From: Pseudanabaena cinerea FACHB-1277
GTDB taxonomy: Bacteria > Cyanobacteriota > Cyanobacteriia > Pseudanabaenales > Pseudanabaenaceae
Length of the DNA stretch: 64,000 nucleotides
Reading direction: 5' to 3'
NCBI RefSeq assembly: GCF_014696345.1
Contig: NZ_JACJPY010000001.1
Coordinates: 47,501 to 111,500, forward strand
The translations under genes and the position numbers were made by a program. Every line of letters starts with the position of its first letter. The first letter of the stretch is position 1. This document shows, in pieces, positions 1 to 64,000 of the stretch. The notes under the pieces are model-generated. The model saw nothing but the letters and a program-made list of their open reading frames with translations. It was not told the DNA's origin and ran no database searches.

Positions 1-860
<860 letters not shown>

Positions 861-1501
861 ACTTTCCCTTTCTATCGGTCGTCTCTCGACTCCCTCTCTA
901 CTCGGTTAAGTTTTTTACCTTTCGGTTTGACTTTTTTAAGCTTTTCGCTTATCCTGTCGGATATCCTAGTTACCAGATTACTCTGTTATCCTAGTCCTTG
1001 TTTTTATTTCTTTGACGAGGTTTATTGCTTTCTTAAAGCTTTCAAACTATTTAGTTGTCTAGGTTCTTGGCTCTCCCTTTCGGGTCAGGTTTGCTTCGCT
1101 CTCGCTCCGCTTTCCCTTCAGCGCTTTATTAAGTTAACCTGTTTAAATTGCTTTGTCAACCCCTTCTTTGAAGTTTCTTGTGCATGGGCTTCTTTGTTAT
1201 TCGTCAATTCTGCTCTCAGTAAAGATCCTGTGGCAGAAAATTTTTTGGAGGTTATCTCTGAAGTCTTAGGCAACATTTAATTTCAAGACATTATTTTTAC
1301 TAATATTTCATCAAACTAAAGCAGTCAGAATGTTTTTGGAGTAAAACTTTACGATCAAGGCAATTTTGGCTGTTGTTTCTCTTGAAAGACTTGGTAATAC
1401 TCTGTATTCTCTTGTGCTTCTTAAAAAAGGCGTTAAACCGCAAGGACTAGATGGGTGAAATGTAGTCTCTTTAATCTTTGCGGCTTAACTGAGTTGTAGA
1501 G
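861..1501 (-). promoter_or_regulatory. rRNA operon leader and upstream region
   Basis: About 640 bp separate the 16S 5' end from the end of the SLH-protein gene. By position this must hold the rrn promoter and the processing leader, transcribed on the minus strand. I see TTGA-type hexamers with AT-rich spacers around 1290-1320 (minus strand), but no pair clean enough to call a specific promoter. A long plus-strand open frame at 801-1280 has a composition that looks like antisense of the leader and is not taken as a gene. Confidence 0.55.
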
Positions 1502-3190
1502 CTATTTGGCGACTATATATGGCGAGTTGATGGGTTGAGCTTTGCCAGATCGCACTAGAGCTTGATAAATAAGGGCGGCAACTTCAGCTCTGGTTGCAGG
1601 CTGGTTGGGGTTGAGGGTGCTGAGAGTGGGGTAGTTGACGACTAGGCGATTTTCGGTGGCGGCGGCGATGCTGTTTTTGGCATAGTTGGGAATGGCGGCG
1701 GAGTCTGAGTAAGTATTTAAAATATTTGCGGCTGGTTGTGTGGGGTTGTAGTTAAAGCCGTTAGCGAGGGCAACTAGGATTTGGACGCGGGAGATATTTT
1801 CGCTGGGTTTGAAGAGGTTATTGGGATAGCCAGACATAAAGCCGATGGTATGGGCTTTTTGGATGGCTGGGGCTGCCCAAAAGTTGGTGGGTATGTCAGC
1901 GAAGTTGATGCTGGCTCGGATGGGGGCTTTGTCGATCGCTTGGTTGAGCATGGCGGCAAACTGCGCTCTGGTGACGGGGGCGTTGGGCTTAAAGCTGCCG
2001 TCAGGAAAGCCTTTGATGATGTTGCGAGATGCTAACTCTTGGATAAATGCTTGCGCCCAGTAGTTGGATGGGACATCACTAAAGGAGATATTAGCAATGG
2101 GGTTGATGGGGGTGTTAGGGGGGGCGATCGGGTTGGTGGGTTGGGTAATTTCTATGGAGCCTTGGGTGCGTTTGGGATCAATTTGGTTCCCGATCGCCAC
2201 CACAGTCACACCAGAGGCGTTGTTAATGTCTGTTTGTTTATTGTCTTGGAAAATATTTTGCCCAGGACTAGCAGTAGTACCGAGGTTGACCGTTGGCTGC
2301 CCATTGCGATCTTTGAGGATCACCAACCCATTTTCTTGATTGTTAGCAATTAGGTTATTGCGAACTGTGGGAGTTGAGAGGTTGGAGATCACGATGCCGC
2401 CGCGATTGTTGACGATGCGATTGGCGATGACGGCAACTTGAGATTTCTGCCCGATCGCCAGGCCGAAGCCTGTGTTGTCGAAGGTGTTGTTTTGGATTTG
2501 TCCAGTGCTAGTGCCGAGGGCGGAAATACCGTTAGCGCCATTTTGGGTAAAAACATTGTTGCTGACATTAGCGGAGACATCACCTGTGAGAAAAACGCCA
2601 TCGTGGGTGGATTTGGCAAAGATATTATTGGTAATGGTGACGTTCTTGGCTGATTCTAGCCAGAGGGCATAGCCTCTAGGGTTGCTGTTAGTAAGGGTAA
2701 TGCCTTCTATGGTTGTATTGTTACTTGCCAACATGGCGATGTTTTGAGGGGCAAAGGTGGGACTGACGAAGCGATCGCCGCCTGAAATCACGACATTTAG
2801 CCCCTGATTGGCGGGATTGCCGCGTAGGGTGACACCTGCGGGAATGATGAGGGGGAATTTTTCGCCTGTGGTGGCGGTGTAGTTGCCTTCGGCTAGCTGG
2901 ATCACGGCTCCTGCTTGCGGGTTACGGGCGATCGCCGCAGTAATTGATCGGAGCGCTTGATCGGCAGATAGCCCTGAGTTAGAGTCTGAGCCATTGGGAG
3001 AAACGAAAATAATTGTATTAGCTTGGGCGATCCTTAGACTTGAGGAAGGCTGAAATTTAGCACTAGGCTCAGTTGAATTAGAGTTCTGGGCGATCGCCAA
3101 ATCACTGGGGATCGCCCCTTGAGGGATACCCAAAATAAATACAAGCGCAAAACCCAAATATTTTCGTGAAAATGTGATTGATGGTGTCAT
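1502..3190 (-). CDS. Secreted beta-helix protein (DUF1565-like) with three C-terminal SLH domains
   Basis: 562 residues. An N-terminal hydrophobic signal (about residues 10-35, ending near AIAQ) points to export. Residues about 60-340 start with a DUF1565-type motif (VSPNGSDSNSGLS) and continue as short repeats rich in N, I and G ('NNIF', 'NNVF', 'NNTF'), typical of right-handed parallel beta-helices. Residues about 365-550 hold three S-layer homology domains, each beginning near a FSDVP/FADIP/YSDSA motif and followed by GFPDGSFKP-like and TRAQ-like segments. SLH domains normally anchor proteins to the cell wall or outer membrane, so this is probably a surface or periplasmic protein. The beta-helix ligand, possibly a polysaccharide, is unknown. 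It faces away from the next gene. Confidence 0.85.
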   Translation of the reverse strand: MTPSITFSRKYLGFALVFILGIPQGAIPSDLAIAQNSNSTEPSAKFQPSSSLRIAQANTIIFVSPNGSDSNSGLSADQALRSITAAIARNPQAGAVIQLAEGNYTATTGEKFPLIIPAGVTLRGNPANQGLNVVISGGDRFVSPTFAPQNIAMLASNNTTIEGITLTNSNPRGYALWLESAKNVTITNNIFAKSTHDGVFLTGDVSANVSNNVFTQNGANGISALGTSTGQIQNNTFDNTGFGLAIGQKSQVAVIANRIVNNRGGIVISNLSTPTVRNNLIANNQENGLVILKDRNGQPTVNLGTTASPGQNIFQDNKQTDINNASGVTVVAIGNQIDPKRTQGSIEITQPTNPIAPPNTPINPIANISFSDVPSNYWAQAFIQELASRNIIKGFPDGSFKPNAPVTRAQFAAMLNQAIDKAPIRASINFADIPTNFWAAPAIQKAHTIGFMSGYPNNLFKPSENISRVQILVALANGFNYNPTQPAANILNTYSDSAAIPNYAKNSIAAATENRLVVNYPTLSTLNPNQPATRAEVAALIYQALVRSGKAQPINSPYIVAK

Positions 3191-3424
3191 AGGTTGATCC
3201 TTTACAATTGATCTGATGGTAAATCTTATTTTTTGATTTTAATTTTTAAGTTTTTGGGCTGTCGATTCTGACGAAACCCCACATGAATAGTTTCTGGCAA
3301 GTTGCGCCAACAAGCTCCAAGAAGTTTTTAGACGATTTTCTAAACACTGCTTTACAACCATTAACGAAAATGTAATAACACTTTTGTGAATTAAAATCTA
3401 AACCCAGTCGGGTTTATTGAATTG

Positions 3425-3445
3425 AAAAATGGAGTAACCATTTTT
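3425..3445. other. AT-rich hairpin in a divergent intergenic region
   Basis: AAAAATGG (3425-3432) and CCATTTTT (3438-3445) form a perfect 8-bp stem with a 5-nt loop between two divergently transcribed genes. A similar ATGG/CCAT palindrome is found at 62350-62372, also between divergent genes. Function is unknown; a terminator is unlikely in this context. Confidence 0.4.
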
Positions 3446-3471
3446 AGTTTTGTAATAATTTATACATTGCA

Positions 3472-3804
3472 TTGATTGAGGTGTCTGTGAGTTTACTTCC
3501 TGTCCCATCGCATATTCACTATGAATTATTATTACAACTGCTGGAGAGACAGACTTTGCCTGCCTTGCACAATGAAATGCGACAACCGCATTTAACTACC
3601 AAACTCAATGCTTCTAGGGAGCATTTACAATCAGCAATCATTAATTTGCGTAAGGCTTTTGCTTTGCAAAAACAGGTTGAGGAGATGTGTGAGTATCATG
3701 GTATTGAAATCTCTTATAGATGGTCTTTAAGTGAGACTGAGCAGGAAATGGGGAAGTCTTTGAAAGAAATTTCCAGCCCACCAGCGCAGATATCAGACGC
3801 ATAG
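3472..3804 (+). CDS. Small conserved cyanobacterial protein, DUF5340-like
   Basis: About 105-110 residues. The segment reading HYELLLQLLERQTLPAL, followed by a heptad-like stretch (about residues 45-80) and an 'ISYRWS' segment, resembles the cyanobacteria-specific DUF5340 family as I remember it. The function of that family is unknown. The listed start is a TTG; GTG codons at 3481 and 3487 are equally plausible and none has a clear ribosome binding site. No signal peptide or membrane segment is visible. It stands alone ahead of the oxygenase gene. Confidence 0.65.
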   Translation: MIEVSVSLLPVPSHIHYELLLQLLERQTLPALHNEMRQPHLTTKLNASREHLQSAIINLRKAFALQKQVEEMCEYHGIEISYRWSLSETEQEMGKSLKEISSPPAQISDA

Positions 3805-4003
3805 CTCACAACATTTACCGCCGCAAGTTAAAAATACCGCAAGTCAAAAAGTCTTTGATTGCAGAGGTATTTAAGACGGCAACGTATGGGAGATTGTGTG
3901 TATGGGTTTAGAATTGTATCGAAATCGTTACAATATCTTGGGTGGTATTTGGAAAATATCGCCCTCTCTAAACTGTCCTCTAGAAGGTCACTTGAAAAAG
4001 CCC

Positions 4004-5455
4004 ATGACACAAACAACATCTTCATCTTCATCAATATTTTCACGATCTGACTGGCAAAAAGGGTATGAGTCTCTTCGGGCTGAGCAGAGCTATTGGATTG
4101 ACAATATCGAGGGAGAGATTCCTTCAGGACTAGAAGGCACATTATTTCGTAATGGACCTGGGCTGTTTGATATCAACGGGGAGCAGTATGGACATCCCTT
4201 TGATGGTGATGGTATGGTTTGCGCGATCGCTTTCCGTGAGGGTAAAGCCAAGTTTACCAATCAATATGTCAAAACCCCTGAGTTTTTAGCGGAGCAGAGG
4301 GCGGGTAAGATTCTGTATCGCGGCGTATTCGGTACGCAAAAAGCAGGCGGATGGCTCAGCAATATATTTGATTTACGCAATAAAAATGTTGCTAATACCA
4401 ATGTGGTATATCAAGGCGGCAAACTGTTGGCACTGTGGGAAGCAGCGCGTCCCTATGCGTTAAATCCCGAAAATCTGGATACTTTGGGCTTGGAAAGTTT
4501 TGATGGCAAGTTGGATGCGGGCAAGGTATTTACGGCGCATCCAAGGCGGGACGATCGCACAGGGGATCTTTGGGCTTTTGGGGTGCAGCCAGGACCGAAG
4601 TCAAAAATTGCTATTTATCAGGTCAATGAATCTGGTGAACTATTTACAGAGTCGGAAGTTCAAGTTTCTGGGTTTTGCTTTTTACATGATTTTGCCTATA
4701 CGCCCAACTATCGCATTTTTATGCAAAATCCTGTTTCCTTTAAGCCACTGCCCTTTATTTTAGGTTTGGCAACGGCGGGGGGATGTATTGAACTTAAACC
4801 TAATACGCCCAGCCAGTTTTTAATTATCGATCGCCAAGGTAATTTGCAAACTTTGGACACCGACCCCTGTTTTGTTTTCCATCATTGCAATGCCTATGAA
4901 CAGGGGGATGAAATTATTGTCGATTCGGTTTGCTATCCTGATTATCCTAAATTAGAAGCAAATACTGATTTTCGCGAAATTGATTTTGATAAGGTGATTG
5001 CAGGGCAGCTATGGCGCTTTACGATTAGTCTCAAACTTGGCAAGGTCAGTCGGGAGCTAATCTTGGAAAGATCCTGTGAGTTTCCTGTGGTGCATCCCCG
5101 TTGTGTGGGGCAGCCCTATCGCTATGCTTATATCGGTGCGATCGCCAAGGAATCAGGTAATGCGCCATTGCAGGCGATCGCCAAGGTAGATATGCAGACG
5201 GGCAAACAAGAGTTTCACAGTTTTGCCCCAAGAGGGTTTATTAGTGAACCCATTTTTGTACCATGCGATCCATCGCCAGATAGCGCTGAGGATCATGGCT
5301 GGGTGTTGACATTGGTGTTTGATGCGGCACACAATCGCTCTGACTTAGTAATTCTTGATGCTCAAAATATTGCTGGTAAACCACTTGCGGTTTTGCACCT
5401 GAAGCATCATGTCCCCTATGGACTGCATGGGAGCTTTACACGAGAAGTATTTTAA
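4004..5455 (+). CDS. Carotenoid cleavage oxygenase (apocarotenoid 15,15'-oxygenase type)
   Basis: About 483 residues from the ATG at 4004, matching the usual length of about 490 for the family; the open frame extends upstream to 3896 but that part looks non-coding. Family features are visible: GTLFRNGPGLFDI near the N-terminus, HPFDGDGMV, an early His in 'TAHPRRD', 'HDFAYTPNY', 'FVFHHCNAYE' and a final 'PYGLHGSF'. The His residues in these motifs are those that bind the single non-haem iron in this beta-propeller family. Characterised cyanobacterial members cleave apocarotenals to retinal; the substrate here is inferred. It is convergent with lepA, with a shared terminator between them. Confidence 0.9.
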   Translation: MTQTTSSSSSIFSRSDWQKGYESLRAEQSYWIDNIEGEIPSGLEGTLFRNGPGLFDINGEQYGHPFDGDGMVCAIAFREGKAKFTNQYVKTPEFLAEQRAGKILYRGVFGTQKAGGWLSNIFDLRNKNVANTNVVYQGGKLLALWEAARPYALNPENLDTLGLESFDGKLDAGKVFTAHPRRDDRTGDLWAFGVQPGPKSKIAIYQVNESGELFTESEVQVSGFCFLHDFAYTPNYRIFMQNPVSFKPLPFILGLATAGGCIELKPNTPSQFLIIDRQGNLQTLDTDPCFVFHHCNAYEQGDEIIVDSVCYPDYPKLEANTDFREIDFDKVIAGQLWRFTISLKLGKVSRELILERSCEFPVVHPRCVGQPYRYAYIGAIAKESGNAPLQAIAKVDMQTGKQEFHSFAPRGFISEPIFVPCDPSPDSAEDHGWVLTLVFDAAHNRSDLVILDAQNIAGKPLAVLHLKHHVPYGLHGSFTREVF

Positions 5456-5490
5456 ACAAAAGCTGGCGATATTCGCCAGCTCTTGTTTTT
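5454..5490. terminator. Bidirectional terminator between the oxygenase gene and lepA
   Basis: GCTGGCGA (5462-5469), a TAT loop and TCGCCAGC (5473-5480) form a perfect 8-bp stem. It is flanked by AACAAAA on the left and TCTTGTTTTT on the right, so it can work for both convergent genes. Confidence 0.85.
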
Positions 5491-5500
5491 AATCGCCTTT

Positions 5501-7312
5501 TTAATCACCATTTAGCTGCAAAATTGCCATAAATGCGGCTTGCGGCACTTCCACAGTACCAATGGACTTCATGCGCTTTTTGCCCTTTTTCTGCTTTTCT
5601 AAGAGCTTTTTCTTACGAGAGATATCGCCGCCATAGCACTTACTCAAAACATTTTTGCGAAGTGCCGAAATATTTTCCCTGGCCAAAATTTTAGAGCCGA
5701 TCGCTGCTTGGATGGGGATTTGGAACTGCTGCTTGGGAATTAATTCGCGGAGCTTAGAAACTAGGGCACGACCAACGTTATAGGATTTATCACGATGGAC
5801 GATGCAGGCTAGAGCATCTACGGGTTCCTCATTGACCAAGATATCCACTAGCACCAGATCATTGGGGCGATAGCCGATTACTTGATATTCCATGCTGGCA
5901 TAACCCTTTGTCCGTGACTTCATTTGATCGAAGAAATCCGTCACCATTTCTGCCAGTGGCAACTCATAAATGAGGGTGGCGCGTTCGGTGGTGATGTAGC
6001 GGGTATCCACAAATACACCGCGCCTTGCTACACAAAGCTCCATCAATGTACCGATATAGATCTGCGGGGTCATGATCTCTAGCTTGACGTAAGGCTCTTC
6101 GATCAATTTCCGTGAATTGGGGGGCGGTAACTCACTGGGGTTATCCACCATTAAAATTTCATCGTCATTGGTAGTTATGCGATAGATTACCGATGGAGCC
6201 GTAACGATGAGATCAAGGTTATATTCACGCTCAAGACGCTCCTGCACAATTTCCATATGCAGCATTCCTAAGAAACCGCAGCGAAAGCCAAATCCCATGG
6301 CATTAGAGGTTTCTGGCTCATAGTTGAGCGCGGCATCATTGAGTTTGAGTTTGGTGAGTGCTTCGCGCAGATCCTCAAATTGATCGGCATCGGTGGGAAA
6401 CATCCCGCAAAATACCATCGGCTTTGCTTCTTCATAACCAGGGAAAGGCTCTGGAGCTGGGGCGATCGCACTGGTAATCGTATCGCCCACCCGTGCATGG
6501 GCAACGGTCTTGATGGCGGCGGCTAAGTAACCGACCTCACCCGCGTGCAGTTCGTCAACTTGGATCTGTCCAGGGGCAAGGATGCCCAACTCATCGATCA
6601 CATATTCCTGTGCCGAAGCCATAAACTTAACGCGATCGCCCTTTTTTAGCGTGCCATCCATCACCCGAAAATAGACGATTACCCCACGATAGGCATCGTA
6701 ATAACTGTCAAAAATCAAAGCGCGTAAAGGTTGATCAACAGTGTCTTTTGGGGGCGGCACTTTAGACACGATCGCCTCAAGGATCTCGCGAATGCCAATC
6801 CCTTCCTTTGCCGAAGCATGGATTGCCTCTGAGCAGTCCAATCCAATTAGCTCCTCTATTTCACGGGCAATGCGCTCGGGATCGGCTCCTGGCAGATCAA
6901 TCTTATTTAATACAGGCACAATCTCCAGATCGTTAGCAAGGGCGAGATACACATTGGCAAGGGTCTGTGCCTCCACACCTTGGGACGCATCTACAACCAG
7001 CAACGCCCCTTCACAGGCAGCCAAACTGCGCGATACCTCATAGGAAAAGTCCACATGACCTGGGGTATCAATTAAATTAATTGTATATTCTTGACCATCA
7101 AGGGCAGCATATTTCATGCGCGCCGCCTGCAACTTGATCGTAATGCCCCTTTCTCGCTCCAGATCCATATTGTCGAGAAATTGTGCTTTCATGTCACGAT
7201 CCGCCACCGTGCCTGTAAATTGCAGCAGGCGATCGGCAAGGGTGGATTTGCCATGATCGATATGGGCAATGATCGAAAAGTTGCGAATACGAGAAACGGG
7301 TACGTTGGTCAT
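5501..7312 (-). CDS. lepA: Elongation factor 4 (LepA), ribosome back-translocating GTPase
   Basis: 603 residues, the standard LepA length. The N-terminal GTPase domain shows the G1 motif AHIDHGKST (about residues 16-24), RGITIK (G2), DTPGH (G3) and NKIDLPGA (G4). Next come a domain II starting around 185, the FCGMFP and [14 protein letters not shown] segments typical of LepA/EF-G domain III-V, and a basic C-terminal tail ([22 protein letters not shown]) that is specific to LepA. It acts on the ribosome in the cytoplasm under stress. It is monocistronic here, with a terminator at its 3' end. Confidence 0.98.
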
Positions 7313-7408
7313 AAAATCAAAAGGCTGCTTGAGGATTTGAATCCTACATTAAAGTAGATCATGTAAATAAGTGTAACAATTCCAATAACTGGGTAGAGGT
7401 TGTATTTG

Positions 7409-7440
7409 CTTAATATTTAATTAATATTTAATTAATATTT
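7409..7440. repeat. AT-only 11-bp tandem repeat upstream of lepA
   Basis: The unit AATATTTAATT is repeated nearly three times. It lies about 100 bp upstream of the lepA start and could be a promoter-proximal UP-like or bent segment, which is inference. Confidence 0.6.
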
Positions 7441-7920
7441 TTGACGCTTTGTTGAATTTTTTAAAGTTTGAAGACATTGCAAATCTTTAAAGACTATAGA
7501 AGGCTAGACAGCCTAGATTAGAGCATTTCAGGAAATACTTGCTGCTAATCACTTAGCGATCGCTTACAAATATCACAAATAAGCTTAACCTTTGAGAATT
7601 GGTATAAGGGCAGAAAACTGTAATTACGATAAAGATATATTCTCAAATCTTCTCAAAAATTCTGTTTGGGGTTAATCTACAAGAGCTAGTAAACTGATTA
7701 ATATTTTGCCAAAGTTAGGTTGGCTAGATTTTTTAATCTACTAATCCTACTAGGTACGATGGGTAATAATAGCTATAGTAGTTTTATTGCTAATTTTGTA
7801 TCTAGCTTGATCACTGGGTTAAGCTTAAAATTTTGGGCTTAATTTTTTAGGCTCAAGCCCTAAACCTAACTTGCTAACCAATTCCACAGGATTAGCGATG
7901 CGCTTCTACGATTAACTATG

Positions 7921-7948
7921 GTCAATGTAATTCAGTCAATGTAATTCA
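7921..7948. repeat. Perfect 14-bp tandem duplication upstream of infB
   Basis: GTCAATGTAATTCA occurs twice back to back (7921-7934 and 7935-7948), about 80 bp before the infB start codon. It may be a duplicated regulator site or a slippage product. Confidence 0.75.
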
Positions 7949-8027
7949 ACCTAGCAAAAGATAGGAAGCAACTTCTATGTAAATTTTAAATTTTCGTATC
8001 CAACAGTTTCGCAGGGCAGAGTAAGCA

Positions 8028-11000
8028 ATGAGTATAAGCAATCGAGTTCGGCTTTATGAACTGTCACGAGAGCTAGATCTAGACACCAAAGATATAATCG
8101 CGGTGTGTGAGCAGCTAAATATCGTGGTCAAGAGTCATAGTAGTACGATTACTGAATCGGAGGCAGCCTTGGTACGCACCAATGCTCCTCATCCCCAGTC
8201 AAAGAGCAACGAGTCTAAATCTGCGGACAAACCCGATAAAAAAGTGGCGATCGCCCCTAAATATAAGGAGTCTGAGGCACGTACTGCTAAGCAGCAAATT
8301 CTTGCGGTCAGCAAGCCCACGATTAGACTTGCATCACCACCTGCGGCGATCGCCAAAGAATCCAACATCTCTGCACCGATGACTCCGCCCATGGCGGTTG
8401 TTCAGCCTAGTCCAGAAAACTCCTCTAGTCCCATTACTGTTAATCCTTCCCTCTCGCCCATGCCTCCTGCTGCTTCTCTAGTTTCTCCCCCCGACCGTCC
8501 TGCTGTAAATAACAGCACAATATCCGAATCTGTTACTACATCCAACACTGAATTGACTACAGCTACCCCATTGATATCACCAATTCCTCCTGCTGCCCCT
8601 GCGGAAAATCTGCCTGCTCAACCCGAGACGAAACTTGCCAGCCCACCGATGATGCCCAAAGTGCCATCACGCTCAGTCAACAATGGAATTAGTAATGCTA
8701 ATCGTCCGTCTGATGAGAGAAATGGTCAGGCACAAAAAACTGCTCCCTTTGTCAAGGACAGCCCCAAAGAAATTGTTAAAGATCATGGAAAAGAGCCAAG
8801 CAAGGACATTAAAGATCAGTCCCAACATCATGAAACGTCAAAGGCTGAGCGTTCTAATACGAGCAAACAATCCTTGATGAGTGTGTCCCCGCCCGCCAAT
8901 GTCAAGTTGGCTAAGCCCAATGCCCCAGATCGACCTAAACCGCCAGTACCTCCAGCCGCCAAACCTCTAGTTGCCCCAAAGCCGCCAATGGCAAAGGGTG
9001 GCGGTGATGCTAAGGGGAAGCTTCCACCACGCACGGCTCATAGCGAACCAACAAGTGAGGCGATCGCCCCCAAACCAGAAAATAGGCTAGAGCCAAAAGT
9101 TGAGGGTCGTCAGCCTACCCCTAAACCTTCACGCCCAGAACGTCCCAAGCTCAATAAACCTGCGGAACCTGTCAGCGCCGCGCCTGTAGGCGGCAAACCT
9201 CAGGGCAGGGGTCCAAAGTTAGTCAAGGACTCGGTACTAATCGAGCGCGGCATTACTGCCCCAACGGAACCTCCACATAACCTCCGTCCGCCGATGCCAA
9301 CCTTGCTCCGCGCCCCCGAAAAACCTGTGATTGCCGATCGCAGTGTCAAAAAGCCTGAGTCGCCCAGTGGTTTTGCACCGCCTGTGTTACCAGATCTCTT
9401 AGAAAAGCCCACCCTTCCTGGTAAGGGCGGTAAACGCAAAGGCAAATCCAAGGAAGAAGAAGAAAAGGATTTGATGGAGTTGCGTGAAAAGAATCGCTTG
9501 AATAAACCCAAACGATACTTACGGGAGTTTGATGATGATGATGATGATGATGGGACTGATGGGACTGGAGACCAAGCGCCGATCAGTCTATCCTTAGCGC
9601 GTCCTTCAGCACCTCCTAAGGCGATAGCCATGCCTTCAAAGCCAACCATGGCGGCGGACATCAAACCCACCCAAAAACCGAAAAAATCTGCACCAAACCG
9701 CGATCGCCGCAATCAACAGGTGGAAGTCGTCATCGAAAAGCCTACCTCCGTGGAAATCGAAGAGGGCATGACTGTGGCAGTTTTGGCAAAACGTCTAGTT
9801 TTGTCTGAGACAGAGGTAATCCGCACCCTGTTTATGAAGGGGATCATGGCAAATATCAACCAAACCCTTGATGTTGGTACTGCCAAGATGGTTGCTACCG
9901 AACTAGGCTATGAAGTGCATGACCCTGAAGTAGTGGAATTAGCACTAAAGACGGAAATGATTGAGGTTAGCGACCTCGATAAACTACAGCGCCGTCCGCC
10001 TGTAGTAACAATCATGGGTCACGTTGACCATGGTAAAACCACCTTGCTTGATGCCATCCGTAAGAGTAAAGTGGCTCAAGGCGAAGCAGGGGGCATCACC
10101 CAACATATTGGTGCATACCATGTCGATGTCGAGCATAATGGCGAGAAGCAACAGATTGTCTTTTTGGATACCCCCGGACACGAAGCCTTTACCGCCATGC
10201 GGGCGCGAGGTACGAAGGTTACAGACATTGCGGTTTTGGTAGTTGCTGCCGATGATGGCGTTCAACCCCAGACCATTGAGGCGATTAGTCACGCCAGAGC
10301 CGCAAAAGTGCCGATCGTGGTTGCCATTAACAAAGTTGACAAGATTGAGGCACAACCCGATCGCATCCGCCAAGAGCTAACAGAGTACTCTCTAGTTGCG
10401 GAAGAATGGGGCGGTGACACGATCATGGTTCCCGTCAGTGCAATTAAGCGCGAAAACCTTGACACCCTGCTAGAAATGATCCTACTGGTGGCTGAGGTTG
10501 AAGACTTGCAAGCCAATCCTAACCGTACCGCTAAGGGAACCGTCATTGAGGCACACTTGGACAAGGCGAAGGGACCAGTAGCAACGCTATTAGTCCAAAA
10601 CGGTACTTTACGGGTGGGCGATGTATTTGTGGCAGGAGCCGCCTTTGGTAAAGTACGTGCCATGGTTGACGATCGCGGTGTGCGTGTGGACAAAGCATCG
10701 CCATCCTTTGCGGTGGAAGTCCTCGGACTCGGTGATGTCCCTGCGGCAGGTGATGAGTTTGAAGTCTATCTAGACGAAAAACAAGCAAGGGCGATCGCTG
10801 ATCAACGCACGATGGATCAACGTCAAACTCGCTTGATTCAAGCAATGGCTTCCCGCCGAGTCACCCTTGGTACGCTTTCAGAGAAAGTCAAGGAAGGCGA
10901 TCTCAAGGAGTTAAACATTATCCTCAAAGCCGATGTCCAAGGCTCACTCGAAGCAATTTTGGGTGCATTAGCCCAATTGCCACAGCGCGAAGTGCAACTT

Positions 11001-11522
11001 CGCATTCTCCTATCTGCCCCAGGAGAAATTACCGAAAACGACATTAGCCTCGCGGCAGCAAGCTCGGCAGTTGTCCTTGGGTTTAATACCACGATGGCTC
11101 CTGGCGCAAGACAGGCTGCTGATGAAATGGGTGTTGACTTCCGTGATTACAACGTTATTTACAAGCTGTTGGAAGATATCCAAGATGCGATGGAAGGCTT
11201 ACTTGATCCTGAGATGGTTGAGGAATATCTCGGTCAAGCCGAAGTACGCGCCATCTTTACCATTGGTAAGGGTGCTGTCGCAGGTTGTTATGTTCAGAAC
11301 GGCAAGCTAGTTCGTAATTGCAATGTCCGAATTAAACGCGGTAATGAAATTGTCCATACTGGTGTATTGGAATCTCTGCGAAGGGTTAAGGATGATGCCA
11401 AAGAGGTCGCCTCTGGATTTGAGTGCGGTATATCCTTGGGCAAATTCTCTACATGGAAAGAGAATGATGTTATCGAAGCCTTCCGCATGGTAACGAAGCG
11501 GCGAACTCTCGCTACGTCCTAA
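8028..11522 (+). CDS. infB: Translation initiation factor IF-2
   Basis: 1164 residues. The N-terminus has an IF2_N-type segment ([17 protein letters not shown]). It is followed by a very long low-complexity region rich in Pro, Lys, Ser and Ala (about residues 50-560), with a run of Asp near residue 505 encoded by a GAT trinucleotide tract (about 9531-9552). A second IF2_N segment precedes the GTPase domain: GHVDHGKT (about 663), [16 protein letters not shown] and NKVDK (about 767). The conserved C-terminal domains complete the protein ([25 protein letters not shown]). It brings initiator tRNA to the 30S subunit. Cyanobacterial IF-2 is normally long at the N-terminus. nusA and rbfA are not adjacent in this window. 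Confidence 0.98.
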
Positions 11523-11526
11523 GTTA

Positions 11527-11553
11527 AAAAAGCGCCCTCATAGGGCGCTTTTT
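11527..11553. terminator. Bidirectional intrinsic terminator between infB and arsJ
   Basis: AAAAAGCGCCCT (11527-11538), a 3-nt loop and AGGGCGCTTTTT (11542-11553) form a 12-bp stem with flanking A and T runs. This suits both the plus-strand infB and the minus-strand arsJ. Confidence 0.92.
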
Positions 11554-11560
11554 CTTTAGA

Positions 11561-12820
11561 CTATTCACCATCAGATTTCCAAGCGATCGCCTTGCTGATC
11601 TGCGGATCGGGTAACTTGCGCGTAATTACGGCGGCGGCAAGAACTAAAGCCGTTGATACCCAGAGACATCCCACTAAACCTGCAAACTGATAAACTAATC
11701 CCGATAACACCGTCCCTGCTAAGCGTCCGCCTGAATTTGCCATGTAATAGAAGCCAACATTTAGAGCAACTTTGTCATCGTCAGTGAAGGCGAGAACGAG
11801 ATAGGAATGTACCGATGAGTTAAAGGCAAAGACGACACCGAAAATTAGTAAGCCACTGATAATAACTAGATTAGGCGAGAGATTTAATTGTAGGGCGATC
11901 GCAATTAACACAGGAACAGCAATTAGGGAAGTTGTCCAAAATCGCACAGTTTGCGATCGCGGCGGTTGTCCAGAACCAAAGCGCTTGATCAATGTCGGTG
12001 CAAGGGATTGAATCAGACCATAGCCAATCACCCAACAGGCGAGAAATCCACCAACTTGATAAAACGACCAACCTAAAACACTTCGCAAAAATACAGGCAA
12101 TCCCACTACAAACCACACGTCTCTAGAGCCAAAGAGAAAGAATCTGGCTGCTGATAGAAGATTGATTTCGGGACTTTTAGAAAAGAGTTGCTTAAATTTG
12201 ACCTTGGCTTTGATTTTGCCCATTCCCTTGGGTAGGAATAAACCTGTGAACAAGAGCAGGAATAAACCTCCCGCCATAATCCATAGGGAATTAACAAATC
12301 CACATAATCCTAACAATGCACTACCAATAAAAAAGCCCACGCCTTTAAGTGCATTTTTAGAACCTGTGAGAATAGCAACCCATTTGAATAAAGCCGATTG
12401 AGCGTCTTGTGGTACGACAAGGCGAATTGCACTTTTGGTACTCATCTTCGTCAAGTCTTTAGCAATTCCTGAAAAAGCTTGGGCGATCATCACATAGAGA
12501 ACTGCTAACCACTGCGCCCATTCAGGATTGAGGAAAGATAACATTATCAGCGAGAATATCTGTAAACCAATCCCTGTATAAAGCGTAACTTTTAGTCCTA
12601 ATTGTGAGCCAATCCATCCGCCTAAAAAGTTGGTAACGACTCCAAAGACTTCATAGAATAGAAATAGCGAAGCAATTTGAATGGGGGTATAGCCAATATT
12701 GTTGAAATACAGCAATACCAATAGCCGCAATGCCCCATCAGTAATCGTAAACCCCCAATAGGTGAGGGTGACAAGCACATAGTTTTTGAAGTTCGCTTGG
12801 GATGCAGTTGAGGAGTTCAT
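11561..12820 (-). CDS. arsJ: ArsJ-type MFS exporter of 1-arseno-3-phosphoglycerate
   Basis: 419 residues with about 12 hydrophobic segments, as expected for a major facilitator family permease. The N-terminal stretch (NYVLVTLTYWGFTITDGALR, then YFNNIGYTPIQIASLF) matches the ArsJ family as I know it. The strongest argument is context: it lies 9 bp downstream of a GAPDH gene on the same strand, the known gapdh-arsJ pair. In that pathway GAPDH makes 1-arseno-3-phosphoglycerate from arsenate and ArsJ exports it, giving arsenate resistance. No arsR, arsC or acr3 is in the window. Confidence 0.88.
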   Translation of the reverse strand: MNSSTASQANFKNYVLVTLTYWGFTITDGALRLLVLLYFNNIGYTPIQIASLFLFYEVFGVVTNFLGGWIGSQLGLKVTLYTGIGLQIFSLIMLSFLNPEWAQWLAVLYVMIAQAFSGIAKDLTKMSTKSAIRLVVPQDAQSALFKWVAILTGSKNALKGVGFFIGSALLGLCGFVNSLWIMAGGLFLLLFTGLFLPKGMGKIKAKVKFKQLFSKSPEINLLSAARFFLFGSRDVWFVVGLPVFLRSVLGWSFYQVGGFLACWVIGYGLIQSLAPTLIKRFGSGQPPRSQTVRFWTTSLIAVPVLIAIALQLNLSPNLVIISGLLIFGVVFAFNSSVHSYLVLAFTDDDKVALNVGFYYMANSGGRLAGTVLSGLVYQFAGLVGCLWVSTALVLAAAVITRKLPDPQISKAIAWKSDGE

Positions 12821-12829
12821 AGTTTGTTT

Positions 12830-13837
12830 TTAAATCGACACAGCCACTTTTCTCGCCAATTCCGCCATGCGACAGGAATAGCCCCACTCGTTGTCATACC
12901 AAGCAAGAATCTTGACCTGAGTGCCATCGACAACCATTGTCGAAAGGGCATCAATAATGGACGATCGCGGATCATCTTTGTAATCAATAGAAACTAAGGG
13001 ACGTTCTTCATAACCTAAAATTCCGTTAAGCGCACCTTCAGAAGCAGCCTTTAATAATCCATTTACTTCGTCAATTGTGGTTTCTCTTTCTACTTCAAAC
13101 ACACAATCCGTAAGCGAAGCATTCAGTAAAGGCACACGCACGGCTAGTCCATTTAGCTTGCCCTTGAGTTCGGGATAGATCATGGCGATCGCGGTTGCCG
13201 ATCCTGTGGTGGTGGGAATTAGGGACAAAGCGGAAGCTCTGGCGCGACGTAGGTCTTTGTGCGGTGCATCAACGAGGGTTTGCGTATTCGTATTGTCATG
13301 AATCGTGGTAATCACACCATGCTTAATTCCTAAACCTTCATGGATAACTTTTACCACAGGCGCAAGACAGTTAGTAGTACAAGATGCCGCCGTGAGAATA
13401 TGATGCTGGGCGGGATCGTAAAGATGATCGTTAATACCCATGACAATATTTAGCGCTTCTTCCTTCACAGGAGCCGCAACGATGACTTTCTTTACGTCTT
13501 GGCTGAAATAGGGATTTAGGGTTTCGGGGGTGCGGAATTTGCCTGAACATTCCAATACGATATCAACGCCTAAGTCTTGCCAGTTGACCAATTCGGGCTT
13601 GGCATATTCGCTAAAACTGAGGGATTGCTGATCAATTTGGATGCGATCGCCTTCTAATCGCACATCCTGTTGCCAACGTCCATGTACCGAGTCAAACGTA
13701 AGTAAATGCGCGGCAGCTTCTGCGCCACCCTTGATTTCATTAATATGCACAAATTCTAATTCGGGAAAGCCCCAAGCAGCACGCAGCACCAATCTGCCAA
13801 TTCTGCCAAAGCCATTAATACCAACGCGCACAGCCAT
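12830..13837 (-). CDS. ArsJ-associated glyceraldehyde-3-phosphate dehydrogenase
   Basis: 335 residues, the normal GAPDH length. The NAD-binding start [12 protein letters not shown] is present. The active-site segment [10 protein letters not shown] places the catalytic Cys at residue 153, with a His in 'TTIHDNTN' about 24 residues later, and 'WYDNEWGYS' near the C-terminus. It resembles the standard enzyme, but its tight linkage to arsJ (9-bp gap, same strand) says its job is probably to arsenylate glyceraldehyde-3-phosphate for export. Central-metabolism gap genes would be elsewhere in the genome. The upstream inverted repeat suggests its own regulation. Confidence 0.92.
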
Positions 13838-13854
13838 AGATTATCTAAAGGTTA

Positions 13855-13902
13855 AGTATATTTTAAATATTGATTAAGACAAATATTTATGATAATCAAT
13901 AT
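13855..13902 (-). promoter_or_regulatory. Candidate promoter and operator of the gapdh-arsJ operon
   Basis: On the minus strand TTGTCT (13877-13882) and TATACT (13855-13860) are separated by 16 nt, a good sigma-70-like pair ending 18 nt before the start codon. A perfect 10-bp inverted repeat, ATATTGATTA (13867-13876) and TAATCAATAT (13893-13902), surrounds the -35 box, with an AAATATTT palindrome in its spacer. Such dyads containing TTGAT/ATCAA are plausible binding sites for an ArsR/SmtB-type repressor acting in trans. The repressor identity is inference. Confidence 0.6.
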
Positions 13903-14124
13903 ATCTATCTTGGCTGTATTTGGGGGAGTCTGTCAACCCAAAAGTATGACAGCGATATATGACAGTCATTGCCGATCAAACAAATCCAAAAGAAGAAACA
14001 GAAATCTAGGTATAGCTGCAATACTAAAATAGTGAAGTTTTTTTGCTAAAGGGTTAATCGCGATAAAATGATAGACTGTGCATAATAGCCCCATCAATCT
14101 TCAGCTTGCGCCAACGCAAAAGGC

Positions 14125-16050
14125 ATGATGCCCCATCCTATCTACTTAACGAAATCCGATCTCAAAACTGCTCGCAGTTGCTCCACCAAGCTGTATTACA
14201 AAAAGTTGGGATATCCTGCGGGCGATCGCGTTGATGGTTACACCAGAATTTTGGCTGACGGCAACTTCATTATCCATAAAATTGCTCATCTCTTTTACCC
14301 AGAAGGCATTTATATTGACGCACACCTCAATTCTGAAGAATCATTAATTGCCTCCGCCCAAACTACACTCAACTATCTACAACAGGAAAATGTGGTTTTA
14401 TTTGAGCCAGTACTTTATGCAGACCATAAATTGGCAAGGGCAGATATCTTAGTTAAACAAGGCGATCGCCTTGAAATTATTGAAGTACGATCAAAACTAT
14501 TTGATAGCAAAGCCCATCAAGATTTGATCAATTATCGTAATTCATCGCTATTTCGCAATAAAAGAACGGGCAAGGTAGGGGGCGAATGGAGAAGCATTAT
14601 CGAAGATGTTGCCTATCAGGTGGGAATTCTCCAAGAGATGTTGAACTTGCATCTTCCTGAGCAAACATTTACAATCCATCCTTACTTATTAGCGCCCGAT
14701 CGCCACAAAACCACCAATATTGATCACCTCGCTTCCTATTTTCAAATTCAACGTACTATCAATCATCGCAACTCCCTTTCCAAATTTAATGGTGCGATAG
14801 TTAACTTCACTGGTGACATTCAAGAGATTCGTAATGATCAGTTTTTGACAAAGGTGGATATTGATACAGAAGTGCAAGAACTAGTTGCAGGAACAATTGC
14901 AGAAGCACAAAAATATATTTCTTATCTCATGGAGCAGTCGCCAGAAATATTCGCACCCATCAGCAAAAAATGTAAGGGTTGCGAATATCGTGCCAGCGAT
15001 CGTGATGATCGGGACGGATTTCGCGAATGTTGGGGCAAATTGGCTGATGAAGAGTTTCATATTCTCGATCTCTATCAAATGGGACGCATTGGCGGCAATG
15101 ACACACCTCTAGTCAATGAACTAATCAAGCAGCAAAAGGTGAGTATGTTTGATGTTCCCTTAGAAGAACTAAATGACTATACCTATAGCTATCGGCAACT
15201 GATTCAGATCGAATACACCCAAAAAAATCACGAATGGATTTCTGAACATCTACCCAAAATCGTTAAACAAATTGAATATCCCCTGCATTTTATCGATTTT
15301 GAAACCTCACGCATGGCAATTCCATACCGCGCAGGAATGCAGCCCTATGAGCAGGTGGCTTTTCAATGGAGTTGCCACACACTCACAGCCCCTGATGCCA
15401 TGCCAGTTCAATCTCAATGGCTTAATCTTGATCATACTTTCCCAAACTTCCAATTTGCCGAATCGCTAATGGCTCATCTTGAAAGCTTTGGCACAAATGA
15501 TGGCACGATTATGACATGGGCAACCCATGAAAATAGCGTTTTGCGAGATATCTATTATCAAATGCAAAATTATGATTACCAAAATCCACAATTACAATCA
15601 TGGTTGGCGAATACAGCGAAGTTGGGCAATCGCGGGCGATCGCGCTTAGTCGACATGAACGATCTGACCCTCAAACATTACTTCCATCCTTTAATGAAGG
15701 GGCGAACTTCTCTCAAATGCGTATTACCCGCGATCTGGAAGACTAATAACTATTTGCATTCCATTCCTTGGTTTCAAGAATACTATCAAGAAGTTGATGG
15801 ACAAATTCTCAATCCCTACGATGTTCTACCTAAGTTACAGATTGGGGAATATGTCCATGTGGTCAATGAGGGGGCAGGGGCAATGCTAGCTTACCAAGAT
15901 CTAATGTATGGTGAATCGCGGCGATCGCCTCAAACTCTAGAGAACCATTCACAGCGATCGCAATGGCAAGAACTGCTCTATCAGTATTGTCGTCTCGACA
16001 CTATGGCAATGGTGATCATCTGGACACATTGGCGCAAACTGACTGCATAA
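14125..16050 (+). CDS. DUF2779 protein: RecB-like Fe-S nuclease domain plus DEDD exonuclease-like domain
   Basis: 641 residues. Residues 1-305 look like a RecB/Cas4-type PD-(D/E)XK nuclease: 'ARADILV...EIIEVRSK' gives the Asp and Glu of the core. One N-terminal Cys (19) plus three later ones (283, 286, 302 in KCKGCEYR...ECWG) form the spacing of an Fe-S cluster as in Cas4/AddB. From about residue 385 a DUF2779 domain begins with LHFIDFET, a DxE exonuclease-like motif, and ends with 'YQYCRLDTMAMV', which could provide the last Asp of a DEDD set. Proteins of this type are annotated as putative nucleases with unknown biology. No cas genes are nearby. Confidence 0.75.
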   Translation: MMPHPIYLTKSDLKTARSCSTKLYYKKLGYPAGDRVDGYTRILADGNFIIHKIAHLFYPEGIYIDAHLNSEESLIASAQTTLNYLQQENVVLFEPVLYADHKLARADILVKQGDRLEIIEVRSKLFDSKAHQDLINYRNSSLFRNKRTGKVGGEWRSIIEDVAYQVGILQEMLNLHLPEQTFTIHPYLLAPDRHKTTNIDHLASYFQIQRTINHRNSLSKFNGAIVNFTGDIQEIRNDQFLTKVDIDTEVQELVAGTIAEAQKYISYLMEQSPEIFAPISKKCKGCEYRASDRDDRDGFRECWGKLADEEFHILDLYQMGRIGGNDTPLVNELIKQQKVSMFDVPLEELNDYTYSYRQLIQIEYTQKNHEWISEHLPKIVKQIEYPLHFIDFETSRMAIPYRAGMQPYEQVAFQWSCHTLTAPDAMPVQSQWLNLDHTFPNFQFAESLMAHLESFGTNDGTIMTWATHENSVLRDIYYQMQNYDYQNPQLQSWLANTAKLGNRGRSRLVDMNDLTLKHYFHPLMKGRTSLKCVLPAIWKTNNYLHSIPWFQEYYQEVDGQILNPYDVLPKLQIGEYVHVVNEGAGAMLAYQDLMYGESRRSPQTLENHSQRSQWQELLYQYCRLDTMAMVIIWTHWRKLTA

Positions 16051-16078
16051 ATACTGACTGCATATTAAACCTAAAACC

Positions 16079-16117
16079 AGAGATTGTTCCGCCCGCGTAG
16101 CGGGCGGAACAATCTCT
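16079..16117. terminator. Long perfect hairpin downstream of the DUF2779 gene
   Basis: An 18-bp perfect stem (16079-16096 with 16100-16117) with a 3-nt loop and a very GC-rich centre. It lies just after the stop codon. There is no clear T-run, so it may stabilise the mRNA or act as a terminator for either side. Confidence 0.7.
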
Positions 16118-16179
16118 TCAGTTTTGAGTTTATTTATGCCTAGCTACTTAAAATAGGAGTAATTCACAAAGGCTAGAGT

Positions 16180-16497
16180 CTACGGCCATGATGGTTCACC
16201 ATCTATTCTCGTGGAAACTAAGCGCAATTCGGGGGGGATGGCATCGGTTGAGTCATCAAATTCTAAAAGCGTTTCTCTTGTTGGCAAATACCCAGACTCA
16301 GCGAATGAAATCAGCATTCGCTGTAAGGCAATCCAGACCTCAGATTCATATTCCCAATCATAACGAGAGTTTGCTCGACCCGCAATCGATCGCAGCGCCC
16401 AAAAGTAACTATTACGCACGATTGCACCCTGTTTGTTGTATTTGGGTACATCCTCACGATGGATAAATAAAACTTCGTTATCAATTTTGACGCGCAT
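16180..16497 (-). CDS. Hypothetical protein, about 105 residues
   Basis: I do not recognise the family. The sequence has mixed hydrophobic and charged composition with no membrane segment or signal. It has an ordered start (MRVKIDNEVLFI) and an acidic, Trp- and Tyr-containing middle (RYDWEYESEVWIALQRML), which looks like a real globular protein. It is convergent with the DUF2779 gene and separated from it by a hairpin. The opposite-strand open frame here (16188-16466) is judged a shadow. Confidence 0.6.
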   Translation of the reverse strand: MRVKIDNEVLFIHREDVPKYNKQGAIVRNSYFWALRSIAGRANSRYDWEYESEVWIALQRMLISFAESGYLPTRETLLEFDDSTDAIPPELRLVSTRIDGEPSWP

Positions 16498-16924
16498 GAT
16501 GGCAATAGAATTTGATTTCTGAGCTAAATTCCCCTGCCCTCCAAAAGGGCAATTGTAGGAGTTGTTTGGAAATATTCATACATATTCATAGATATAGCGC
16601 TTTTCGCTGACTTAAAATCCGAAATTTCTTTAAAAGCGGCACTCCGTAATACTTTCAAGAATATTATTAGGCTTTGAGTAGGCGCAAAGCGTTGTAATGC
16701 AATAAATAGTAGTAAATGTTACCTCTAAATTAGGTATTATTATTTACTTACAGCAATTGCCGAGCAAACAATCCATAAGAAAATTTCTGAGCATCGCCGC
16801 GAAGCGCCGTTTTCAAAAATCACCTTAGTCTGGGTTTGAGCGCCAAACGCTGTAACAATAATTGTGGTCAAGGCAAATTGATAGCCTTCCCGCTTTCTTG
16901 GCTCACCATGCGTCTCCCTATGCA
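16498..16924. other. Intergenic region with no recognised feature
   Basis: About 430 bp between divergent genes. A plus-strand open frame continues upstream of 16925 to 16862, but its sequence lacks similarity to the REC family and is not used. No tRNA or clear promoter was seen. Confidence 0.5.
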
Positions 16925-17956
16925 ATGAACGACGATATCCGCGATCGCGAACAGCTAACACCCGCTAAAACTCCAGAGATACCTAAAGAGGCTGCTCAGT
17001 CTCCTCTAGTTTTGGTCGTAGACGATGATATGTTTATGCGAAAAATCTTAGTGAGATATCTAGAGCGCGATAACTATAGGGTCGTTGAGGCTGCGGATGG
17101 CATGGAAGCCCTCGAAGTATACAGCAAGAATTTACCCGATATGATCTTGCTAGATGCAATGATGCCAATCATGGACGGATTTGAATGCTGTGAAAGGTTG
17201 CATCAATTACCTCACGGCGATCATATACCCATTTTAATAATTACGGCTTTAGATGATCGTGAATCTGTCGACCACGCCTACGATGTTGGCGCATCAGACT
17301 ATGTAACTAAGCCAATCCATTGGGCTGTACTGCGCCAAAGGGTTCGCCGCCTCCTAGAGCAAGCAAATCTAAGGCAGCAACTAGAGGCCGCCAACCGACA
17401 GTTAGAGGTCTTGGTGCAAGAGTTACATCGTCTTGTGTCTATTGATGGACTCACCCAAGTATCCAGCCGCCGTTGCTTTGATGAATATATTGAACAGGAA
17501 TGTCGGCGATCGCTAAGGGAACAGCAGCCGATCTCATTGATCTTGTGTGATATTGACTTTTTTAAAAATTACAACGACAACTACGGACATCAAGCAGGAG
17601 ATGAATGTTTAAAGCAAGTTGCACAGACTATTAGCCAAGCCACCAATCGTTCGGCGGACATGGTGGCTCGCTATGGTGGTGAAGAATTTGCGATCGTCTT
17701 ACCCAATACCGATACAAAGGGGAGCATCAATGTGGCAATTCGAGTCAATCAGTTGGTACAGTCTTTGGCACTTCCCCATGCCTATTCTGCGGTTGCTCCT
17801 AATATCACCATTAGCTGCGGAGTCGCCACGATCTTGCCTACAGAAACCATCCAAGCCACAGATTTGATCAAAGCGGCAGACCTTGCACTGTACAATGCCA
17901 AAGCGAATGGGCGCAACTGCGTCAAGTTTAATGAGCAAACCCAGGTCGAAACTTAA
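16925..17956 (+). CDS. Response regulator with GGDEF domain (PleD-like diguanylate cyclase)
   Basis: About 343 residues from the ATG at 16925; an upstream in-frame ATG at 16862 would add 21 atypical residues. Residues about 30-145 form a REC domain: VLVVDDD, phospho-acceptor Asp in MILLDAMMPIMDG, and the Lys in 'DYVTKPI'. A short coiled linker (about 150-185) leads to a GGDEF domain with the active-site motif YGGEEFAIVLP. An RSAD motif five residues upstream of GGEEF matches the RxxD product-inhibition site. It should make cyclic di-GMP on phosphorylation. No cognate kinase is adjacent. Confidence 0.93.
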   Translation: MNDDIRDREQLTPAKTPEIPKEAAQSPLVLVVDDDMFMRKILVRYLERDNYRVVEAADGMEALEVYSKNLPDMILLDAMMPIMDGFECCERLHQLPHGDHIPILIITALDDRESVDHAYDVGASDYVTKPIHWAVLRQRVRRLLEQANLRQQLEAANRQLEVLVQELHRLVSIDGLTQVSSRRCFDEYIEQECRRSLREQQPISLILCDIDFFKNYNDNYGHQAGDECLKQVAQTISQATNRSADMVARYGGEEFAIVLPNTDTKGSINVAIRVNQLVQSLALPHAYSAVAPNITISCGVATILPTETIQATDLIKAADLALYNAKANGRNCVKFNEQTQVET

Positions 17957-18058
17957 AAATACGAAAATGTACAGTTTCTGCTTGCGTACAGATCATGCTA
18001 AGTTGACCACTATGCTTTAACCCAATTCACAAATCATTTATAAATCCTTTACAATTCT

Positions 18059-18673
18059 ATGGAATGGCATATTACAGACGCGCAAAGCTTAGCGATTATT
18101 GATCAGGAGTTTGGTGAGCATTCATTTTCTCCTGCGGAGTATGAAATTGTGCGTCAGGTAATCTATGTAACTGCGGATTTTGATTACAAACATTTAGTGA
18201 GATTTTCAGAACAGGCTTTACAGGCAGGAGCCACCGCCCTTGCCACTCGTGCCACAATCATTGTGGATACACCTACTGTGCAGGCGGCGATTTTTGCCCA
18301 GATTTGCGATACTTTTGCGAATCCCATTTATTGTGGGGTGGAAGCGATCACACGTCCTCAAAAGGGTAAAACCCAAGCCGCTTGGGGGATTGAGACCCTA
18401 GCCAAACGCTATCCCGAAGCGATTTTTGTGATTGGTGAATCGCAACCAGCCCTAGCAACCCTAGTGGATTTAATTGAGAATGGTGATGCCAGACCCGCCC
18501 TAGTCATTGGCACACCTACGGGGTTTGTGGACATTGATGTATTGAAGTCGCGGTTAAATGATGCGTTAATTCCAAATATTCGGGTGGATGGGCGCAAGGG
18601 GAGTGCGATCGCGGCGGCAGCGATTTTTAACTCCCTAGTGCGGCTGTCATGGCAAGCCTATGGCAGTCAATAA
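18059..18673 (+). CDS. cobH: Precorrin-8X methylmutase (cobalamin biosynthesis)
   Basis: 204 residues, close to the family length of about 210. Sequence features of CobH/CbiC are visible: AEYEIVRQVIYVTADFDY at the N-terminus, ATIIVDTPTVQAAI, a glycine-rich 'VIGTPTGFVDID' and a C-terminal 'GRKGSAIAAAAIFNSL'. The enzyme moves a methyl group from C-11 to C-12 of the corrin ring to give hydrogenobyrinate or cobyrinate. It is not in an operon with other cob genes here, although cbiB lies at 56 kb. Confidence 0.93.
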   Translation: MEWHITDAQSLAIIDQEFGEHSFSPAEYEIVRQVIYVTADFDYKHLVRFSEQALQAGATALATRATIIVDTPTVQAAIFAQICDTFANPIYCGVEAITRPQKGKTQAAWGIETLAKRYPEAIFVIGESQPALATLVDLIENGDARPALVIGTPTGFVDIDVLKSRLNDALIPNIRVDGRKGSAIAAAAIFNSLVRLSWQAYGSQ

Positions 18674-18811
18674 TGGTTGAAAGCATTGTCAGACAAGATG
18701 TCTGACCCACAAGCAAAGAATTTCTGTGGAATGGGCATCTCGCCCGTTGATTATTAAAGCTTGTTAGCAAGTTGTTAATAACTTGTTGGTAAATTGTTAG
18801 TAAATCAGGTT

Positions 18812-19672
18812 TTAAGACCAAATAATTCCTGTTAAATTTGTCTCATTGGTGATCATGCCTTCGGTAAAGGCATCGGCAAGCTTGGACTTGTTTAAGTTCG
18901 CCTTATAAAAATTGACGCGGCTGAGATCGGAACCCTGTAAATTTGCGCCAGTAAGATCGGCTTCGCTGAGGTCAGCATCACAGAGACTAGCGCCATAGAG
19001 GCTGGCATAGGAGAGATCTACTTCCAATAGCATCGCCCTATTTAGATTTGCACCATTGAGACTAGCGCGACTGAGATCGGCACGATGCAGAATACTTTCG
19101 ATCAAGGTTGCGCCAAATAATCTTGCATCCCGCAAAATCGCTTCACTAAGATCAGCGCGATTTAGTTTTGTTTTGCCCATGTTCGCGCCTGTGAGTTTAG
19201 CGCGGGGCAGTTTTGCCTTATTTAAAATTGCGCCGTATAGATTTACTCCATAGAGCATCGCGTCACTCAGATTTGCCTCGCTGAGATCCGCCTCCCCCAA
19301 GTCTGCCCCACTAAAATTTGCACCCACGAGGGTAGATCGATAAAGCTTTGCCCCATTGAGATCAGCGCCATTGAGTTTTGCCCTACTCAAATTTGCGCCA
19401 TAAAAACTAGATTCATTGAGATTGGCTCCACTCAGATTAGCGTCACTCAAGTCAATTCCATTCATATCACTTTTGCTAAGATTAATTCCCGCAAAATTCC
19501 GCCGACCTGCATGGTAACTATTAATTACTTCATTGACTTCCATTTTATTTTTAACAGATAAATCGTAATTACAGGGGGATAAATTTAATCGAGTTACGAA
19601 AAAGACTAAATTAAATATAAGCAAATACAGCAATTCGCTAACCCTAGAGTTAGTAAACTGCTGCATTACCAA
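18812..19672 (-). CDS. Pentapeptide-repeat protein
   Basis: Up to 286 residues. From about residue 57 nearly the whole sequence is A(N/D)LXX repeats, giving a right-handed quadrilateral beta-helix of roughly 40 pentapeptides. The listed start includes a hydrophobic stretch (residues about 12-30). A second ATG at 19543 (residue 44, MEVNEVINSYHAGRRNF) resembles the usual start of cyanobacterial pentapeptide proteins, so the mature product may be 243 residues. Neither start has a clear ribosome binding site. Function in this family is mostly unknown. Confidence 0.85.
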   Translation of the reverse strand: MVMQQFTNSRVSELLYLLIFNLVFFVTRLNLSPCNYDLSVKNKMEVNEVINSYHAGRRNFAGINLSKSDMNGIDLSDANLSGANLNESSFYGANLSRAKLNGADLNGAKLYRSTLVGANFSGADLGEADLSEANLSDAMLYGVNLYGAILNKAKLPRAKLTGANMGKTKLNRADLSEAILRDARLFGATLIESILHRADLSRASLNGANLNRAMLLEVDLSYASLYGASLCDADLSEADLTGANLQGSDLSRVNFYKANLNKSKLADAFTEGMITNETNLTGIIWS

Positions 19673-19725
19673 GTTGCCAATCAGTGAATTTTACCAAGAT
19701 TAATCATTGATTAATCATTAATAAC

Positions 19726-20136
19726 TTATCGATAGATACCATTATTAAAGCGATCGTCTCCTTCATTGAAGATAGATTCTAATTCTGTAACAGTAAAGTT
19801 GTCAAAGTTAGCTAGGAGAGTTTCTTTTTGGCGATCACTCAATCCAGGAATGTCTAGTACATCTTCGACTTTCTTGTAAGGAGCATTCTGAATAATCTTT
19901 CTTGCCAATGTGGGGTATAAACCTGGATACATTTGAAATGCACGGACATTGGTATTATTTAAATCAATTTTTTTGCCAAATTCAACACCTAACTTTGCAT
20001 CGGCTCTATTCTGCCTTTCAATAGCGATTAAATATGGTGTGTTAACGTTAAGAATGGATGCATTCGCAGTCGAAGGCATTCCCAAACAGCTAAACATTAG
20101 GCTAATCGTTATAAACAAACATACTAATTGTTTCAT
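19726..20136 (-). CDS. psbU: Photosystem II extrinsic 12 kDa protein PsbU
   Basis: 136 residues. A signal peptide (about residues 1-27, ending at a SANASI-like site) sends it to the thylakoid lumen. The mature part shows two helix-hairpin-helix-like segments: 'FQMYPGLYPTLARKIIQNAPYK' and 'VLDIPGLSDRQKETLLANFDNF', characteristic of PsbU. It binds the lumenal face of photosystem II with PsbO and PsbV and stabilises the oxygen-evolving Mn cluster. Confidence 0.95.
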   Translation of the reverse strand: MKQLVCLFITISLMFSCLGMPSTANASILNVNTPYLIAIERQNRADAKLGVEFGKKIDLNNTNVRAFQMYPGLYPTLARKIIQNAPYKKVEDVLDIPGLSDRQKETLLANFDNFTVTELESIFNEGDDRFNNGIYR

Positions 20137-20250
20137 GATTTTTTACTTCTTAGGGGAAATAGATGGTCTCTAAAAACAATGCTTGGAATTTTAGCATCTG
20201 TCAAGAAAAAACGTCAATACATTCCTCTGCGTAAGGACTAAAAGCAGTTA

Positions 20251-20273
20251 TTTAGAGTGATTTATACTCTAAA
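20251..20273 (-). terminator. Weak hairpin between gvpG and psbU
   Basis: TTTAGAGT (20251-20258) pairs with ACTCTAAA (20266-20273) just downstream of the gvpG stop. The second arm is part of a short direct repeat (TATACTCTAAAT twice). It could terminate gvpG transcription. Confidence 0.45.
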
Positions 20274-20288
20274 TTATACTCTAAATTA

Positions 20289-20513
20289 TTATCCTTGTTC
20301 GTTTAACTCAACTTCCATAGCTTCGAGAATCTCTTGTTCTTGGATAACAAAATCTTCTTCGCTAATATCACCCAAATCGAACTTTAATTGTAAAGTAGTA
20401 AGACGTTTTTGAAGATTTTCCTTTTGTTCTAATTCTGTGGTCGCTCGCTCTTCGATCTGTTCTGCAATCCAGAGCAGTCCATCAAGAGGTGAGGTAAGTA
20501 ATTGCCATAACAT
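20289..20513 (-). CDS. gvpG: Gas vesicle protein GvpG
   Basis: 74 residues, the typical GvpG size. The start MLWQLLTSPLDGLLWIAEQI, followed by a charged helical stretch (EERATTELEQKENLQKRL) and an acidic C-terminal part with 'GDISEEDFVIQEQEI', fits the family well. GvpG is an accessory protein in gas vesicle assembly and usually sits beside gvpF, gvpL or gvpJ. No other gvp gene is in the window, so this copy is isolated. Confidence 0.85.
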   Translation of the reverse strand: MLWQLLTSPLDGLLWIAEQIEERATTELEQKENLQKRLTTLQLKFDLGDISEEDFVIQEQEILEAMEVELNEQG

Positions 20514-20529
20514 ATAAAATTTTCCTTTT

Positions 20530-20580
20530 GATTTGTGATTACTTGATTTGTGATTACTTGGTTTGTGATTACTTGGTTTG
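20530..20580. repeat. 15-bp tandem repeat, three copies, between gvpG and pyrD
   Basis: The unit G(A/G)TTTGTGATTACTT is repeated at 20530, 20545 and 20560, followed by a partial copy. It lies in the divergent promoter region of gvpG and pyrD. Confidence 0.85.
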
Positions 20581-20633
20581 AAAAAGATAAAATGGCTTAG
20601 CTACTTTACAATTTTTAAACCTTCTTCAAACTA

Positions 20634-21746
20634 ATGCTAAGTTCTGCCTATCGCTACGGAATTAAACCGATCCTGTTTTCGTTAGATCCTGAAGCTGCTC
20701 ATCAATTGGCGATCGCCACCTGTCAGCAGGTTAGCGCATCTACGACACTGCAAGCGATCGCTAAGTCTATGTTCTACTATAGCGATGCGCGGCTGTCACA
20801 AAACCTCTGGAATTTAAAATTTGCGAATCCTGTGGGGTTGGCGGCGGGGTTTGATAAAAATGCTGAGGCGATCGGTGCATGGGAAAATTTTGGCTTTGGC
20901 TTTGCGGAGGTTGGTACGATTACGGCACAGGCACAGTCAGGCAATCCCCAACCAAGGCTGTTTCGCTTACCAAGCGATCGCGCTGTACTAAACCGTATGG
21001 GGTTTAACAATCGCGGTGCAGAGGCGATCGCTAATGATCTCCAGCAATATTTGCAAAATCATCAGCTTTCCATTCCCCTTGGCATTAATTTGGGTAAGTC
21101 CAAGATCACCGAACTTGCCGATGCTAGGTTTGACTATGCTGAAAGTCTGCGATCGCTCTATGAGTTTGGTGATTATTTTGTGGTTAATGTTAGCTCACCG
21201 AATACGCCTAATTTACGGGACTTGCAAGCGAAGGAGCAGTTATTGGGAATTTTGGCAGAATTACAGCCGATTAATATTGAAAATAAGCCAATTTTAGTCA
21301 AAATTGCCCCCGATCTCAATGATGCGGATATTATTGCAGTGGTCAAAGCCAGCCAATCCCATCATGTGGCAGGTATCATCGCCACGAATACCACTATTTC
21401 GCGGCAACAACTCACCACGACTCACTTAACAACAGGTAAATCCGTAAAGGATGAGGCAGGTGGTATCAGTGGGCAACCTGTGCGCGATCGCGCCACCGAT
21501 GTGATTCGCCTGATTTGGCAAGCGACCGATGGCAAGTTGCCGATCGTTGGGGTGGGTGGCATTTTCAACGCTGAAGATGCTTGGCAAAAGATCACCGCAG
21601 GGGCAGCGATCGTGCAGGTTTATACAGGTTTAATTTATGAAGGACCAATGATGATCAAGCAAATTTTGCAGGGGCTAGTGGCAAAGCTTGATGCCTATAG
21701 TTTGGATAACATTCAGCAGGCGATCGGTTTAGATCACCAATGCTAG
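20634..21746 (+). CDS. pyrD: Dihydroorotate dehydrogenase (quinone), class 2
   Basis: 370 residues. The extended N-terminal helix typical of membrane-associated class 2 enzymes (YRYGIKPILFSLDPEAAHQLAI) precedes the FMN barrel: FANPVGLAAGFDKNAE, NRMGFNNRGA, GINLGKSK and NVSSPNTPNLRDLQ, with the catalytic Ser of class 2. IATNTTISR, IVGVGGIF and 'VQVYTGLIYEGP' also match. It oxidises dihydroorotate to orotate in pyrimidine synthesis, passing electrons to the quinone pool. Confidence 0.97.
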   Translation: MLSSAYRYGIKPILFSLDPEAAHQLAIATCQQVSASTTLQAIAKSMFYYSDARLSQNLWNLKFANPVGLAAGFDKNAEAIGAWENFGFGFAEVGTITAQAQSGNPQPRLFRLPSDRAVLNRMGFNNRGAEAIANDLQQYLQNHQLSIPLGINLGKSKITELADARFDYAESLRSLYEFGDYFVVNVSSPNTPNLRDLQAKEQLLGILAELQPINIENKPILVKIAPDLNDADIIAVVKASQSHHVAGIIATNTTISRQQLTTTHLTTGKSVKDEAGGISGQPVRDRATDVIRLIWQATDGKLPIVGVGGIFNAEDAWQKITAGAAIVQVYTGLIYEGPMMIKQILQGLVAKLDAYSLDNIQQAIGLDHQC

Positions 21747-21804
21747 TCAACAATGCTAGTCATCAGGGCTAGTTTGTGCCGTCCGCTAAAGCGGATACTA
21801 CAGG

Positions 21805-22950
21805 TTATTCCACCAATAGGGCTTCGGCAAGTTCATAATCTAACTTTTCGGCTGAGGCGATCGCCTCGGTCATGATTTGCCTTGGAGAAATGCCGCTATG
21901 GTAGGCGGCTAACCAGCGCTGTGCCTCATTGCCTTGGTCTAAAATCTTCTGTAGTGGTGATAGGAAACACCATACGCCGCTATCCTTGGCACGCGATCGC
22001 AGATCATCTAATAATTGCGTCACCCATTCCCGCGCCGTGATCTGTTCTCCTGTTTGCCAATGGGTTAATAGGGCATCAAGGCTATTCTTGGCGGCGGCGA
22101 CTTCATTGGCATCGGCGATCGTCGCCAGTTCAAAGGCAGTAAATTTGGTTGCACTTGCCCCTAAAGGATCGTGCGCCGAACCAATGCCTGCCTCTAAAAA
22201 CTGATGTAACCGCATCTCTAATAGTGCCGTAATCGCCAAAAGTGCCACAGGATCGATCACCAAATCTGAAATTCGTAATTCTAAACGATTGAGATTGTAG
22301 GGACGATTGTCACCATTGGGACGCACCGATGACCAGAGATGGCGCACATTCTGCATTGTGCCTAGGTGGAGTTGGTGTTCTGTCCATTTCACAAAATGGT
22401 GATGATCTTGGAATAATGGCACTAATTTAGGAGTCTTGGGAAACATCTGCCAACGGGTAGAATGGAATCCTGTAACTTCACCATTTAAGAAGGGGGAAGC
22501 GGCGCTGAGGGCAAGATATAGCGGTGCTTCGAGGCGAATCAACCGACAGGCGGCAATCAATAGTTCTAGGTCGGGAATGCCCACATTAATATGAATACTG
22601 GCTGTGACCACATCCGTACCATAGGTTTTTTCGATGTAAGTATGATAAGGATTGAGTGGGTCGGAGCGATGGAAGCGATCTGTGCCGCCGAGGGCAAGGG
22701 TACTACCAGGCATCAGCGTATAGTCACCGAGCGATCGCAGGTATTGGCGCAGCTTCTGCCTTGGCTCCACTAGCGCCGTTAATAGCGGCTCATATTTATA
22801 AAATGGTGGGGTGATATATTCCACATTGCGGCTGTCGGGTTCGCGCACAAACCCGTTTAAATTCGCCACAATGCGATCGCTAAAGCCCACCACATCCCCC
22901 GTTGGTGTAGAGGTATAGATTTCTACTTCAAAGCCTTTTGATAAAAGCAC
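21805..22950 (-). CDS. gshA: Glutamate-cysteine ligase, cyanobacterial type
   Basis: 381 residues from a GTG at 22950. The frame continues upstream to an ATG at 23010 (401 residues), but the family begins around the 'LLSKGFEVEIYT' segment, so the GTG is preferred. Other family landmarks are FVREPDSRNVEYITPPF, PGSTLALGG, HTYIEKTYGTDVVTASIHINVG and 'LNRLELRISDLV'. The enzyme makes gamma-glutamylcysteine, the first step of glutathione synthesis. It lies downstream of the DAHP synthase gene on the same strand; co-transcription is possible. Confidence 0.9.
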   Translation of the reverse strand: MLLSKGFEVEIYTSTPTGDVVGFSDRIVANLNGFVREPDSRNVEYITPPFYKYEPLLTALVEPRQKLRQYLRSLGDYTLMPGSTLALGGTDRFHRSDPLNPYHTYIEKTYGTDVVTASIHINVGIPDLELLIAACRLIRLEAPLYLALSAASPFLNGEVTGFHSTRWQMFPKTPKLVPLFQDHHHFVKWTEHQLHLGTMQNVRHLWSSVRPNGDNRPYNLNRLELRISDLVIDPVALLAITALLEMRLHQFLEAGIGSAHDPLGASATKFTAFELATIADANEVAAAKNSLDALLTHWQTGEQITAREWVTQLLDDLRSRAKDSGVWCFLSPLQKILDQGNEAQRWLAAYHSGISPRQIMTEAIASAEKLDYELAEALLVE

Positions 22951-23018
22951 GGGAGGTTTCCTTTTGCTATAGTCACTATGATCAAGCCTACCTTGCAATG
23001 CGATCGCCACGATGGCAA

Positions 23019-24194
23019 TTAACGCCTTTCTCTGACGGCATTGGCGAGAGCCGTTAAACTGTCAACCGTAGTCTCGAAGTCAATACAGCCATCGGTGATA
23101 CTCTTACCATATTCTAGTTTTGCCAAATCCTTCAAAGGTTGCTTACCGCGATTGAGATGGCTTTCGAGCATGATGCCGACAATATATTCTGAACCATTCC
23201 GCACCTGCTCGGCGATATCTTGCAACACAAGGGGCTGATTTTTATAATCTTGACCGCTATTGTCATGACTGCAATCTACCATCATAAAGGGCAGTAAATT
23301 GCGATCGCGTAGACGATGGGCGATCGCCTCCACATGGGTTTGGTCATAGTTTGGACCTTGCTTGCCGCCGCGCAGCACAATATGTCCATCAGGGTTGCCT
23401 GTGGTCGTGACAATACTAGAGCGTCCCTCATTGCTGACCCCCAGAAACCGATGGGGCTGCCTTGCCGATAGCAATGCATTAATTGCCACATCAATGCTGC
23501 CATCTGTGCCATTTTTGAAACCCACAGGCATAGATAGCCCCGAAGACATTTCTCGATGGGTTTGGCTCTCGGTGGTTCTTGCGCCGATCGCCGTCCATGA
23601 GATCAAATCTGCTAAATATTGCGGCACAATTGGATCAAGTAATTCGGTAGCACTGGGCAAGCCCAATTTCGCCACATCCAGCAATAGCTCCCGCGCCATG
23701 CGAAGCCCAAAATTAATATCAAATGTGCCATTGAGGTGGGGATCATTGATTAACCCTTTCCAGCCGATGGTGGTACGAGGCTTCTCAAAATAAACCCGCA
23801 TGACAATTTCGAGGGCATCACTCACCTGATCGCGAAATTTTGCCAATTTTGACGCATATTCCTTAGCCGCCTTCACATCATGGATCGAGCAGGGACCAAC
23901 CACCACCAATAAACGGCGATCGCTGCCATTTAAGATATTACGAATGCGACTTCTGGCGCTGGATACAACCTTGGCGATCGCAGGTGTAATCGGTAACTCA
24001 GCTTTGATCTCTATGGGCGCAAGCAATGGACAGGTTTCCACAACGTGCAGATCGTTAGTCTTGATCTGCTCTAAATCTTCATCTAAATTGGCATCCAATA
24101 CCATTGCTTGGCTGGAAATATTACTAGAAATATTGCTAGAAATTTTGTTAGAAATATTGGCGAGTTCAGTTGATGACACGCTAAGTAACTCCAT
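23019..24194 (-). CDS. 3-deoxy-7-phosphoheptulonate synthase (DAHP synthase, class I)
   Basis: 391 residues. The core from about residue 60 matches class I AroF/G/H enzymes: VVGPCSIHD, MRVYFEKPRTTIGWKGLINDP, 'GARTTESQTHREMSSGLSMPVGFKNGTDG', LRGGKQGPNYD, MVDCSHDNSGQD and GIMLESHL. It condenses erythrose-4-phosphate with phosphoenolpyruvate, opening the shikimate pathway. The N-terminus holds an odd repeat (NISNKISSNISSNISS) encoded by 12-bp direct repeats at about 24105-24165. The true start might be the Met at residue 32, after the repeat. Confidence 0.94.
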   Translation of the reverse strand: MELLSVSSTELANISNKISSNISSNISSQAMVLDANLDEDLEQIKTNDLHVVETCPLLAPIEIKAELPITPAIAKVVSSARSRIRNILNGSDRRLLVVVGPCSIHDVKAAKEYASKLAKFRDQVSDALEIVMRVYFEKPRTTIGWKGLINDPHLNGTFDINFGLRMARELLLDVAKLGLPSATELLDPIVPQYLADLISWTAIGARTTESQTHREMSSGLSMPVGFKNGTDGSIDVAINALLSARQPHRFLGVSNEGRSSIVTTTGNPDGHIVLRGGKQGPNYDQTHVEAIAHRLRDRNLLPFMMVDCSHDNSGQDYKNQPLVLQDIAEQVRNGSEYIVGIMLESHLNRGKQPLKDLAKLEYGKSITDGCIDFETTVDSLTALANAVRERR

Positions 24195-24566
24195 AAATCA
24201 TCTATAAATTAAGTATCTACTTATACTTTAGCGCCCCAATAGGATTAACGCATCATGCTGATGCTCTTTGTTACAAATTAAATTTCATCAGGATTGACTC
24301 TTAGAGATCTTAGGTATACAGCAAGTTTTTCGCTTTTATTACGTTCCTGCTCAGCGATCGCCTCATATTCACAATTTTCCAGATGCTGTCATGATGCAAT
24401 CCTAGTCTTAATCTATTGCTAACTTAGCATGGGCAGATTGTACGAGAGTAGATTGCTTAGAGGTTTTGAGATGATGCTTTAGGCGATCGCAAGCAAATGT
24501 AATAACATCTGATATAACTTTGCGATAAGATAGGGAAAATCATGTATATCTTAGATATCAAAACCC
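24195..24566. other. Divergent intergenic region, no feature recognised
   Basis: About 370 bp between the DAHP synthase and M48 protease genes. It is moderately AT-rich with one HIP1-like site near 24355. I see no tRNA, riboswitch or repeat. Confidence 0.5.
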
Positions 24567-25532
24567 ATGCCACGTTATACAGGAATTTCTAGCGAAGCCT
24601 TTCGGCATCCCCTCGATCGCCAAGCCGAACAAGCCCTCCGCAGCGTCCCAGGGTTTGACTTGGTGGCGGGTAAGTTTGTGGAATTTATGTATGAGCGTCC
24701 CCAAACGATTTATCACATCGGCAATAGCATTCAGGTCAGCCATCGTCAATATGCCAGCATTCATCGCATCTTTCGGGAATGTGTTGCCGATCTCGATGTT
24801 CAGCCCGAACCTGTCCTATTTGTATCGCAAAATCCGATCGCCAATAGCTACGCCCTCGGCAAAGATCACCCCTACATCGTGATTAATTCAGGATTATTAG
24901 ATTTATTATCGGAAGCCGAAATTCGCGCCGTCCTCGCCCATGAACTCGGTCACATCAAATGCGGTCACACCACCCTCATTCAAATGGCAATGTGGGTAAT
25001 GAGTGTCGTCTCCACCCTTAGCGAAATGACCTTTGGTTTAGGAGGCATCGTTAGCAGTGGCTTAATTTATGCCTTTTTTGAATGGCGGCGCAAAGCCGAA
25101 CTATCCAGCGATCGCGCCGCCTTGCTAGTCACCGATGAACTGGATACCGTCCTCTCCACAATGATGAAAATTGCAGGCGGCAGTTCTGTCTATGCCCATG
25201 AACTCAGTCTGCCCGAATTCATCCGCCAATCAGATTCCTATCAAGAACTCGACAAAGACAATCTCAATCAAATTTATAAATTCATGCTCTACAACGGCTT
25301 CGGGGCTGGCTCCATGCTCAGTCACCCTTTCCCCGTTGAGCGTGTTCATTACATCCGCGCATGGGCAGAATCAGAAGAATATCGCAGTATCAAATCTGGC
25401 AATTACAAGCGCGGCGACACCACTGGAGCCGTAGATGTTTCTAGCCCATCGGAGCCAAAGGAATCGGAAGCCGATCGCCTCAAACGCCAAATTGACGAAC
25501 TACAAGAGCAAATCAATCGCCTCAAGCGCTAA
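24567..25532 (+). CDS. M48 family metalloprotease (HtpX/Ste24-like)
   Basis: 321 residues. The zinc-binding motif HELGHIKCGH has His125, Glu126 and His129, with the third ligand likely Glu in 'RKAELSSDRAALL'. Hydrophobic stretches around 138-175 may contact the membrane. The C-terminus (about 295-321) is a short coiled coil (ADRLKRQIDELQEQINRLKR). Family members degrade misfolded or membrane proteins; the exact substrate is unknown. The gene ends at a strong terminator facing the urt operon. Confidence 0.92.
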   Translation: MPRYTGISSEAFRHPLDRQAEQALRSVPGFDLVAGKFVEFMYERPQTIYHIGNSIQVSHRQYASIHRIFRECVADLDVQPEPVLFVSQNPIANSYALGKDHPYIVINSGLLDLLSEAEIRAVLAHELGHIKCGHTTLIQMAMWVMSVVSTLSEMTFGLGGIVSSGLIYAFFEWRRKAELSSDRAALLVTDELDTVLSTMMKIAGGSSVYAHELSLPEFIRQSDSYQELDKDNLNQIYKFMLYNGFGAGSMLSHPFPVERVHYIRAWAESEEYRSIKSGNYKRGDTTGAVDVSSPSEPKESEADRLKRQIDELQEQINRLKR

Positions 25533-25545
25533 TCAAAATCCCATC

Positions 25546-25580
25546 AAAAGCACAAAACGGCTATGTCATTTTGTGCTTTT
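25546..25580. terminator. Bidirectional terminator between the M48 protease gene and urtE
   Basis: AAAAGCACAAAA (25546-25557) and TTTTGTGCTTTT (25569-25580) form a perfect 12-bp stem with an 11-nt loop, between convergent genes. Confidence 0.88.
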
Positions 25581-25593
25581 ACAAAGTAAAATT

Positions 25594-26316
25594 CTAAACC
25601 GCCAGAAACTTCTGAATTACCTCGTTACTTAATTCTGAGGTTTGCCCAGAAGCCACAATGCCGCCCTTTTGCATCGCATAATACCAATCCGCTTGACGGA
25701 CAAAATGTAAATGCTGCTCCACTAAGAGAATAGAAATGCCCGTACTCGCCACGATGTGCTTAACCGCAGCCTCAATTTCTAAAATGATTGAAGGTTGAAT
25801 CCCTTCCGTTGGCTCATCCAGAATTAATAGCCTAGGCTGACCCATCAAAGCACGGGCGATCGCTAACTGTTGTTGTTGCCCTCCGCTAAGGTCGCCACCC
25901 ATGCGACTGAGCATCGACTTAAGCACAGGAAACAGCTCATAGACCATATCCAATAGATTTTGCTTCACCGCAGGTGTGACAGGATGAGACTCTAGGCCTA
26001 ACAACAAATTCTCTTTAACCGTCATCCTTGGCATCACCTCGCGCCCCTGCGGCACATAACCCACGCCCATCCTAGCGCGTTGATCGGGCGTAAGTTGCGT
26101 GATGTCTTTCCCAAAAAAAGAAACATCACCCACCCTCGGTTTTAGCAGTCCCATGATCGTCTTCAAGAGAGTCGTTTTACCAACCCCATTCCGCCCAATT
26201 AGACAGACCATTTTGCCCGAAGCCACACCCATATCCACATTGCGAAGAATATGACTCTCACCATAATAAACATTCAAATTATTCAACCGCAAAATCGGAT
26301 CGTTAATTTCTTCCAT
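25594..26316 (-). CDS. urtE: Urea ABC transporter ATP-binding protein UrtE
   Basis: 240 residues. It has Walker A GRNGVGKTTLLKT, Q-loop region GYVPQGREV, signature LSGGQQQQLAIARAL, Walker B LLILDEPTEGIQPS and the switch His in 'LLVEQHLHF'. This matches the LivF-like UrtE group. It is the last gene of the urt cluster and pairs with UrtD to power urea uptake through UrtB and UrtC. It is separated from urtD by a 160-bp spacer full of heptanucleotide repeats. Confidence 0.95.
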   Translation of the reverse strand: MEEINDPILRLNNLNVYYGESHILRNVDMGVASGKMVCLIGRNGVGKTTLLKTIMGLLKPRVGDVSFFGKDITQLTPDQRARMGVGYVPQGREVMPRMTVKENLLLGLESHPVTPAVKQNLLDMVYELFPVLKSMLSRMGGDLSGGQQQQLAIARALMGQPRLLILDEPTEGIQPSIILEIEAAVKHIVASTGISILLVEQHLHFVRQADWYYAMQKGGIVASGQTSELSNEVIQKFLAV

Positions 26317-26338
26317 AAGTTACCTCTATTTTAATTTC

Positions 26339-26480
26339 GCTGTTAGCCATTAGCTGTTAGCTGTTGGCTGTTAGCCATTAGCTGTTAACTGTTAGCTGTT
26401 AGCTCTCAAACTTGTCAATCACCAATCACCAATCACCAATTACTAAAAGCTAATCGCTAATCGCTAATCGCTAATCGCTA
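26339..26480. repeat. Three adjacent heptanucleotide tandem repeat arrays between urtD and urtE
   Basis: Array 1 (26339-26404) has nine 7-mers based on GCTGTTA, with variants GCCATTA, GCTGTTG and ACTGTTA. Array 2 (26416-26440) has CAATCAC three times plus a partial unit. Array 3 (26449-26480) has GCTAATC four times plus GCTA, and its last bases form the urtD stop codon. Such short tandemly repeated heptamers are known from filamentous cyanobacteria; their role is unclear. Confidence 0.92.
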
Positions 26481-27227
26481 TTCCTCATCCTGCTGTCCCA
26501 AATAAACTTCAATCACCCTCGGATCGTTCTGTACCTCTTCAAAGTCACCTTCGCAAAGTACAGAGCCTTGATGCAAAACTGTTACCTTACGAGCAATTTG
26601 GCGTACAAACTCCATATCATGCTCAATCACAATAATGGAATGGGATTCGGCTAGAGACATTAACAGTTCGCCTGTTTTTTCGGTTTCTTCATCAGTCAAA
26701 CCCGCAACAGGTTCATCTACTAACAGCAAATCAGGCGACTGGGCGATCAGCATCCCGATCTCTAACCATTGTTTTTCGCCATGAGAGAGAAACTCGGCTT
26801 TCATTTCTGCTTTATGAACTAAGCCAATCGTTTTGAGCAAATCAAGGACGCGCTGTTTTTCTACCACCGATGGCGGCTGAAATAGGGTAGAAAAAACATT
26901 CTTATTAGGGTTACTGGCCAGCTCTAGATTTTCCCTAGGTGTGAGATTGAGATATACACGCGGGGTTTGGAACTTGCGCCCCACTCCCATTCTGGCAATT
27001 TTATGCTCAGACAGCGATCGCGTATTTCTGCCCTTAAATCTGACCTGCCCTTGGGTGGGCTTGACCTTACCCGTAATCACATCGAGGAATGTGGTTTTGC
27101 CAGCACCATTGGGACCAATGATTACCCGCAGTTCACCCTGCTCCATATCAAAATTAAGGTTATTGATGGCTTTAAATCCATCAAAGCTAACGGTCACATT
27201 TTCAATTTCTAGGATTTTCCCTTTCAC
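26478..27227 (-). CDS. urtD: Urea ABC transporter ATP-binding protein UrtD
   Basis: 249 residues. It has Walker A GPNGAGKTTFLDVITG, the Q-loop region 'MGVGRKFQTPRVYLNLT', signature LSHGEKQWLEIGMLI (a LivG-type variant), Walker B LLLVDEPVAGLTDEE and switch His in 'IVIEHDMEFV'. UrtD pairs with UrtE as the ATPase of the urea importer. Its start overlaps the end of urtC by 26 bp, so the two are probably translationally coupled. Confidence 0.95.
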   Translation of the reverse strand: MKGKILEIENVTVSFDGFKAINNLNFDMEQGELRVIIGPNGAGKTTFLDVITGKVKPTQGQVRFKGRNTRSLSEHKIARMGVGRKFQTPRVYLNLTPRENLELASNPNKNVFSTLFQPPSVVEKQRVLDLLKTIGLVHKAEMKAEFLSHGEKQWLEIGMLIAQSPDLLLVDEPVAGLTDEETEKTGELLMSLAESHSIIVIEHDMEFVRQIARKVTVLHQGSVLCEGDFEEVQNDPRVIEVYLGQQDEE

Positions 27228-28413
27228 TTTGCACCTCTGGATCTAATTCAAGACTGGGATAAGTCACAACAGGTCTACCCTTAACCATCCGATTCAACCA
27301 TTCCATGCCAGTAGTGCGACACCAACCGACTAGACCATCGGGCAGTACCATGACCACTAGCAGGAACATTGCACCCTGAAAGAACAACCAAATTTCGGGG
27401 AACTGTTCGCTGAGAATACTTTTGGCAAAGTTGACTATGAGCGTGCCGATGAATGCACCAATCAAGGTGGCACGACCACCAACCGCAACCCAAATCACCA
27501 TCTCAATGGAAAGAGCAATATCCATCGACTTGGGCGAAATAATGCCTGTCTGTGGGGTGAATAATGCGCCACCAATACCTGCAAGAACCGCAGAAATGGC
27601 AAATACTAATACTTTAAAACCTGTGGGATCGTAGCCAGAGAAACGAGCGCGGTTTTCGTCATCGCGGAGAGCAATCAGTAACCTGCCAAATCTGCCACTA
27701 GTGAGCCACCGACAGAGGGCATAGGCAAGCCCTAAGAACACAACAGTCAACATATAAAAAACGCGCTGGGTTTCGGGGGCGTTAATTTCGTAACCAAAGA
27801 TGGTTTTAAAATCCGTTAGTCCATTGGTTCCATTGATATATTGCTGCTGACCGTTGAAGAAGTTAAAGAAAATAATCGTCATCGCTTGGGTGAGAATTGA
27901 GAAATACACACCACGAATGCGGTTACGGAATACTAGATATCCTAAAATTGCCCCCACTGCCGCAGGAATTAGCACGATCGCTAAAACCGTAAATTGAAAT
28001 GAGAAAAACGGCTGCCAAAGGGCAGGTAACTGGTTAATGCCATAGAGGGGCATAAATTCGGGCAGTTTGAGCGTGGCATCGGCGGGAAATTGCAACTTGA
28101 GGTGCATGGCGAGCGCATAGCCACCCAAGCCAAAAAACACCCCATGTCCCAAACTTAATAGCCCCGTAAATCCCCAAATCAGATCTAGCCCCAGTGCCAC
28201 GATCGCCAAAGCTAGAAAACGTCCTAACATGGTGATCCGAAAAGCTTGTCCTGTTGCGGTGAGGGTGTAGGGAATTACAAATACAAGGAGGATGGCGATC
28301 GCACCAACGATCGCGGCTTCAATTGCAAGCGATCGCCACGGGGTCGCTGCCAAAGTCTGTGGCTCAGGCTTGGGTTCAGGTTTGGCAACATCTTGAGAAA
28401 CATCTTCGATCAT
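27202..28413 (-). CDS. urtC: Urea ABC transporter permease UrtC
   Basis: 403 residues with about 9-10 membrane segments, resembling LivM permeases. The motif region 'DLIWGFTGLLSLGHGVFFGLGGYALAMHL' is typical of this group. The 'ALRDDENRARFSGYDPTGFKVLVFAISAVLAGIGGALFTPQTG' coupling region is also typical. A hydrophilic Pro- and Glu-rich N-terminus precedes the first membrane segment. It forms the inner-membrane channel together with UrtB. Confidence 0.95.
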   Translation of the reverse strand: MIEDVSQDVAKPEPKPEPQTLAATPWRSLAIEAAIVGAIAILLVFVIPYTLTATGQAFRITMLGRFLALAIVALGLDLIWGFTGLLSLGHGVFFGLGGYALAMHLKLQFPADATLKLPEFMPLYGINQLPALWQPFFSFQFTVLAIVLIPAAVGAILGYLVFRNRIRGVYFSILTQAMTIIFFNFFNGQQQYINGTNGLTDFKTIFGYEINAPETQRVFYMLTVVFLGLAYALCRWLTSGRFGRLLIALRDDENRARFSGYDPTGFKVLVFAISAVLAGIGGALFTPQTGIISPKSMDIALSIEMVIWVAVGGRATLIGAFIGTLIVNFAKSILSEQFPEIWLFFQGAMFLLVVMVLPDGLVGWCRTTGMEWLNRMVKGRPVVTYPSLELDPEVQSERENPRN

Positions 28414-28462
28414 GCTTTTCTATATCTCTGTATCTCTAAAGGTATTTCTAAACTGGCAAAAG

Positions 28463-29656
28463 CTATAGCTCAACGGAGCGCCCTTTTTGCGGGAACATCC
28501 CCGCAGGCTTGTATTGCAAGAACGCCACAATTAATACAAATAGCAGTACTTTTGCCATGCTCGTAGTTGCAAAAAACGTGAAAAAGTCAACAAGGGGCTT
28601 GATCCCAGCAAATATATTGGTAAAAGTGCCTGAGCCAACTAAGTAACTAGTTGTCCCGATTGCCAATGCCGCCGCAATACTGCCAATCAATTTACCAACA
28701 CCGCCCACCACCACCACCATAAAGGTATCGACAATATAATTTTGTCCAGTATTGGGACCGACAGAACCCAAAAAGCTCACCGCACAACCTGCGATACCCG
28801 CTAGTCCCGAACCAATGGAAAAAGTCAGCGCATCTACGGTTTTAGTGGGGATGCCCAAGCAAGCACTCATTTGACGGTTTTGCATGACAGCGCGGATTCG
28901 TAAACCCCAAGGAGATTTTTCTAAAAACAGGTAAATGCCAATCACACAGGCGATCGTTAAGACAATAATAAACAAGCGCACATAGGGAAATTGCAAAGTC
29001 CCGATCGCTAGACCACCACGCAACCATTTAGGAGCAGTCACATCCACATTTTGCGCCCCAAACCAAGGCTTAGTCACCGCAATTTTGTAGATTTGTGCCA
29101 TGAATACGCCCATACTGCCTGCGATCGCGAGGGTGAGGGGCAATAAAACGGCGATCGCCCAATTTTTAATTGCATCCCAGTTGGGTCGTCTTTGCAAAGC
29201 CCAAACACCACCAAAATAAAGAATGCTAAAAACTAATAATCCTGCCAAAATTACCCAGTTCACGCTGCGAACAAATTGCTGCATGATTAGACTTACGCCC
29301 CAAGTCGCCAATAGGGTTTCCAGTGGTCTACCATAGAGAAACCGAATCACACCCTTCTCTAAGAGAAAACCGATCGCTGCCGTGAATATGAATGCCGCAA
29401 TCAGGGCTGCGAATATATAAAAATCTGACCAAGGCTCACCCAGTGATTTGAAAATATTCTGCACCACAAAAGTTGTGTAAGCGCCAAACATCATCAACTC
29501 GCCATGAGCCATATTAATCACGCCCATCAGACCAAACACGATCGCCAGCCCTAGGGCAGCCAATAGCAATACAGCACCTGTACTGACACCGTTAAACACG
29601 CCCTGTATGAGATTATCTATCATTAATCTGTTTTGGTAAAAAGGAAGATATATCAA
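28463..29656 (-). CDS. urtB: Urea ABC transporter permease UrtB
   Basis: 397 residues, a LivH-like permease with about 8-9 membrane segments. 'ALGLAIVFGLMGVINMAHGELMMFGAYTTFVV' near the N-terminus and 'MQNRQMSACLGIPTKTVDALTFSIGSGLAGIAGC' are landmarks. An earlier Met in the frame (MIYLPFYQNRLM) gives two possible starts; Met13 is the likelier because the family starts close to 'NLIQGVFNGVS'. It follows urtA after two hairpins. Confidence 0.95.
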   Translation of the reverse strand: MIYLPFYQNRLMIDNLIQGVFNGVSTGAVLLLAALGLAIVFGLMGVINMAHGELMMFGAYTTFVVQNIFKSLGEPWSDFYIFAALIAAFIFTAAIGFLLEKGVIRFLYGRPLETLLATWGVSLIMQQFVRSVNWVILAGLLVFSILYFGGVWALQRRPNWDAIKNWAIAVLLPLTLAIAGSMGVFMAQIYKIAVTKPWFGAQNVDVTAPKWLRGGLAIGTLQFPYVRLFIIVLTIACVIGIYLFLEKSPWGLRIRAVMQNRQMSACLGIPTKTVDALTFSIGSGLAGIAGCAVSFLGSVGPNTGQNYIVDTFMVVVVGGVGKLIGSIAAALAIGTTSYLVGSGTFTNIFAGIKPLVDFFTFFATTSMAKVLLFVLIVAFLQYKPAGMFPQKGRSVEL

Positions 29657-29659
29657 AAC

Positions 29660-29761
29660 TCAAGATTTTGAATAAAAGTTGCACCATGCACAACTTCTAT
29701 CCAAAATCTTGATTTCATGCAATGAAAGGGGTTAAAAGAGCAATGCCCCTTTAACCCCTTT
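29660..29761 (-). terminator. Two hairpins between urtA and urtB
   Basis: The first has 11-bp arms (29660-29670 with 29702-29712) and an inner AAGTTG/CAACTT stem. The second has a perfect 12-bp stem, AAAGGGGTTAAA (29725-29736) with TTTAACCCCTTT (29750-29761). Being inside the operon, they probably let part of the transcription stop after urtA or protect its mRNA, so that the binding protein is made in excess. That role is inference. Confidence 0.75.
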
Positions 29762-29773
29762 CGTCATGCAAAA

Positions 29774-31123
29774 TTAAGCTTTCTTAAACTTACCGCCCTT
29801 AGACTTATCGGAATAGTCACAGTAATAGCCTTTGGTTTCCGCAACAAACTGATTCCAAGGCAATGGCTCAACAGTTGAAGGGGTTTCAAAGACGATCTTA
29901 AATTGACCATCCGCAGTCACCTCACCAATCCGCACATACTTAGACAAGTGATGGCTATTTTCCATCTTCACCTTGCCTTCAGGCGCATCAAACTCTTGAC
30001 CAAGCGCTGCCATTCTCACGGCTTCAAGATCGTCGGCTTTGCCTGCCTTTTTGACAGCTTGCGCCCAGATGTTGACAGCGATGTAACCTGCTTCCATGGG
30101 ATCATTGGTGACGCGATCGGCTCCATACTTCTTCTTGAAGGCTTCGACAAACTTCTTATTAGCAGGATTGTCAACGGTCATGAAGTAGTTCCATGCGGCG
30201 TAATGTCCCTTCAAGAATTCAGGTCCGATCGCCTTAACTTCTTCTTCTGCGATACTAACTGACATGGAAGGATACTTGTCAGCAGTCAATCCCGCGCCTT
30301 GCATCTGTTTGAAGAAAGCCACGTTACTATCACCATTGAGGGAGTTATAAATTACGCCGCCATTGGGAAGAGCTTGCTTGATCTTGGAAATGATTGGTGT
30401 AACCTCGGAGTTGCCCAAGGGTAGGTAATCTTCACCCACGACCTTGCCACCAGAAGCTTCCAATTGCGCCTTGATGATGGTGTTGGCAGTACGGGGGAAT
30501 ACATAGTCAGAACCAACAAGGAAGAACTCCTTGCCTTTGTTCTTGAGCAGCCAATCAACGGAAGGTTCGATCTGTTGGTTAGGAGCCGCACCCGTGTAGA
30601 AAATATTTTTGGAGCATTCTTGTCCTTCGTACTGTACGGGATAAAACAGCAAGTGATCTTTAGATTCAAATACTGGTAAAACAGCTTTACGGCTTGCCGA
30701 TGTCCAACAGCCAAATACAGCGACGACCTTATCCTGCTCGATCAATTTTTTCGCTTTTTCGGCGAAGGTGGGCCAGTCAGAGTTGCCATCTTCCACGATT
30801 GGCTCAATCTTCTTGCCCAAAACGCCGCCAGCAGCGTTAATTTCTTCGATCGCCAAGAGGGTTGCATCTACTAAGCTCTTTTCGCTGATTGCCATCGTGC
30901 CACTGAGGGAGTGCAAGACTCCAACCTTGATCGTGTTACCAGTAGCGGCAGCAGTAGTGGCGGCGGCAGTAGGCGAAGCGGCGGTAGTGGCAGCAGCAGT
31001 TGTCGCTGCGGTGGTGGCGGTAGGGGTAGTCGTAGCAGGGGCGCAGGCTTTGATTAAGCTACTAACGCCTAGGGCAGCAGAGCCATAAACGATAAATTTG
31101 CGGCGATTCATTTGACTGCTCAT
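29774..31123 (-). CDS. urtA: Urea ABC transporter substrate-binding protein UrtA
   Basis: 449 residues. The N-terminus [23 protein letters not shown] has a Tat-type RRKF motif and a lipobox-like Cys near residue 27, so it is probably an exported lipoprotein. A low-complexity Thr/Ala/Pro linker follows (about 28-62). The mature domain starts at '[19 protein letters not shown]', typical of UrtA/AmiC-like periplasmic binding proteins, and includes '[25 protein letters not shown]'. A good ribosome binding site (GGAGG, near 31137) lies just upstream. It delivers urea to UrtBC. Confidence 0.96.
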
Positions 31124-31364
31124 TAAACTTTGATGCCTCCAATTTCTTGAGTTCTTTTGCAGAAAATTATATAAAAATCAGCCCTAGGATGGTGCAGCTA
31201 TTAATGATGAGTATGTAAAGCTTTGACGAGGACTAACGCATAGTTAATTGATAATGTTAGATCATTCAACTAAGGCGAAATTCTTAAGCCTTTACTCGAC
31301 TTTTTCGTGTTAATTAGTTGACGCTAGGGCTTATCAATCCTGATATAGTTGGCTTGTATCAGTT

Positions 31365-31378
31365 GTATCGCACAATAC
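31365..31378. promoter_or_regulatory. Possible NtcA-binding site upstream of urtA
   Basis: GTA-N8-TAC occurs at 31365-31378, about 240 bp upstream of the urtA start. NtcA is the global nitrogen regulator of cyanobacteria and controls urt genes in several species. An AT-rich TATATC element starts 17 nt downstream on the minus strand, but the standard TAN3T at about 22 nt is not clear. The motif is short and expected by chance about once per 4 kb. Confidence 0.45.
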
Positions 31379-31478
31379 TTTTATTGCTGGCAATATTTGC
31401 TTTTACTCTGCATGGTTTGAGAATGCGAATATTTGCTATAAAACCAAGCTGAGAAGTAGAGAAATCAGGAAAGAGAAA

Positions 31479-31853
31479 ATGCTGCAAGTCGCATTTACAG
31501 AAAAGGACAAAGAAGTACTCAAACATGAAAGATTTCATCATCCACATCCGCTTGTACAGCAAAACATGGAATTGCTGTGGCTGAAAAGTCAAAACCTACC
31601 GCATTGGCAAATCTACAAATTAGCTAGCATTAGTGAGAACACATTGTGAAAGTATTGTCAAGCTTATAAGGAATGCGGGGTTAGAAAACTTAAGGAAATC
31701 AAATTCAGGACACACAAGAGCGGGATAGCAGCACATCGCAGTAAGATAGAAGCACATTTTCGCTCGTCACCGCCTATAACGATCGCCGCTAAGGTTTCGG
31801 GCTGGCACGCACCATCCACAGCCCCTACAACAAAACATGAATTAGGCAGGTAA
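31479..31853 (+). pseudogene. Remnant of an IS630-type transposase N-terminal part
   Basis: Translating from the ATG at 31479 (with AGGAAAGAG just upstream) gives 56 residues, a TGA stop at 31647-31649, then a further 67 codons in the same frame to TAA at 31851. The segments 'HPHPLVQQNMELLWLKSQ', 'IYKLASISENTL' and, after the stop, 'YKECGVRKLKEI' match the helix-turn-helix part of cyanobacterial IS630 transposases. The catalytic DDE part and the terminal repeats are missing, so it is a dead fragment. Confidence 0.8.
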
Positions 31854-31922
31854 GGCTCCCCCATGGTTGCCCTGCTTGGCTAGCAGCAGGAGATTCATCA
31901 TTTGCGTTCTGCGTAACATGAA

Positions 31923-33380
31923 TTAAATATTTCGCTGGAAATTATTAATCACATCAATTAGCCAATTAACTTCTGTGGGGCGCATATTTCTAGTAGATAG
32001 CAGATAGTGATCTTCGCCAATAAATAATTTGACATTAGATTTAATGGAATTATCATCATTTTTATAACTACTTAACCAAATTAACCAACCAAAAAAATTA
32101 TTATTTAGATGCTTTTGCATCATGATCCATTCAGGCTCAGCATAAAATGACTCCCTTGGACTCTGAGATTTCTTACTCCAATAGCATCTACCAAAAATAG
32201 ATCTACTTAAAGTAATTCCTAAATCATTAATTTCTAAACTGGTTTTGGTTAGGGTATTAAGTAACTTTTGGAGCAGAAACAGCGAAACTATCGTAAAAAT
32301 TACTTGCCATAGTAAACCTACCGAACCAAATAGCATAATCGCCCATAAATAGCCAGTCACATTACCAAATACTAAAGTGATTAAGCCCATCACTAATAGC
32401 AAAATGAACAGTGGTAAGGGGTGCGATGGTATTATGATTTTTAATTTTCCTGCTTCTTCCTCAAGTTGAATTTTGGTATATTCGGGAGGATAGATGCGCC
32501 GCGATCGCTGCGGCAGATGGGTTCTTAAAGGGGTCGGGCGGGGTGCAGGGGCGGCAATTAATTCCTTTTGGTGGAGTTTTTCGAGGGCGATTTTGGCAGT
32601 GGGATAGCGTTTTTTGACGTTAGGCTCAATTAGGTTCTGAATCCATTTCACTAAATGCAAGCTAGCGCTGGTGCGATCGCGAAACATAATCCGACAATCT
32701 TCATCTTGCGGTAAGTCCGCAGGGTTTACCCCTGTGAGCAAATAAATCATGGTCGCACCCAAGGCATAAAGATCGGAAGCAGCGACCGCCCGACCACCAT
32801 ACTGCTCCATCGGGGCATAGCCATAGGTTCCCACCACCGTAAAAGATTTACCCTCAATACTAGCGCGATCCTGGGCTGCGCCAAAATCAACGAGATAAAT
32901 CTGCCCATCACTGTTGATGTCTCCTGACAAAATCAAATTGCTGGGTTTGACATCACGGTGTAATACTGGCGGGTTAAGTTCATGGAGATAACTGAGAATG
33001 CCTAAAATAGCGATCGCCATTTTCTGAACTTGAGTTTCACTAAATTTCTGACCATTACTAACGCAATCCTTGAGGGAAACACCCGCAATATATTCTTGCA
33101 CCAAGCCAAACCAGAGATTCTGCCCATCGATCGCAAAATAATCACGATATTTAGGAATCCTTGGATGATCTAGCTGCTGTAAAATTTGCGCTTCCCGTTC
33201 AAACAGTTTCAGGTCATCCCATTGCACATTGCCGCCAAAGGCTAAAAACTTAACTACAACTAGCTCTTGCCCACGCTCTAAATCCTGTGCTAACCAAGTT
33301 TCGCGACCTGCATTCTGCCCCAAACGTTGCTCTAATTGATAACGCTTTTGAATTATTGCTTGGGGTTGCAGTGTAGTCAT
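31923..33380 (-). CDS. Membrane-bound serine/threonine protein kinase
   Basis: 485 residues. The N-terminal kinase domain (about 12-275) has a modified glycine loop (RLGQNAGRETWLA), the Lys in 'ELVVVKFL', the catalytic loop LHRDVKPSNL and YLVDFGAAQD, plus 'GTYGYAPMEQYGG', a cyanobacterial STPK signature. Two strong membrane segments follow (about 325-375). The C-terminal part (about 385-485) is an unrecognised cytoplasmic or periplasmic domain ending in 'STRNMRPTEVNWLIDVINNF', perhaps a PH-like fold. Targets are unknown. Confidence 0.92.
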   Translation of the reverse strand: MTTLQPQAIIQKRYQLEQRLGQNAGRETWLAQDLERGQELVVVKFLAFGGNVQWDDLKLFEREAQILQQLDHPRIPKYRDYFAIDGQNLWFGLVQEYIAGVSLKDCVSNGQKFSETQVQKMAIAILGILSYLHELNPPVLHRDVKPSNLILSGDINSDGQIYLVDFGAAQDRASIEGKSFTVVGTYGYAPMEQYGGRAVAASDLYALGATMIYLLTGVNPADLPQDEDCRIMFRDRTSASLHLVKWIQNLIEPNVKKRYPTAKIALEKLHQKELIAAPAPRPTPLRTHLPQRSRRIYPPEYTKIQLEEEAGKLKIIIPSHPLPLFILLLVMGLITLVFGNVTGYLWAIMLFGSVGLLWQVIFTIVSLFLLQKLLNTLTKTSLEINDLGITLSRSIFGRCYWSKKSQSPRESFYAEPEWIMMQKHLNNNFFGWLIWLSSYKNDDNSIKSNVKLFIGEDHYLLSTRNMRPTEVNWLIDVINNFQRNI

Positions 33381-33415
33381 CGGTGTTAGTCAAATCTAAA
33401 TTTGCTGTTATTGTT

Positions 33416-33464
33416 CCCCAAAAGATCAAAAGTATTGCTGGGCAAAAACTTCGATCTTTTGGGG
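33416..33464 (-). terminator. Terminator-like hairpin downstream of rpiA
   Basis: CCCCAAAAGATC (33416-33427) and GATCTTTTGGGG (33453-33464) form a perfect 12-bp stem with a 25-nt loop in the gap between rpiA and the kinase gene, both on the minus strand. Confidence 0.7.
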
Positions 33465-33492
33465 CTTTAAGGACGCTTCACACTTAAAGATA

Positions 33493-34206
33493 TTAGACAA
33501 TTTCCCTTATTTGGGGCTGACCATCGACAAATTCGCCAACTAAAATCACATCGGCAACACCAACAAACAAGCCATTTTCCACGACTCCAGGAATATTGTT
33601 GAGGGTTTGCTCTAGGCTCGCCGCATCCGCGATCACCTCAAAGGTGACATCCAAAACCATATTGCCCTGATCGGTAATGACGGGACCATCCTTTTTGACA
33701 CCCATCCGCAAATCGGGCTTGCCACCAAGCTTCTCCACGGCTCTGGTCACAGGGGCGATCGCCATGGGTAATACTTCCAAAGGCACGGCAAAGGTGGAAC
33801 CAAGGCGATCGACTAATTTCGACTCATCCACCACCACAATAAATAATGAAGCAAGGGAGTCAACTACTTTCTCGCGGGTATGTGCCGCGCCGCCACCCTT
33901 GATCAAGGTCTTGGCTGGATCAACCTCATCCGCGCCATCGATCGCCACATCCACGCGATCGACATCATCCAAGCTACGGATGGGAATGCCATATTTTTTA
34001 CCTAACACCGAAGCTTGGAAAGAGGTGGGAATCCCCACAATATCCGTTAGTTCGCCCGATGCAATTCTGCGTCCTAGTTCTTCGATGGCAAAGGCTGTCG
34101 TGGAGCCAGTACCCAAGCCCACCACCATGCCAGACTGCACCTTCTGAGCCGCCGCAATTCCCACTTCTTTTTTTAATTTCTTAATATCGTCAGCCGAAAT
34201 AGTCAT
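33493..34206 (-). CDS. rpiA: Ribose-5-phosphate isomerase A
   Basis: 237 residues, the normal RpiA length. Landmarks: [18 protein letters not shown] near the N-terminus, [28 protein letters not shown] and '[12 protein letters not shown]'. The Asp, Lys and Glu of the active site are in the [19 protein letters not shown] and nearby segments. It interconverts ribose-5-phosphate and ribulose-5-phosphate in the Calvin and pentose phosphate cycles. Confidence 0.97.
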
Positions 34207-34292
34207 AGGTATTAGTTTTTTATAGTCTAATTAAATAAATGATGGCGCATTGCGCCACCACTTGTTTAAATCCTACAGTGATTAGGTCTTAC

Positions 34293-36059
34293 TTACTTCG
34301 CAGGCTTTTTCTTTAAATTTTGCAAGCTCAGCATTCCCACGCCTCCAGTCACTAGAAACACTCCAAGCATTTGGATAGGGCTTAACTGATTGCCCAGCAG
34401 TATAAATGCCAAAAAGGTCGTAAACACAGGACCACTGGCACTGACGATCGATGCCTGTGCTGCCCCCATTAGCTTTGTACCAAAACTGGTGAGCAGATAG
34501 CCGCCAAGGGTGGTGAGTGCAACCAAGAAACACATAAATACTAAGTTGCCACTGAGGGCGATCTCCGATAGTGTAAAGGGCAATGTCCCCAAGCACAGCA
34601 GCAGAATAATTGCAAAATTGATCGATGTAAAGGAAACGGGGTTTAGCTGCTTGAAGCAGGCTTGGGAGGTAATGATATAGCCTGCAAAGGCAATTCCTGA
34701 GAGCATTGCCGCAATTACGCCCCACGTATCGGGCTTATTCACCCCAAAAATGTTGTAAGTGAGCATGATCCCCAAATAGATCACACCGATCACAATCCAG
34801 CGATCATTGCTAGGGCGATCGCCAAAGAGCAACCAAGCCATCAGCACCGTCACCGTTGGGAAAATAAAGAATAAGGTGACTGCTAATCCTGGATTCAAGA
34901 TACCTAAAGCCACATAAATAAAGGCAAAAGAGGCAAATTGCAGGAGAGCGCTAAAGGCAACCCGCCAAAACAGTAAGCGGCGACTAGGCAGTAAAAGCTG
35001 CTGAAAATCGCGCACCACGTCAACTTTAAAAATCGCCTTTGCCACAAACCACATAATGGGTGCAGCAAACAACATTCTCAGCAGTAGCAAAATAAAGGAA
35101 TTGGATACACTAGGCTTAATCAGACCACCGAAGGTAAACAGACCTAAAATATTAGATTTAGAAAAAATCACCCTCACCAAAATATTTTGGAAGGACAGTA
35201 CCACTGATGCGCCTAAGACAAGGAGGAAACCAGACCACCAATCACTCAGTCCAGCTTTTTCGGCGGCTGGCATAGGCTCATCCACAGGTTCCATCGCTTC
35301 TGTGGGGTCATCAACAAAGGCGGTAGTACTGTCAGTATCGCTACCATAGCGATCGTATGGGCGATAGCGTCCACCATTACCGTTAAAATTAGGAACCTGC
35401 AACTGGCTATAATCACTGCTGCCATTGGGTCTATAGGTGGGGCTAGTGATACCAATATTAGTCCCTGCCCCAAAACTAGAGGTGGGCGGCGGTGGAATGG
35501 GGGGGGTATTTAGCCCCGTGCTGCCATAGCCCCCCCCCGATCGCCGCAAATATTCATCAATGCGCTCCACCAATGCCGTTAGCATCAGCTCGCCCTGTTG
35601 TCGCTGGCCATACATACGCTGCATTTGATCATCAAGATCGCGTTGATAAGTATCGACATCGCGCTGCAAAGATTGAAATGTGGAGCGAATGGCATTGTCA
35701 AGATTGAGCATCAGTTGCTCAAAGTTGGCAGAATGATCGTTAAGGGTTTTGGAGTTGGTGACAATCACATCATTTTTAAGATGATAAGTGATGGATTGAG
35801 CAAGTTGTTCAATCCATTGTTGGCGCTGGATCTCCTGTTGGCTCATCCCCTGTTGAGCTACGGTCAAGACTTCTAGCTCTTTGCGTTGAGACTGAAGTTT
35901 TTGAATATCATCGGTGAGGGCGTTTTTTTGAGCCTGTAAAATTAAAATCTCACGGCTGAGTTTTCCCAGAATATTGGCACGCAGATCCGATAAGTCTTTA
36001 GTGACTCCCGCGAGGGTCTGCTCATACGCGCTATTACTACGAATGTTGTTGCTCTCCAT
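34293..36059 (-). CDS. Fusion of a coiled-coil domain and an EamA/DMT-type transporter
   Basis: 588 residues. Residues 1-170 are largely charged and helical (for example LSREILILQAQKNALTDDIQ), a likely coiled coil. About 170-270 is a Gly, Pro, Ser and Tyr-rich disordered linker. From about 275 ten hydrophobic segments follow with the two-fold EamA pattern ('LRMLFAAPIMWFVAK', 'GLAVTLFFIFPTVTVLMAWLLFGDRP' and 'SGPVFTTFLAFILLGNQLSPIQMLGVFLVTGG'). The substrate is unknown. The long cytoplasmic N-terminal extension is unusual for DMT transporters, which are normally about 300 residues. Confidence 0.85.
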   Translation of the reverse strand: MESNNIRSNSAYEQTLAGVTKDLSDLRANILGKLSREILILQAQKNALTDDIQKLQSQRKELEVLTVAQQGMSQQEIQRQQWIEQLAQSITYHLKNDVIVTNSKTLNDHSANFEQLMLNLDNAIRSTFQSLQRDVDTYQRDLDDQMQRMYGQRQQGELMLTALVERIDEYLRRSGGGYGSTGLNTPPIPPPPTSSFGAGTNIGITSPTYRPNGSSDYSQLQVPNFNGNGGRYRPYDRYGSDTDSTTAFVDDPTEAMEPVDEPMPAAEKAGLSDWWSGFLLVLGASVVLSFQNILVRVIFSKSNILGLFTFGGLIKPSVSNSFILLLLRMLFAAPIMWFVAKAIFKVDVVRDFQQLLLPSRRLLFWRVAFSALLQFASFAFIYVALGILNPGLAVTLFFIFPTVTVLMAWLLFGDRPSNDRWIVIGVIYLGIMLTYNIFGVNKPDTWGVIAAMLSGIAFAGYIITSQACFKQLNPVSFTSINFAIILLLCLGTLPFTLSEIALSGNLVFMCFLVALTTLGGYLLTSFGTKLMGAAQASIVSASGPVFTTFLAFILLGNQLSPIQMLGVFLVTGGVGMLSLQNLKKKPAK

Positions 36060-36248
36060 TTAAGAAATCACCTCGTGACCATGCCATAAAAACTCAAGCT
36101 GTGGACGGCTGATTTTGGCACTCACTATTTTATATAGTTTATGTAGCTCGCTAAGCTTGCTGTTTGGTTGCGAAATTTATAGCACTAATTTGACCGTTTG
36201 CTACATTTTTATTATTTATTTGCCTTTTGATTTTTTAACCAAATCATG

Positions 36249-36289
36249 AAAATTTTAGAAGCCCTGCAAATCAGCACTTCTAAAATTTT
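36249..36289 (-). terminator. Terminator of the radical SAM gene
   Basis: AAAATTTTAGAAG (36249-36261) and CTTCTAAAATTTT (36277-36289) form a perfect 13-bp stem with a 15-nt loop, 18 bp beyond the stop codon. Confidence 0.75.
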
Positions 36290-36306
36290 TAGAGAATTTT
36301 TCAAGA

Positions 36307-38874
36307 TTAGCGCATTGACTCACGGTGAACCTTGACTAACCTAATCTCATCTTCGCCCATTAAATATTTATTCATCATATAAATCACATACTCAGGTTTG
36401 AGATTGCTGTCAGGCTTGCAACTGCCCATAAAGTGAATCGTGGGCAGTTCGGGATCAGGGTTGATTACGTTAATCGTGAATAGGCGATCGCGTAATTCAA
36501 TCATTTGATCGCGCCCTGACTTAGACTTCTTCGGCATTTGAATCGAAGTTGCCGCCAGCACACAGTAACTTGCGCCTTCGAGCATATCCATAATATCCGC
36601 CGCATTGCGCTCCTTGGGCGTGACGAAAGCACAGGTGAGCGTATATTCGGCAACCTCTAGCATCGCATCTAAAGATGGGGCATTTACAGGCACTTCCGCG
36701 ATCGCGTAGATCGGCAAGTCGGCATCAAGTTCCTGTTTGAAGCGTTCTTGAAACTCCTCAACAGGAATCACCTTGGTTAATTCAAAATCCACAAACTCCG
36801 CACTGCTGGTTTGACCCAAGGGCAGAGCCTTAGCAATGGAAATGCGGGGCAGTGGGTTAAACCCTTCTGTATGGGCAACGGGTAAGGCTGCTCGCCGCGC
36901 CGCTCTTTGGAAGAATCGATAGAGATCCAAGTGGGAAATTAAACTCATATCGCCCAGCTTGCCAAACTTCAAGCGAATACGCTGAACTCTGGGCGGAATG
37001 ATCGGCTTTTCTAACGAAATTGGTGGTACTTCGGGTGGTGGAATCACCTCGTTATGTCCAAATTCAGGGCCGCATACCCCACAATGGGAGCAACCGCCAA
37101 AGGAGCAGTCAGGTACAACTTGCGCGGCGATCGCCCTTTCCCAATCTTCGATTAGCCATTGCTTATCAATACCCGTGTCAATATGATCCCAAGGCAGAGG
37201 ATCGGTCATTTTCAACGATGGTGTATCCCAGACTAGACCAGCTTCGGCGATCGCCTGAGTCCATGCCCCGAAAGCTTTTTCTGCATTTTCAAACCATGAG
37301 TCAAACCCTGCGCCCAATTGCCATGCCCGATGCAACACCTTACCCAAGCGGCGATCGCCTCGCCCAATAAAGTCTTCCATCGCACTAATGCGAACTTCCG
37401 TGTAGTTGACCTTCACTCCACTCAAGCGGCGAAATTCCTTGCGAAGTAATTGCTGCTTCCGCACAAACTCGCCACTAGAAACCGTGAACCACTGAAAAGG
37501 CGTATGGGGCTTGGGTGTGAAGTTGGAAATGGTCAAGTTAAAGGAAATCTTCTTCCTGCCCTTTTGTGAACATTCATTTTGCAGCCATTCCACCGTATTG
37601 ACGATGCCAATCACATCCTCATCGGTTTCTGTCGGCAAGCCAATCATGAAATAGAGCTTTACCTTATCCCAACCTTCAACATAGGCAGTTTTCACACCTT
37701 GCAATAGCTCTTCATCGGTCAAGCCCTTATTAATCACATCGCGCAAGCGCTGAGTCCCTGCCTCTGGAGCAAAGGTTAGTCCCTGCTGGCGACCATCACC
37801 ACTGCGGAGCATATGGGCAATATTCTCATCAAAGCGATCGACCCTTTGACTAGGTAAAGAGAGCGTAACGTGTTCATCTTTGAATCGATTTTTAATCTGT
37901 ACGCCCACCGATGGCAAAGCTAGATAATCGGAACAGGATAGAGAAAGCAATGAGAACTCGTTATAGCCAGTTTCCCTAATTGCTCTCTCAATGGTATCCA
38001 CCACCTTCTCAGGTTCCACATCACGGGCGGGACGGGTCAACATCCCTGGTTGACAGAAGCGACAGCCGCGAGTGCATCCGCGTCTAATTTCGATGACTAG
38101 GCGGTCGTGAACGGTTTCCACTAGGGGAACTAAGCCAATGCTATGCTCTGGCATCGGGGTGGCAACACGGCGCAGGGCGCGGGGTGAGACATCCTGACGA
38201 TTAGGAGTAACTGCACCTGTGCGCTCATCCATATCATAAAACTCTGGCACATAAACCCCATCGACCTCATTGGCAAGGGCTAGGAGGGTTTCGCAGCGAG
38301 CTTTACCCGCTAATTTACAGGTTTTGAGAACTTCCCCAATTTCAGGTAATAATTCTTCGCCATCACCAAGGGCAAAGAAATCAAAAAAGTCGGCATAGGG
38401 TTCGGGATTAGATGTGGCAGTTTGTCCCCCTGCAAAGATCAAAGGACATTCTGCAATACTCATTGCACTGCGTTCCTGCCATGTCATGGGAATATTGGCA
38501 AGATCGAACATCTCCAATACATTGGTTGCGCCTAGCTCGTAGCTGAGGCTAAATCCTAAAATATCAAATTCCCGCAGCGATCGCTTGGACTCGACCGCAA
38601 ATAAATCTGTTTGAGTTTCGCGGAGTTTTGCGGATAAATCGGGCGCAGGCAAATAGGCGCGATCGCATAGCTGACCATCTTGAGAATTGATAATGCTATA
38701 CAGGATGATATGTCCCAAGTTGGACGCGCCCACCTCATATATTTCAGGATAGGTGAGCGACCAGCGCACGATCGCTTGATCCCAAGGCTTATGCACTGCG
38801 CCAAACTCGTTACCAAGATAACGGGCAGGTTTCAGGATTTCGGAATTGAGTAACTGTTCTACGGGTACGGGCAT
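36307..38874 (-). CDS. TIGR03960-type radical SAM protein fused to a DUF2344 domain
   Basis: 855 residues. The N-terminal third resembles the B12-binding-like part found in TIGR03960 proteins. The radical SAM Cys motif is in 'IRRGCTRGCRFCQPGM' (CxxxCxxC). 'TFAPEAGTQRLRDVINKG' and 'LYFMIGLPTETDEDV' are typical of the family. The C-terminal 230 residues match DUF2344/TIGR03936 (RIRLKFGKLGDMSLISHLDL, EGFNPLPRISIAKALPLG). A Cys-rich segment (SFGGCSHCGVCG) joins the two parts. The reaction is unknown. The first 35 codons are duplicated at 43.2 kb. Confidence 0.92.
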   Translation of the reverse strand: MPVPVEQLLNSEILKPARYLGNEFGAVHKPWDQAIVRWSLTYPEIYEVGASNLGHIILYSIINSQDGQLCDRAYLPAPDLSAKLRETQTDLFAVESKRSLREFDILGFSLSYELGATNVLEMFDLANIPMTWQERSAMSIAECPLIFAGGQTATSNPEPYADFFDFFALGDGEELLPEIGEVLKTCKLAGKARCETLLALANEVDGVYVPEFYDMDERTGAVTPNRQDVSPRALRRVATPMPEHSIGLVPLVETVHDRLVIEIRRGCTRGCRFCQPGMLTRPARDVEPEKVVDTIERAIRETGYNEFSLLSLSCSDYLALPSVGVQIKNRFKDEHVTLSLPSQRVDRFDENIAHMLRSGDGRQQGLTFAPEAGTQRLRDVINKGLTDEELLQGVKTAYVEGWDKVKLYFMIGLPTETDEDVIGIVNTVEWLQNECSQKGRKKISFNLTISNFTPKPHTPFQWFTVSSGEFVRKQQLLRKEFRRLSGVKVNYTEVRISAMEDFIGRGDRRLGKVLHRAWQLGAGFDSWFENAEKAFGAWTQAIAEAGLVWDTPSLKMTDPLPWDHIDTGIDKQWLIEDWERAIAAQVVPDCSFGGCSHCGVCGPEFGHNEVIPPPEVPPISLEKPIIPPRVQRIRLKFGKLGDMSLISHLDLYRFFQRAARRAALPVAHTEGFNPLPRISIAKALPLGQTSSAEFVDFELTKVIPVEEFQERFKQELDADLPIYAIAEVPVNAPSLDAMLEVAEYTLTCAFVTPKERNAADIMDMLEGASYCVLAATSIQMPKKSKSGRDQMIELRDRLFTINVINPDPELPTIHFMGSCKPDSNLKPEYVIYMMNKYLMGEDEIRLVKVHRESMR

Positions 38875-38945
38875 AGAGTTTTTTGATGATTTGAGCTATG
38901 CCTATTTTACCTAAACCTGTTTTACATTTGCGCGATCGCGATTAG
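38769..38945. repeat. Direct repeat A, copy 1: 5' end and promoter region of the radical SAM gene
   Basis: 38769-38874 matches 43204-43309 without gaps with only 3 mismatches in 106 bp. The match continues more weakly through the upstream region to about 38945 (shared CCTATTTTAC, TTTACATTT and GCGCGATCGCGATT). Both copies have the same orientation and bracket the 38.9-43.2 kb segment. Confidence 0.95.
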
Positions 38946-39045
38946 TTACAATCATCATTTGTAGCATATGAAGAGGTGCGACCTTCATATGCTACCTTCT
39001 CAAATTAGCGAAATCCTTGCCTAGCAAACCTTTTATTAAATTCAT

Positions 39046-39535
39046 TCAAAAATTATTTTCTGAATTAGAGAAAGTCAGAATCTTTACACAGTAACGGGTT
39101 ATCAAGTGGATGTCGCACCCAATGAGATCGTAATCGCGGCGGCATAGCTCAAAGGCAATTTTAGCGGGATCTTGAAGACGGGCTTCTTCAGGCAATGCAG
39201 CTAATTCTAAAGTTGCGAAGAGCGTTACGGGTTTCTAATAGCTTTGTTTGCATGATTTCGAGGGCAATGTTACTAATTCGCAGATTATCGGCTAGGGCTA
39301 ATACCCATTGATGTAGGGATTTCATGCCAACATTGAAACTGGTGTCAATTAGGATTTGGCGATCGCTGCCTGTAACTCCATCAAACAAGCGTCCAATAAA
39401 GCCCCGATTTTGGCGAAAGCGGATCAGGTCATCATTTACTTGAATCCCATTAACCAAATCCACTAATACCTTATCGCTGATAACGGGGACTTGTTGCTCT
39501 AGGTCTTGTAATGATTGAGTTACAAAGTTTTGCAT
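39046..39535 (-). pseudogene. Broken RdcB-like gene with a frameshift or fusion
   Basis: From 39535 the frame gives 115 residues ending at 39188. The segments 'VLVDLVNGIQVNDDLIRFRQ', 'GFIGRLFDGVTGSDRQ' and 'LRISNIALEIMQTKLLETRNALR' resemble the N-terminal third of proteins annotated as RdcB-family diguanylate cyclase regulators, which are about 300 residues. Past the point where this frame ends, an adjacent frame stays open to a TGA at 39046, encoding a convincing stretch ('LELAALPEEARLQDPAKI', 'ELCRRDYDLIGCDIHLITRY'). So the gene is either frameshifted or fused by deletion to the tail of another gene. Confidence 0.6.
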
Positions 39536-39610
39536 TGGGTTATTTATTTACAGATTTTATTGGAGACATATGTTTTAGGGAAGATTCTCAAGATCTAAAC
39601 GAGCAAATAT

Positions 39611-39832
39611 TCAACGTGGTGGTAATTGAGCAATCTCAAAAACTCTCTGAAGTCTTGTGGTATTTGGATCATAGCTATACATTATCTGTCGTAAATATTC
39701 CAAGGCAATTAGGCGATCACGGGGACTTTTATGAAGCCAATAGGTCTTATCTTCTGTATCTTCTTTGGTTAGACTGGTAACGCTAAAGACTTGATGATTA
39801 AATTGAAAGCTATCAAGTTTTTTGTTGTTCAT
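39611..39832 (-). CDS. Small antitoxin-like protein (RLQRVFE family), partner gene missing
   Basis: 73 residues. The pattern 'QVFSVTSL', 'KTYWLHKSPRDRLIALEYLRQIMY' and 'TTRLQRVFEIAQ' resembles small proteins usually encoded directly before a nucleotidyltransferase-type (AbiEii/DUF6036-like) toxin gene. Here no such gene follows; the broken RdcB-like gene comes next. The start overlaps the end of the XisI-like gene by 4 bp. Function is inferred from context known for the family. Confidence 0.65.
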   Translation of the reverse strand: MNNKKLDSFQFNHQVFSVTSLTKEDTEDKTYWLHKSPRDRLIALEYLRQIMYSYDPNTTRLQRVFEIAQLPPR

Positions 39833-40170
39833 TTTTGTAAATCTATAGAATAACTATTAGCTTGCCAACTGGTGATGATATCTTCTTTCTTGATTCCCGC
39901 TTCGATTAGTGTATTAACTAATCCTTCCTCAAAGTTGTCTTCTTCGATGATGACTTGGCGATCGCTGTTGTCTTTTTCGATAAGTCGCGCATGAAATACG
40001 ACAAAATCCACCCATTTTTGTTTATCAAAGCCTGTGGCAAGAACAACAAATTGACCAGATTCTAGATCGCAGACTGGGTAAAGTTTAATTGGTTGTATGC
40101 TTGGTTGATGGATAGTAGCGTCATAGACTACTTTTTTGAGTATTTGTGAATAGTCTACAGGTTTAGACAT
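39829..40170 (-). CDS. XisI-like protein
   Basis: 113 residues. The centre ('YPVCDLESGQFVVLATGFD', 'VVFHARLIEKDN') and the C-terminal 'GLVNTLIEAGIKKEDIITSWQ' resemble XisI, one of the accessory proteins first linked to excision of the fdxN element in Anabaena. Many cyanobacteria carry numerous xisI/xisH pairs away from any such element. No xisH is next to it; instead it lies between a PIN gene (8-bp overlap) and the small RLQRVFE protein (4-bp overlap). Confidence 0.7.
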   Translation of the reverse strand: MSKPVDYSQILKKVVYDATIHQPSIQPIKLYPVCDLESGQFVVLATGFDKQKWVDFVVFHARLIEKDNSDRQVIIEEDNFEEGLVNTLIEAGIKKEDIITSWQANSYSIDLQK

Positions 40171-40588
40171 TTCTCTCTCCTTGAAATAATATTAGAAAAC
40201 CTTCTTGAGTAAAGTGTTTATCGTGGGTCAATATTTCTGTGATTTTGAGACGATCCATGATGATCATTGACATACAATCAGTGAGACTATAGCCTTTGTC
40301 AAGACGATTAGCATACAGATCTAGTCCTTCAATAAAAACTTCTCTAGTATGGGTTATGACTTGAATATTTTTATTTCTGAGAATTTCTCTAGTTCTTTGT
40401 GAAACGCCTAAGCGCATTTCTGAGCCAAACTGCGCGTAGTAGTTAAGCAACTCATTGAGTACTGCGTCAGAAGTTACTAGCTTTACTCCTTTTAGTTGCT
40501 GACTGAAACTGACAACTTGTTGATGCCATTGATCGCGCTGATTACATAAGGCAATCCAGTAGAAAGTATCGACAAAAATTTGTTTCAT
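40163..40588 (-). CDS. PIN-domain ribonuclease (VapC-like toxin)
   Basis: 141 residues, typical PIN size. Conserved acidic residues are visible: Asp7 in 'IFVDTFYWIAL', Glu46 in 'VLNELLN', Asp104 in 'SLTDCMSM' and Asp123 in 'LTHDKHF'. These form the Mg-binding centre of PIN nucleases, which cleave RNA. The gene starts 3 bp after the upstream gene, which is its probable antitoxin, a usual toxin-antitoxin layout. Confidence 0.88.
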   Translation of the reverse strand: MKQIFVDTFYWIALCNQRDQWHQQVVSFSQQLKGVKLVTSDAVLNELLNYYAQFGSEMRLGVSQRTREILRNKNIQVITHTREVFIEGLDLYANRLDKGYSLTDCMSMIIMDRLKITEILTHDKHFTQEGFLILFQGERNV

Positions 40589-40591
40589 AAT

Positions 40592-40978
40592 CTATGCAGA
40601 TTGCTTTGGTGAACCGTATAGATAATGATCGTGATTAGCTGCTCCATCGGTAGGTAAGCGATCAAGAACTTCTGGAGGGATAGATTGGGCAAAGGTTGTA
40701 AAACTTTCCCAAATGGGAACTTCTGTATCTGTTTCCTGCGTTGATGAGTTTACTTGTGGTTCTAATAGATCTTTGTCTTTAGAAATTGATAGTAAATTAA
40801 GTAACTCTTGGGCTGTTGTGTCAAGGATACGAGCAAGAGTAAAGATAGATACTTGGGGCTGTGTGTCTAGTGTAATGATGCCGCTAGGTTGTTCACTTTG
40901 TAGCCATGCTAGAAAATGATCTGGGGTTGTGCCTAATACTTCGGCTGAGGTTTGTAAATCAAGGGTTAGTTTTGTCAT
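40592..40978 (-). CDS. Probable antitoxin of the PIN toxin
   Basis: 128 residues directly upstream of the PIN gene on the same strand with a 3-bp gap. The C-terminal 'VLDRLPTDGAANHDHYLYG' matches the tail of cyanobacterial antitoxins paired with PIN toxins as I remember them. The N-terminal half may form a helix-turn-helix (TSAEVLGTTPDHFLAWLQ and FTLARILDTTAQELLNLL), which would allow autoregulation. Confidence 0.75.
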   Translation of the reverse strand: MTKLTLDLQTSAEVLGTTPDHFLAWLQSEQPSGIITLDTQPQVSIFTLARILDTTAQELLNLLSISKDKDLLEPQVNSSTQETDTEVPIWESFTTFAQSIPPEVLDRLPTDGAANHDHYLYGSPKQSA

Positions 40979-41036
40979 GGGTTTAGAGTTTGATTAAAAA
41001 TTTAAATTTTAAACACAAATTAATTTAAATTGAGAT

Positions 41037-42884
41037 TTAGGGGAAAGGATGCTCTGGAGATTTTTCATAGTGATCCTTCAACTCTTTAATAATATTTTTG
41101 TCATAAGTTAGTAATCCAATTTCTCTCTCTCCGTTAACTCCCATAAAATCACTTGCAGATAAAAAGTTATAACTTGTAATTAGCGCCCATTTATCGTCAC
41201 ATATTAAAAATTTTTCATGAGTTCCTAATAGCTTGAATTGAATACACTGAAGTCTTTGTAAGCTATTAAAAGCATTGTAGCCACTTTTAGCCAACAATAC
41301 TTGAGCAGACTTTTTTGCTGAATTTATATCATAGAGATTTCCCCATCCTATATGTATTGTAACATTGTTGTTCTGTAATGCTTGTTGAATGTGATGTAGC
41401 AGATCTGGATTAACTGCATTTTGACTAATCCAAGGACATACCATAATCAAAGTTTGCTTAGCTTCACTTAATGCGCTTAATAATTTAGATCGAATAGCAG
41501 GACGACCATAAATTAACTCATATCTATGAGGCTCAATTTGATTAAGTATTTTCTTTGTCTCATTAAAGTTATTGTTAGTATCATCTTCCAGTTTACTTAT
41601 TTTATTAATTAAATTTTCTACTATTTCGGTTAAATTTGATAATTTTTCTATTCTAGAATTTAATGAATCAAAATTCTCTTGTCTTTGTTTCTGAAGGTTA
41701 CCTTGATTAATATCCAAATTTCTTGATTTATCGTTCAAGTCTTCAACTTGTTTAGTTAAATCTGTAAGTTTTCTTATTATAGAATTTAGTGAATTAAAAT
41801 TATTTTGAGTTTGATGATTAGAATTACCTATATTAATGGATATATTTTCTAATCCATTAGTTAAATCCTTAACTTGGTTAATTAAATCTGGAATAATTTC
41901 AATTTTTGCATATATAGAATCAAAATTATTTTGATTTTGATGATTAGAGTTACCTAGATTGATAGATACATCATCTAATTTCTCATGTAAAACATTTAAT
42001 TTTTTGGATAAATCTGATATATCTTCTATACTAGAAAATAATGAAGCAAAGTTGTTTTGAGTCTGTTGCTGATGATTGCCCAAATTTATGAATATATCAT
42101 TAAACTTGTCAGATAGATCCTCAACTTGATTAGTTAAGTTTGGAATCTTTTCTATTCTAGCGTTTAATGAATCAAAGTTATTTTGAACCTGCTTTTGATG
42201 ATTCCCTAGATTTATGAATACAGTCTTCATTCTGTCATCTAAGCTTGTAACACGCTCATTTAGATTAGGAAGTTCTTCTAGTTGAGAGTTTAATGAATCA
42301 AAGTTATTTTGAACCTGCTCTTGATGATTTCCTAGATTTATGAATACTGTTCTCACTCTGTCATCTAAGTTTGCAATACGCTCATTTAGATTGGGAAGTT
42401 CTGCTAGTTGGGAGTTTAGCGAATCAAAGTTATTTTGTGTCTGTTTCTGATGATTGCCTAAGTTTATAGATACGTTGCCTAATTGTTTATCTAAGCTTGC
42501 AATACGCTCATTTAGATTGGGAAGTTCTTCTAGTTGAGAGCTTAGCGAATCAAAGTTATTTTGCGTCTGTTCGTGATGATTGCCTAAATTTATAGATACA
42601 TCCTTTAATTTTTCATCTAGGACTGCTACTTGGGTGGTTAAGTTTGAGATGTCTGTCGTTGCTACACCAATTTTAGCCAAAACATTATTTATTACAGAAA
42701 TCTTTACATTGCTTTGGGTTTGCTTTTTTATATCTTCGTTACGGTTAACAAGATTTAGGAATAGCGCAAAAGTTATAGGCATGGCAGCGTAAACAGCCTG
42801 ACTGGAAAAAGCCCAGACAATTGCCCCAATTGCTGAAGCAGCGATCGCAATTCGTTCAAGATTTTCAGTAGGAATTTTTTTCAA
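41037..42884 (-). CDS. Membrane-anchored repeat coiled-coil protein with a C-terminal phospholipase D (HKD) domain
   Basis: 615 residues. Two hydrophobic segments (about 11-24 and 28-46) should anchor the N-terminus in a membrane. Residues 94-429 are eight 42-residue repeats (exactly six heptads each) with the core (I)NLGNHxxQxQNNFDSL, followed by a leucine- and charge-rich heptad part, a probable long coiled-coil rod. Residues about 452-615 form a PLD-like domain with a single motif 'HEKFLICD' (HxKx4D) followed by 'ALITSYNFL'. One HKD motif means an active enzyme would need a dimer, as in Nuc-type nucleases. It might be a nuclease or phospholipase effector. I know of no named family with this architecture. 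Confidence 0.82.
   Translation of the reverse strand: MKKIPTENLERIAIAASAIGAIVWAFSSQAVYAAMPITFALFLNLVNRNEDIKKQTQSNVKISVINNVLAKIGVATTDISNLTTQVAVLDEKLKDVSINLGNHHEQTQNNFDSLSSQLEELPNLNERIASLDKQLGNVSINLGNHQKQTQNNFDSLNSQLAELPNLNERIANLDDRVRTVFINLGNHQEQVQNNFDSLNSQLEELPNLNERVTSLDDRMKTVFINLGNHQKQVQNNFDSLNARIEKIPNLTNQVEDLSDKFNDIFINLGNHQQQTQNNFASLFSSIEDISDLSKKLNVLHEKLDDVSINLGNSNHQNQNNFDSIYAKIEIIPDLINQVKDLTNGLENISINIGNSNHQTQNNFNSLNSIIRKLTDLTKQVEDLNDKSRNLDINQGNLQKQRQENFDSLNSRIEKLSNLTEIVENLINKISKLEDDTNNNFNETKKILNQIEPHRYELIYGRPAIRSKLLSALSEAKQTLIMVCPWISQNAVNPDLLHHIQQALQNNNVTIHIGWGNLYDINSAKKSAQVLLAKSGYNAFNSLQRLQCIQFKLLGTHEKFLICDDKWALITSYNFLSASDFMGVNGEREIGLLTYDKNIIKELKDHYEKSPEHPFP
41598..42605. repeat. Eight tandem 126-bp coding repeats
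   Basis: The 42-residue units of the PLD protein are also similar at DNA level, most strongly in the four 5' copies (minus strand, about 42100-42605). Units nearer the PLD domain are more diverged. Unequal crossing-over could change the rod length. Confidence 0.85.
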
Positions 42885-42955
42885 TGGCTTATTTACAGTG
42901 CAACAAATGCTAGACGATGTTTTTATTTTTCATCCCACATAACATAATGCTATTC

Positions 42956-43066
42956 TCAGTATAACCTTTGACTAGCATACTTCATCAAGTCCCGAACTTG
43001 TGTCAAAACATCAACTACAGATTTCTGAATTGCATGGATATCAGGCTTTAGAGCGTCATTAGACAT
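42956..43066 (-). CDS. Small ORF, 36 residues, with a strong ribosome binding site
   Basis: ATG at 43066, stop TGA at 42956-42958. The 5' side has AGGGGTGA about 7 nt before the ATG, one of the better Shine-Dalgarno matches in the region. The product begins MSNDALKPDIHAIQKS and is amphipathic and helical in appearance. It could be a small partner of the downstream PLD gene, which begins about 70 bp further on the same strand. Not recognised. Confidence 0.45.
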   Translation of the reverse strand: MSNDALKPDIHAIQKSVVDVLTQVRDLMKYASQRLY

Positions 43067-43203
43067 AAATTGATCACCCCTTGTATGTTGATGTTTTGAG
43101 AATTATCTATGACTATAACTTGAAAATGCTTAAAAAATAACATGAAATGATAAAGATATTTATAGATCTTAATTATGCTTCGTGGTTACTCATCAACACC
43201 AAG

Positions 43204-43370
43204 CGATCGCCTGATCCCAAGGCTTATGCACTGCGCCAAACTCATTGCCAAGATAACGGGCAGGTTTCAGGATTTCGGAATTGAGTAACTGTTCTACGGG
43301 TACGGGCATGGTTTCACGAGTATGTGAGCTAACCCTATTTTACATTTAGCGCGATCGCGATTTCATTTCA
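43204..43370 (-). pseudogene. Direct repeat A, copy 2: truncated 5' end of the radical SAM gene joined to a Uma2-type tail at a HIP1 site
   Basis: The first 35 codons of the 36.3-kb radical SAM gene are repeated from the ATG at 43309 back to 43204, followed upstream by related promoter sequence to about 43370. The match ends in GCGATCGC. On the other side, in a different frame, the minus strand reads RSLGVDE and a stop at 43186, much like the RSLGIDDE tail of the Uma2 remnant at 54.54 kb. The fragment cannot encode a functional protein. Confidence 0.9.
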
Positions 43371-43440
43371 TCACGGGTAAACAGATGTTAGCGATCGCAA
43401 AACAAGTAAAATAAGAGCATTACGAACAATGTAGATTTTT

Positions 43441-44061
43441 ATGGCATACAGTGACTTCACCTTTAGTAAAGTCAAAGAAGCTTTTCAGTTAACCATTGAC
43501 GAAAAGACAAATCTTTTTGCAAATACAGCTAAAGTTGCACCTTCCCAAATCTTGACGACACTGCTACAAGAAAACCTATCCTTTGCGATCGCCGTTGGTA
43601 CTGAAAAAGCAAGATCGGAATTTATCATTGCTCAGGTATTGGGGGAAGTGCGTCGCCAATTGAATTATAAAATTTCATTGTTTTCTGGTTCAGAGTTTAC
43701 GGTCGATCGCGATCGCGGATTGACAGGGTTTTGCGATTTTTTATTGAGCAGTTCTGAAGAACAGTTAGAAATCACATCTCCTGTAGTGATTATTATTGAG
43801 GCAAAGCGAGAAGATATTTTTGGTGGTGTCGGTCAATGTATTGCGGCGATGGTGGCGGCGCAAATCTTTAACGAACAACATCATAACAAAATCCCAATTA
43901 TTTATGGAGTTGTTACTAGTGGCACGAATTGGCGGTTTATTAAACTAGAAAAAAATTTAGTCCAGATTGATGCGATCGAATACTACATTAGCGAAGTGGA
44001 TAAGATTTTAGGAATATTATTAGAACCATTGCGATCGGTTTCTCAGCTTGTAAGTGTTTAA
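43441..44061 (+). CDS. PD-(D/E)XK nuclease-like hypothetical protein
   Basis: 206 residues. The segment 'GLTGFCDFLLSSSEE', followed by 'PVVIIIEAKRE' and 'GGVGQCIAAMVAAQIFN', gives an Asp and an ExK motif in the right order for a PD-(D/E)XK fold, and this pattern is frequent among cyanobacterial hypothetical proteins. A Gln shortly after the ExK (in GQC) resembles the QxxxY-type helix of RecB-like nucleases. The gene stands alone between pseudogenes. Its role, restriction or something else, is unknown. Confidence 0.65.
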   Translation: MAYSDFTFSKVKEAFQLTIDEKTNLFANTAKVAPSQILTTLLQENLSFAIAVGTEKARSEFIIAQVLGEVRRQLNYKISLFSGSEFTVDRDRGLTGFCDFLLSSSEEQLEITSPVVIIIEAKREDIFGGVGQCIAAMVAAQIFNEQHHNKIPIIYGVVTSGTNWRFIKLEKNLVQIDAIEYYISEVDKILGILLEPLRSVSQLVSV

Positions 44062-44112
44062 ATTGCTGTAAGCAGTAATTTTAGTTAAAAACTAACATTC
44101 TCATAAAGATCA

Positions 44113-44935
44113 TGGTTTACCTACAATAGTTTGCTGATGGATGTTTACAGGTAGTCATAAATCTCTGGCACACTGAGCGATCGCGTAGAGTTTCCAGTCC
44201 GCACATAGAGTTCAACTCCTTTTTCTGACTTGAGAAATGCAGCTTGTTTGGCTTTGCGGACATACACGCCGCAAATATCTTAATCGTTGATATGGATTTA
44301 AGATCGTTGATAGCTTTTGGGGTAATCTTTAGTTGTAAAAGAAATTTTTCAAACTGTTGATATTGGGGGTTTTCAGCCGTAAGTTTACGCATGGCGCGGC
44401 GAGTTTTAGACTCAATTACGGCGAGTTGATTGTTTACTTCATCAGAAATATCGTGAGCAGTCTTAGAAACAATTTCTATTAGCTGTTTGTAGTTACTATG
44501 GGAAACCTGTGCGATCGCTGCTTTTTCATTGGCTCTCTGACTAGCGATGCCCTGTTGTAACTTTTCAAGGTCATTGACAATTTCCTTAACAAGAGGGTGT
44601 TCTCCTTCCATTCTCTTAAGCAAGCGATAGGATATTGATCGCAGTACTGCTATTTCGTTACCAATTTTGTGATACATGGCACGATAGAGCATTTCGATAT
44701 CATCAATTTGCTCTTCATCGGCTCCAAATAGTTCGTAAGAAGTTTCTTCATCAGCGTTAAGGGCGATCGCTTTCATAGCTTCAGCATAGCGAGATGGGTT
44801 TTCTTCAATTAGATTAATTGCTGATTGATTATTGATATTGTATGCTATGGCAATGCAACTATTGTAAGCTGAGAGGCGATAATAATTGTTCAAACTGGTA
44901 AGATATAATCGAATAGGTTTACGGATTAAAATCAT
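44113..44935 (-). pseudogene. Fossil duplicate of the TPR kinase and REC-AlbA regulator genes with a large internal deletion
   Basis: 44293 to about 44840 is nearly identical to 51553-52090, the dimerisation-like region of the TPR kinase. At 44292 the sequence switches to the last 175 bp of the REC-AlbA gene (compare 44113-44292 with 49884-50059). The equivalent of 50060-51552, which holds the kinase ATPase domain and most of the regulator, is missing. The remaining 272-codon frame reads the regulator tail in the wrong frame and carries a junk N-terminus, so it is not functional. Confidence 0.93.
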
Positions 44936-44944
44936 AGAAAATTT

Positions 44945-46078
44945 ATGATTGCAACAGACACCAAAAAAAAAGCAAATAATGAAAACGAGATAATAGAAAC
45001 GGATGATGACACCTTAGAAGAAGATCAAGGTGAAGAAGGGCTATATCCTTACGATCCTACTGAAGCAGATATTGATATTCGTGAAGACCCTCAAACTGTT
45101 TTCGAGTTGATGCGAAAATATGATCATGGCAAGCTAATTATTGAGCCTGATTTTCAGCGCAATCTGGTTTGGGAAAGAACGCAACAAAGTAAGTTTATTG
45201 AATCAGTTATTTTAAATTTCCCCATACCTCCCTTTTATGTCAATCAAACAAGAGAGGGAAAATATATAGTTGTTGATGGACTACAACGCACTAGCACTTT
45301 GTATGAATTTGTAAATAATGGATTTAAGCTTCAGGGATTAGAGGCACTTAAAAAATTAAATGGGTATAGTTTCTCTGATTTGAAAAATCTATCGGGAGAC
45401 TATCAAACAAAAATTGAGGATAAGAAACTTAACCTTTATGTAATTAGACCATCGGTTCCTTCTAAGGTTGTTTATGATATTTTCAATAGGATTAATACAG
45501 GTGGAACTAATCTACAACGTCAAGAAGTACGAAATTGTATATTTTTAGGTAAATCCACACAGTTACTTAAAGAGTTAGCTGAGTCAGATGAGTTTAAAGT
45601 TGCGATTAATCAAGGTATTTCACCCAAGAGAATGAAAGATAGGGAAGCAGTTTTAAGATATCTGGCTTTTAGGATTTTTGACTATGAAAAAGATTATCAA
45701 GGTGATATGAGTAATTTTCTAGAAACTGCAATGAAAAAGATAAATACAATGAAGTCATCAGAAATTGAGTCTTTAAAAGATGATTTTCAAAGAGTTATGA
45801 ATATTACTTATGAGTTCTTTGGTAAGAGAAACTTTCGTTTGCCTACGAATCAAACTAGAGGGAAAATCAGCATTGCAATTTTTGAGTCAGTAGCTTATTT
45901 CTTCTCTATTAAAGAAGATTTGTTTTTAAAACAACATAAAACACAAATCATCGATAACTTTGAAAGGCTTATCAAAAATGCAGATTATTTAGACTCTGTA
46001 AAAAATGCTACTAGTAGTAAGGCTAAAGTTATTAGTAGATTCAACCTAGCTCAGGAAATTCTAGGAGATATAAAATGA
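44945..46078 (+). CDS. DUF262 (GmrSD-N-like) protein, first gene of a defence-like operon
   Basis: 377 residues. An acidic N-terminus (about 15-45) precedes the DUF262 core: 'IIEPDFQRNLVWERTQQSKFIES', 'LNFPIPPFYV', the DGLQR motif at 111-115 and 'IFNRINTGGTNLQRQEVRN'. DUF262 has a ParB/Srx-like fold and in GmrSD binds nucleotide for cleavage of modified DNA. The C-terminal DUF1524 HNH nuclease of GmrSD is absent. The stop overlaps the next start by 4 bp (ATGA), showing tight coupling. The gene is AT-rich and has no GCGATCGC octamer. Confidence 0.88.
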   Translation: MIATDTKKKANNENEIIETDDDTLEEDQGEEGLYPYDPTEADIDIREDPQTVFELMRKYDHGKLIIEPDFQRNLVWERTQQSKFIESVILNFPIPPFYVNQTREGKYIVVDGLQRTSTLYEFVNNGFKLQGLEALKKLNGYSFSDLKNLSGDYQTKIEDKKLNLYVIRPSVPSKVVYDIFNRINTGGTNLQRQEVRNCIFLGKSTQLLKELAESDEFKVAINQGISPKRMKDREAVLRYLAFRIFDYEKDYQGDMSNFLETAMKKINTMKSSEIESLKDDFQRVMNITYEFFGKRNFRLPTNQTRGKISIAIFESVAYFFSIKEDLFLKQHKTQIIDNFERLIKNADYLDSVKNATSSKAKVISRFNLAQEILGDIK

Positions 46079-47355
46079 TAACTCAAATAGAAATAGAAAA
46101 TTTCAAGTGTTTTAAAAATAGAGTGTCTTTCCCTTTAGGGAAGTTAACCTTATTAACAGGTATTAATGGCAGAGGTAAATCAACTTTACTTCAATCATTG
46201 TTACTGATGAGACAATCTATCGAGCATGATGAAAGTACTAGTAAAATCCTTTTGAATGGTAGTTGTGTTAATTTAAATAATTTTGACGATGTTCGGAATA
46301 AAGATACGATAAAAGATAAACCAATAATATTCAAATATTATTATAAATCTGTAAACTTAGGAAATGGATATTTTGAATATTGTTTTATTGAAAATGATGA
46401 TGAAATGACATTATATATTCCACAGTTAACTTTTTATTCCGAAGCAAAATTTAGATTTGAAAAATTGATTTTTAATACATTATTTGATAATAAAATAGTT
46501 TTTCGATGTGAACGTCAAGAAAATTTTTTATATAGAAAAGATTTTAATTTAACTATTTTTACAAACTTATTAAATTTAGTTCCTAGTAAATTTAATTTCA
46601 CTCATATAAACGAAGTACTTGAAACGCTAGTGTCACCTTTTGAATCTGTTTTAAATTTTAATTTTATTCATTACATCTCTGCCGATCGCATTGGACCAAA
46701 AGACTTTTATCTTAAATCAACTCTAGATAAATTCCCCAATGTTGGGGCAAGAGGTGAATTTACAGCTAATTTACTCTATAAAAAACAAGATGATTTAGTT
46801 GATGATAGACTCTGCTTAGGTGAAGATGCGAAAACCCTTATTACACAGACAGAAGCATGGCTAAGTAAAATCTTCGGTGGTGCAAAACTTGAAATACCTA
46901 GTTCAAAAAGCAGTGTTCTAGAATTACTATTTAATACAAGTGCATCAAAGGATCGGTTTAAACCTGCAAATGTAGGCTTTGGATTTCATAGCGTTCTACC
47001 AATTATCGTTTCAGGATTAATCGCCAAAGAAGGTGAAATATTAATCGTGGAAAATCCCGAAATACATCTACATCCAAGAGCGCAATCTGAGTTAACTAAA
47101 TTCCTCGCTAAAGTTAGTAGTTGTGGAGTACAGGTTTTAGTTGAGTCCCACAGCGATCATATTTTAAATGGTTTACGCATAGCAGTACTTGACAAAATAA
47201 TTGATTCAGAAGATCTAAGTATTCTATATTTTCAAAACGATTTAGAAAGTCCAGTTGTGCAAATACCCGTACAATCAGATGGTGGTATCGAAGAATGGCC
47301 AGATGACTTCTTTGATCAGACATCCAAAGATTTTGAAAGACTTTTTGGTATTTAA
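46075..47355 (+). CDS. AAA-type ATPase, DUF3696 family (OLD/SMC-like)
   Basis: 426 residues. The N-terminus 'ITQIEIENFKCFKNRVSFPLGKLTLLTGINGRGKST' has Walker A at 29-36. The C-terminal half shows 'GFGFHSVLPIIV' (signature-like), Walker B 'ILIVENPEIHLHPRAQSEL' and 'VLVESHSDHILNGLRIAV'. It closes with 'GGIEEWPDDFFDQ', the WPxGFFDQ-like ending typical of DUF3696. There is no Toprim domain. Such ATPases act as sensors or motors in several defence operons. It is coupled to the DUF262 gene and 2 nt from the next gene. Confidence 0.88.
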   Translation: MITQIEIENFKCFKNRVSFPLGKLTLLTGINGRGKSTLLQSLLLMRQSIEHDESTSKILLNGSCVNLNNFDDVRNKDTIKDKPIIFKYYYKSVNLGNGYFEYCFIENDDEMTLYIPQLTFYSEAKFRFEKLIFNTLFDNKIVFRCERQENFLYRKDFNLTIFTNLLNLVPSKFNFTHINEVLETLVSPFESVLNFNFIHYISADRIGPKDFYLKSTLDKFPNVGARGEFTANLLYKKQDDLVDDRLCLGEDAKTLITQTEAWLSKIFGGAKLEIPSSKSSVLELLFNTSASKDRFKPANVGFGFHSVLPIIVSGLIAKEGEILIVENPEIHLHPRAQSELTKFLAKVSSCGVQVLVESHSDHILNGLRIAVLDKIIDSEDLSILYFQNDLESPVVQIPVQSDGGIEEWPDDFFDQTSKDFERLFGI

Positions 47356-47357
47356 AT

Positions 47358-48206
47358 ATGGAAATATTTACCAATGAAGTTTCATTGGAAGGACAATATA
47401 CTAGCGAATCGGAATTTGTTAGTGCAATCAAAGATTTTATTGAAATATTTAAACTATTAAATAAAAAGACAAATAATAAACAAGTTTACAAAGAAGATAG
47501 TAAGTTATTTGTTAACTATAATGCTATTAGAGAATCAAATTTTAGTGCTAGCCTCAATATAATCAAAGACAAATCTTTAAAGCAAGCCTTTGTAGAAATA
47601 GTATTTAACAAGCAAAATCCTAAAGAGTGGCGAAAAGAGCAGTTACACTGCCCTAACGATTTATTTGATTACTTGAATAATGAAACATCCAAAAATGTAA
47701 ATGATACATCTTTAGCGGAGATTTCAGAAAGATCTCTAAGGAATAAAGACTCAATTTATTTAGTCATAAATTTTAAAAATTCAACTTTTAATTTATTGCA
47801 TCCAGATATTAAAGATTGCTGCATAATTCCAATCATAAAAAATAATGACGAAACACAACTCATTAAATTAGATGGAATTGACAGCTATTTAGCACTACAA
47901 AATTGGCTAGAAGTAAAATTAAGCTTAAGCAGAATAGAATATGATCTTTTGTCAAAATACCCACCTAAAGACCAACAAACAATATTGAGAGATACTCAGA
48001 GATTTCAAAAAACACAAAATATTTATGATGGAAGAACTATATATCGTGAAATTCTAAATGATCGGTATTGGTATGTAGATAATCTTCATTTTGGTCAGGC
48101 ATCGCATATTGAGGTTTTTAACGCCCAAGGAAACCATATTGGTGAATCTGATTTAGAGGGAAATATTGATGAGACAAAAAAAGATTTAAATAAAAAGATC
48201 TTCTGA
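47358..48206 (+). CDS. Unrecognised third protein of the DUF262/DUF3696 operon
   Basis: 282 residues, starting 2 nt after the ATPase gene. I recognise no family for residues 1-225. The C-terminal 55 residues ('GRTIYREILNDRYWYVDNLH', 'HIEVFNAQGNHIGESDL') resemble a short module I associate with toxin-like cyanobacterial proteins, but I cannot name it. There is no signal or membrane segment. Context says it works with the ATPase and the DUF262 protein, perhaps as effector or specificity part. Confidence 0.75.
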   Translation: MEIFTNEVSLEGQYTSESEFVSAIKDFIEIFKLLNKKTNNKQVYKEDSKLFVNYNAIRESNFSASLNIIKDKSLKQAFVEIVFNKQNPKEWRKEQLHCPNDLFDYLNNETSKNVNDTSLAEISERSLRNKDSIYLVINFKNSTFNLLHPDIKDCCIIPIIKNNDETQLIKLDGIDSYLALQNWLEVKLSLSRIEYDLLSKYPPKDQQTILRDTQRFQKTQNIYDGRTIYREILNDRYWYVDNLHFGQASHIEVFNAQGNHIGESDLEGNIDETKKDLNKKIF

Positions 48207-48260
48207 GGATATAGCGATCACTAGGCTATCTATTCTTAACACTACCTGCCCTCCTTCATC

Positions 48261-48332
48261 TAATCACAATAATATTTCACAATTATAGTGATATAAATTT
48301 CAGGACAGGTGCGCGGCTAACAGGCGATTAGT
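48261..48332. repeat. Dispersed intergenic repeat, copy 1
   Basis: About 72 bp similar to 54450-54522 in the same orientation, sharing CACAATAATA, GATATAAATT, CAGGACAGGT and CTAACAGGCGAT in order. It lies just upstream of a Uma2 gene; the other copy lies next to a Uma2 remnant. Confidence 0.8.
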
Positions 48333-48373
48333 TATAATCAGCATCATGGTCAATTTTTAGGAGGCGATCGCAT

Positions 48374-48946
48374 ATGGTTTTAGCAGCTACTAAGCGATAT
48401 ACCGCAACAGAATATCTAGCCCTAGAGGACAAAGCCGAATTTAAAAGTGAGTTTATTAACGGAGAAATTATCCCAATGGCAGGAGCTTCCGCAAATCACA
48501 ATAAAATCGCCTTAAATTTATGTCGGTTATTACCGCTAGTAATCGGTAATCAAACCTATGAAATATTCATGAGCGATATGCGTCTATGGCTTCCTGAATA
48601 TAGTCGTTATACCTATCCTGATGTGATGGTTGTCGCTGGCGAGCCAATTTTTGTTGATCAAAAGCAGATGGAAGTTACTAATCCCTGCTTGATTGTGGAG
48701 ATTCTATCTGGCTCCACTCAAGCCCACGATCATGATAGTAAATTCCGTCAATATCGCTCTATTCCTAGCTTTCAAGAATATATTTTGGTTTATCAAAATG
48801 GCTATGAAGTTGATCACTATGTGAAGGAATCAGATGATCGATGGATTTTGACAACCTATAGGGGAGAATCTGCTGTGATCAAACTTTCTTCAATCCAGTT
48901 AGAAATTAGTTTGCGAGATTTGTATAGGCGTGTGACGTTTGATTGA
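48374..48946 (+). CDS. Uma2 family (DUF820) putative nuclease
   Basis: 190 residues, the normal length of the short form. Landmarks: 'TATEYLALEDKAEFKSEFINGEIIPMAGAS' at the N-terminus, 'YTYPDVMVV' with the conserved Asp, 'LIVEILSGST' (E) and 'HDSKFRQYRSI' (K), giving a PD-(D/E)XK-type core. The family is greatly expanded in cyanobacteria and its function is unknown. AGGAGG stands directly before a HIP1 octamer that fills the gap to the ATG. Confidence 0.92.
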   Translation: MVLAATKRYTATEYLALEDKAEFKSEFINGEIIPMAGASANHNKIALNLCRLLPLVIGNQTYEIFMSDMRLWLPEYSRYTYPDVMVVAGEPIFVDQKQMEVTNPCLIVEILSGSTQAHDHDSKFRQYRSIPSFQEYILVYQNGYEVDHYVKESDDRWILTTYRGESAVIKLSSIQLEISLRDLYRRVTFD

Positions 48947-48950
48947 TTGT

Positions 48951-49265
48951 GTACGCTCAAAATACTCTTCTTCCCACATCACATAGCTGTTACGCGAACC
49001 GCAATTTTTGCGCCGCTCCACACCTAAAGCTCAAAAACCCATCAGGAATAACAGGAACTCTAGGATTTACGCCAGTAGTGTGATAGATACCCATATCCAC
49101 CCCAAAGTACCAATCATCAAGATTTTTCCAAATATATTCTAGTAGGAATAACAGTAAATTTGGGACAAAATTCTGATCTTCGTTATCCACAGGCGTATCA
49201 TCAGAATCTGGTAATTCGTCACTGGTGGGTAGATGTTTGAGATCGATTTGTAGCATCGGAATCAC
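48951..49265 (-). pseudogene. Truncated, frameshifted Uma2-type gene
   Basis: From 49265 the frame encodes the N-terminal part of a long-form Uma2 protein ('LPTSDELPDSDDTPVDNE', 'DWYFGVDMGIY', 'VPVIPDGFLSF'). After 'GFLSF' it shifts; the neighbouring frame continues the family with 'ERRKNCGSRNSYVMWEEEYF' to about 48951, where similarity stops. So there is one frameshift and a missing C-terminal half. Confidence 0.85.
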
Positions 49266-49312
49266 CGCAAAAGTATCTTAGCTATCTAACGGATATTATA
49301 GGAGACTTTTCT

Positions 49313-49879
49313 CTAAAATTTGACATCTTCATAAAGCTCGGCAAATTTCCCTTCAAAATTGATGCTCGACAATTGGAATTTATCTTGCTCTCCAGAGTAT
49401 GACTTTAACAGCCAAAGTCCATCTTGATTGCGGCAGAAACAGTCAAGGCGCTGGCGTTTGGTGTTGACTAGGACATATTCTTCTAGAGTTTCTATTTGTT
49501 GATAATCAGCAAATTTGTCACCACGGTCGAATCCTTCGGTAGATTTGGATAGAACTTCGATAATTAGTTTTGGATATCTCTTTTGATTTTGTGATTCGGT
49601 ATCTCTAGGATCGCAAGTTACCATAACATCTGGATAATAAAAACGGTTCAATGAATCGATTCTCGCTTTCATGTCAGAAATATAAACACGACAGCCTGAT
49701 CCTCGTAAATGATTACGAATCATCATAAAAGCATTACTTGCGATCGTCACATGAGGATCGTTTGCGCCAGCCATTGCATAAACATATCCATCGATATATT
49801 CATGTTTGATTTCGCTTTGCTCTTCCATTTCGAGATATTGGTCGGGAGTTATGTAATCAAATTTTGGTGTTGCAATCAT
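49313..49879 (-). CDS. Uma2 family (DUF820) putative nuclease
   Basis: 188 residues. 'ITPDQYLEMEEQSEIKHEYIDGYVYAMAGAN' near the N-terminus, 'FYYPDVMVTCD' and 'KLIIEVLSKSTEGFDRGDKFADYQ' provide the Asp, Glu and Lys of the PD-(D/E)XK-like core. It is complete and starts with a normal ATG. It lies 30 bp downstream of the REC-AlbA gene on the same strand, so it may be read from the same transcript. Confidence 0.92.
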   Translation of the reverse strand: MIATPKFDYITPDQYLEMEEQSEIKHEYIDGYVYAMAGANDPHVTIASNAFMMIRNHLRGSGCRVYISDMKARIDSLNRFYYPDVMVTCDPRDTESQNQKRYPKLIIEVLSKSTEGFDRGDKFADYQQIETLEEYVLVNTKRQRLDCFCRNQDGLWLLKSYSGEQDKFQLSSINFEGKFAELYEDVKF

Positions 49880-49910
49880 GATTTATTTACAATAGTTGGC
49901 TGATAGGTGT

Positions 49911-50981
49911 TTACAGATAATCATAAATCTCTGGGACGCTGAGCGATCGCGTTGAATTTCCAGTCCGCACATAGAGTTCTAATCCTCTTTCTGATTTGAG
50001 AAATGCGGCTTGACTGGCTTTGCGGACATACACGCCGCAGATATCTTGATCGTTGATTTTAGTAAAACGGATTTTTAGATAGGGGAGAAACTTGATTCCT
50101 ATTTTGTTTTTGATTAGTTCTACCAGATGACGTTCAAAGTTATCGAGGGTGCGATTACGCGGATCTTTAAAGGACTGAATATCTTTCTCTAATCCAAACA
50201 GGTTTCCATTATCTTCAACACCAATGATTACTGTCCCACCTTCAGAGTTCAGGAATGCAGCAATACTCTTGAGGACACTATCTTGCAATTTTTCATTTTT
50301 GGTGTTTTCGCGGACATCCCATTGCAGAGAGCTTTTAAACTCTAGGGTATCACTTTCGCCTAGTTGAATTAGTTCCTCGATAGAACGTAGATCGCCAATT
50401 TTTTTAATCGTGGTGGTAAATCGTCTGAGTTTGCGTTCTTCTAGTTTTGTGAATAGTTCTGTTTCACTATCCGCAAAGTCGATGACAACTTGATTGGCGA
50501 TCGCAATGTATTGTCCCCAATATTTGGCTTCAAGATCCTGCTGATTTTCTGCAAACCATTGTTGATTGGAGAGATTGCCCCAGCGATTGAGATAGGCGAT
50601 CGCCTCTTGAATGGAATCATTGAGGGTATCAAAGGCGTTACCTGTGGGCGGATTTTTGGATATGTAGTCCCAAGCCTTTGATTTCCATGCGCGATAGCAG
50701 TCTTCTAAGGACTCATTGGCGGTAAAAATAATCACGACTGAGGATAGGTTGCGCTGTTGCACCCAATCGAGAATCGTAAAACCTGCATCAGCCTCATCGT
50801 ACATTCGCATATCCGAAACTATGATATCAAAAGGATCTGCCAGTTTTTCTAATGCCTCTGCGGTGGTGGTGGCGGTGACTATTTCCTCATAGCCAAAGTC
50901 TTCGCGTAGCCACATTAGCAACTCATTCAAGTTATCGGCTCGGTCTTCGATTACTAGGAGATGGGCGTTTTGAGTTTGCAT
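49911..50981 (-). CDS. Response regulator fused to an AlbA_2/Schlafen-type domain
   Basis: 356 residues. The REC domain (about 5-125) has 'LLVIEDRADN', phospho-acceptor Asp57 in 'FDIIVSDMRMYDEADAG' and a Lys in 'AWDYISKNPP'. A linker with helices follows (130-205). Residues about 208-356 match the AlbA_2 (PF04326) group: 'GESDTLEFKSSLQWD', 'SIAAFLNSEGGTVIIGVEDNG', 'LVELIKNKIGIKFLPYL' and 'VRTGNSTRSL'. AlbA_2 proteins bind nucleic acid and some are ATPases or nucleases. The gene is 51 bp after the TPR kinase and should be its partner. Part of its 3' end is duplicated at 44.1 kb. Confidence 0.88.
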   Translation of the reverse strand: MQTQNAHLLVIEDRADNLNELLMWLREDFGYEEIVTATTTAEALEKLADPFDIIVSDMRMYDEADAGFTILDWVQQRNLSSVVIIFTANESLEDCYRAWKSKAWDYISKNPPTGNAFDTLNDSIQEAIAYLNRWGNLSNQQWFAENQQDLEAKYWGQYIAIANQVVIDFADSETELFTKLEERKLRRFTTTIKKIGDLRSIEELIQLGESDTLEFKSSLQWDVRENTKNEKLQDSVLKSIAAFLNSEGGTVIIGVEDNGNLFGLEKDIQSFKDPRNRTLDNFERHLVELIKNKIGIKFLPYLKIRFTKINDQDICGVYVRKASQAAFLKSERGLELYVRTGNSTRSLSVPEIYDYL

Positions 50982-51032
50982 GATTCTCTGTTTTTTGAAT
51001 GATTTTACAATGCTTTGCTAGAAGACATTTGA

Positions 51033-54000
51033 CTATAAATATGGCAAATATATCTGAAATCTTACCCCTTTACCTGCTTCGCCGACTTCTCGGATTTGTC
51101 CACCCATTTTTTTGATGGTTTTACGGGCGATGAATAGTCCTAAGCCACTACCCTTGTCTTCGGGGGATGTGGTTTTTAGGGGTTGGAAGATCCAATCTTT
51201 TTTATCGTTTGGTACGCCTTGACCGTTATCTTTAAATTCGATGTATAAAAATTTGCGATCGCCAGGGATGGTCGGACTGCCTACGTCCATAGGATTGTCC
51301 ATATCGCTAGAATACATACGGATCGATAAATTAGGGTTGCCGTGATTATGCTTGAGTGAATTTTCCACAAGTTCATTGAGAATGCTTTTAATTTTCTCTT
51401 CATCACCATTAAATTCTGCGTCTGGATTACGAATGTCAAGACGAATCCGCACACCATCGATGCGCGGTTGGCTTGTCCAGTTGGCTGGCTCCCATTTTTC
51501 AAATAATTGATGCACTAAAAAGCGATTTCTCCGAATGGTTTTGCCTTCATTAATGGATTTAAGATCGTTGATAGCTTTTTGGGTAATCTTTAGCTGTAAA
51601 AGAAATTTGTCAAACTGCTGATATTGGGGATTTTCATCCGTAAGTTTACGCATGGCGCGGCGAGTTTTAGACTCAATTACGGCGAGTTGATTGTTTACTT
51701 CATCAGAGATGTCATGGGCAGTTTTAGAAACAATTTCTATTAGCTGTTTGTAGTTACTGTGGGATATACCTGCGATCGCTGCTTTTTCATTGGCTCTCTG
51801 ACTAGCGATGCCCTGTTGCAACTTTTCAAGGTCATTGACAATTTCCTTAACAAGAGGGTGTTCTCCTTCCATTCTCTTAAGCAATCGATAGGAAATTGAC
51901 CGCAGTACTGCTATTTCGTTGCCAATTTTGTGATACATGGCACGATAGAGCATTTCGATATCATCAATTTGCTCTTCATCGGCTCCAAATAGTTCGTAAG
52001 AAGTTTCTTCATCAGCATTAAGGGCGATCGCTTTCATAGCTTCAGCATAGCGAGGTGAGTCTTCTTGGATTTTGAGTAATAGGTTAATTGCTTCTTGACT
52101 ATTGGGATTTGTTGCTAAAAGGCTACGGGCAGCATAGAGAATGGTTTTATCTTGTTCGTCTGAGTTAGCGATCGCTTCTTCAAAAAATTGTTTTCCTAAG
52201 TCAATTTGAGCTAATCGATAATACAATCGCCCAAGATTTAATCTAATAATGTTGGCGTGATAAGTCTTTTGTGTGGCTAATTCAATTGCCAAAAGTTGTG
52301 TAAGAGCTTCCTTAATATTGCCTTCTGCTTCAAGTTGTTTGGCATACTGCAATCGAGCATAGGAATCATTTGGGCAAAGTTCGATTAGTCGCCACCATGA
52401 ACAGGATTGAACTAGGGCATTTGCATAGCTGTTTAATGTGCGGACATCACTTCTATCTAATTGTAAGCATTGTTCAAAGAAATCAGAAGCGCGTTGATAT
52501 TGTCCTTGCAGTACTAAGGCATTTGCATAGCTAACCAATGTACGGATATTACTTTTATCTAATTTTAATGAAAGCTCAAATAATTCATTAGCATTTTGAT
52601 ACTCTCCTTGTTTGACTAGAGCATTTGCATAGCTGTTTAATGTAAGAATATCATTTTTATCTAATTGTAAGCATTGTTCAAATAATTCATTCGCCTGTTG
52701 ATATTCTCCTTGTTCTACTAATGTATTTGCAAAACTAGTTAATACACGAAAATTATTTGGCTCTAATTTTAAGCATTGTTTAAACAACTCAGAAGCACGT
52801 TGAAATAGTCTTTGCTGCACTAATGAATTGGCATAGCTGGTTAATGTGCGGACATCATTTCTATCCAGTTGTAGGCATTGTTCAAACAATTCATTAGCAT
52901 ACTGATATTCTCCTTGCTCTACTAACGCATTTGCGTAGCTGTTTAGTGTAGGAATATTATTTGGCTCTAATTGCAATGAACATTCAAATAATTCACTAGC
53001 CTGTTGATACTCTCCCTGTTGTACTAACGAACTTGCATAGCTGTTTAGCGTGCGAAAATTATTTGGCTCTAATTGCAATGAATATTCAAACAATTCACTA
53101 GCCCGTTGATACTCTTCTTGTTTTACTAACGCATTTGCGTAACTGTTTAGTGTGCGAAAATTATTTGGTTCTAGCTTTAAGCATTGTTCAAATAATTCAG
53201 AAGCACGTTGATATTTACATTGCTCTACTAATGCGTTTGCATAGCTATTTAGTGTAGGGATATTATTTGGCTCCAATTGCAATGAATATTCAAACAATTC
53301 GCTAGCCCTTTGATACTCTCCCTGTTGAGCTAACGAAATTGCATAGCTATTTAGTGTGCGAAAATTATTTGGTTCTAACACTAAGCATTGTTCAAACAAT
53401 TCACTAGCACGATGATACTGTTCCTGTTGTGCTAACAAAATTGCATAGCTATTTAGTGTAGGAATATTATTTGGCTCCAATTCTAAACATCGCTCGAACA
53501 ATTTAGAAGCTCTTTGATATTCTTCTTGTTGAGCTAAAGCATTTGCATAGCTGTTTAAAATGTAAACATTATTTTTTTCTAATTGTAAACATTGTTTAAA
53601 TAATTCACAAGCACCTTGATATTCTCCTTGTTGCACTAATGCATTTGCATAACTAGTTAAGGTAGGAGTATTATTTTTATCTAACTGTAATGAATGCTCA
53701 AACAATTCATTTGCACGTTGATATTCTCCTTGTTGCACTAATGCATTTGCATAACTAGTTAAGGTAGGAACATTATTTTTACTTAATCGTAAGCATTGTT
53801 CAAATAGCTCATTCGCTTTTTGATAAGCGCCAGCCATTGCTGCTGCCCTACCATATGCTGAAGTAATGCTTAAATTATTTGGTTCAAGTTCTAAGCCATG
53901 TTCAAAAAGTTCAAACACTCTTGTAAAGTTTCTCTGATGATTTAAAACTTTAATGTAACTAAAAATATTTTTAATGCTGTCTGGCTCTAATTTTAAGCAC

Positions 54001-54257
54001 CTTTCAAATAATTCACTTGCTTTACTATATTGGTTAGTATCTCTCATTGCCTTAGCATAATCTGCAATAATTTCAGCATTATTCGGATAAATCACTAGAG
54101 CTTGATCAAATAATGCGATCGCCTCTTCTAACTTCCCTGCCTTAGCTAAATCTCTAGCTTTTCTACTCAGTTCAGTTGCCTTCGCTAACTCACCAGAATT
54201 AACTACTTCACTAGAAGTATCTATCTCATTTGTACCTTGCAAAGTAAAACCACTCAT
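51033..54257 (-). CDS. Giant TPR-repeat histidine kinase
   Basis: 1074 residues. Residues about 27-604 are 17 tandem 34-residue TPR units with the core SYANALVxQGEYQRASELFEQCLxLEPNN; a less regular helical part follows to about 720. Residues about 730-900 are helical and look like a dimerisation region. It has no standard H-box, but 'AMYHKIGNEI' and 'TAHDISDEVNNQ' could supply the phospho-acceptor His. The C-terminal HATPase domain has the N-box 'LNELVENSLKHNHGN', 'DNGQGVP' and 'GSGLGLFIARKTI'. There is no membrane segment, so it should sense something in the cytoplasm, perhaps a protein. The next gene encodes the matching regulator. Confidence 0.9.
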   Translation of the reverse strand: MSGFTLQGTNEIDTSSEVVNSGELAKATELSRKARDLAKAGKLEEAIALFDQALVIYPNNAEIIADYAKAMRDTNQYSKASELFERCLKLEPDSIKNIFSYIKVLNHQRNFTRVFELFEHGLELEPNNLSITSAYGRAAAMAGAYQKANELFEQCLRLSKNNVPTLTSYANALVQQGEYQRANELFEHSLQLDKNNTPTLTSYANALVQQGEYQGACELFKQCLQLEKNNVYILNSYANALAQQEEYQRASKLFERCLELEPNNIPTLNSYAILLAQQEQYHRASELFEQCLVLEPNNFRTLNSYAISLAQQGEYQRASELFEYSLQLEPNNIPTLNSYANALVEQCKYQRASELFEQCLKLEPNNFRTLNSYANALVKQEEYQRASELFEYSLQLEPNNFRTLNSYASSLVQQGEYQQASELFECSLQLEPNNIPTLNSYANALVEQGEYQYANELFEQCLQLDRNDVRTLTSYANSLVQQRLFQRASELFKQCLKLEPNNFRVLTSFANTLVEQGEYQQANELFEQCLQLDKNDILTLNSYANALVKQGEYQNANELFELSLKLDKSNIRTLVSYANALVLQGQYQRASDFFEQCLQLDRSDVRTLNSYANALVQSCSWWRLIELCPNDSYARLQYAKQLEAEGNIKEALTQLLAIELATQKTYHANIIRLNLGRLYYRLAQIDLGKQFFEEAIANSDEQDKTILYAARSLLATNPNSQEAINLLLKIQEDSPRYAEAMKAIALNADEETSYELFGADEEQIDDIEMLYRAMYHKIGNEIAVLRSISYRLLKRMEGEHPLVKEIVNDLEKLQQGIASQRANEKAAIAGISHSNYKQLIEIVSKTAHDISDEVNNQLAVIESKTRRAMRKLTDENPQYQQFDKFLLQLKITQKAINDLKSINEGKTIRRNRFLVHQLFEKWEPANWTSQPRIDGVRIRLDIRNPDAEFNGDEEKIKSILNELVENSLKHNHGNPNLSIRMYSSDMDNPMDVGSPTIPGDRKFLYIEFKDNGQGVPNDKKDWIFQPLKTTSPEDKGSGLGLFIARKTIKKMGGQIREVGEAGKGVRFQIYLPYL
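52446..54179. repeat. Seventeen tandem 102-bp coding repeats (TPR units)
   Basis: The central units (about 52600-53800) are strongly similar at DNA level, with near-identical blocks such as TTTGCATAGCTGTTTA, showing recent expansion and homogenisation. Confidence 0.9.
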
Positions 54258-54449
54258 AACAAAACCATGCTTATCCTTAACTCATATTCCAAAGCGATAT
54301 CGCCTACAAACGAACTAAGTACGAAATTTATTTTCAAGAAATATCACGTTACTACCCAAATATAACAAACATTTCAGAAAACTCAATGCCCTTAATCTAG
54401 CGGCACATCTTTCGGCTTTTCCCCAGTGGTGAGATAGCGCTGTCTTAAT

Positions 54450-54522
54450 CAAACCACAATAATACTCCACGGTTAAAGCGATATAAATTACAGGACAGGT
54501 CAGCGACTAACAGGCGATCGCC
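54450..54522. repeat. Dispersed intergenic repeat, copy 2
   Basis: Matches 48261-48332 in the same direction, with small differences. It sits in the roughly 450-bp gap between the TPR kinase gene and the pilin-like gene, which also contains a Uma2 tail. A short minus-strand frame here (ending 'TTGEKPKDVPLD', about 54395-54450) may be another gene tail but is too short to call. Confidence 0.75.
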
Positions 54523-54539
54523 ATTTTGATCACAACGCT

Positions 54540-54659
54540 TTACTCGTCATCAATACCAAGCGATCGCAACTTTGCCAATAACGACTCCACCTGTTTGTGA
54601 GCGGCATCAGCCCGTTTTCGCCCAATCATAGCCCTTTGTTGTGCAATGTCAGCTTGAAC
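54540..54659 (-). pseudogene. C-terminal remnant of a long-form Uma2 gene
   Basis: A 39-codon open stretch between a TAG (54660) and a TAA (54540) encodes 'IAQQRAMIGRKRADAAHKQV' then 'LLAKLRSLGIDDE'. This is the charged helical tail that ends many long Uma2 proteins. No Uma2 core precedes it. The last bases (RSLGIDDE) resemble the tail piece at 43186-43210. Confidence 0.7.
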
Positions 54660-54751
54660 CTATAATTCAGCTAAATCTTACACAGATCATCCTCTGGCGG
54701 ATGCAGCCCTGTTTGAGTCCAAAGAAATCTTGTGCTTCTGCAATATTGCAA

Positions 54752-55714
54752 TTAATTACTAATATCTATATAGCCTTCAGGACATTTAGGTGTAGCAGTC
54801 AGTTGAAACTTGGCGGGAGTTTTGGTCGGGGTTTTACTCTCGCAGAGAAGATTGAAAGTTGTGGGTTCCGATAAATTACCTTTTAAATTTGCAGTGTAAA
54901 CCAAGCCTATATAGGACTTCAAGTTATTTTTTTTGGGAAGGCTAATCTGTTGGACTGCCTTTTTAGGATCGAGAACGATAATTTGATATTTGTAATTTTC
55001 AGACTCATCCCGAATGCCAATTGATAAGGCGGCAATCGTACTAGCAAATTTACCAGTTTCCAAAAAAACAGCTTGCTGAGCGCGATTCATCGTGCCAACA
55101 TAGGTCTTAGCCTCACGCTCCGCTTTATTTTTTGCAGGGCTTTGAGGGGGAATAAATTCAAGTTTTGGGGCTAAATTTGTGTCACTGGAAACTTTGGTTA
55201 AAGAAAGCAAATCAGGCATGAAGAATTTGCCCACAATTTCGGGATTGTAAGAATTTTGCAAAATCGCTGGAATGAATAGCTGCTGAATTATTAACTTACC
55301 TTTAGGGTCAATAGTAAAAGAAGTTCTCGCGCCAAAGCTGCCTTGGTAAATATCTAGATAGACTTTTCCATTGATATTATTGATTTGATATTCTGCTCGA
55401 ATGGCGGTCTGTTTTGTTCTGTTAATCAAATAGAGTTTGCCATCGGGGGCAAATAGAAAAATCAAAGAATCGTCATCACTTGCATCACCATCACGGAAAG
55501 GAGCAGTTATTTCCCATTGTCCAAGTAATTGCTGTGATTCTGGCGATGTTCCTGAAGATGTTCCTGAAGGTTCGCTAGCGATCGCCTGTAAGTCTTGTAA
55601 GCTTAGGTGAGGATTAGTTACTGGAATTAAATAATTAATTCCCAAGGCGATCGCTAAGGTAGCAGATAAATTAACAAGCGATCGCTGAATTTTTTTTGAT
55701 AAAGAATATTTCAT
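54752..55714 (-). CDS. Secreted protein with type IV pilin-like G/H domain
   Basis: About 320 residues from the ATG at 55714; the frame also has an ATG at 55774, but those 20 residues look non-coding. A hydrophobic N-terminal segment (NLSATLAIALGINYLIP) acts as signal or anchor. The middle (about 60-190) is an unrecognised beta-rich domain (LLGQWEITAPFRDG). The C-terminal part matches the Pilin_GH family as remembered: 'EAKTYVGTMNRAQQAVFLETGKFA' followed by 'YQIIVLDPKKAVQQ'. The usual pilin cleavage motif is missing, so it is probably not a fibre subunit. Confidence 0.75.
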   Translation of the reverse strand: MKYSLSKKIQRSLVNLSATLAIALGINYLIPVTNPHLSLQDLQAIASEPSGTSSGTSPESQQLLGQWEITAPFRDGDASDDDSLIFLFAPDGKLYLINRTKQTAIRAEYQINNINGKVYLDIYQGSFGARTSFTIDPKGKLIIQQLFIPAILQNSYNPEIVGKFFMPDLLSLTKVSSDTNLAPKLEFIPPQSPAKNKAEREAKTYVGTMNRAQQAVFLETGKFASTIAALSIGIRDESENYKYQIIVLDPKKAVQQISLPKKNNLKSYIGLVYTANLKGNLSEPTTFNLLCESKTPTKTPAKFQLTATPKCPEGYIDISN

Positions 55715-55943
55715 GGATTTAGATTTTTGGGCAGAGCGCAAAGCGATGTAATATTCGCCAATATAATAAATCATGACAATAAATCATGACAAGCTTAACT
55801 AATAGATAGATAATTAGATAGATAATTATGGTGCAGTCACTATTGGCAACTATATCGACTTTCAACTTGGCAATCAGTCAATCCAATTTACCTTTTTCCA
55901 TATATCAAGCGATGGATATTGGGGAATATTGGCTTGTTGACTA

Positions 55944-56993
55944 TTGGGTAGTTCAGTTATTTTGAGTAGCAATTACAGCGTCCTAATTTTAGGCATAGCC
56001 GCCCTCCTCGATCGCCTAATTGGTGATCCGATCAATTGGCTGCATCCTGTGCAGGTAATGGGATGGCTGATTGCTAAATTTACAGAAATAGTCACGGTTA
56101 ATGATGCAGTTAATTCACGGCGATCGCCGCGTTTTGCCCCGCAGATCATGAGAGCCTTGGGAATCGTTTTGGGATTAGGTTTAATAATTGGTTCAGGGCT
56201 TATGACTTGGTTGCTATTGGCGATCGCGGCACAGGTGCATTCAGGCTTAGGAATAGCGATCGCTAGTATGTTATTAGCTGCTTGCTTTGCAGGGAGAAGT
56301 CTCCGCGATGCTGCCGAATCGGTTTTAACAGTATTGGCAACGGGAGATTTAGAACAGGCGCAACAACAACTTAGTTACTATGTGGGAAGAGATACCGCCA
56401 ACCTATCAGAATCAGAAATTTTACGCGCCATTTTGGAAACTGTCACCGAAAATGCGATCGATGGCGTGACCTCGCCCCTGTTTTATGCGATCGTGGGTTC
56501 GCTAATTTGGGACTATGGCGGTGTGGTCGGGGCGATCGCCTACAAAGCCGCCAGTACCCTCGATTCGATGGTGGGCTATCGGGAAACGCCGTACAGCGAT
56601 TTAGGATGGTTTAGTGCTAAGACCGATGATGTTTTGACTTGGCTGCCCTGTCGCCTCACGGTTCTTACCCTTGCCCTTGTTTCTGGTCAACCCCTCACAG
56701 TTTGGCGGATCTGCCAACGGGACGCAAAGCAAGATCCTAGTCCTAATTCTGGGTGGAGTGAATGCGTCTATGCTGCCATTTTACAAGTACAGCTAGGCGG
56801 CGAAAATTACTATCGCGGTGTGGTTAAGTCCAAACCATTGCTTGGTAATCCCATTGAGGCGATCGCCCCTGCCAAAGTTCAACAGGCACTCAGCCTAACT
56901 CGGCTATGCTTTTTAATATGGTTAGGCTTATTCCTATTGTTATTCTTCTTGTTGCCAAATCTTTGGCAATGGTTCCATCATAACTGGGCGTAA
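55944..56993 (+). CDS. cbiB: Adenosylcobinamide-phosphate synthase
   Basis: About 343-349 residues with several membrane segments. Landmarks: 'LLDRLIGDPINWLHPVQVMGWLI', 'LSYYVGRDTANLSESEILRA', 'VTENAIDGVTSPLFYAIVG', 'YKAASTLDSMVGYR' and 'LGGENYYRGV'. The enzyme attaches aminopropanol (or its phosphate) to adenosylcobyrate in B12 synthesis. The first codon is a TTG at 55944; another TTG at 55962 is possible and no clear ribosome binding site decides between them. There is another B12 gene (cobH) at 18 kb. Confidence 0.93.
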   Translation: MGSSVILSSNYSVLILGIAALLDRLIGDPINWLHPVQVMGWLIAKFTEIVTVNDAVNSRRSPRFAPQIMRALGIVLGLGLIIGSGLMTWLLLAIAAQVHSGLGIAIASMLLAACFAGRSLRDAAESVLTVLATGDLEQAQQQLSYYVGRDTANLSESEILRAILETVTENAIDGVTSPLFYAIVGSLIWDYGGVVGAIAYKAASTLDSMVGYRETPYSDLGWFSAKTDDVLTWLPCRLTVLTLALVSGQPLTVWRICQRDAKQDPSPNSGWSECVYAAILQVQLGGENYYRGVVKSKPLLGNPIEAIAPAKVQQALSLTRLCFLIWLGLFLLLFFLLPNLWQWFHHNWA

Positions 56994-57071
56994 CCTGCGG
57001 CGCTAGGTTGTCACCGATAGCGATTTGCAAAGCACTGTATGATCAAGGGGAATTAGAATCTAAAAAATACA

Positions 57072-57875
57072 ATGCAAGATCAAGAAACAAGCTGGCAGTC
57101 ACTATTTCTAGTAGCAATATTAGGAATCTTGGCAGTGCTTAGCTTCAACTCATTTGTAATCGTTAACCCAGGTGAAGCGGGGGTATTAAGCGTTCTCGGC
57201 AAAGCCAAGGATGGCGTACTTCTTGAAGGCGTGCATTTTAAGCCACCAGTGATCTCACAGGTAGATGTTTATGATTTGACGGTGCAGAAATTTGAAGTGC
57301 CTGCCCAAAGCTCTACCAAGGATCTGCAACAATTGACTGCAAGTTTTGCCATTAACTTTCGCCTTGACCCCATCGAAGTGGTGACGATCCGCCGTAGCCA
57401 AGGGACTTTGCAAAACATCGTTGCCAAAATCATTGCACCGCAAACCCAAGAATCCTTTAAGGTGGCCGCCGCTAGACGCACCGTTGAGGAGGCAATTACC
57501 AAACGGGACGAATTAAAACAAGATTTTGATGAGGCACTAAGCCAACGATTGAGCAAATATGGCATCATCGTTTTAGATACAAGCGTGGTGGATTTGAATT
57601 TCTCGACAGAATTTTCTAAGGCTGTAGAAGAGAAGCAAATTGCCGAACAACGCGCTCAAAGGGCTGTCTATATTGCCAGAGAAGCAGAACAAGAGGCTGA
57701 AGCAACAATCAATCGGGCTAAAGGTCAAGCGGAAGCGCAAAGGCTCTTGCGCGAAACCTTAACCTCTGAACTGTTGCAAAAACAGGCGATCGAAAAATGG
57801 GATGGCAAGTTTCCGCAGGTGCTAGGCGGTAATGGTGCTGTGCCTTTTCTCAATCTAAATGTGCAGCCGCAGTAA
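57072..57875 (+). CDS. Prohibitin-family (SPFH/band 7) membrane protein
   Basis: 267 residues. One N-terminal membrane segment (about 10-30) is followed by the SPFH domain starting 'IVNPGEAGVLSVLGKAKDGVLLEGVHFKPP', with 'FEVPAQSSTKDLQQLTASFAINFRLDP' and 'IIAPQTQESFKVAAARRTVEEAI'. The C-terminal half is a long helix rich in Ala, Glu and Gln, typical of prohibitins. Cyanobacterial prohibitins form large ring complexes in the membrane; function is not settled. It is followed by a terminator. Confidence 0.93.
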   Translation: MQDQETSWQSLFLVAILGILAVLSFNSFVIVNPGEAGVLSVLGKAKDGVLLEGVHFKPPVISQVDVYDLTVQKFEVPAQSSTKDLQQLTASFAINFRLDPIEVVTIRRSQGTLQNIVAKIIAPQTQESFKVAAARRTVEEAITKRDELKQDFDEALSQRLSKYGIIVLDTSVVDLNFSTEFSKAVEEKQIAEQRAQRAVYIAREAEQEAEATINRAKGQAEAQRLLRETLTSELLQKQAIEKWDGKFPQVLGGNGAVPFLNLNVQPQ

Positions 57876-57885
57876 ATAAAAATTG

Positions 57886-57910
57886 GGACACCTATGGTGT
57901 CCTAGTTTTT
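57886..57910 (+). terminator. Intrinsic terminator of the prohibitin gene
   Basis: GGACACC (57886-57892), loop TAT, GGTGTCC (57896-57902), then TAGTTTTT. The T-run overlaps a possible TTG start at 57909 of the next frame, which supports choosing the ATG at 57939 for that gene. Confidence 0.88.
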
Positions 57911-57938
57911 GATTAAATCAACAAGCAAATCAAAGCCA

Positions 57939-60272
57939 ATGAATACGATGCAGCCGTCTTCTTTAGAAAATAAGCGCCGTAATCCTCTGCAACAGTTACA
58001 GCAAAATGCCGAATTCACAACCATTGCTGCCGAGGATTCGATCCCTTTGCGGGTGATGGTGCAGATTTTTGTATTTATCAGTATTGGCGCGATGGATGCG
58101 GTGGCGAGTTCGGGCAATAGTGCTTGGGCAATTCCCCTGAGTGCGATCGCCGCCGTATGGGCATATTACGCTAGGCGCAAGCGCAATGTGGTGGTGAAAT
58201 TTTTCATCGCGATCGCCATGATAGCGATGTTGGTGGTATTTCTGAACGATCTCGTTCGCAATACCGATGAAACAAGGCTATTACTGGCAAGATTATTAAT
58301 TCAGTTGCAAGTGCTGCATAGCTTTGACTTACCGCGCCGTAAGGATTTGGGCTATTCCATTGTGATCGGGCTGATCTTGATGGCTTTGGCTGCCACCTTG
58401 AGCCAGACGATGATATTTGCCCTGTGGTTAATGGCTTTTCTATTGGTAGGTTTGCCGATTCTGCTCCTTGACCATCGCTCACGGCTAGGACTGCCCACAA
58501 TTAGCTTTCAGCCCCAAAAGATGGGCATATCGATTTTGCCACTTTCAGGTCTATTAGCGATCGTCTTGGTGCTAGGTTTAACGATTTTTGCTTTTTTACC
58601 CCGTTTACCAGGCTTCCAATTACGGAACTTTCCTGTGAGTGTTAACTTGGCGGTAGAGCGGCAAATTCCCCGTGGGGGCATCCTGTCGCGGCAACAGCAA
58701 AATCAGCAAAATCAACAAAATCAGCAAAATGGCAATATCATCGGCACGAATGGCACGGGTGATGCCAATGGCAATAATCCCATTGATTCGCTGCCGCCCC
58801 TGTTTGCCCCTGAGATTGATACGGCTTCGACTGGCAAGCAAATTAGCGCTCAACGTCAACCTGAACTGATGATGCGGGTGCGATCGCAGGCAGAATTATT
58901 TTGGCGGGTGATGTCCTATGACGAATTTACGGGCAAGGGCTGGCGGATCTCACGCAATAACCCCGAACAGATTCGCACGATTCGGCGTAGTCCTTTTAAC
59001 TATGAGTTTTTCTTGCCCTTTCCCCCCTATGGGCTGAGCTTATTGCGCCGCGATCGGGCGATTACAGCCCAAGAAGTAATTCAAACCTACACCATCACCT
59101 CACCCAACTTTCCCAATCTTGTCCCCGCCGCTTCGGAACCCAGTCGCATCTTTTTCCCCAGTGAGGAGTTGGACGTGGATCAAGAAGGAATGATCCGATC
59201 GCCTGCGCCTATTCCGCCAGATTTTACCTATACCGTAATTTCTAATGTGATGGAGCGCAACCCCAAGTTATTGCGCCAAGTCCCCAATGAATACCCCAAG
59301 TCAATTACCAAATATTATTTGCAATTGCCGCCGAACCTGTCGCCATCGGTACGCGATACCGCCGTCAGTTTCTTAGGAAATGCCAAGGATAGTCAAGGCA
59401 ATCCTGTTAATTTTGACAATATATATGACGTGGTGGTGCAGGTTGCCCAAGGGGTCAAGGGTAGCTATGCAGTCAAATCCTTAAACTTTGATCCTGCCAA
59501 GGGGGATTTGGTATCGCAGTTTGTGGCGCAGGGTGGCGGCGAAGAAAGTCATTTTGTGTCCACCTTAGCGGTAATGTTGCGATCGCTAGGTATTCCCACC
59601 CGCTATGTGGTGGGCTTTGCCCCTGGCAAGTTTAATCCCTTCACAGGGCTGTACGAAGTTCAAAATATTGATACTCAGTCCTTAGTGGAAGTGTTTTTCC
59701 CATCCTATGGCTGGATCAGCTTCGATCCTGTACCCGGTCGCCCCCTTGTGCCGCCATCCATTGAAAATAATCGCACCTTCGGGGTAATTCAAACCTTTTG
59801 GAGTTGGCTCACCAGTATCTTGCCTAGCCCCGTCAACAACTTTTTTGCGGGTCTATTTGAGAATATTGTGAAATTCTTGAGTGGGATTGTCAGTTGGCTA
59901 ATCGAGATGGGTTGGGCTGGCTTAGCATTAGGGGTAGCGATCGTCTTTGGCATCGGTATCGGTGGTTGGGCGCTCTGGCAGGCGCTGATCACTTGGTGGG
60001 AATATCAGCGTTTGCAAAGAATGCCATTGCCACAGCGTAGTTATCAGCTTATGCTGCAATGGCTCAAGGAGCAGGGCAAGCCCAAATCCCCCTATCAAAC
60101 GCCCCAAGAATATGCGGTCAGCCTCAGCGATCGCGTCTCTGCCACCCAATCCGCCGCGATCGCCAAGATCACGCAGATCTATCAAGACTGGCGCTATGGC
60201 AATCGGGCGATCGATTACGAGCTATCGCAGGAGCTAAAACAACTGCTCAGTCAACTAAGGGCAAAAATTTAG
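57939..60272 (+). CDS. TgpA-like membrane protein with a degenerate transglutaminase domain
   Basis: About 777 residues. The N-terminal 250 residues have five to six membrane segments as in TgpA/DUF3488 proteins. A Gln/Asn-rich linker (QQNQQNQQNQQN, near residue 260) leads to a large periplasmic part with a transglutaminase-like core near residues 535-615 (GGGEESHFVSTLAVMLRSLG, RYVVGFAPG, LVEVFFPSYGWISFDPVPG). In active family members the first segment carries Cys and the second reads HAWVEV; here the matching places are Glu/Ser and QSLVEV, so Cys and His appear to be absent. A final membrane helix (about 665-690) and a C-terminal DUF4129-like segment complete the typical layout. Confidence 0.88.
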   Translation: MNTMQPSSLENKRRNPLQQLQQNAEFTTIAAEDSIPLRVMVQIFVFISIGAMDAVASSGNSAWAIPLSAIAAVWAYYARRKRNVVVKFFIAIAMIAMLVVFLNDLVRNTDETRLLLARLLIQLQVLHSFDLPRRKDLGYSIVIGLILMALAATLSQTMIFALWLMAFLLVGLPILLLDHRSRLGLPTISFQPQKMGISILPLSGLLAIVLVLGLTIFAFLPRLPGFQLRNFPVSVNLAVERQIPRGGILSRQQQNQQNQQNQQNGNIIGTNGTGDANGNNPIDSLPPLFAPEIDTASTGKQISAQRQPELMMRVRSQAELFWRVMSYDEFTGKGWRISRNNPEQIRTIRRSPFNYEFFLPFPPYGLSLLRRDRAITAQEVIQTYTITSPNFPNLVPAASEPSRIFFPSEELDVDQEGMIRSPAPIPPDFTYTVISNVMERNPKLLRQVPNEYPKSITKYYLQLPPNLSPSVRDTAVSFLGNAKDSQGNPVNFDNIYDVVVQVAQGVKGSYAVKSLNFDPAKGDLVSQFVAQGGGEESHFVSTLAVMLRSLGIPTRYVVGFAPGKFNPFTGLYEVQNIDTQSLVEVFFPSYGWISFDPVPGRPLVPPSIENNRTFGVIQTFWSWLTSILPSPVNNFFAGLFENIVKFLSGIVSWLIEMGWAGLALGVAIVFGIGIGGWALWQALITWWEYQRLQRMPLPQRSYQLMLQWLKEQGKPKSPYQTPQEYAVSLSDRVSATQSAAIAKITQIYQDWRYGNRAIDYELSQELKQLLSQLRAKI

Positions 60273-60279
60273 ACTTACC

Positions 60280-60337
60280 GTAATTTGTAGCGCTGTAAGC
60301 GCTGCAAATTACAAAACTTTGTGATTTTATTACAAAG
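60280..60337 (+). terminator. Tandem hairpins between the TgpA-like gene and apcD
   Basis: GTAATTTG (60280-60287) with CAAATTAC (60305-60312) plus an inner AGCGC/GCGCT stem, followed by ACTTTGT (60316-60322) with ACAAAGT (60331-60337). They probably end the upstream transcript or form part of the apcD leader. Confidence 0.65.
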
Positions 60338-60401
60338 TCTTGGTGCATTGACCGCTTTTGGTACACTAGATGGCGAATATATTAAATTTTTTATTTTAAT
60401 T

Positions 60402-60887
60402 ATGAGTGTAGTAAGTCAAGTTTTAGAAAGAGCCGACGAAGAACTCCGTTATCCGACTATTGCGGAATTGCAAAGTGTGCAGAACTTCCTTGCCACTGGC
60501 GCTCAAAGAATAAGGATCGCCACCACCTTGGCAGAGAGTGAAGATAAAATCGTCAAAAAAGCAACCGAAGATCTATTTAGAATTCATCCTGAATACATTT
60601 CCCCAGGCGGTAATGCCTATGGTCAGAAACAACGCGCTCAATGTGTGCGTGACTTTACTTGGTATGTGCGCCTGACAACCTATGGCGTTTTGGCAGGTGA
60701 CAAAGACCCCATCGAAAAGATCGGCATCATCGGTGTACGTGAAATGTACAACTCCTTGGGTGTGCCTCTAGTGGGTATGGCAGATGGTATCCGTTGTCTC
60801 AAAAATGCGGCGATCGCCCTCTTGAGCAAAGAAGATGCCGCCACGGCAGAGCCTTACTTCGACTACATTATTCAAGCAATGTCTTAA
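60402..60887 (+). CDS. apcD: Allophycocyanin alpha-B subunit (phycobilisome terminal emitter)
   Basis: 161 residues from the ATG at 60402; the frame is open further upstream but the family begins at [19 protein letters not shown]. Cys81 in '[17 protein letters not shown]' is the phycocyanobilin attachment site. '[30 protein letters not shown]' and the final '[11 protein letters not shown]' fit ApcD better than ApcA. ApcD takes energy from the phycobilisome core to the reaction centres, mainly photosystem I. It is monocistronic, with a strong terminator. Confidence 0.93.
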
Positions 60888-60891
60888 CAAT

Positions 60892-60922
60892 GATAAAGGC
60901 GGCGCATCGCGCCGCCTTTATC
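60892..60922. terminator. Bidirectional terminator between apcD and the CmpA/NrtA-like gene
   Basis: GATAAAGGCGGCGC (60892-60905) and GCGCCGCCTTTATC (60909-60922) form a perfect 14-bp stem with a 3-nt loop, between convergent genes. Confidence 0.93.
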
Positions 60923-60927
60923 GTTTA

Positions 60928-62304
60928 TTATTGCGCCAATCGCTGGGATGCTAAATACTTATCGGGAGCCGATGGGTCAAAGGTGACACCATCAAAAAAT
61001 GTTTCAACTCCCCTAGAAGTGGTGTTGGGAATAATTGTGTCAGGCACACCGATCGCCCTTGCAGCTTGCCGCCACAGATCCTCACGATTGACCGCATCGA
61101 TGGTTTCCTTAGTTTCAAACTTTTCGGGTAGCCTATGCCATCGGCGATATTCGGTGAGAAACCACAGATCATGGCTTTTGTATGGATAGGAAACGGAGAT
61201 GCCATTGCTTGACCAATATTTGAGAGCTAGACTAGGCGTGTTTTTTGGGGATCTTGGGGATTGCTCGCGCTGACGGCGATCGCGATTGACAAAGAAACGA
61301 TTTTTTAAAAGTTGGGCAGATATTTTCAATGGTGCATTTACCAAATCAGCGCTATCGGTCAAATTAAAAGCAAGCATAGTGTTGAGTTGGTTCCAATTGG
61401 CAGGATCATCGCACCAGATTTGCGCTTCCATAATTGCTTGCATCAAAGCTTGAGTGGCGATCGGGAATTTATCAACCCAATCGGCACGCATGGCAATCAA
61501 TTCCCCAGGATAATTTTGCCAAATATCGGCAATGGTGATCGCTGGTTCTGCCAAGTTTGCCGATGCCAATTGCCAAGTTTGCCAACTATTGAGACAGAGC
61601 AAATCTGCTTGGTTTTGTCGCACCTGCTCTTGGATTTGTACTGGTGGAATTGCCATAATTTCCATATGGCGATCGGGAATAATCGTCATCGCTGATAACC
61701 AATAGCGCAGCCATAGATCATAGTTATCACCAGCCTCGGCGATCGCACTTTTAATCGGACTGCCCAAAAATCTTGCCACATCTTGAAAGGGCGCAAAGGC
61801 GGCTCTCTGTAACTGCACGGCAAAGGGCTTCATTCTTTGAGAAACTGAGATATAGCCGCCATTGGTATGCAGACGCATCAATATATACATCGCCGTTTTG
61901 CGCGTATAGCGATTAATTACGCCTTCATTGAGCAGTTCTGGCAGAGGACTACATAAATGGCTACCATCTAGACCGCCCGTATTTGTTCCTAGTTCTGTAC
62001 CTAGCTCTAGGCGATCGCAAATACTTTGCCATGAGGTAAGCGGCACTAACTGCACATCGGTTAAACCATATTTGGCAAAGATATTCTGTTTTTGGGCAAC
62101 TAGAAGTGGTGCAATTTCAAGGGAGGGAATGAAACCGATGCGTACCGATGGCACTTCGGCTTGGCTAGAAATGGCTCTTGGTGATAGCTGCCAAGGTTGG
62201 CTAACTGGAGGCTTGGTATTGCAATTTTGCAGTAGCGCTCCCCCAGCCGCTAAGCCCAACAGATTTAAAAATTTCCGACGCGATCGCCGTGACTCGTAGC
62301 TCAT
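60928..62304 (-). CDS. CmpA/NrtA-family substrate-binding lipoprotein, isolated
   Basis: 458 residues. The N-terminus 'RRSRRKFLNLLGLAAGGALLQNC' has a twin-arginine motif and a lipobox-like Cys at residue 28. The mature part begins 'VRIGFIPSLEIAPLLVAQKQNIFAKYGL', which is the start of nitrate/bicarbonate-type binding proteins, and includes 'LPELLNEGVI', 'RQNQADLLCLNSWQTWQLA' and 'SHDLWFLTEYRRWHRLP'. The ligand may be nitrate, bicarbonate or a related anion. No permease or ATPase genes flank it. Confidence 0.85.
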   Translation of the reverse strand: MSYESRRSRRKFLNLLGLAAGGALLQNCNTKPPVSQPWQLSPRAISSQAEVPSVRIGFIPSLEIAPLLVAQKQNIFAKYGLTDVQLVPLTSWQSICDRLELGTELGTNTGGLDGSHLCSPLPELLNEGVINRYTRKTAMYILMRLHTNGGYISVSQRMKPFAVQLQRAAFAPFQDVARFLGSPIKSAIAEAGDNYDLWLRYWLSAMTIIPDRHMEIMAIPPVQIQEQVRQNQADLLCLNSWQTWQLASANLAEPAITIADIWQNYPGELIAMRADWVDKFPIATQALMQAIMEAQIWCDDPANWNQLNTMLAFNLTDSADLVNAPLKISAQLLKNRFFVNRDRRQREQSPRSPKNTPSLALKYWSSNGISVSYPYKSHDLWFLTEYRRWHRLPEKFETKETIDAVNREDLWRQAARAIGVPDTIIPNTTSRGVETFFDGVTFDPSAPDKYLASQRLAQ

Positions 62305-62349
62305 ACCGCATCACTGTTTTGGCTGTGATTGCTATCATGATACCAAATT

Positions 62350-62372
62350 AAAAAATGGCATAGCCATTTTTT
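62350..62372. other. Perfect AT-rich palindrome in a divergent promoter region
   Basis: AAAAAATGGC (62350-62359), ATA, GCCATTTTTT (62363-62372). It lies between the divergent CmpA/NrtA-like and hydrolase genes and resembles the hairpin at 3425-3445. An operator or a small repeat family are both possible. Confidence 0.5.
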
Positions 62373-62402
62373 AATCGGAAACCCCTTTTACCACTCCCCA
62401 TT

Positions 62403-63233
62403 ATGTCGAAACTAACCAGACGCGAATTTATGGCGATCGGCAGTCTGACGGCTGGCTTTGCGATCGCTGTGCAACCCATTTCGGCAAAGACTGTCACCAC
62501 TGATCCAAGAGGTTTAACCTTTGGCGAGGTCAAAATCTCTACCTCCAAGGGTTTGATTCCCGCCTTTCGTGCCATGCCAAATGCTGGCAAAAACTTTCCT
62601 GTGATTTTGGTGATTCAAGAGATTTTTGGCGTTCATGCCTATATTCAGGATGTTTGCATGAGGCTTGCCAAATTAGGATACTTAGCGATCGCCCCTGAAA
62701 TGTTCTATCGCCAAGGCGATGTTTCTCAATTGACCGATATTACCGAAATTCGCAAAGTGGTGAGCAAAGTGCCTGATGCTCAGGTGATGTCTGACCTTGA
62801 TGCCACCGTTGCATGGGCGGCGAAGTTCTCTAAAGGCAATATTGATAAGTTAGGAATTACAGGCTTTTGTTGGGGCGGCAGGATCACATGGCTCTATGCA
62901 GCCCATAATCCCAAAGTTAAGGCAGGGGTGGCTTGGTATGGCAGGTTAGTGGGTGAGTCAACACCGCTCACACCTAAACATCCTGTGGATATTGCCAGTA
63001 GCTTGCGTGTGCCTGTACTTGGTCTCTATGGCGGTAAGGATACGGGCATTCCCTTGGATACGGTGGAACAAATGCGCGATCGCCTCAAGGGATGTTCGCA
63101 AAATTCTGAAATCATCGTCTATCCTGAAGCTCCCCATGCGTTCCATGCTGACTATCGCCCTTCCTATCGCCAAGCCGATGCTGAGGATGCTTGGCAAAAA
63201 ATGCAAGACTGGTTTAAGAAGAACGGAGTGTAA
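62403..63233 (+). CDS. Exported dienelactone hydrolase family protein
   Basis: 276 residues. The N-terminus '[20 protein letters not shown]' is a Tat-type signal, followed by an Ala-rich cleavage region near ISAKT. The alpha/beta hydrolase core has '[27 protein letters not shown]', the nucleophile Cys in '[10 protein letters not shown]', the Asp in '[10 protein letters not shown]' and the His in '[11 protein letters not shown]'. Family members open lactone rings, but exported cyanobacterial versions have unknown substrates. Confidence 0.93.
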
Positions 63234-63239
63234 ACGAAA

Positions 63240-63258
63240 AAGAGCGCTATGCGCTCTT
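63240..63258. terminator. Bidirectional terminator between the hydrolase and Uma2 genes
   Basis: AAGAGCGC (63240-63247), TAT, GCGCTCTT (63251-63258), with an A-rich left flank and CTTTATTT on the right. Confidence 0.88.
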
Positions 63259-63264
63259 CTTTAT

Positions 63265-63840
63265 TTACCAAATCAAGGCTAGATCCAACACAAATTCGGG
63301 CAGAACTTCTTCACCTGAGAGAAAATCAGGAGATTGCAAAATTTCTACAGGTTGACCAATGCGATATATTTCCACCTGTCTATCTCTTCGGTTAATCAAC
63401 CAGCCTAGCCTTGCGCCATTGTCTTGGTATTCCTGCATTTTTGCCTGTGTCAGCGATAGGCTATCGCTAGGGGACATTAGCTCAATTACAAAGTCTGGAC
63501 AGATCGGCGCAAATTTTGATTGTTGCTCAGGCGTAAGCGCTTCCCATCTTTCCTTCTTAATCCATGAGACATCAGGCGATCGCATGGCTCCATTAGGCAA
63601 TATAAATCCTGCCGAAGAGCCAAAGGCAACGCCAAGATTTTTTCTTTGATTCCAATTCCACAGGGAACTGCCTAAACCTAAGTTACGCATTCCTGTATCG
63701 CTACCTTCGGGAGCCATGATCGTAATATCTCCTTGAGCGCCACGCTCGAATCTTAAATCACGGTTTTGTTGACAGAGTTGAAATAGTTTTTCGTCTGTGA
63801 GTTCAATAATTGGCTCAAGGCTAATGGTGAGGGCGTTCAT
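63265..63840 (-). CDS. Uma2 family (DUF820) putative nuclease
   Basis: 191 residues. 'ELTDEKLFQLCQQNRDLRFERGAQGDITIMAPEGSDTG' near the N-terminus, 'GAMRSPDVSWIKKERW', 'CPDFVIELMSPSDSLSLTQAKMQEYQDNGARLGWLINRRDRQVEIYR' and the C-terminal 'PEFVLDLALIW' mark a second Uma2 subtype, different from the two at 48-50 kb. The Asp, Glu and Lys of the PD-(D/E)XK-like core are present. It looks intact. Confidence 0.93.
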   Translation of the reverse strand: MNALTISLEPIIELTDEKLFQLCQQNRDLRFERGAQGDITIMAPEGSDTGMRNLGLGSSLWNWNQRKNLGVAFGSSAGFILPNGAMRSPDVSWIKKERWEALTPEQQSKFAPICPDFVIELMSPSDSLSLTQAKMQEYQDNGARLGWLINRRDRQVEIYRIGQPVEILQSPDFLSGEEVLPEFVLDLALIW

Positions 63841-63955
63841 ATTGTTTACCCCAAGATTTGCGAGTGTAATCTATTTTAAGCGGCAATATGAGAAATTTTT
63901 ATCTATGATGATGGTAATGAATTTTTTCAAGTAATCTCACCGTGAGCATGGGTTT

Positions 63956-64000
63956 ATGGCTTTTGCAGATGGCTGGCTGATTGATGGCACAAATTACCAA
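63956..64000 (+). CDS. Possible start of a gene running off the window
   Basis: From the ATG at 63956 the frame (MAFADGWLIDGTNYQ) stays open to the window end. It is too short to identify and no clear ribosome binding site precedes it. Confidence 0.25.
   Translation, partial: MAFADGWLIDGTNYQ

Follow-up and report, generated by a model that had tools for sequence, protein, structure and literature searches.

The locus analyzed in the current work lies in a 64,000-nucleotide stretch of DNA from a Pseudanabaena cyanobacterium (referred to as the window), where a variable spot upstream of a radical-SAM gene (TIGR03960/TIGR03936; 36307-38874, minus strand; named SAM below) is present in two divergent versions, placed side by side in direct orientation. 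The right version consists of part of a Uma2B gene followed by the Uma2A gene (49313-49879, minus strand; Pfam Uma2, 1.9e-40, and relatives), an intact gene pair and a scar, also present in the left version, at 54444-54518. The intact pair is composed of a response regulator of 356 aa with an SLFN_AlbA_2 domain at its C-terminal end (49911-50981, minus strand) and a TPR histidine kinase of 1074 aa (51033-54257, minus strand), the TPR region of which (52407-53825) contains 102-bp direct repeats that are about 75% alike. The AlbA_2 part of the regulator resembles plasmid proteins annotated as DUF262 domain-containing, from Sinorhizobium and Haloquadratum, and a search of plasmids returned matches to this part of the regulator only. 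Upstream of the intact kinase, 3' pieces of Uma2B and a 5' piece of SAM are found in scrambled order (54384-54644), representing a second set of SAM-edge scars.

With regard to the distribution of the pair, a contig search gave matches in SR411 and two distant ones, and a genome of the same genus (G016) carries the kinase. In the distant cyanobacterium G059 (L105, 4738-5811), the kinase is followed by a regulator cut down to residues 1-60 and 334-356, which is another broken regulator of such a kinase/regulator pair. No study of this kinase/AlbA_2-regulator pair was present among the top results of a literature search.

The left version (43204-48328) runs parallel to the intact locus, its pieces being arranged in the same order: a copy of the SAM 5' end at its left edge (43204-43343, minus strand; 90.8% identity to 38769-38910), a 206-aa gene of unknown family (43441-44061, plus strand) which lies beside SAM in relatives G025, G015 and G032, a fossil of the kinase/regulator pair, a complete Menshen operon and a scar (48254-48328) matching, with 82.7% identity, the one located upstream of the intact kinase. 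The original prediction had recognized a fossil copy of the pair at 44113-44935; this copy is real, and the repeated block is larger than had been proposed, as it takes in the SAM 5' fragment and the upstream scar. The operon described there as DUF262/DUF3696 is the Menshen system, with adjacent nsnA (44945-46078), nsnB (46075-47355) and nsnC (47358-48206) genes which, together with their upstream sequence, occupy 44886-48206 on the plus strand (limits set from relatives; PADLOC E-values of 5.9e-121, 9.9e-123 and 1.1e-97 for NsnA, NsnB and NsnC, respectively). Menshen is an anti-phage system that includes a DUF262 protein together with a nuclease of predicted OLD type (PMC10952713). The operon of the window, assigned from its genes, agrees with that description in having nsnA, nsnB and nsnC in order and in pairing a DUF262 protein with an OLD-type nuclease partner; nothing notable sets it apart except its position, which is the place expected for the 5' half of the decayed kinase.

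At its outer edge, the SAM 5' fragment is fused to a stretch resembling the 3' end of Uma2B (43152-43210), the joint falling in CGATCGC, a sequence common to both sources and part of the cyanobacterial HIP1 palindrome. The region between SAM and the SAM 5' fragment (38911-43151) holds separate cargo, i.e. an XisI-like gene, a PIN-domain (VapC-like) gene and a gene for a 615-aa PLD protein that partially matches MkoB of Mokosh. The latter gene contains, at 41629-42646, internal direct repeats at multiples of 126 bp, and coiled-coil-like matches were obtained in this region.

Self-BLAST of the window resolved the fossil into two tracts. The first (44109-44291, minus strand) corresponds to the 3' end of the regulator gene and the non-coding sequence that extends to the start of Uma2A (49875-50057; 183 bp, gap-free, 88.5% identity, E-value 4e-58), and the second matches the kinase gene (44292-44840 to 51553-52104; 554 columns, 93.3% identity, E-value 0). 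Taken up to its outer limit, the latter tract (44292-44847, minus strand; 92-93% identity to 51553-52117) represents the linker and dimerisation region of the kinase, without the ATPase domain and most of the TPR region. Both tracts retain the source order and the direct orientation relative to the intact pair, and chance is excluded as an explanation for these matches; a search of the whole genome with the fossil as query returned the fossil itself and the intact locus only. The tracts touch at 44291|44292, while their sources are 1,495 bp apart (50058-51552), so that a single junction has cost the left pair its kinase ATPase domain and the bulk of the regulator, and Menshen takes the place of the 5' half of the kinase. 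A decayed copy of the pair, fused at a single internal junction and oriented as the intact one, is thus what the original prediction had anticipated, and in these respects it was borne out.

What remains of the pair is the linker and dimerisation region of the kinase and approximately the last 48 codons of the regulator, the latter interrupted in the regulator's own frame by one premature stop (TAA in place of the CAA of the intact copy). Absent from the fossil are the receiver domain and the kinase ATPase domain, which lie within or beyond the missing segment, and the greater part of AlbA_2. Homology in source order around a missing internal segment and the loss of essential domains (kinase ATPase and receiver) are features of a deletion pseudogene that the fossil displays. 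The sources of the two tracts do not overlap at the junction, yet the 10-mer GATCGTTGAT is found on both sides of the junction region: in the intact locus, one copy has its end at the regulator breakpoint and the other is placed about 10 bp within the kinase breakpoint. A common 10-mer was encountered in just 45 of 20,000 trials with random pairs of 50-bp windows, so that the deletion may have been aided by short homology. Simple slippage between the two copies of GATCGTTGAT was rejected, as it would delete one copy and both persist in the fossil.

Besides the high identity and the one internal junction expected from the original prediction, alignment revealed a second breakpoint near 44847, where the kinase match stops and the Menshen module starts. 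Divergence climbs to 16/62 immediately before this breakpoint, and the sequence common to the Menshen loci of G030, G031 and G028 starts at 44886. On the other side of the fossil, no Uma2 gene is present to the left of 44109, where one would be expected.

Comparison of the sequence upstream of SAM extended to 22 relatives, all of other species. The genes adjoining SAM vary and include Uma2A, Uma2B, a third Uma2 gene, the 206-aa gene and others. The arrangement in G025 (SAM-206aa-Uma2A) corresponds to that of the left block, from which Uma2A is now gone (44062-44108), while that in G019 (SAM-Uma2B-Uma2A-Uma2p) corresponds to the right block, its Uma2B-Uma2A stretch resembling 48962-49879. In G008, the order is SAM-Uma2A-regulator-kinase, where the kinase ORF encompasses 589 aa only and is followed by transposase-like ORFs. 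The sequence just upstream of SAM occurs as two types, and the host's own SAM and the left fragment differ in type (a distinction made over only 45 bp). The most suitable reading of the left block is that it represents another allele of this spot. Initially, G024 and G014 had suggested a tandem-duplication joint at 49246-49305, which was dropped since G019 shows the Uma2B-Uma2A order to be natural. In G018 (L074, 2171-2638), a 3' piece of Uma2B followed by a partial copy of SAM (residues 1-101) is located upstream of the intact SAM gene, from which it follows that SAM-edge duplication happened more than once or is old.

The age of the left version was assessed from its divergence. Over the 498 nucleotides of the kinase part, the fossil and intact copies differ at 23 positions with five amino-acid changes (dN 0.017, dS 0.176, dN/dS 0.095); the non-coding sequence by Uma2A differs at 6/36 positions and the scar at 13/75, whereas the SAM fragment differs from the host SAM gene at 3/105 positions and in no amino acid. 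The unequal identity of the two tracts (88.5% vs 93.3%) vanishes at silent and non-coding sites, at which the blocks are separated by approximately 0.13-0.18, a level compatible with a single separation. At the SAM 5' region, the host and the closest of the sampled relatives differ by a dS of 0.37, about twice this level. Codon changes assigned to the fossil branch are eight silent and one replacement (neutral replacement fraction 0.73; p 2e-4), and from this ratio the left kinase would have been under constraint during most of its separate history, i.e. probably a working gene that lost its middle late. The high identity between fossil and intact copies would thus reflect constraint and not youth.

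The original prediction had taken this identity as a sign of a recent duplication. A local duplication of the pair alone, with the internal deletion following soon after, would account for the high identity, the shared orientation and the single internal junction, and the fossil and intact tracts are indeed sisters (97% bootstrap among five sequences). A recent tandem duplication is expected to show little silent or non-coding divergence; the silent divergence given above, together with the non-coding divergence of about 17%, does not support it, nor do the replacement changes on the fossil branch, which are far below neutral, or the extension of the repeat to the SAM 5' fragment and the upstream scar. 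We consider such a recent event unlikely.

A second alternative is that the kinase fragment is a functional small gene, the product of which, a dimerisation-domain protein, would pair up with the intact kinase to dampen or redirect its activity. The frame is open across the kinase part, few replacement changes are seen, and the low dN/dS could mean that the remnant is still under selection; late deletion accounts equally well for this constraint. The ORF concerned (44117-44935, minus strand; 272 aa) is a chimera which starts in the Menshen upstream sequence, and follows the kinase frame up to the junction, beyond which the regulator tail is read in the wrong frame; its two ends are thus either foreign or out of frame. 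A likeness of its N-terminus to the end of the kinase TPR region was rejected, as 44886-44935 is Menshen upstream sequence common to relatives. The ORF has no Pfam match, and no stand-alone gene like the kinase fragment, besides the fossil itself, was retrieved from 388 cyanobacterial genomes, where the eight matches to the fragment (in seven genomes) all fall within longer frames. The ORF is probably not a gene, the fossil is most likely non-functional, and the small-gene proposal is highly improbable. Equally improbable is an assembly error or the accidental abutment of two unrelated insertions, for which the unequal identity of the tracts and the draft assembly of 179 contigs might speak, given that the tracts keep their source order and orientation, the scar and the flanking non-coding sequence are in the expected places, the identity gap is gone at silent and non-coding sites, and the copies, 7-12% apart, are too divergent for easy read collapse.

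The explanation that best accommodates these observations, and which as a whole we hold to be probable, is that the left version is an old working allele which was set beside the right one and decayed late, 44109-44847 being a non-functional residue of the second version of the TPR-kinase/AlbA_2-regulator pair. The left version would have evolved as a working allele and would have been brought beside the right one via homologous recombination in shared flanks, either by unequal exchange or by uptake of DNA from a related strain. Its pair would then have decayed late, perhaps once Menshen had displaced the kinase start, and the fossil would now be functionless, save as a direct repeat that could allow the loss of the intervening segment. 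Sequence comparison favours this explanation through the two gap-free-joined tracts in source order, the SAM 5' end and upstream scar in matching order, the resemblance of G025 and G019 to the left and right arrangements, the similar silent and non-coding divergence across the pieces, the 8:1 ratio of silent to replacement changes, the differing SAM-upstream type, the assignment of Menshen and the absence of a stand-alone fragment gene from the 388 genomes. Against it, the order of events is one that we infer, the SAM-upstream types rest on 45 bp, the low dN/dS could indicate a fragment still selected, and the coding part of the SAM fragment is closest to the host's own SAM (102/105), which is as compatible with a duplication in the lineage itself as with import.

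Judging from the repeat lengths, loop-out between the direct repeats is possible, with exact runs shared by the fossil and the intact locus reaching 95 bp in the kinase tract and 25 bp in its regulator counterpart; no loop-out form was observed. If the exchange fell in the kinase tract, the TPR half of the intact kinase would become joined to the fossil, and the intact ATPase domain, the regulator and Menshen would go. If it fell in the short tract of the regulator, the intact pair would be preserved.

The spot is comparable to the core defence hotspots cDHS1 and cDHS2 of Pseudomonas aeruginosa, where variable cargo is likewise found by a conserved gene, an integrase is not evident, and transfer through homologous recombination in the conserved flanks has been proposed (PMC10250203). 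It is unlike them in that most relatives carry few genes, of Uma2 type, at the spot; variable small genes were seen upstream of SAM across the 22 relatives, and the PADLOC scan covered the genes of the window. More tentatively, the spot may grow by repeated stacking of whole alleles via homologous recombination in the flanks, each round leaving a SAM-edge scar and a decaying older version, such that the array would be a readable record of successive cargoes. Such stacking is consistent with the SAM-edge repeats of the window and of G018 and with a stretch of G008 that resembles the SAM upstream sequence, and this wider pattern of repeats is of mild interest.

The fossil itself is a case of ordinary gene decay in a variable, mosaic, defence-bearing locus. 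It is similar to the gene-remnant pseudogenes that arise by internal deletion in genomic islands, being a partial copy with one internal deletion, both ends cut and a premature stop in one part, and differs from them in that its silent divergence probably points to a long phase as a working allele before decay. It also illustrates that a gene remnant may be highly identical to the intact copy at the DNA level without the duplication being recent, and its context suggests how cargo at a cyanobacterial locus, where an integrase is not evident, can be exchanged while leaving decayed predecessors beside their replacement.

Follow-up and report, generated by a model that had tools for sequence, protein, structure and literature searches.

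A TPR histidine kinase paired with a REC-AlbA_2 response regulator in Pseudanabaena cinerea, a candidate phosphorylation-gated nuclease system

Introduction

Most response regulators control transcription. PorX of the PorX/PorY system is described as a response regulator with an enzymatic output, a PglZ domain, which acts on (oligo)nucleotides (PMC12839542). The same source describes Schlafen-family RNases linked to BREX, in which the RNase is fused to a minimal histidine kinase and a wHTH domain and is proposed to be a defence effector, and it cites a preprint from 2025 that deals with phage defence by bacterial Schlafens. RNA cutting by SLFN14 is reported to require an ExxxxExK motif (PMC12215978). 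Among TOPRIM-type effectors, the Toprim of Retron-Eco2, characterised by a Glu, an Asp at +4 and a DxD motif, is a reported RNase (PMC12405507), and the AriB Toprim of PARIS is reported to cut tRNA (PMC12409363).

The gene pair analysed here resembles each of these systems in part. Like PorX, its regulator joins a receiver (REC) to an output expected to be enzymatic, but that output is AlbA_2 or, in some relatives, TOPRIM instead of PglZ. The BREX-linked RNases likewise combine a Schlafen-type domain with a histidine-kinase-type ATPase, as single fused proteins without a receiver in the account available (PMC12839542), whereas two genes with a REC domain are found here. The likeness to the Toprim of type I-C retrons concerns variant loci and not the window, and the variant domains sit on REC-DUF5678 with no reverse transcriptase. 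A search of the open-licence PMC literature for REC-AlbA_2 or REC-TOPRIM regulators found no paper that describes one. The labels TPR, HATPase and REC appear among eight predicted, unvalidated defence systems in the legend of Fig. 6F of the 2026 DefensePredictor paper (PMC13092281), which may be an earlier notice of the same pair; its main text uses none of the terms Schlafen, AlbA and Toprim.

Results

Layout of the gene pair

The window is a stretch of 64,000 nucleotides from P. cinerea FACHB-1277 (contig NZ_JACJPY010000001.1). A sequence-only reading had described a kinase gene directly before a response regulator gene with an AlbA_2 output. Both open reading frames were recovered in that order, on the same strand and 51 bases apart, as listed below.

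51033..54257, minus strand: TPR histidine kinase, 1074 amino acids (open reading frame; TPR and HATPase_c matches; homologue directly upstream of the regulator in other genomes, see below)
49911..50981, minus strand: response regulator, REC, DUF5678-like linker and AlbA_2, 356 amino acids (open reading frame; Pfam; AlphaFold2 model)

An Rfam scan of positions 40000-58000 of the window gave no match at gathering thresholds. The promoter and terminator scan returned 8 promoter-like sites versus 15.7 in shuffled sequences, and 6 terminator-like sites versus 4.0.

The kinase accompanies the regulator across distant genomes

A scan of genome contigs with patterns derived from the regulator only returned 37 loci. 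Three of them (L085-L087) were excluded for showing receiver-type similarity only, or less, and L083 was excluded from the upstream count because its contig starts inside the regulator. A REC-AlbA_2 regulator was present in 32 loci other than the window (L051-L082), and a kinase homologue lay directly upstream on the same strand in all 32. At one extreme (L077) the two genes overlap slightly and at the other (L067) they are 306 bases apart; the count of adjacent pairs takes in L081, whose regulator is split over two frames, and L082, whose kinase is. The two genes are thus neighbours in other genomes as well, one of the two points on which the earlier reading had staked its proposal of a paired system. 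Carriers were found in Cyanobacteria (Pseudanabaena, Spirulina, Okeania, Nostoc, Microcoleus, Planktothrix, Dolichospermum and others), in Thiotrichales (Parabeggiatoa and one more) and in Chloroflexota.

At the genus level, a high-scoring regulator was detected in 4 of 26 genomes (G000, G001, G009 and G023); G001, G009, G023 and G359 represent the same contigs as L053, L052, L051 and L066, respectively. The kinase was detected at E ≤ 1e-35 in 5 of the 386 cyanobacterial genomes drawn, three of which carried an intact regulator (G000, G124 and G359). The regulator beside the kinase of G027 was cut short, in a locus with transposase-like genes, and the kinase of G257 had no regulator beside it. 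Conversely, G269 encoded a regulator without most of REC and no kinase upstream. Of 191 genomes from the phylum to which the Anaerolineales genome G410 belongs, one had the kinase, namely G410 itself, and so did one (G769) of 192 from the class of G408, a Desulfonema MAG. Overall, the genes occur sporadically, usually as a pair, and tend to decay. Scanning viral contigs with the regulator alignment yielded 33 stretches matching a pattern and no relative among them, and no homologue was matched in phage records. In plasmids, the regulator search matched six records, by the AlbA_2 part only, and the TOPRIM-type regulator described below had no match.

The regulator carries a conserved receiver and an AlbA_2 output with nuclease-type residues

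The regulator was divided into the following parts.

50652..50957, minus strand: REC domain, residues 9-110, with Asp57 (phospho-acceptor), Thr87 and Lys109 (Pfam; conservation)
50436..50534, minus strand: DUF5678-like linker, residues 150-182 (below the Pfam cut-off in the window, above it in L084, L155 and L156)
49941..50357, minus strand: SLFN_AlbA_2 output domain, residues 209-347, with ExxxxExK at 209-216 (Pfam; conservation)

The Pfam matches were Response_reg (1.1e-13), SLFN_AlbA_2 (PF04326; 3.2e-19, 70.1 bits against a curated cut-off of 25.3) and a sub-threshold DUF5678 (21.3 bits, cut-off 23.2), which bears out the assignment of the output as AlbA_2; no PglZ domain was found among them. 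Conservation was read from an alignment of 32 regulators (the window plus L051-L080 and L082), in which Asp57, Thr87 and Lys109 of REC were present in every row. The residues of ExxxxExK were likewise kept, E209 and K216 in 32/32 and E214 in 31/32 (Asp in L082), so that the domain retains across homologues the conserved residues whose loss would have counted against the proposal. D257 was present in 31/32 rows, and R339 was invariant; the nearby essential Arg of SLFN14 is R133. The suggestion that the output acts on nucleic acid is plausible given this motif and the replacement of AlbA_2 by a TOPRIM-like domain in four loci.

The motif was also present in all 12 of the other AlbA_2 proteins that aligned, from 13 loci given, and therefore has no power to single out nucleases: it is necessary, not decisive. 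Of 12 AlbA_2 hits without REC, ten (all except H4 and H5) were scanned for fusions: two were fused to GmrSD_N, four to Eco57I and/or N6_Mtase, and four consisted of AlbA_2 only, i.e. six of ten were fused to restriction-enzyme domains. None of the PADLOC 2023 families matched the window regulator, and the only matches of the window kinase, PrimPol and PDC-M71B, lay over its TPR part.

The AlphaFold2 model of the regulator had a mean pLDDT of 89. Its Foldseek matches included receiver domains, PorX and 3lmm, which we take to be an AlbA_2 protein; the PorX structures were among the top matches, with an rmsd of 12-18 Å, and this match rests on REC and the general layout. VIA-align of the regulator listed only REC structures and barely tested the other parts. 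The dN/dS of the regulator between the window and three congeners was 0.147, 0.138 and 0.148; for the AlbA_2 part it was 0.127 and 0.149, the third comparison being saturated, and for the kinase C-terminus 0.076 and 0.106. The gene pair is under purifying selection.

The kinase combines a variable TPR array with two DHp-like hairpins and an intact ATPase

The kinase parts are as follows.

52338..54161, minus strand: TPR array, residues about 33-640, about 17 units of 34 amino acids (repeat analysis; Pfam TPR families)
51774..51968, minus strand: first DHp-like hairpin, residues 764-828, with His776 (codon 51930-51932) as the proposed phospho-acceptor (conservation; AlphaFold2 helices)
51546..51752, minus strand: second DHp-like hairpin, degenerate, residues 836-904; Asp852 occupies the acceptor position and His848 lies one turn before it (conservation; PDB alignment)
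51042..51407, minus strand: HATPase_c catalytic domain, residues 951-1072 (Pfam 4.8e-17; conserved N- and G-box residues)

The TPR array is repetitive at the DNA level (period 102 bp, 13.8 copies, 74% matches). The earlier count of 17 TPR units stands approximately, but "near-identical" was too strong, since the 12 central units share a mean amino-acid identity of 67% (range 50-88%). Among congeners, about 17 units were counted in the window, 12-13 in SR411 and 3-4 in biceps, for which the ORF start is uncertain, and the kinase C-termini were 91% identical. The array length thus differs between congeners, which fits the proposed changeable recognition surface without showing one: the array may be a surface that gains and loses units and changes the cues it recognises.

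Kinase residues were followed in an alignment of 32 rows (the window, L051-L080 and L084). The ATPase domain had been read as intact, and N966, D1010, G1012, G1036, G1038 and G1040 of the N- and G-boxes were indeed present in all 32. The same reading held that the kinase lacks a standard H-box and that its conserved His should be sought between residues 730 and 900. Alignment of this region revealed an H-box-like motif, HKIxNE, whose His776 is invariant (32/32). The claim survives only insofar as Pfam assigned no HisKA family to the three homologues with full lists (L054, L078 and L084); for the window kinase, the list covers 25 of 42 families. His776 is the likely phospho-acceptor, as judged from its conservation and motif.

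Asp852 of the second hairpin was equally invariant (32/32), and His848 was kept in 31/32 (Glu in L084). The AlphaFold2 model, of moderate confidence here (mean pLDDT 76.5; blocks of the hairpin region 44 to 84), placed four helices in two hairpins (764-795/801-828 and 836-870/877-904). Profile-profile comparison of the two hairpins in local mode (a single comparison) gave a probability of 79 and E of 1.6e-5, with His776 on Asp852 and Asn780 on Asn856; a forced global alignment was weak (probability 4.9, E 0.0024). In a PDB profile search, Asp852 fell on the His of the CckA motif HDFNN (5idj) and on that of HEIRNP in 3a0r, both of which we take to be phospho-acceptors, and none of the four PDB alignments listed gave useful coverage of the first hairpin. 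The second hairpin resembles CckA/HisKA-type kinases, aligning to CckA with the NN kept, but here an extra His-bearing hairpin precedes it in the same chain. The DHp module looks duplicated and half degenerate, because the second hairpin carries the invariant Asp852 at the acceptor position; in DivL, too, the acceptor position is held by another residue, a precedent for a replaced acceptor. The two hairpins of the model may form an intramolecular four-helix pseudo-dimer, and soluble monomeric kinases are reported to exist (PMC10359499).

His848 was also considered as the sole acceptor and was rejected, although without proof, given the Glu in L084 and its position one turn off the aligned acceptor.

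A TOPRIM-like domain replaces AlbA_2 on the same chassis

In four loci (L083, L084, L155 and L156), a TOPRIM-like domain stands in place of AlbA_2 on the kinase/REC chassis. L083, from a Desulfonema MAG, encodes REC and DUF5678 followed by a TOPRIM-like stretch. In L084, from a Campylobacterales MAG, the TPR kinase is followed by a REC-DUF5678 ORF and the TOPRIM-like stretch lies in the next ORF, as if split. In G410, the genome of L077, three kinases of this type are encoded; the neighbour of one is REC-AlbA_2 (L157), and that of each of the other two is REC-DUF5678-TOPRIM (L155 and L156). The motifs EGPTD and DxD were found in all four TOPRIM-like sequences, in line with the Glu, the Asp at +4 and the DxD of the retron Toprim. 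In a PADLOC scan of L083, L155 and L156, RT-Toprim_I-C models matched L083 (8.3e-7) and L156 (1.7e-6), and the RT-Toprim models gave no match to L155. The Pfam searches of the L155 and L156 regulators returned REC and DUF5678 with no reverse transcriptase family.

Outside PADLOC, the TOPRIM assignment is weak. Pfam gave OLD-like_TOPRIM at 0.013 for L083 and Toprim at 0.11 for L084, and no family for the TOPRIM part of L155 and L156. By hhalign, OLD-like TOPRIMs were matched with a probability of 25 and E of 8e-4, versus 0.1-0.54 for five unrelated profiles, and a PDB sequence search with the TOPRIM alignment returned three chance-level matches only.

In a kinase tree of 37 rows, both G410 TOPRIM kinases fell among AlbA_2 kinases, and the starred branches force at least two label changes; the TOPRIM kinases sit on long branches flagged by the program, and the root is arbitrary. 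L160 (G769) encodes a REC-AlbA_2 regulator with no DUF5678 match. The TOPRIM swap on the same chassis, together with the restriction-type AlbA_2 fusions, supports phosphorylation-gated nucleases with swappable effectors.

A decayed second copy and the neighbourhood of the pair

Two remnants of a second copy were located in the window.

44109..44847, minus strand: decayed second copy, regulator 3' end joined to kinase middle (blastn)
48254..48328, minus strand: upstream-flank remnant of the second copy (matches 54444-54518, 82.7%)

By blastn, 44109-44291 matched 49875-50057 (88.5%) and 44292-44847 matched 51553-52117 (91.9%). These two pieces abut, and the 1,495 bases that separate their counterparts in the live pair have been lost; the fossil copy noticed earlier is therefore real and carries an internal deletion. 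The flank at 54400-54560 matched two places in its own genome, itself and the flank remnant, with no third. Between the remains of the second copy sits NsnABC (44945-48206; PADLOC E 5.9e-121, 9.9e-123 and 1.1e-97), for which a literature search returned only unrelated uses of the letters. Because remnants of the pair flank NsnABC on both sides, NsnABC probably inserted into a tandem copy or took the place of part of it.

The description of the region as defence-rich holds in part. NsnABC, one PD_DExK gene and two PDC-S03/Uma2-type genes lie near the pair in the window, but NsnABC is inside the decayed copy, and the annotated flanks of homologues are mostly non-defence genes. Of 20 flanking proteins at homologous loci (larger ORFs chosen by us and annotated with Pfam only), one was HsdM and one Uma2, two matched no family, and the other 16 belonged to families such as MnmG/GidA, Tex, topoisomerase, Clp ATPase, cyanophycin synthetase and transporters. 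No recurrent neighbour family occurred in more than 5 of the 34 loci compared, and the largest recurrent group seems to consist of TPR fragments from the kinase. Defence-type neighbours do occur in some loci: at two loci picked for their neighbours, L156 is next to a PD_DExK gene and an AAA_15 ATPase that matches PD-T4-4_A, and L160 has an AbiLi-like ATPase beside it.

Discussion

That the two genes form a dedicated two-component pair is nearly certain. A nuclease as the predicted output is a good deal less sure, yet still probable, and a role in defence stands at even chances. By a small measure we favour these points combined, namely a dedicated two-component system with a nuclease for its response regulator, put to an accessory and self-limiting use.

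We infer phosphotransfer, nuclease activity, the direction of the switch, the ligand and the defence purpose, along the following lines. The cytoplasmic TPR array would bind a protein or peptide cue; the kinase would autophosphorylate on His776 and the phosphoryl group would pass to Asp57 of REC, which would switch the attached nuclease module, probably via dimerisation. The module would be a Schlafen-type AlbA_2, probably an RNase, in the window, and in some relatives a TOPRIM-like domain resembling the Toprim of type I-C retrons. The most likely use would be an accessory, patchy and self-limiting response of the abortive-infection kind.

The output could instead bind nucleic acid without cutting it, the pair then being a two-component control of gene expression or RNA handling. 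Nucleic-acid-binding domains form the end of many response regulators, the AlbA_2 motif occurs in 12/12 relatives checked, including proteins not known to cut, and the flanks are often without defence genes, all of which suit this account; we nevertheless judge it unlikely, at somewhat better than one chance in five, as a TOPRIM-like domain on the same chassis in four loci is easiest to explain if the output is enzymatic, and AlbA_2 relatives sit on restriction-type proteins.

A similarly unlikely account, given about one chance in five, accepts the nuclease switch and assigns it to a stress or cell-fate programme, e.g. translation arrest or programmed cell death in filaments, and not to phage defence. 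It would explain the mostly non-defence flanks, many of the named carriers are presumably filamentous, and reversible phosphorelay control suits a physiological cue. Against it, the pair is rare and patchy (5/386 cyanobacterial genomes) with decayed copies, like accessory conflict genes, and its effector types are common to restriction proteins and retrons. Decay itself might be taken further, the pair having no current function and the TPR expansion being repeat noise, in view of the fossil copy beside the live pair and the broken versions in G027, G269 and L081; the adjacent kinase in 32/32 loci, a dN/dS of about 0.14 and the intact catalytic residues make this very improbable.

The favoured reading, a two-component system with a nuclease as its response regulator, can be extended, at rather less than even odds, to a phosphorelay immune family, in which a TPR kinase with a half-degenerate DHp pseudo-dimer would gate swappable nucleases (AlbA_2 or retron-type TOPRIM) via REC and TPR turnover would provide a changeable surface for infection cues. 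If true, phosphorylation would directly gate a nuclease, with two unrelated folds on one chassis, and classic signalling would be joined to effector-type immunity, with a reversible switch on offer. The proposal is directly testable, since the two genes encode the sensor, the switch and the effector as separable parts, and a DHp that is duplicated and half degenerate would have implications for the way in which soluble histidine kinases manage without canonical dimers.

Defence-type genes around the kinase-regulator pair

In addition to the TPR histidine kinase and the REC-AlbA_2 response regulator, the window encodes several defence-type proteins, which are shown below with their positions, strands where assigned and model matches.

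Defence-type genes in the window
31923-33380, minus strand: Ser/Thr kinase-like protein that PD-T4-6 defence models match strongly (5e-60)
41037-42884, minus strand: coiled-coil protein with 126-bp repeats, C-terminal part matching the Mokosh-type defence model MkoB (6e-25)
43441-44061: small protein, match to PADLOC PD_DExK model PDLC01472 (3.7e-50)
44945-48206, plus strand: NsnABC, candidate defence system, complete (PADLOC E 1e-97 or better)
48374-48946 and 49313-49879: two PDC-S03/Uma2-type small genes flanking the pair

The PD-T4-6 matches may reflect generic kinase similarity. The PDC-S03/Uma2-type gene at 49313-49879 adjoins the pair in P. biceps as well. Remnants of a second kinase-regulator copy were found on both sides of NsnABC, as if NsnABC had invaded this copy.

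Broken or possibly rearranged versions of the pair, and its carriers

In G027 (L132 3017-7804), the pair is broken: transposase-like genes split the TPR part from the rest of the kinase, and the kinase in turn from what little is left of REC. At L161 (7165-9984), a kinase of the same family ends before the ATPase domain and is followed by an AAA-ATPase-like gene, indicating either decay or a different arrangement. Many of the named carriers from the regulator-pattern scan (L051-L084), including cyanobacterial filaments, Parabeggiatoa and Desulfonema, are filamentous.

AlbA_2 in restriction-type proteins

Four cyanobacterial proteins (L040, L042, L043 and L044) carry Eco57I/N6_Mtase domains with AlbA_2 at the C-terminus; here AlbA_2 is a module of proteins that appear to be type IIG-like restriction enzymes. 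GmrSD_N-AlbA_2 fusions were detected on plasmids of Sinorhizobium and Haloquadratum (L162 2324-4501 and L164 2327-4498), with genes annotated as restriction subunits near both.

A related gene run in Anaerolineales

Anaerolineales HSG24 (L156 1582-9270) encodes a TPR kinase paired with a REC-TOPRIM protein, directly followed by a PD-T4-4_A/Old-like AAA_15 ATPase, one more ORF and a stand-alone REC protein. PD_DExK-type genes lie upstream of this pair; the small protein at L156 1582-2202 matches PDLC01472 (7.3e-47) and is homologous to that of the window at 43441-44061, so that two genomes very far apart both have such a protein close to the pair. The L156 gene run possibly represents a larger system around the kinase/REC-TOPRIM pair.
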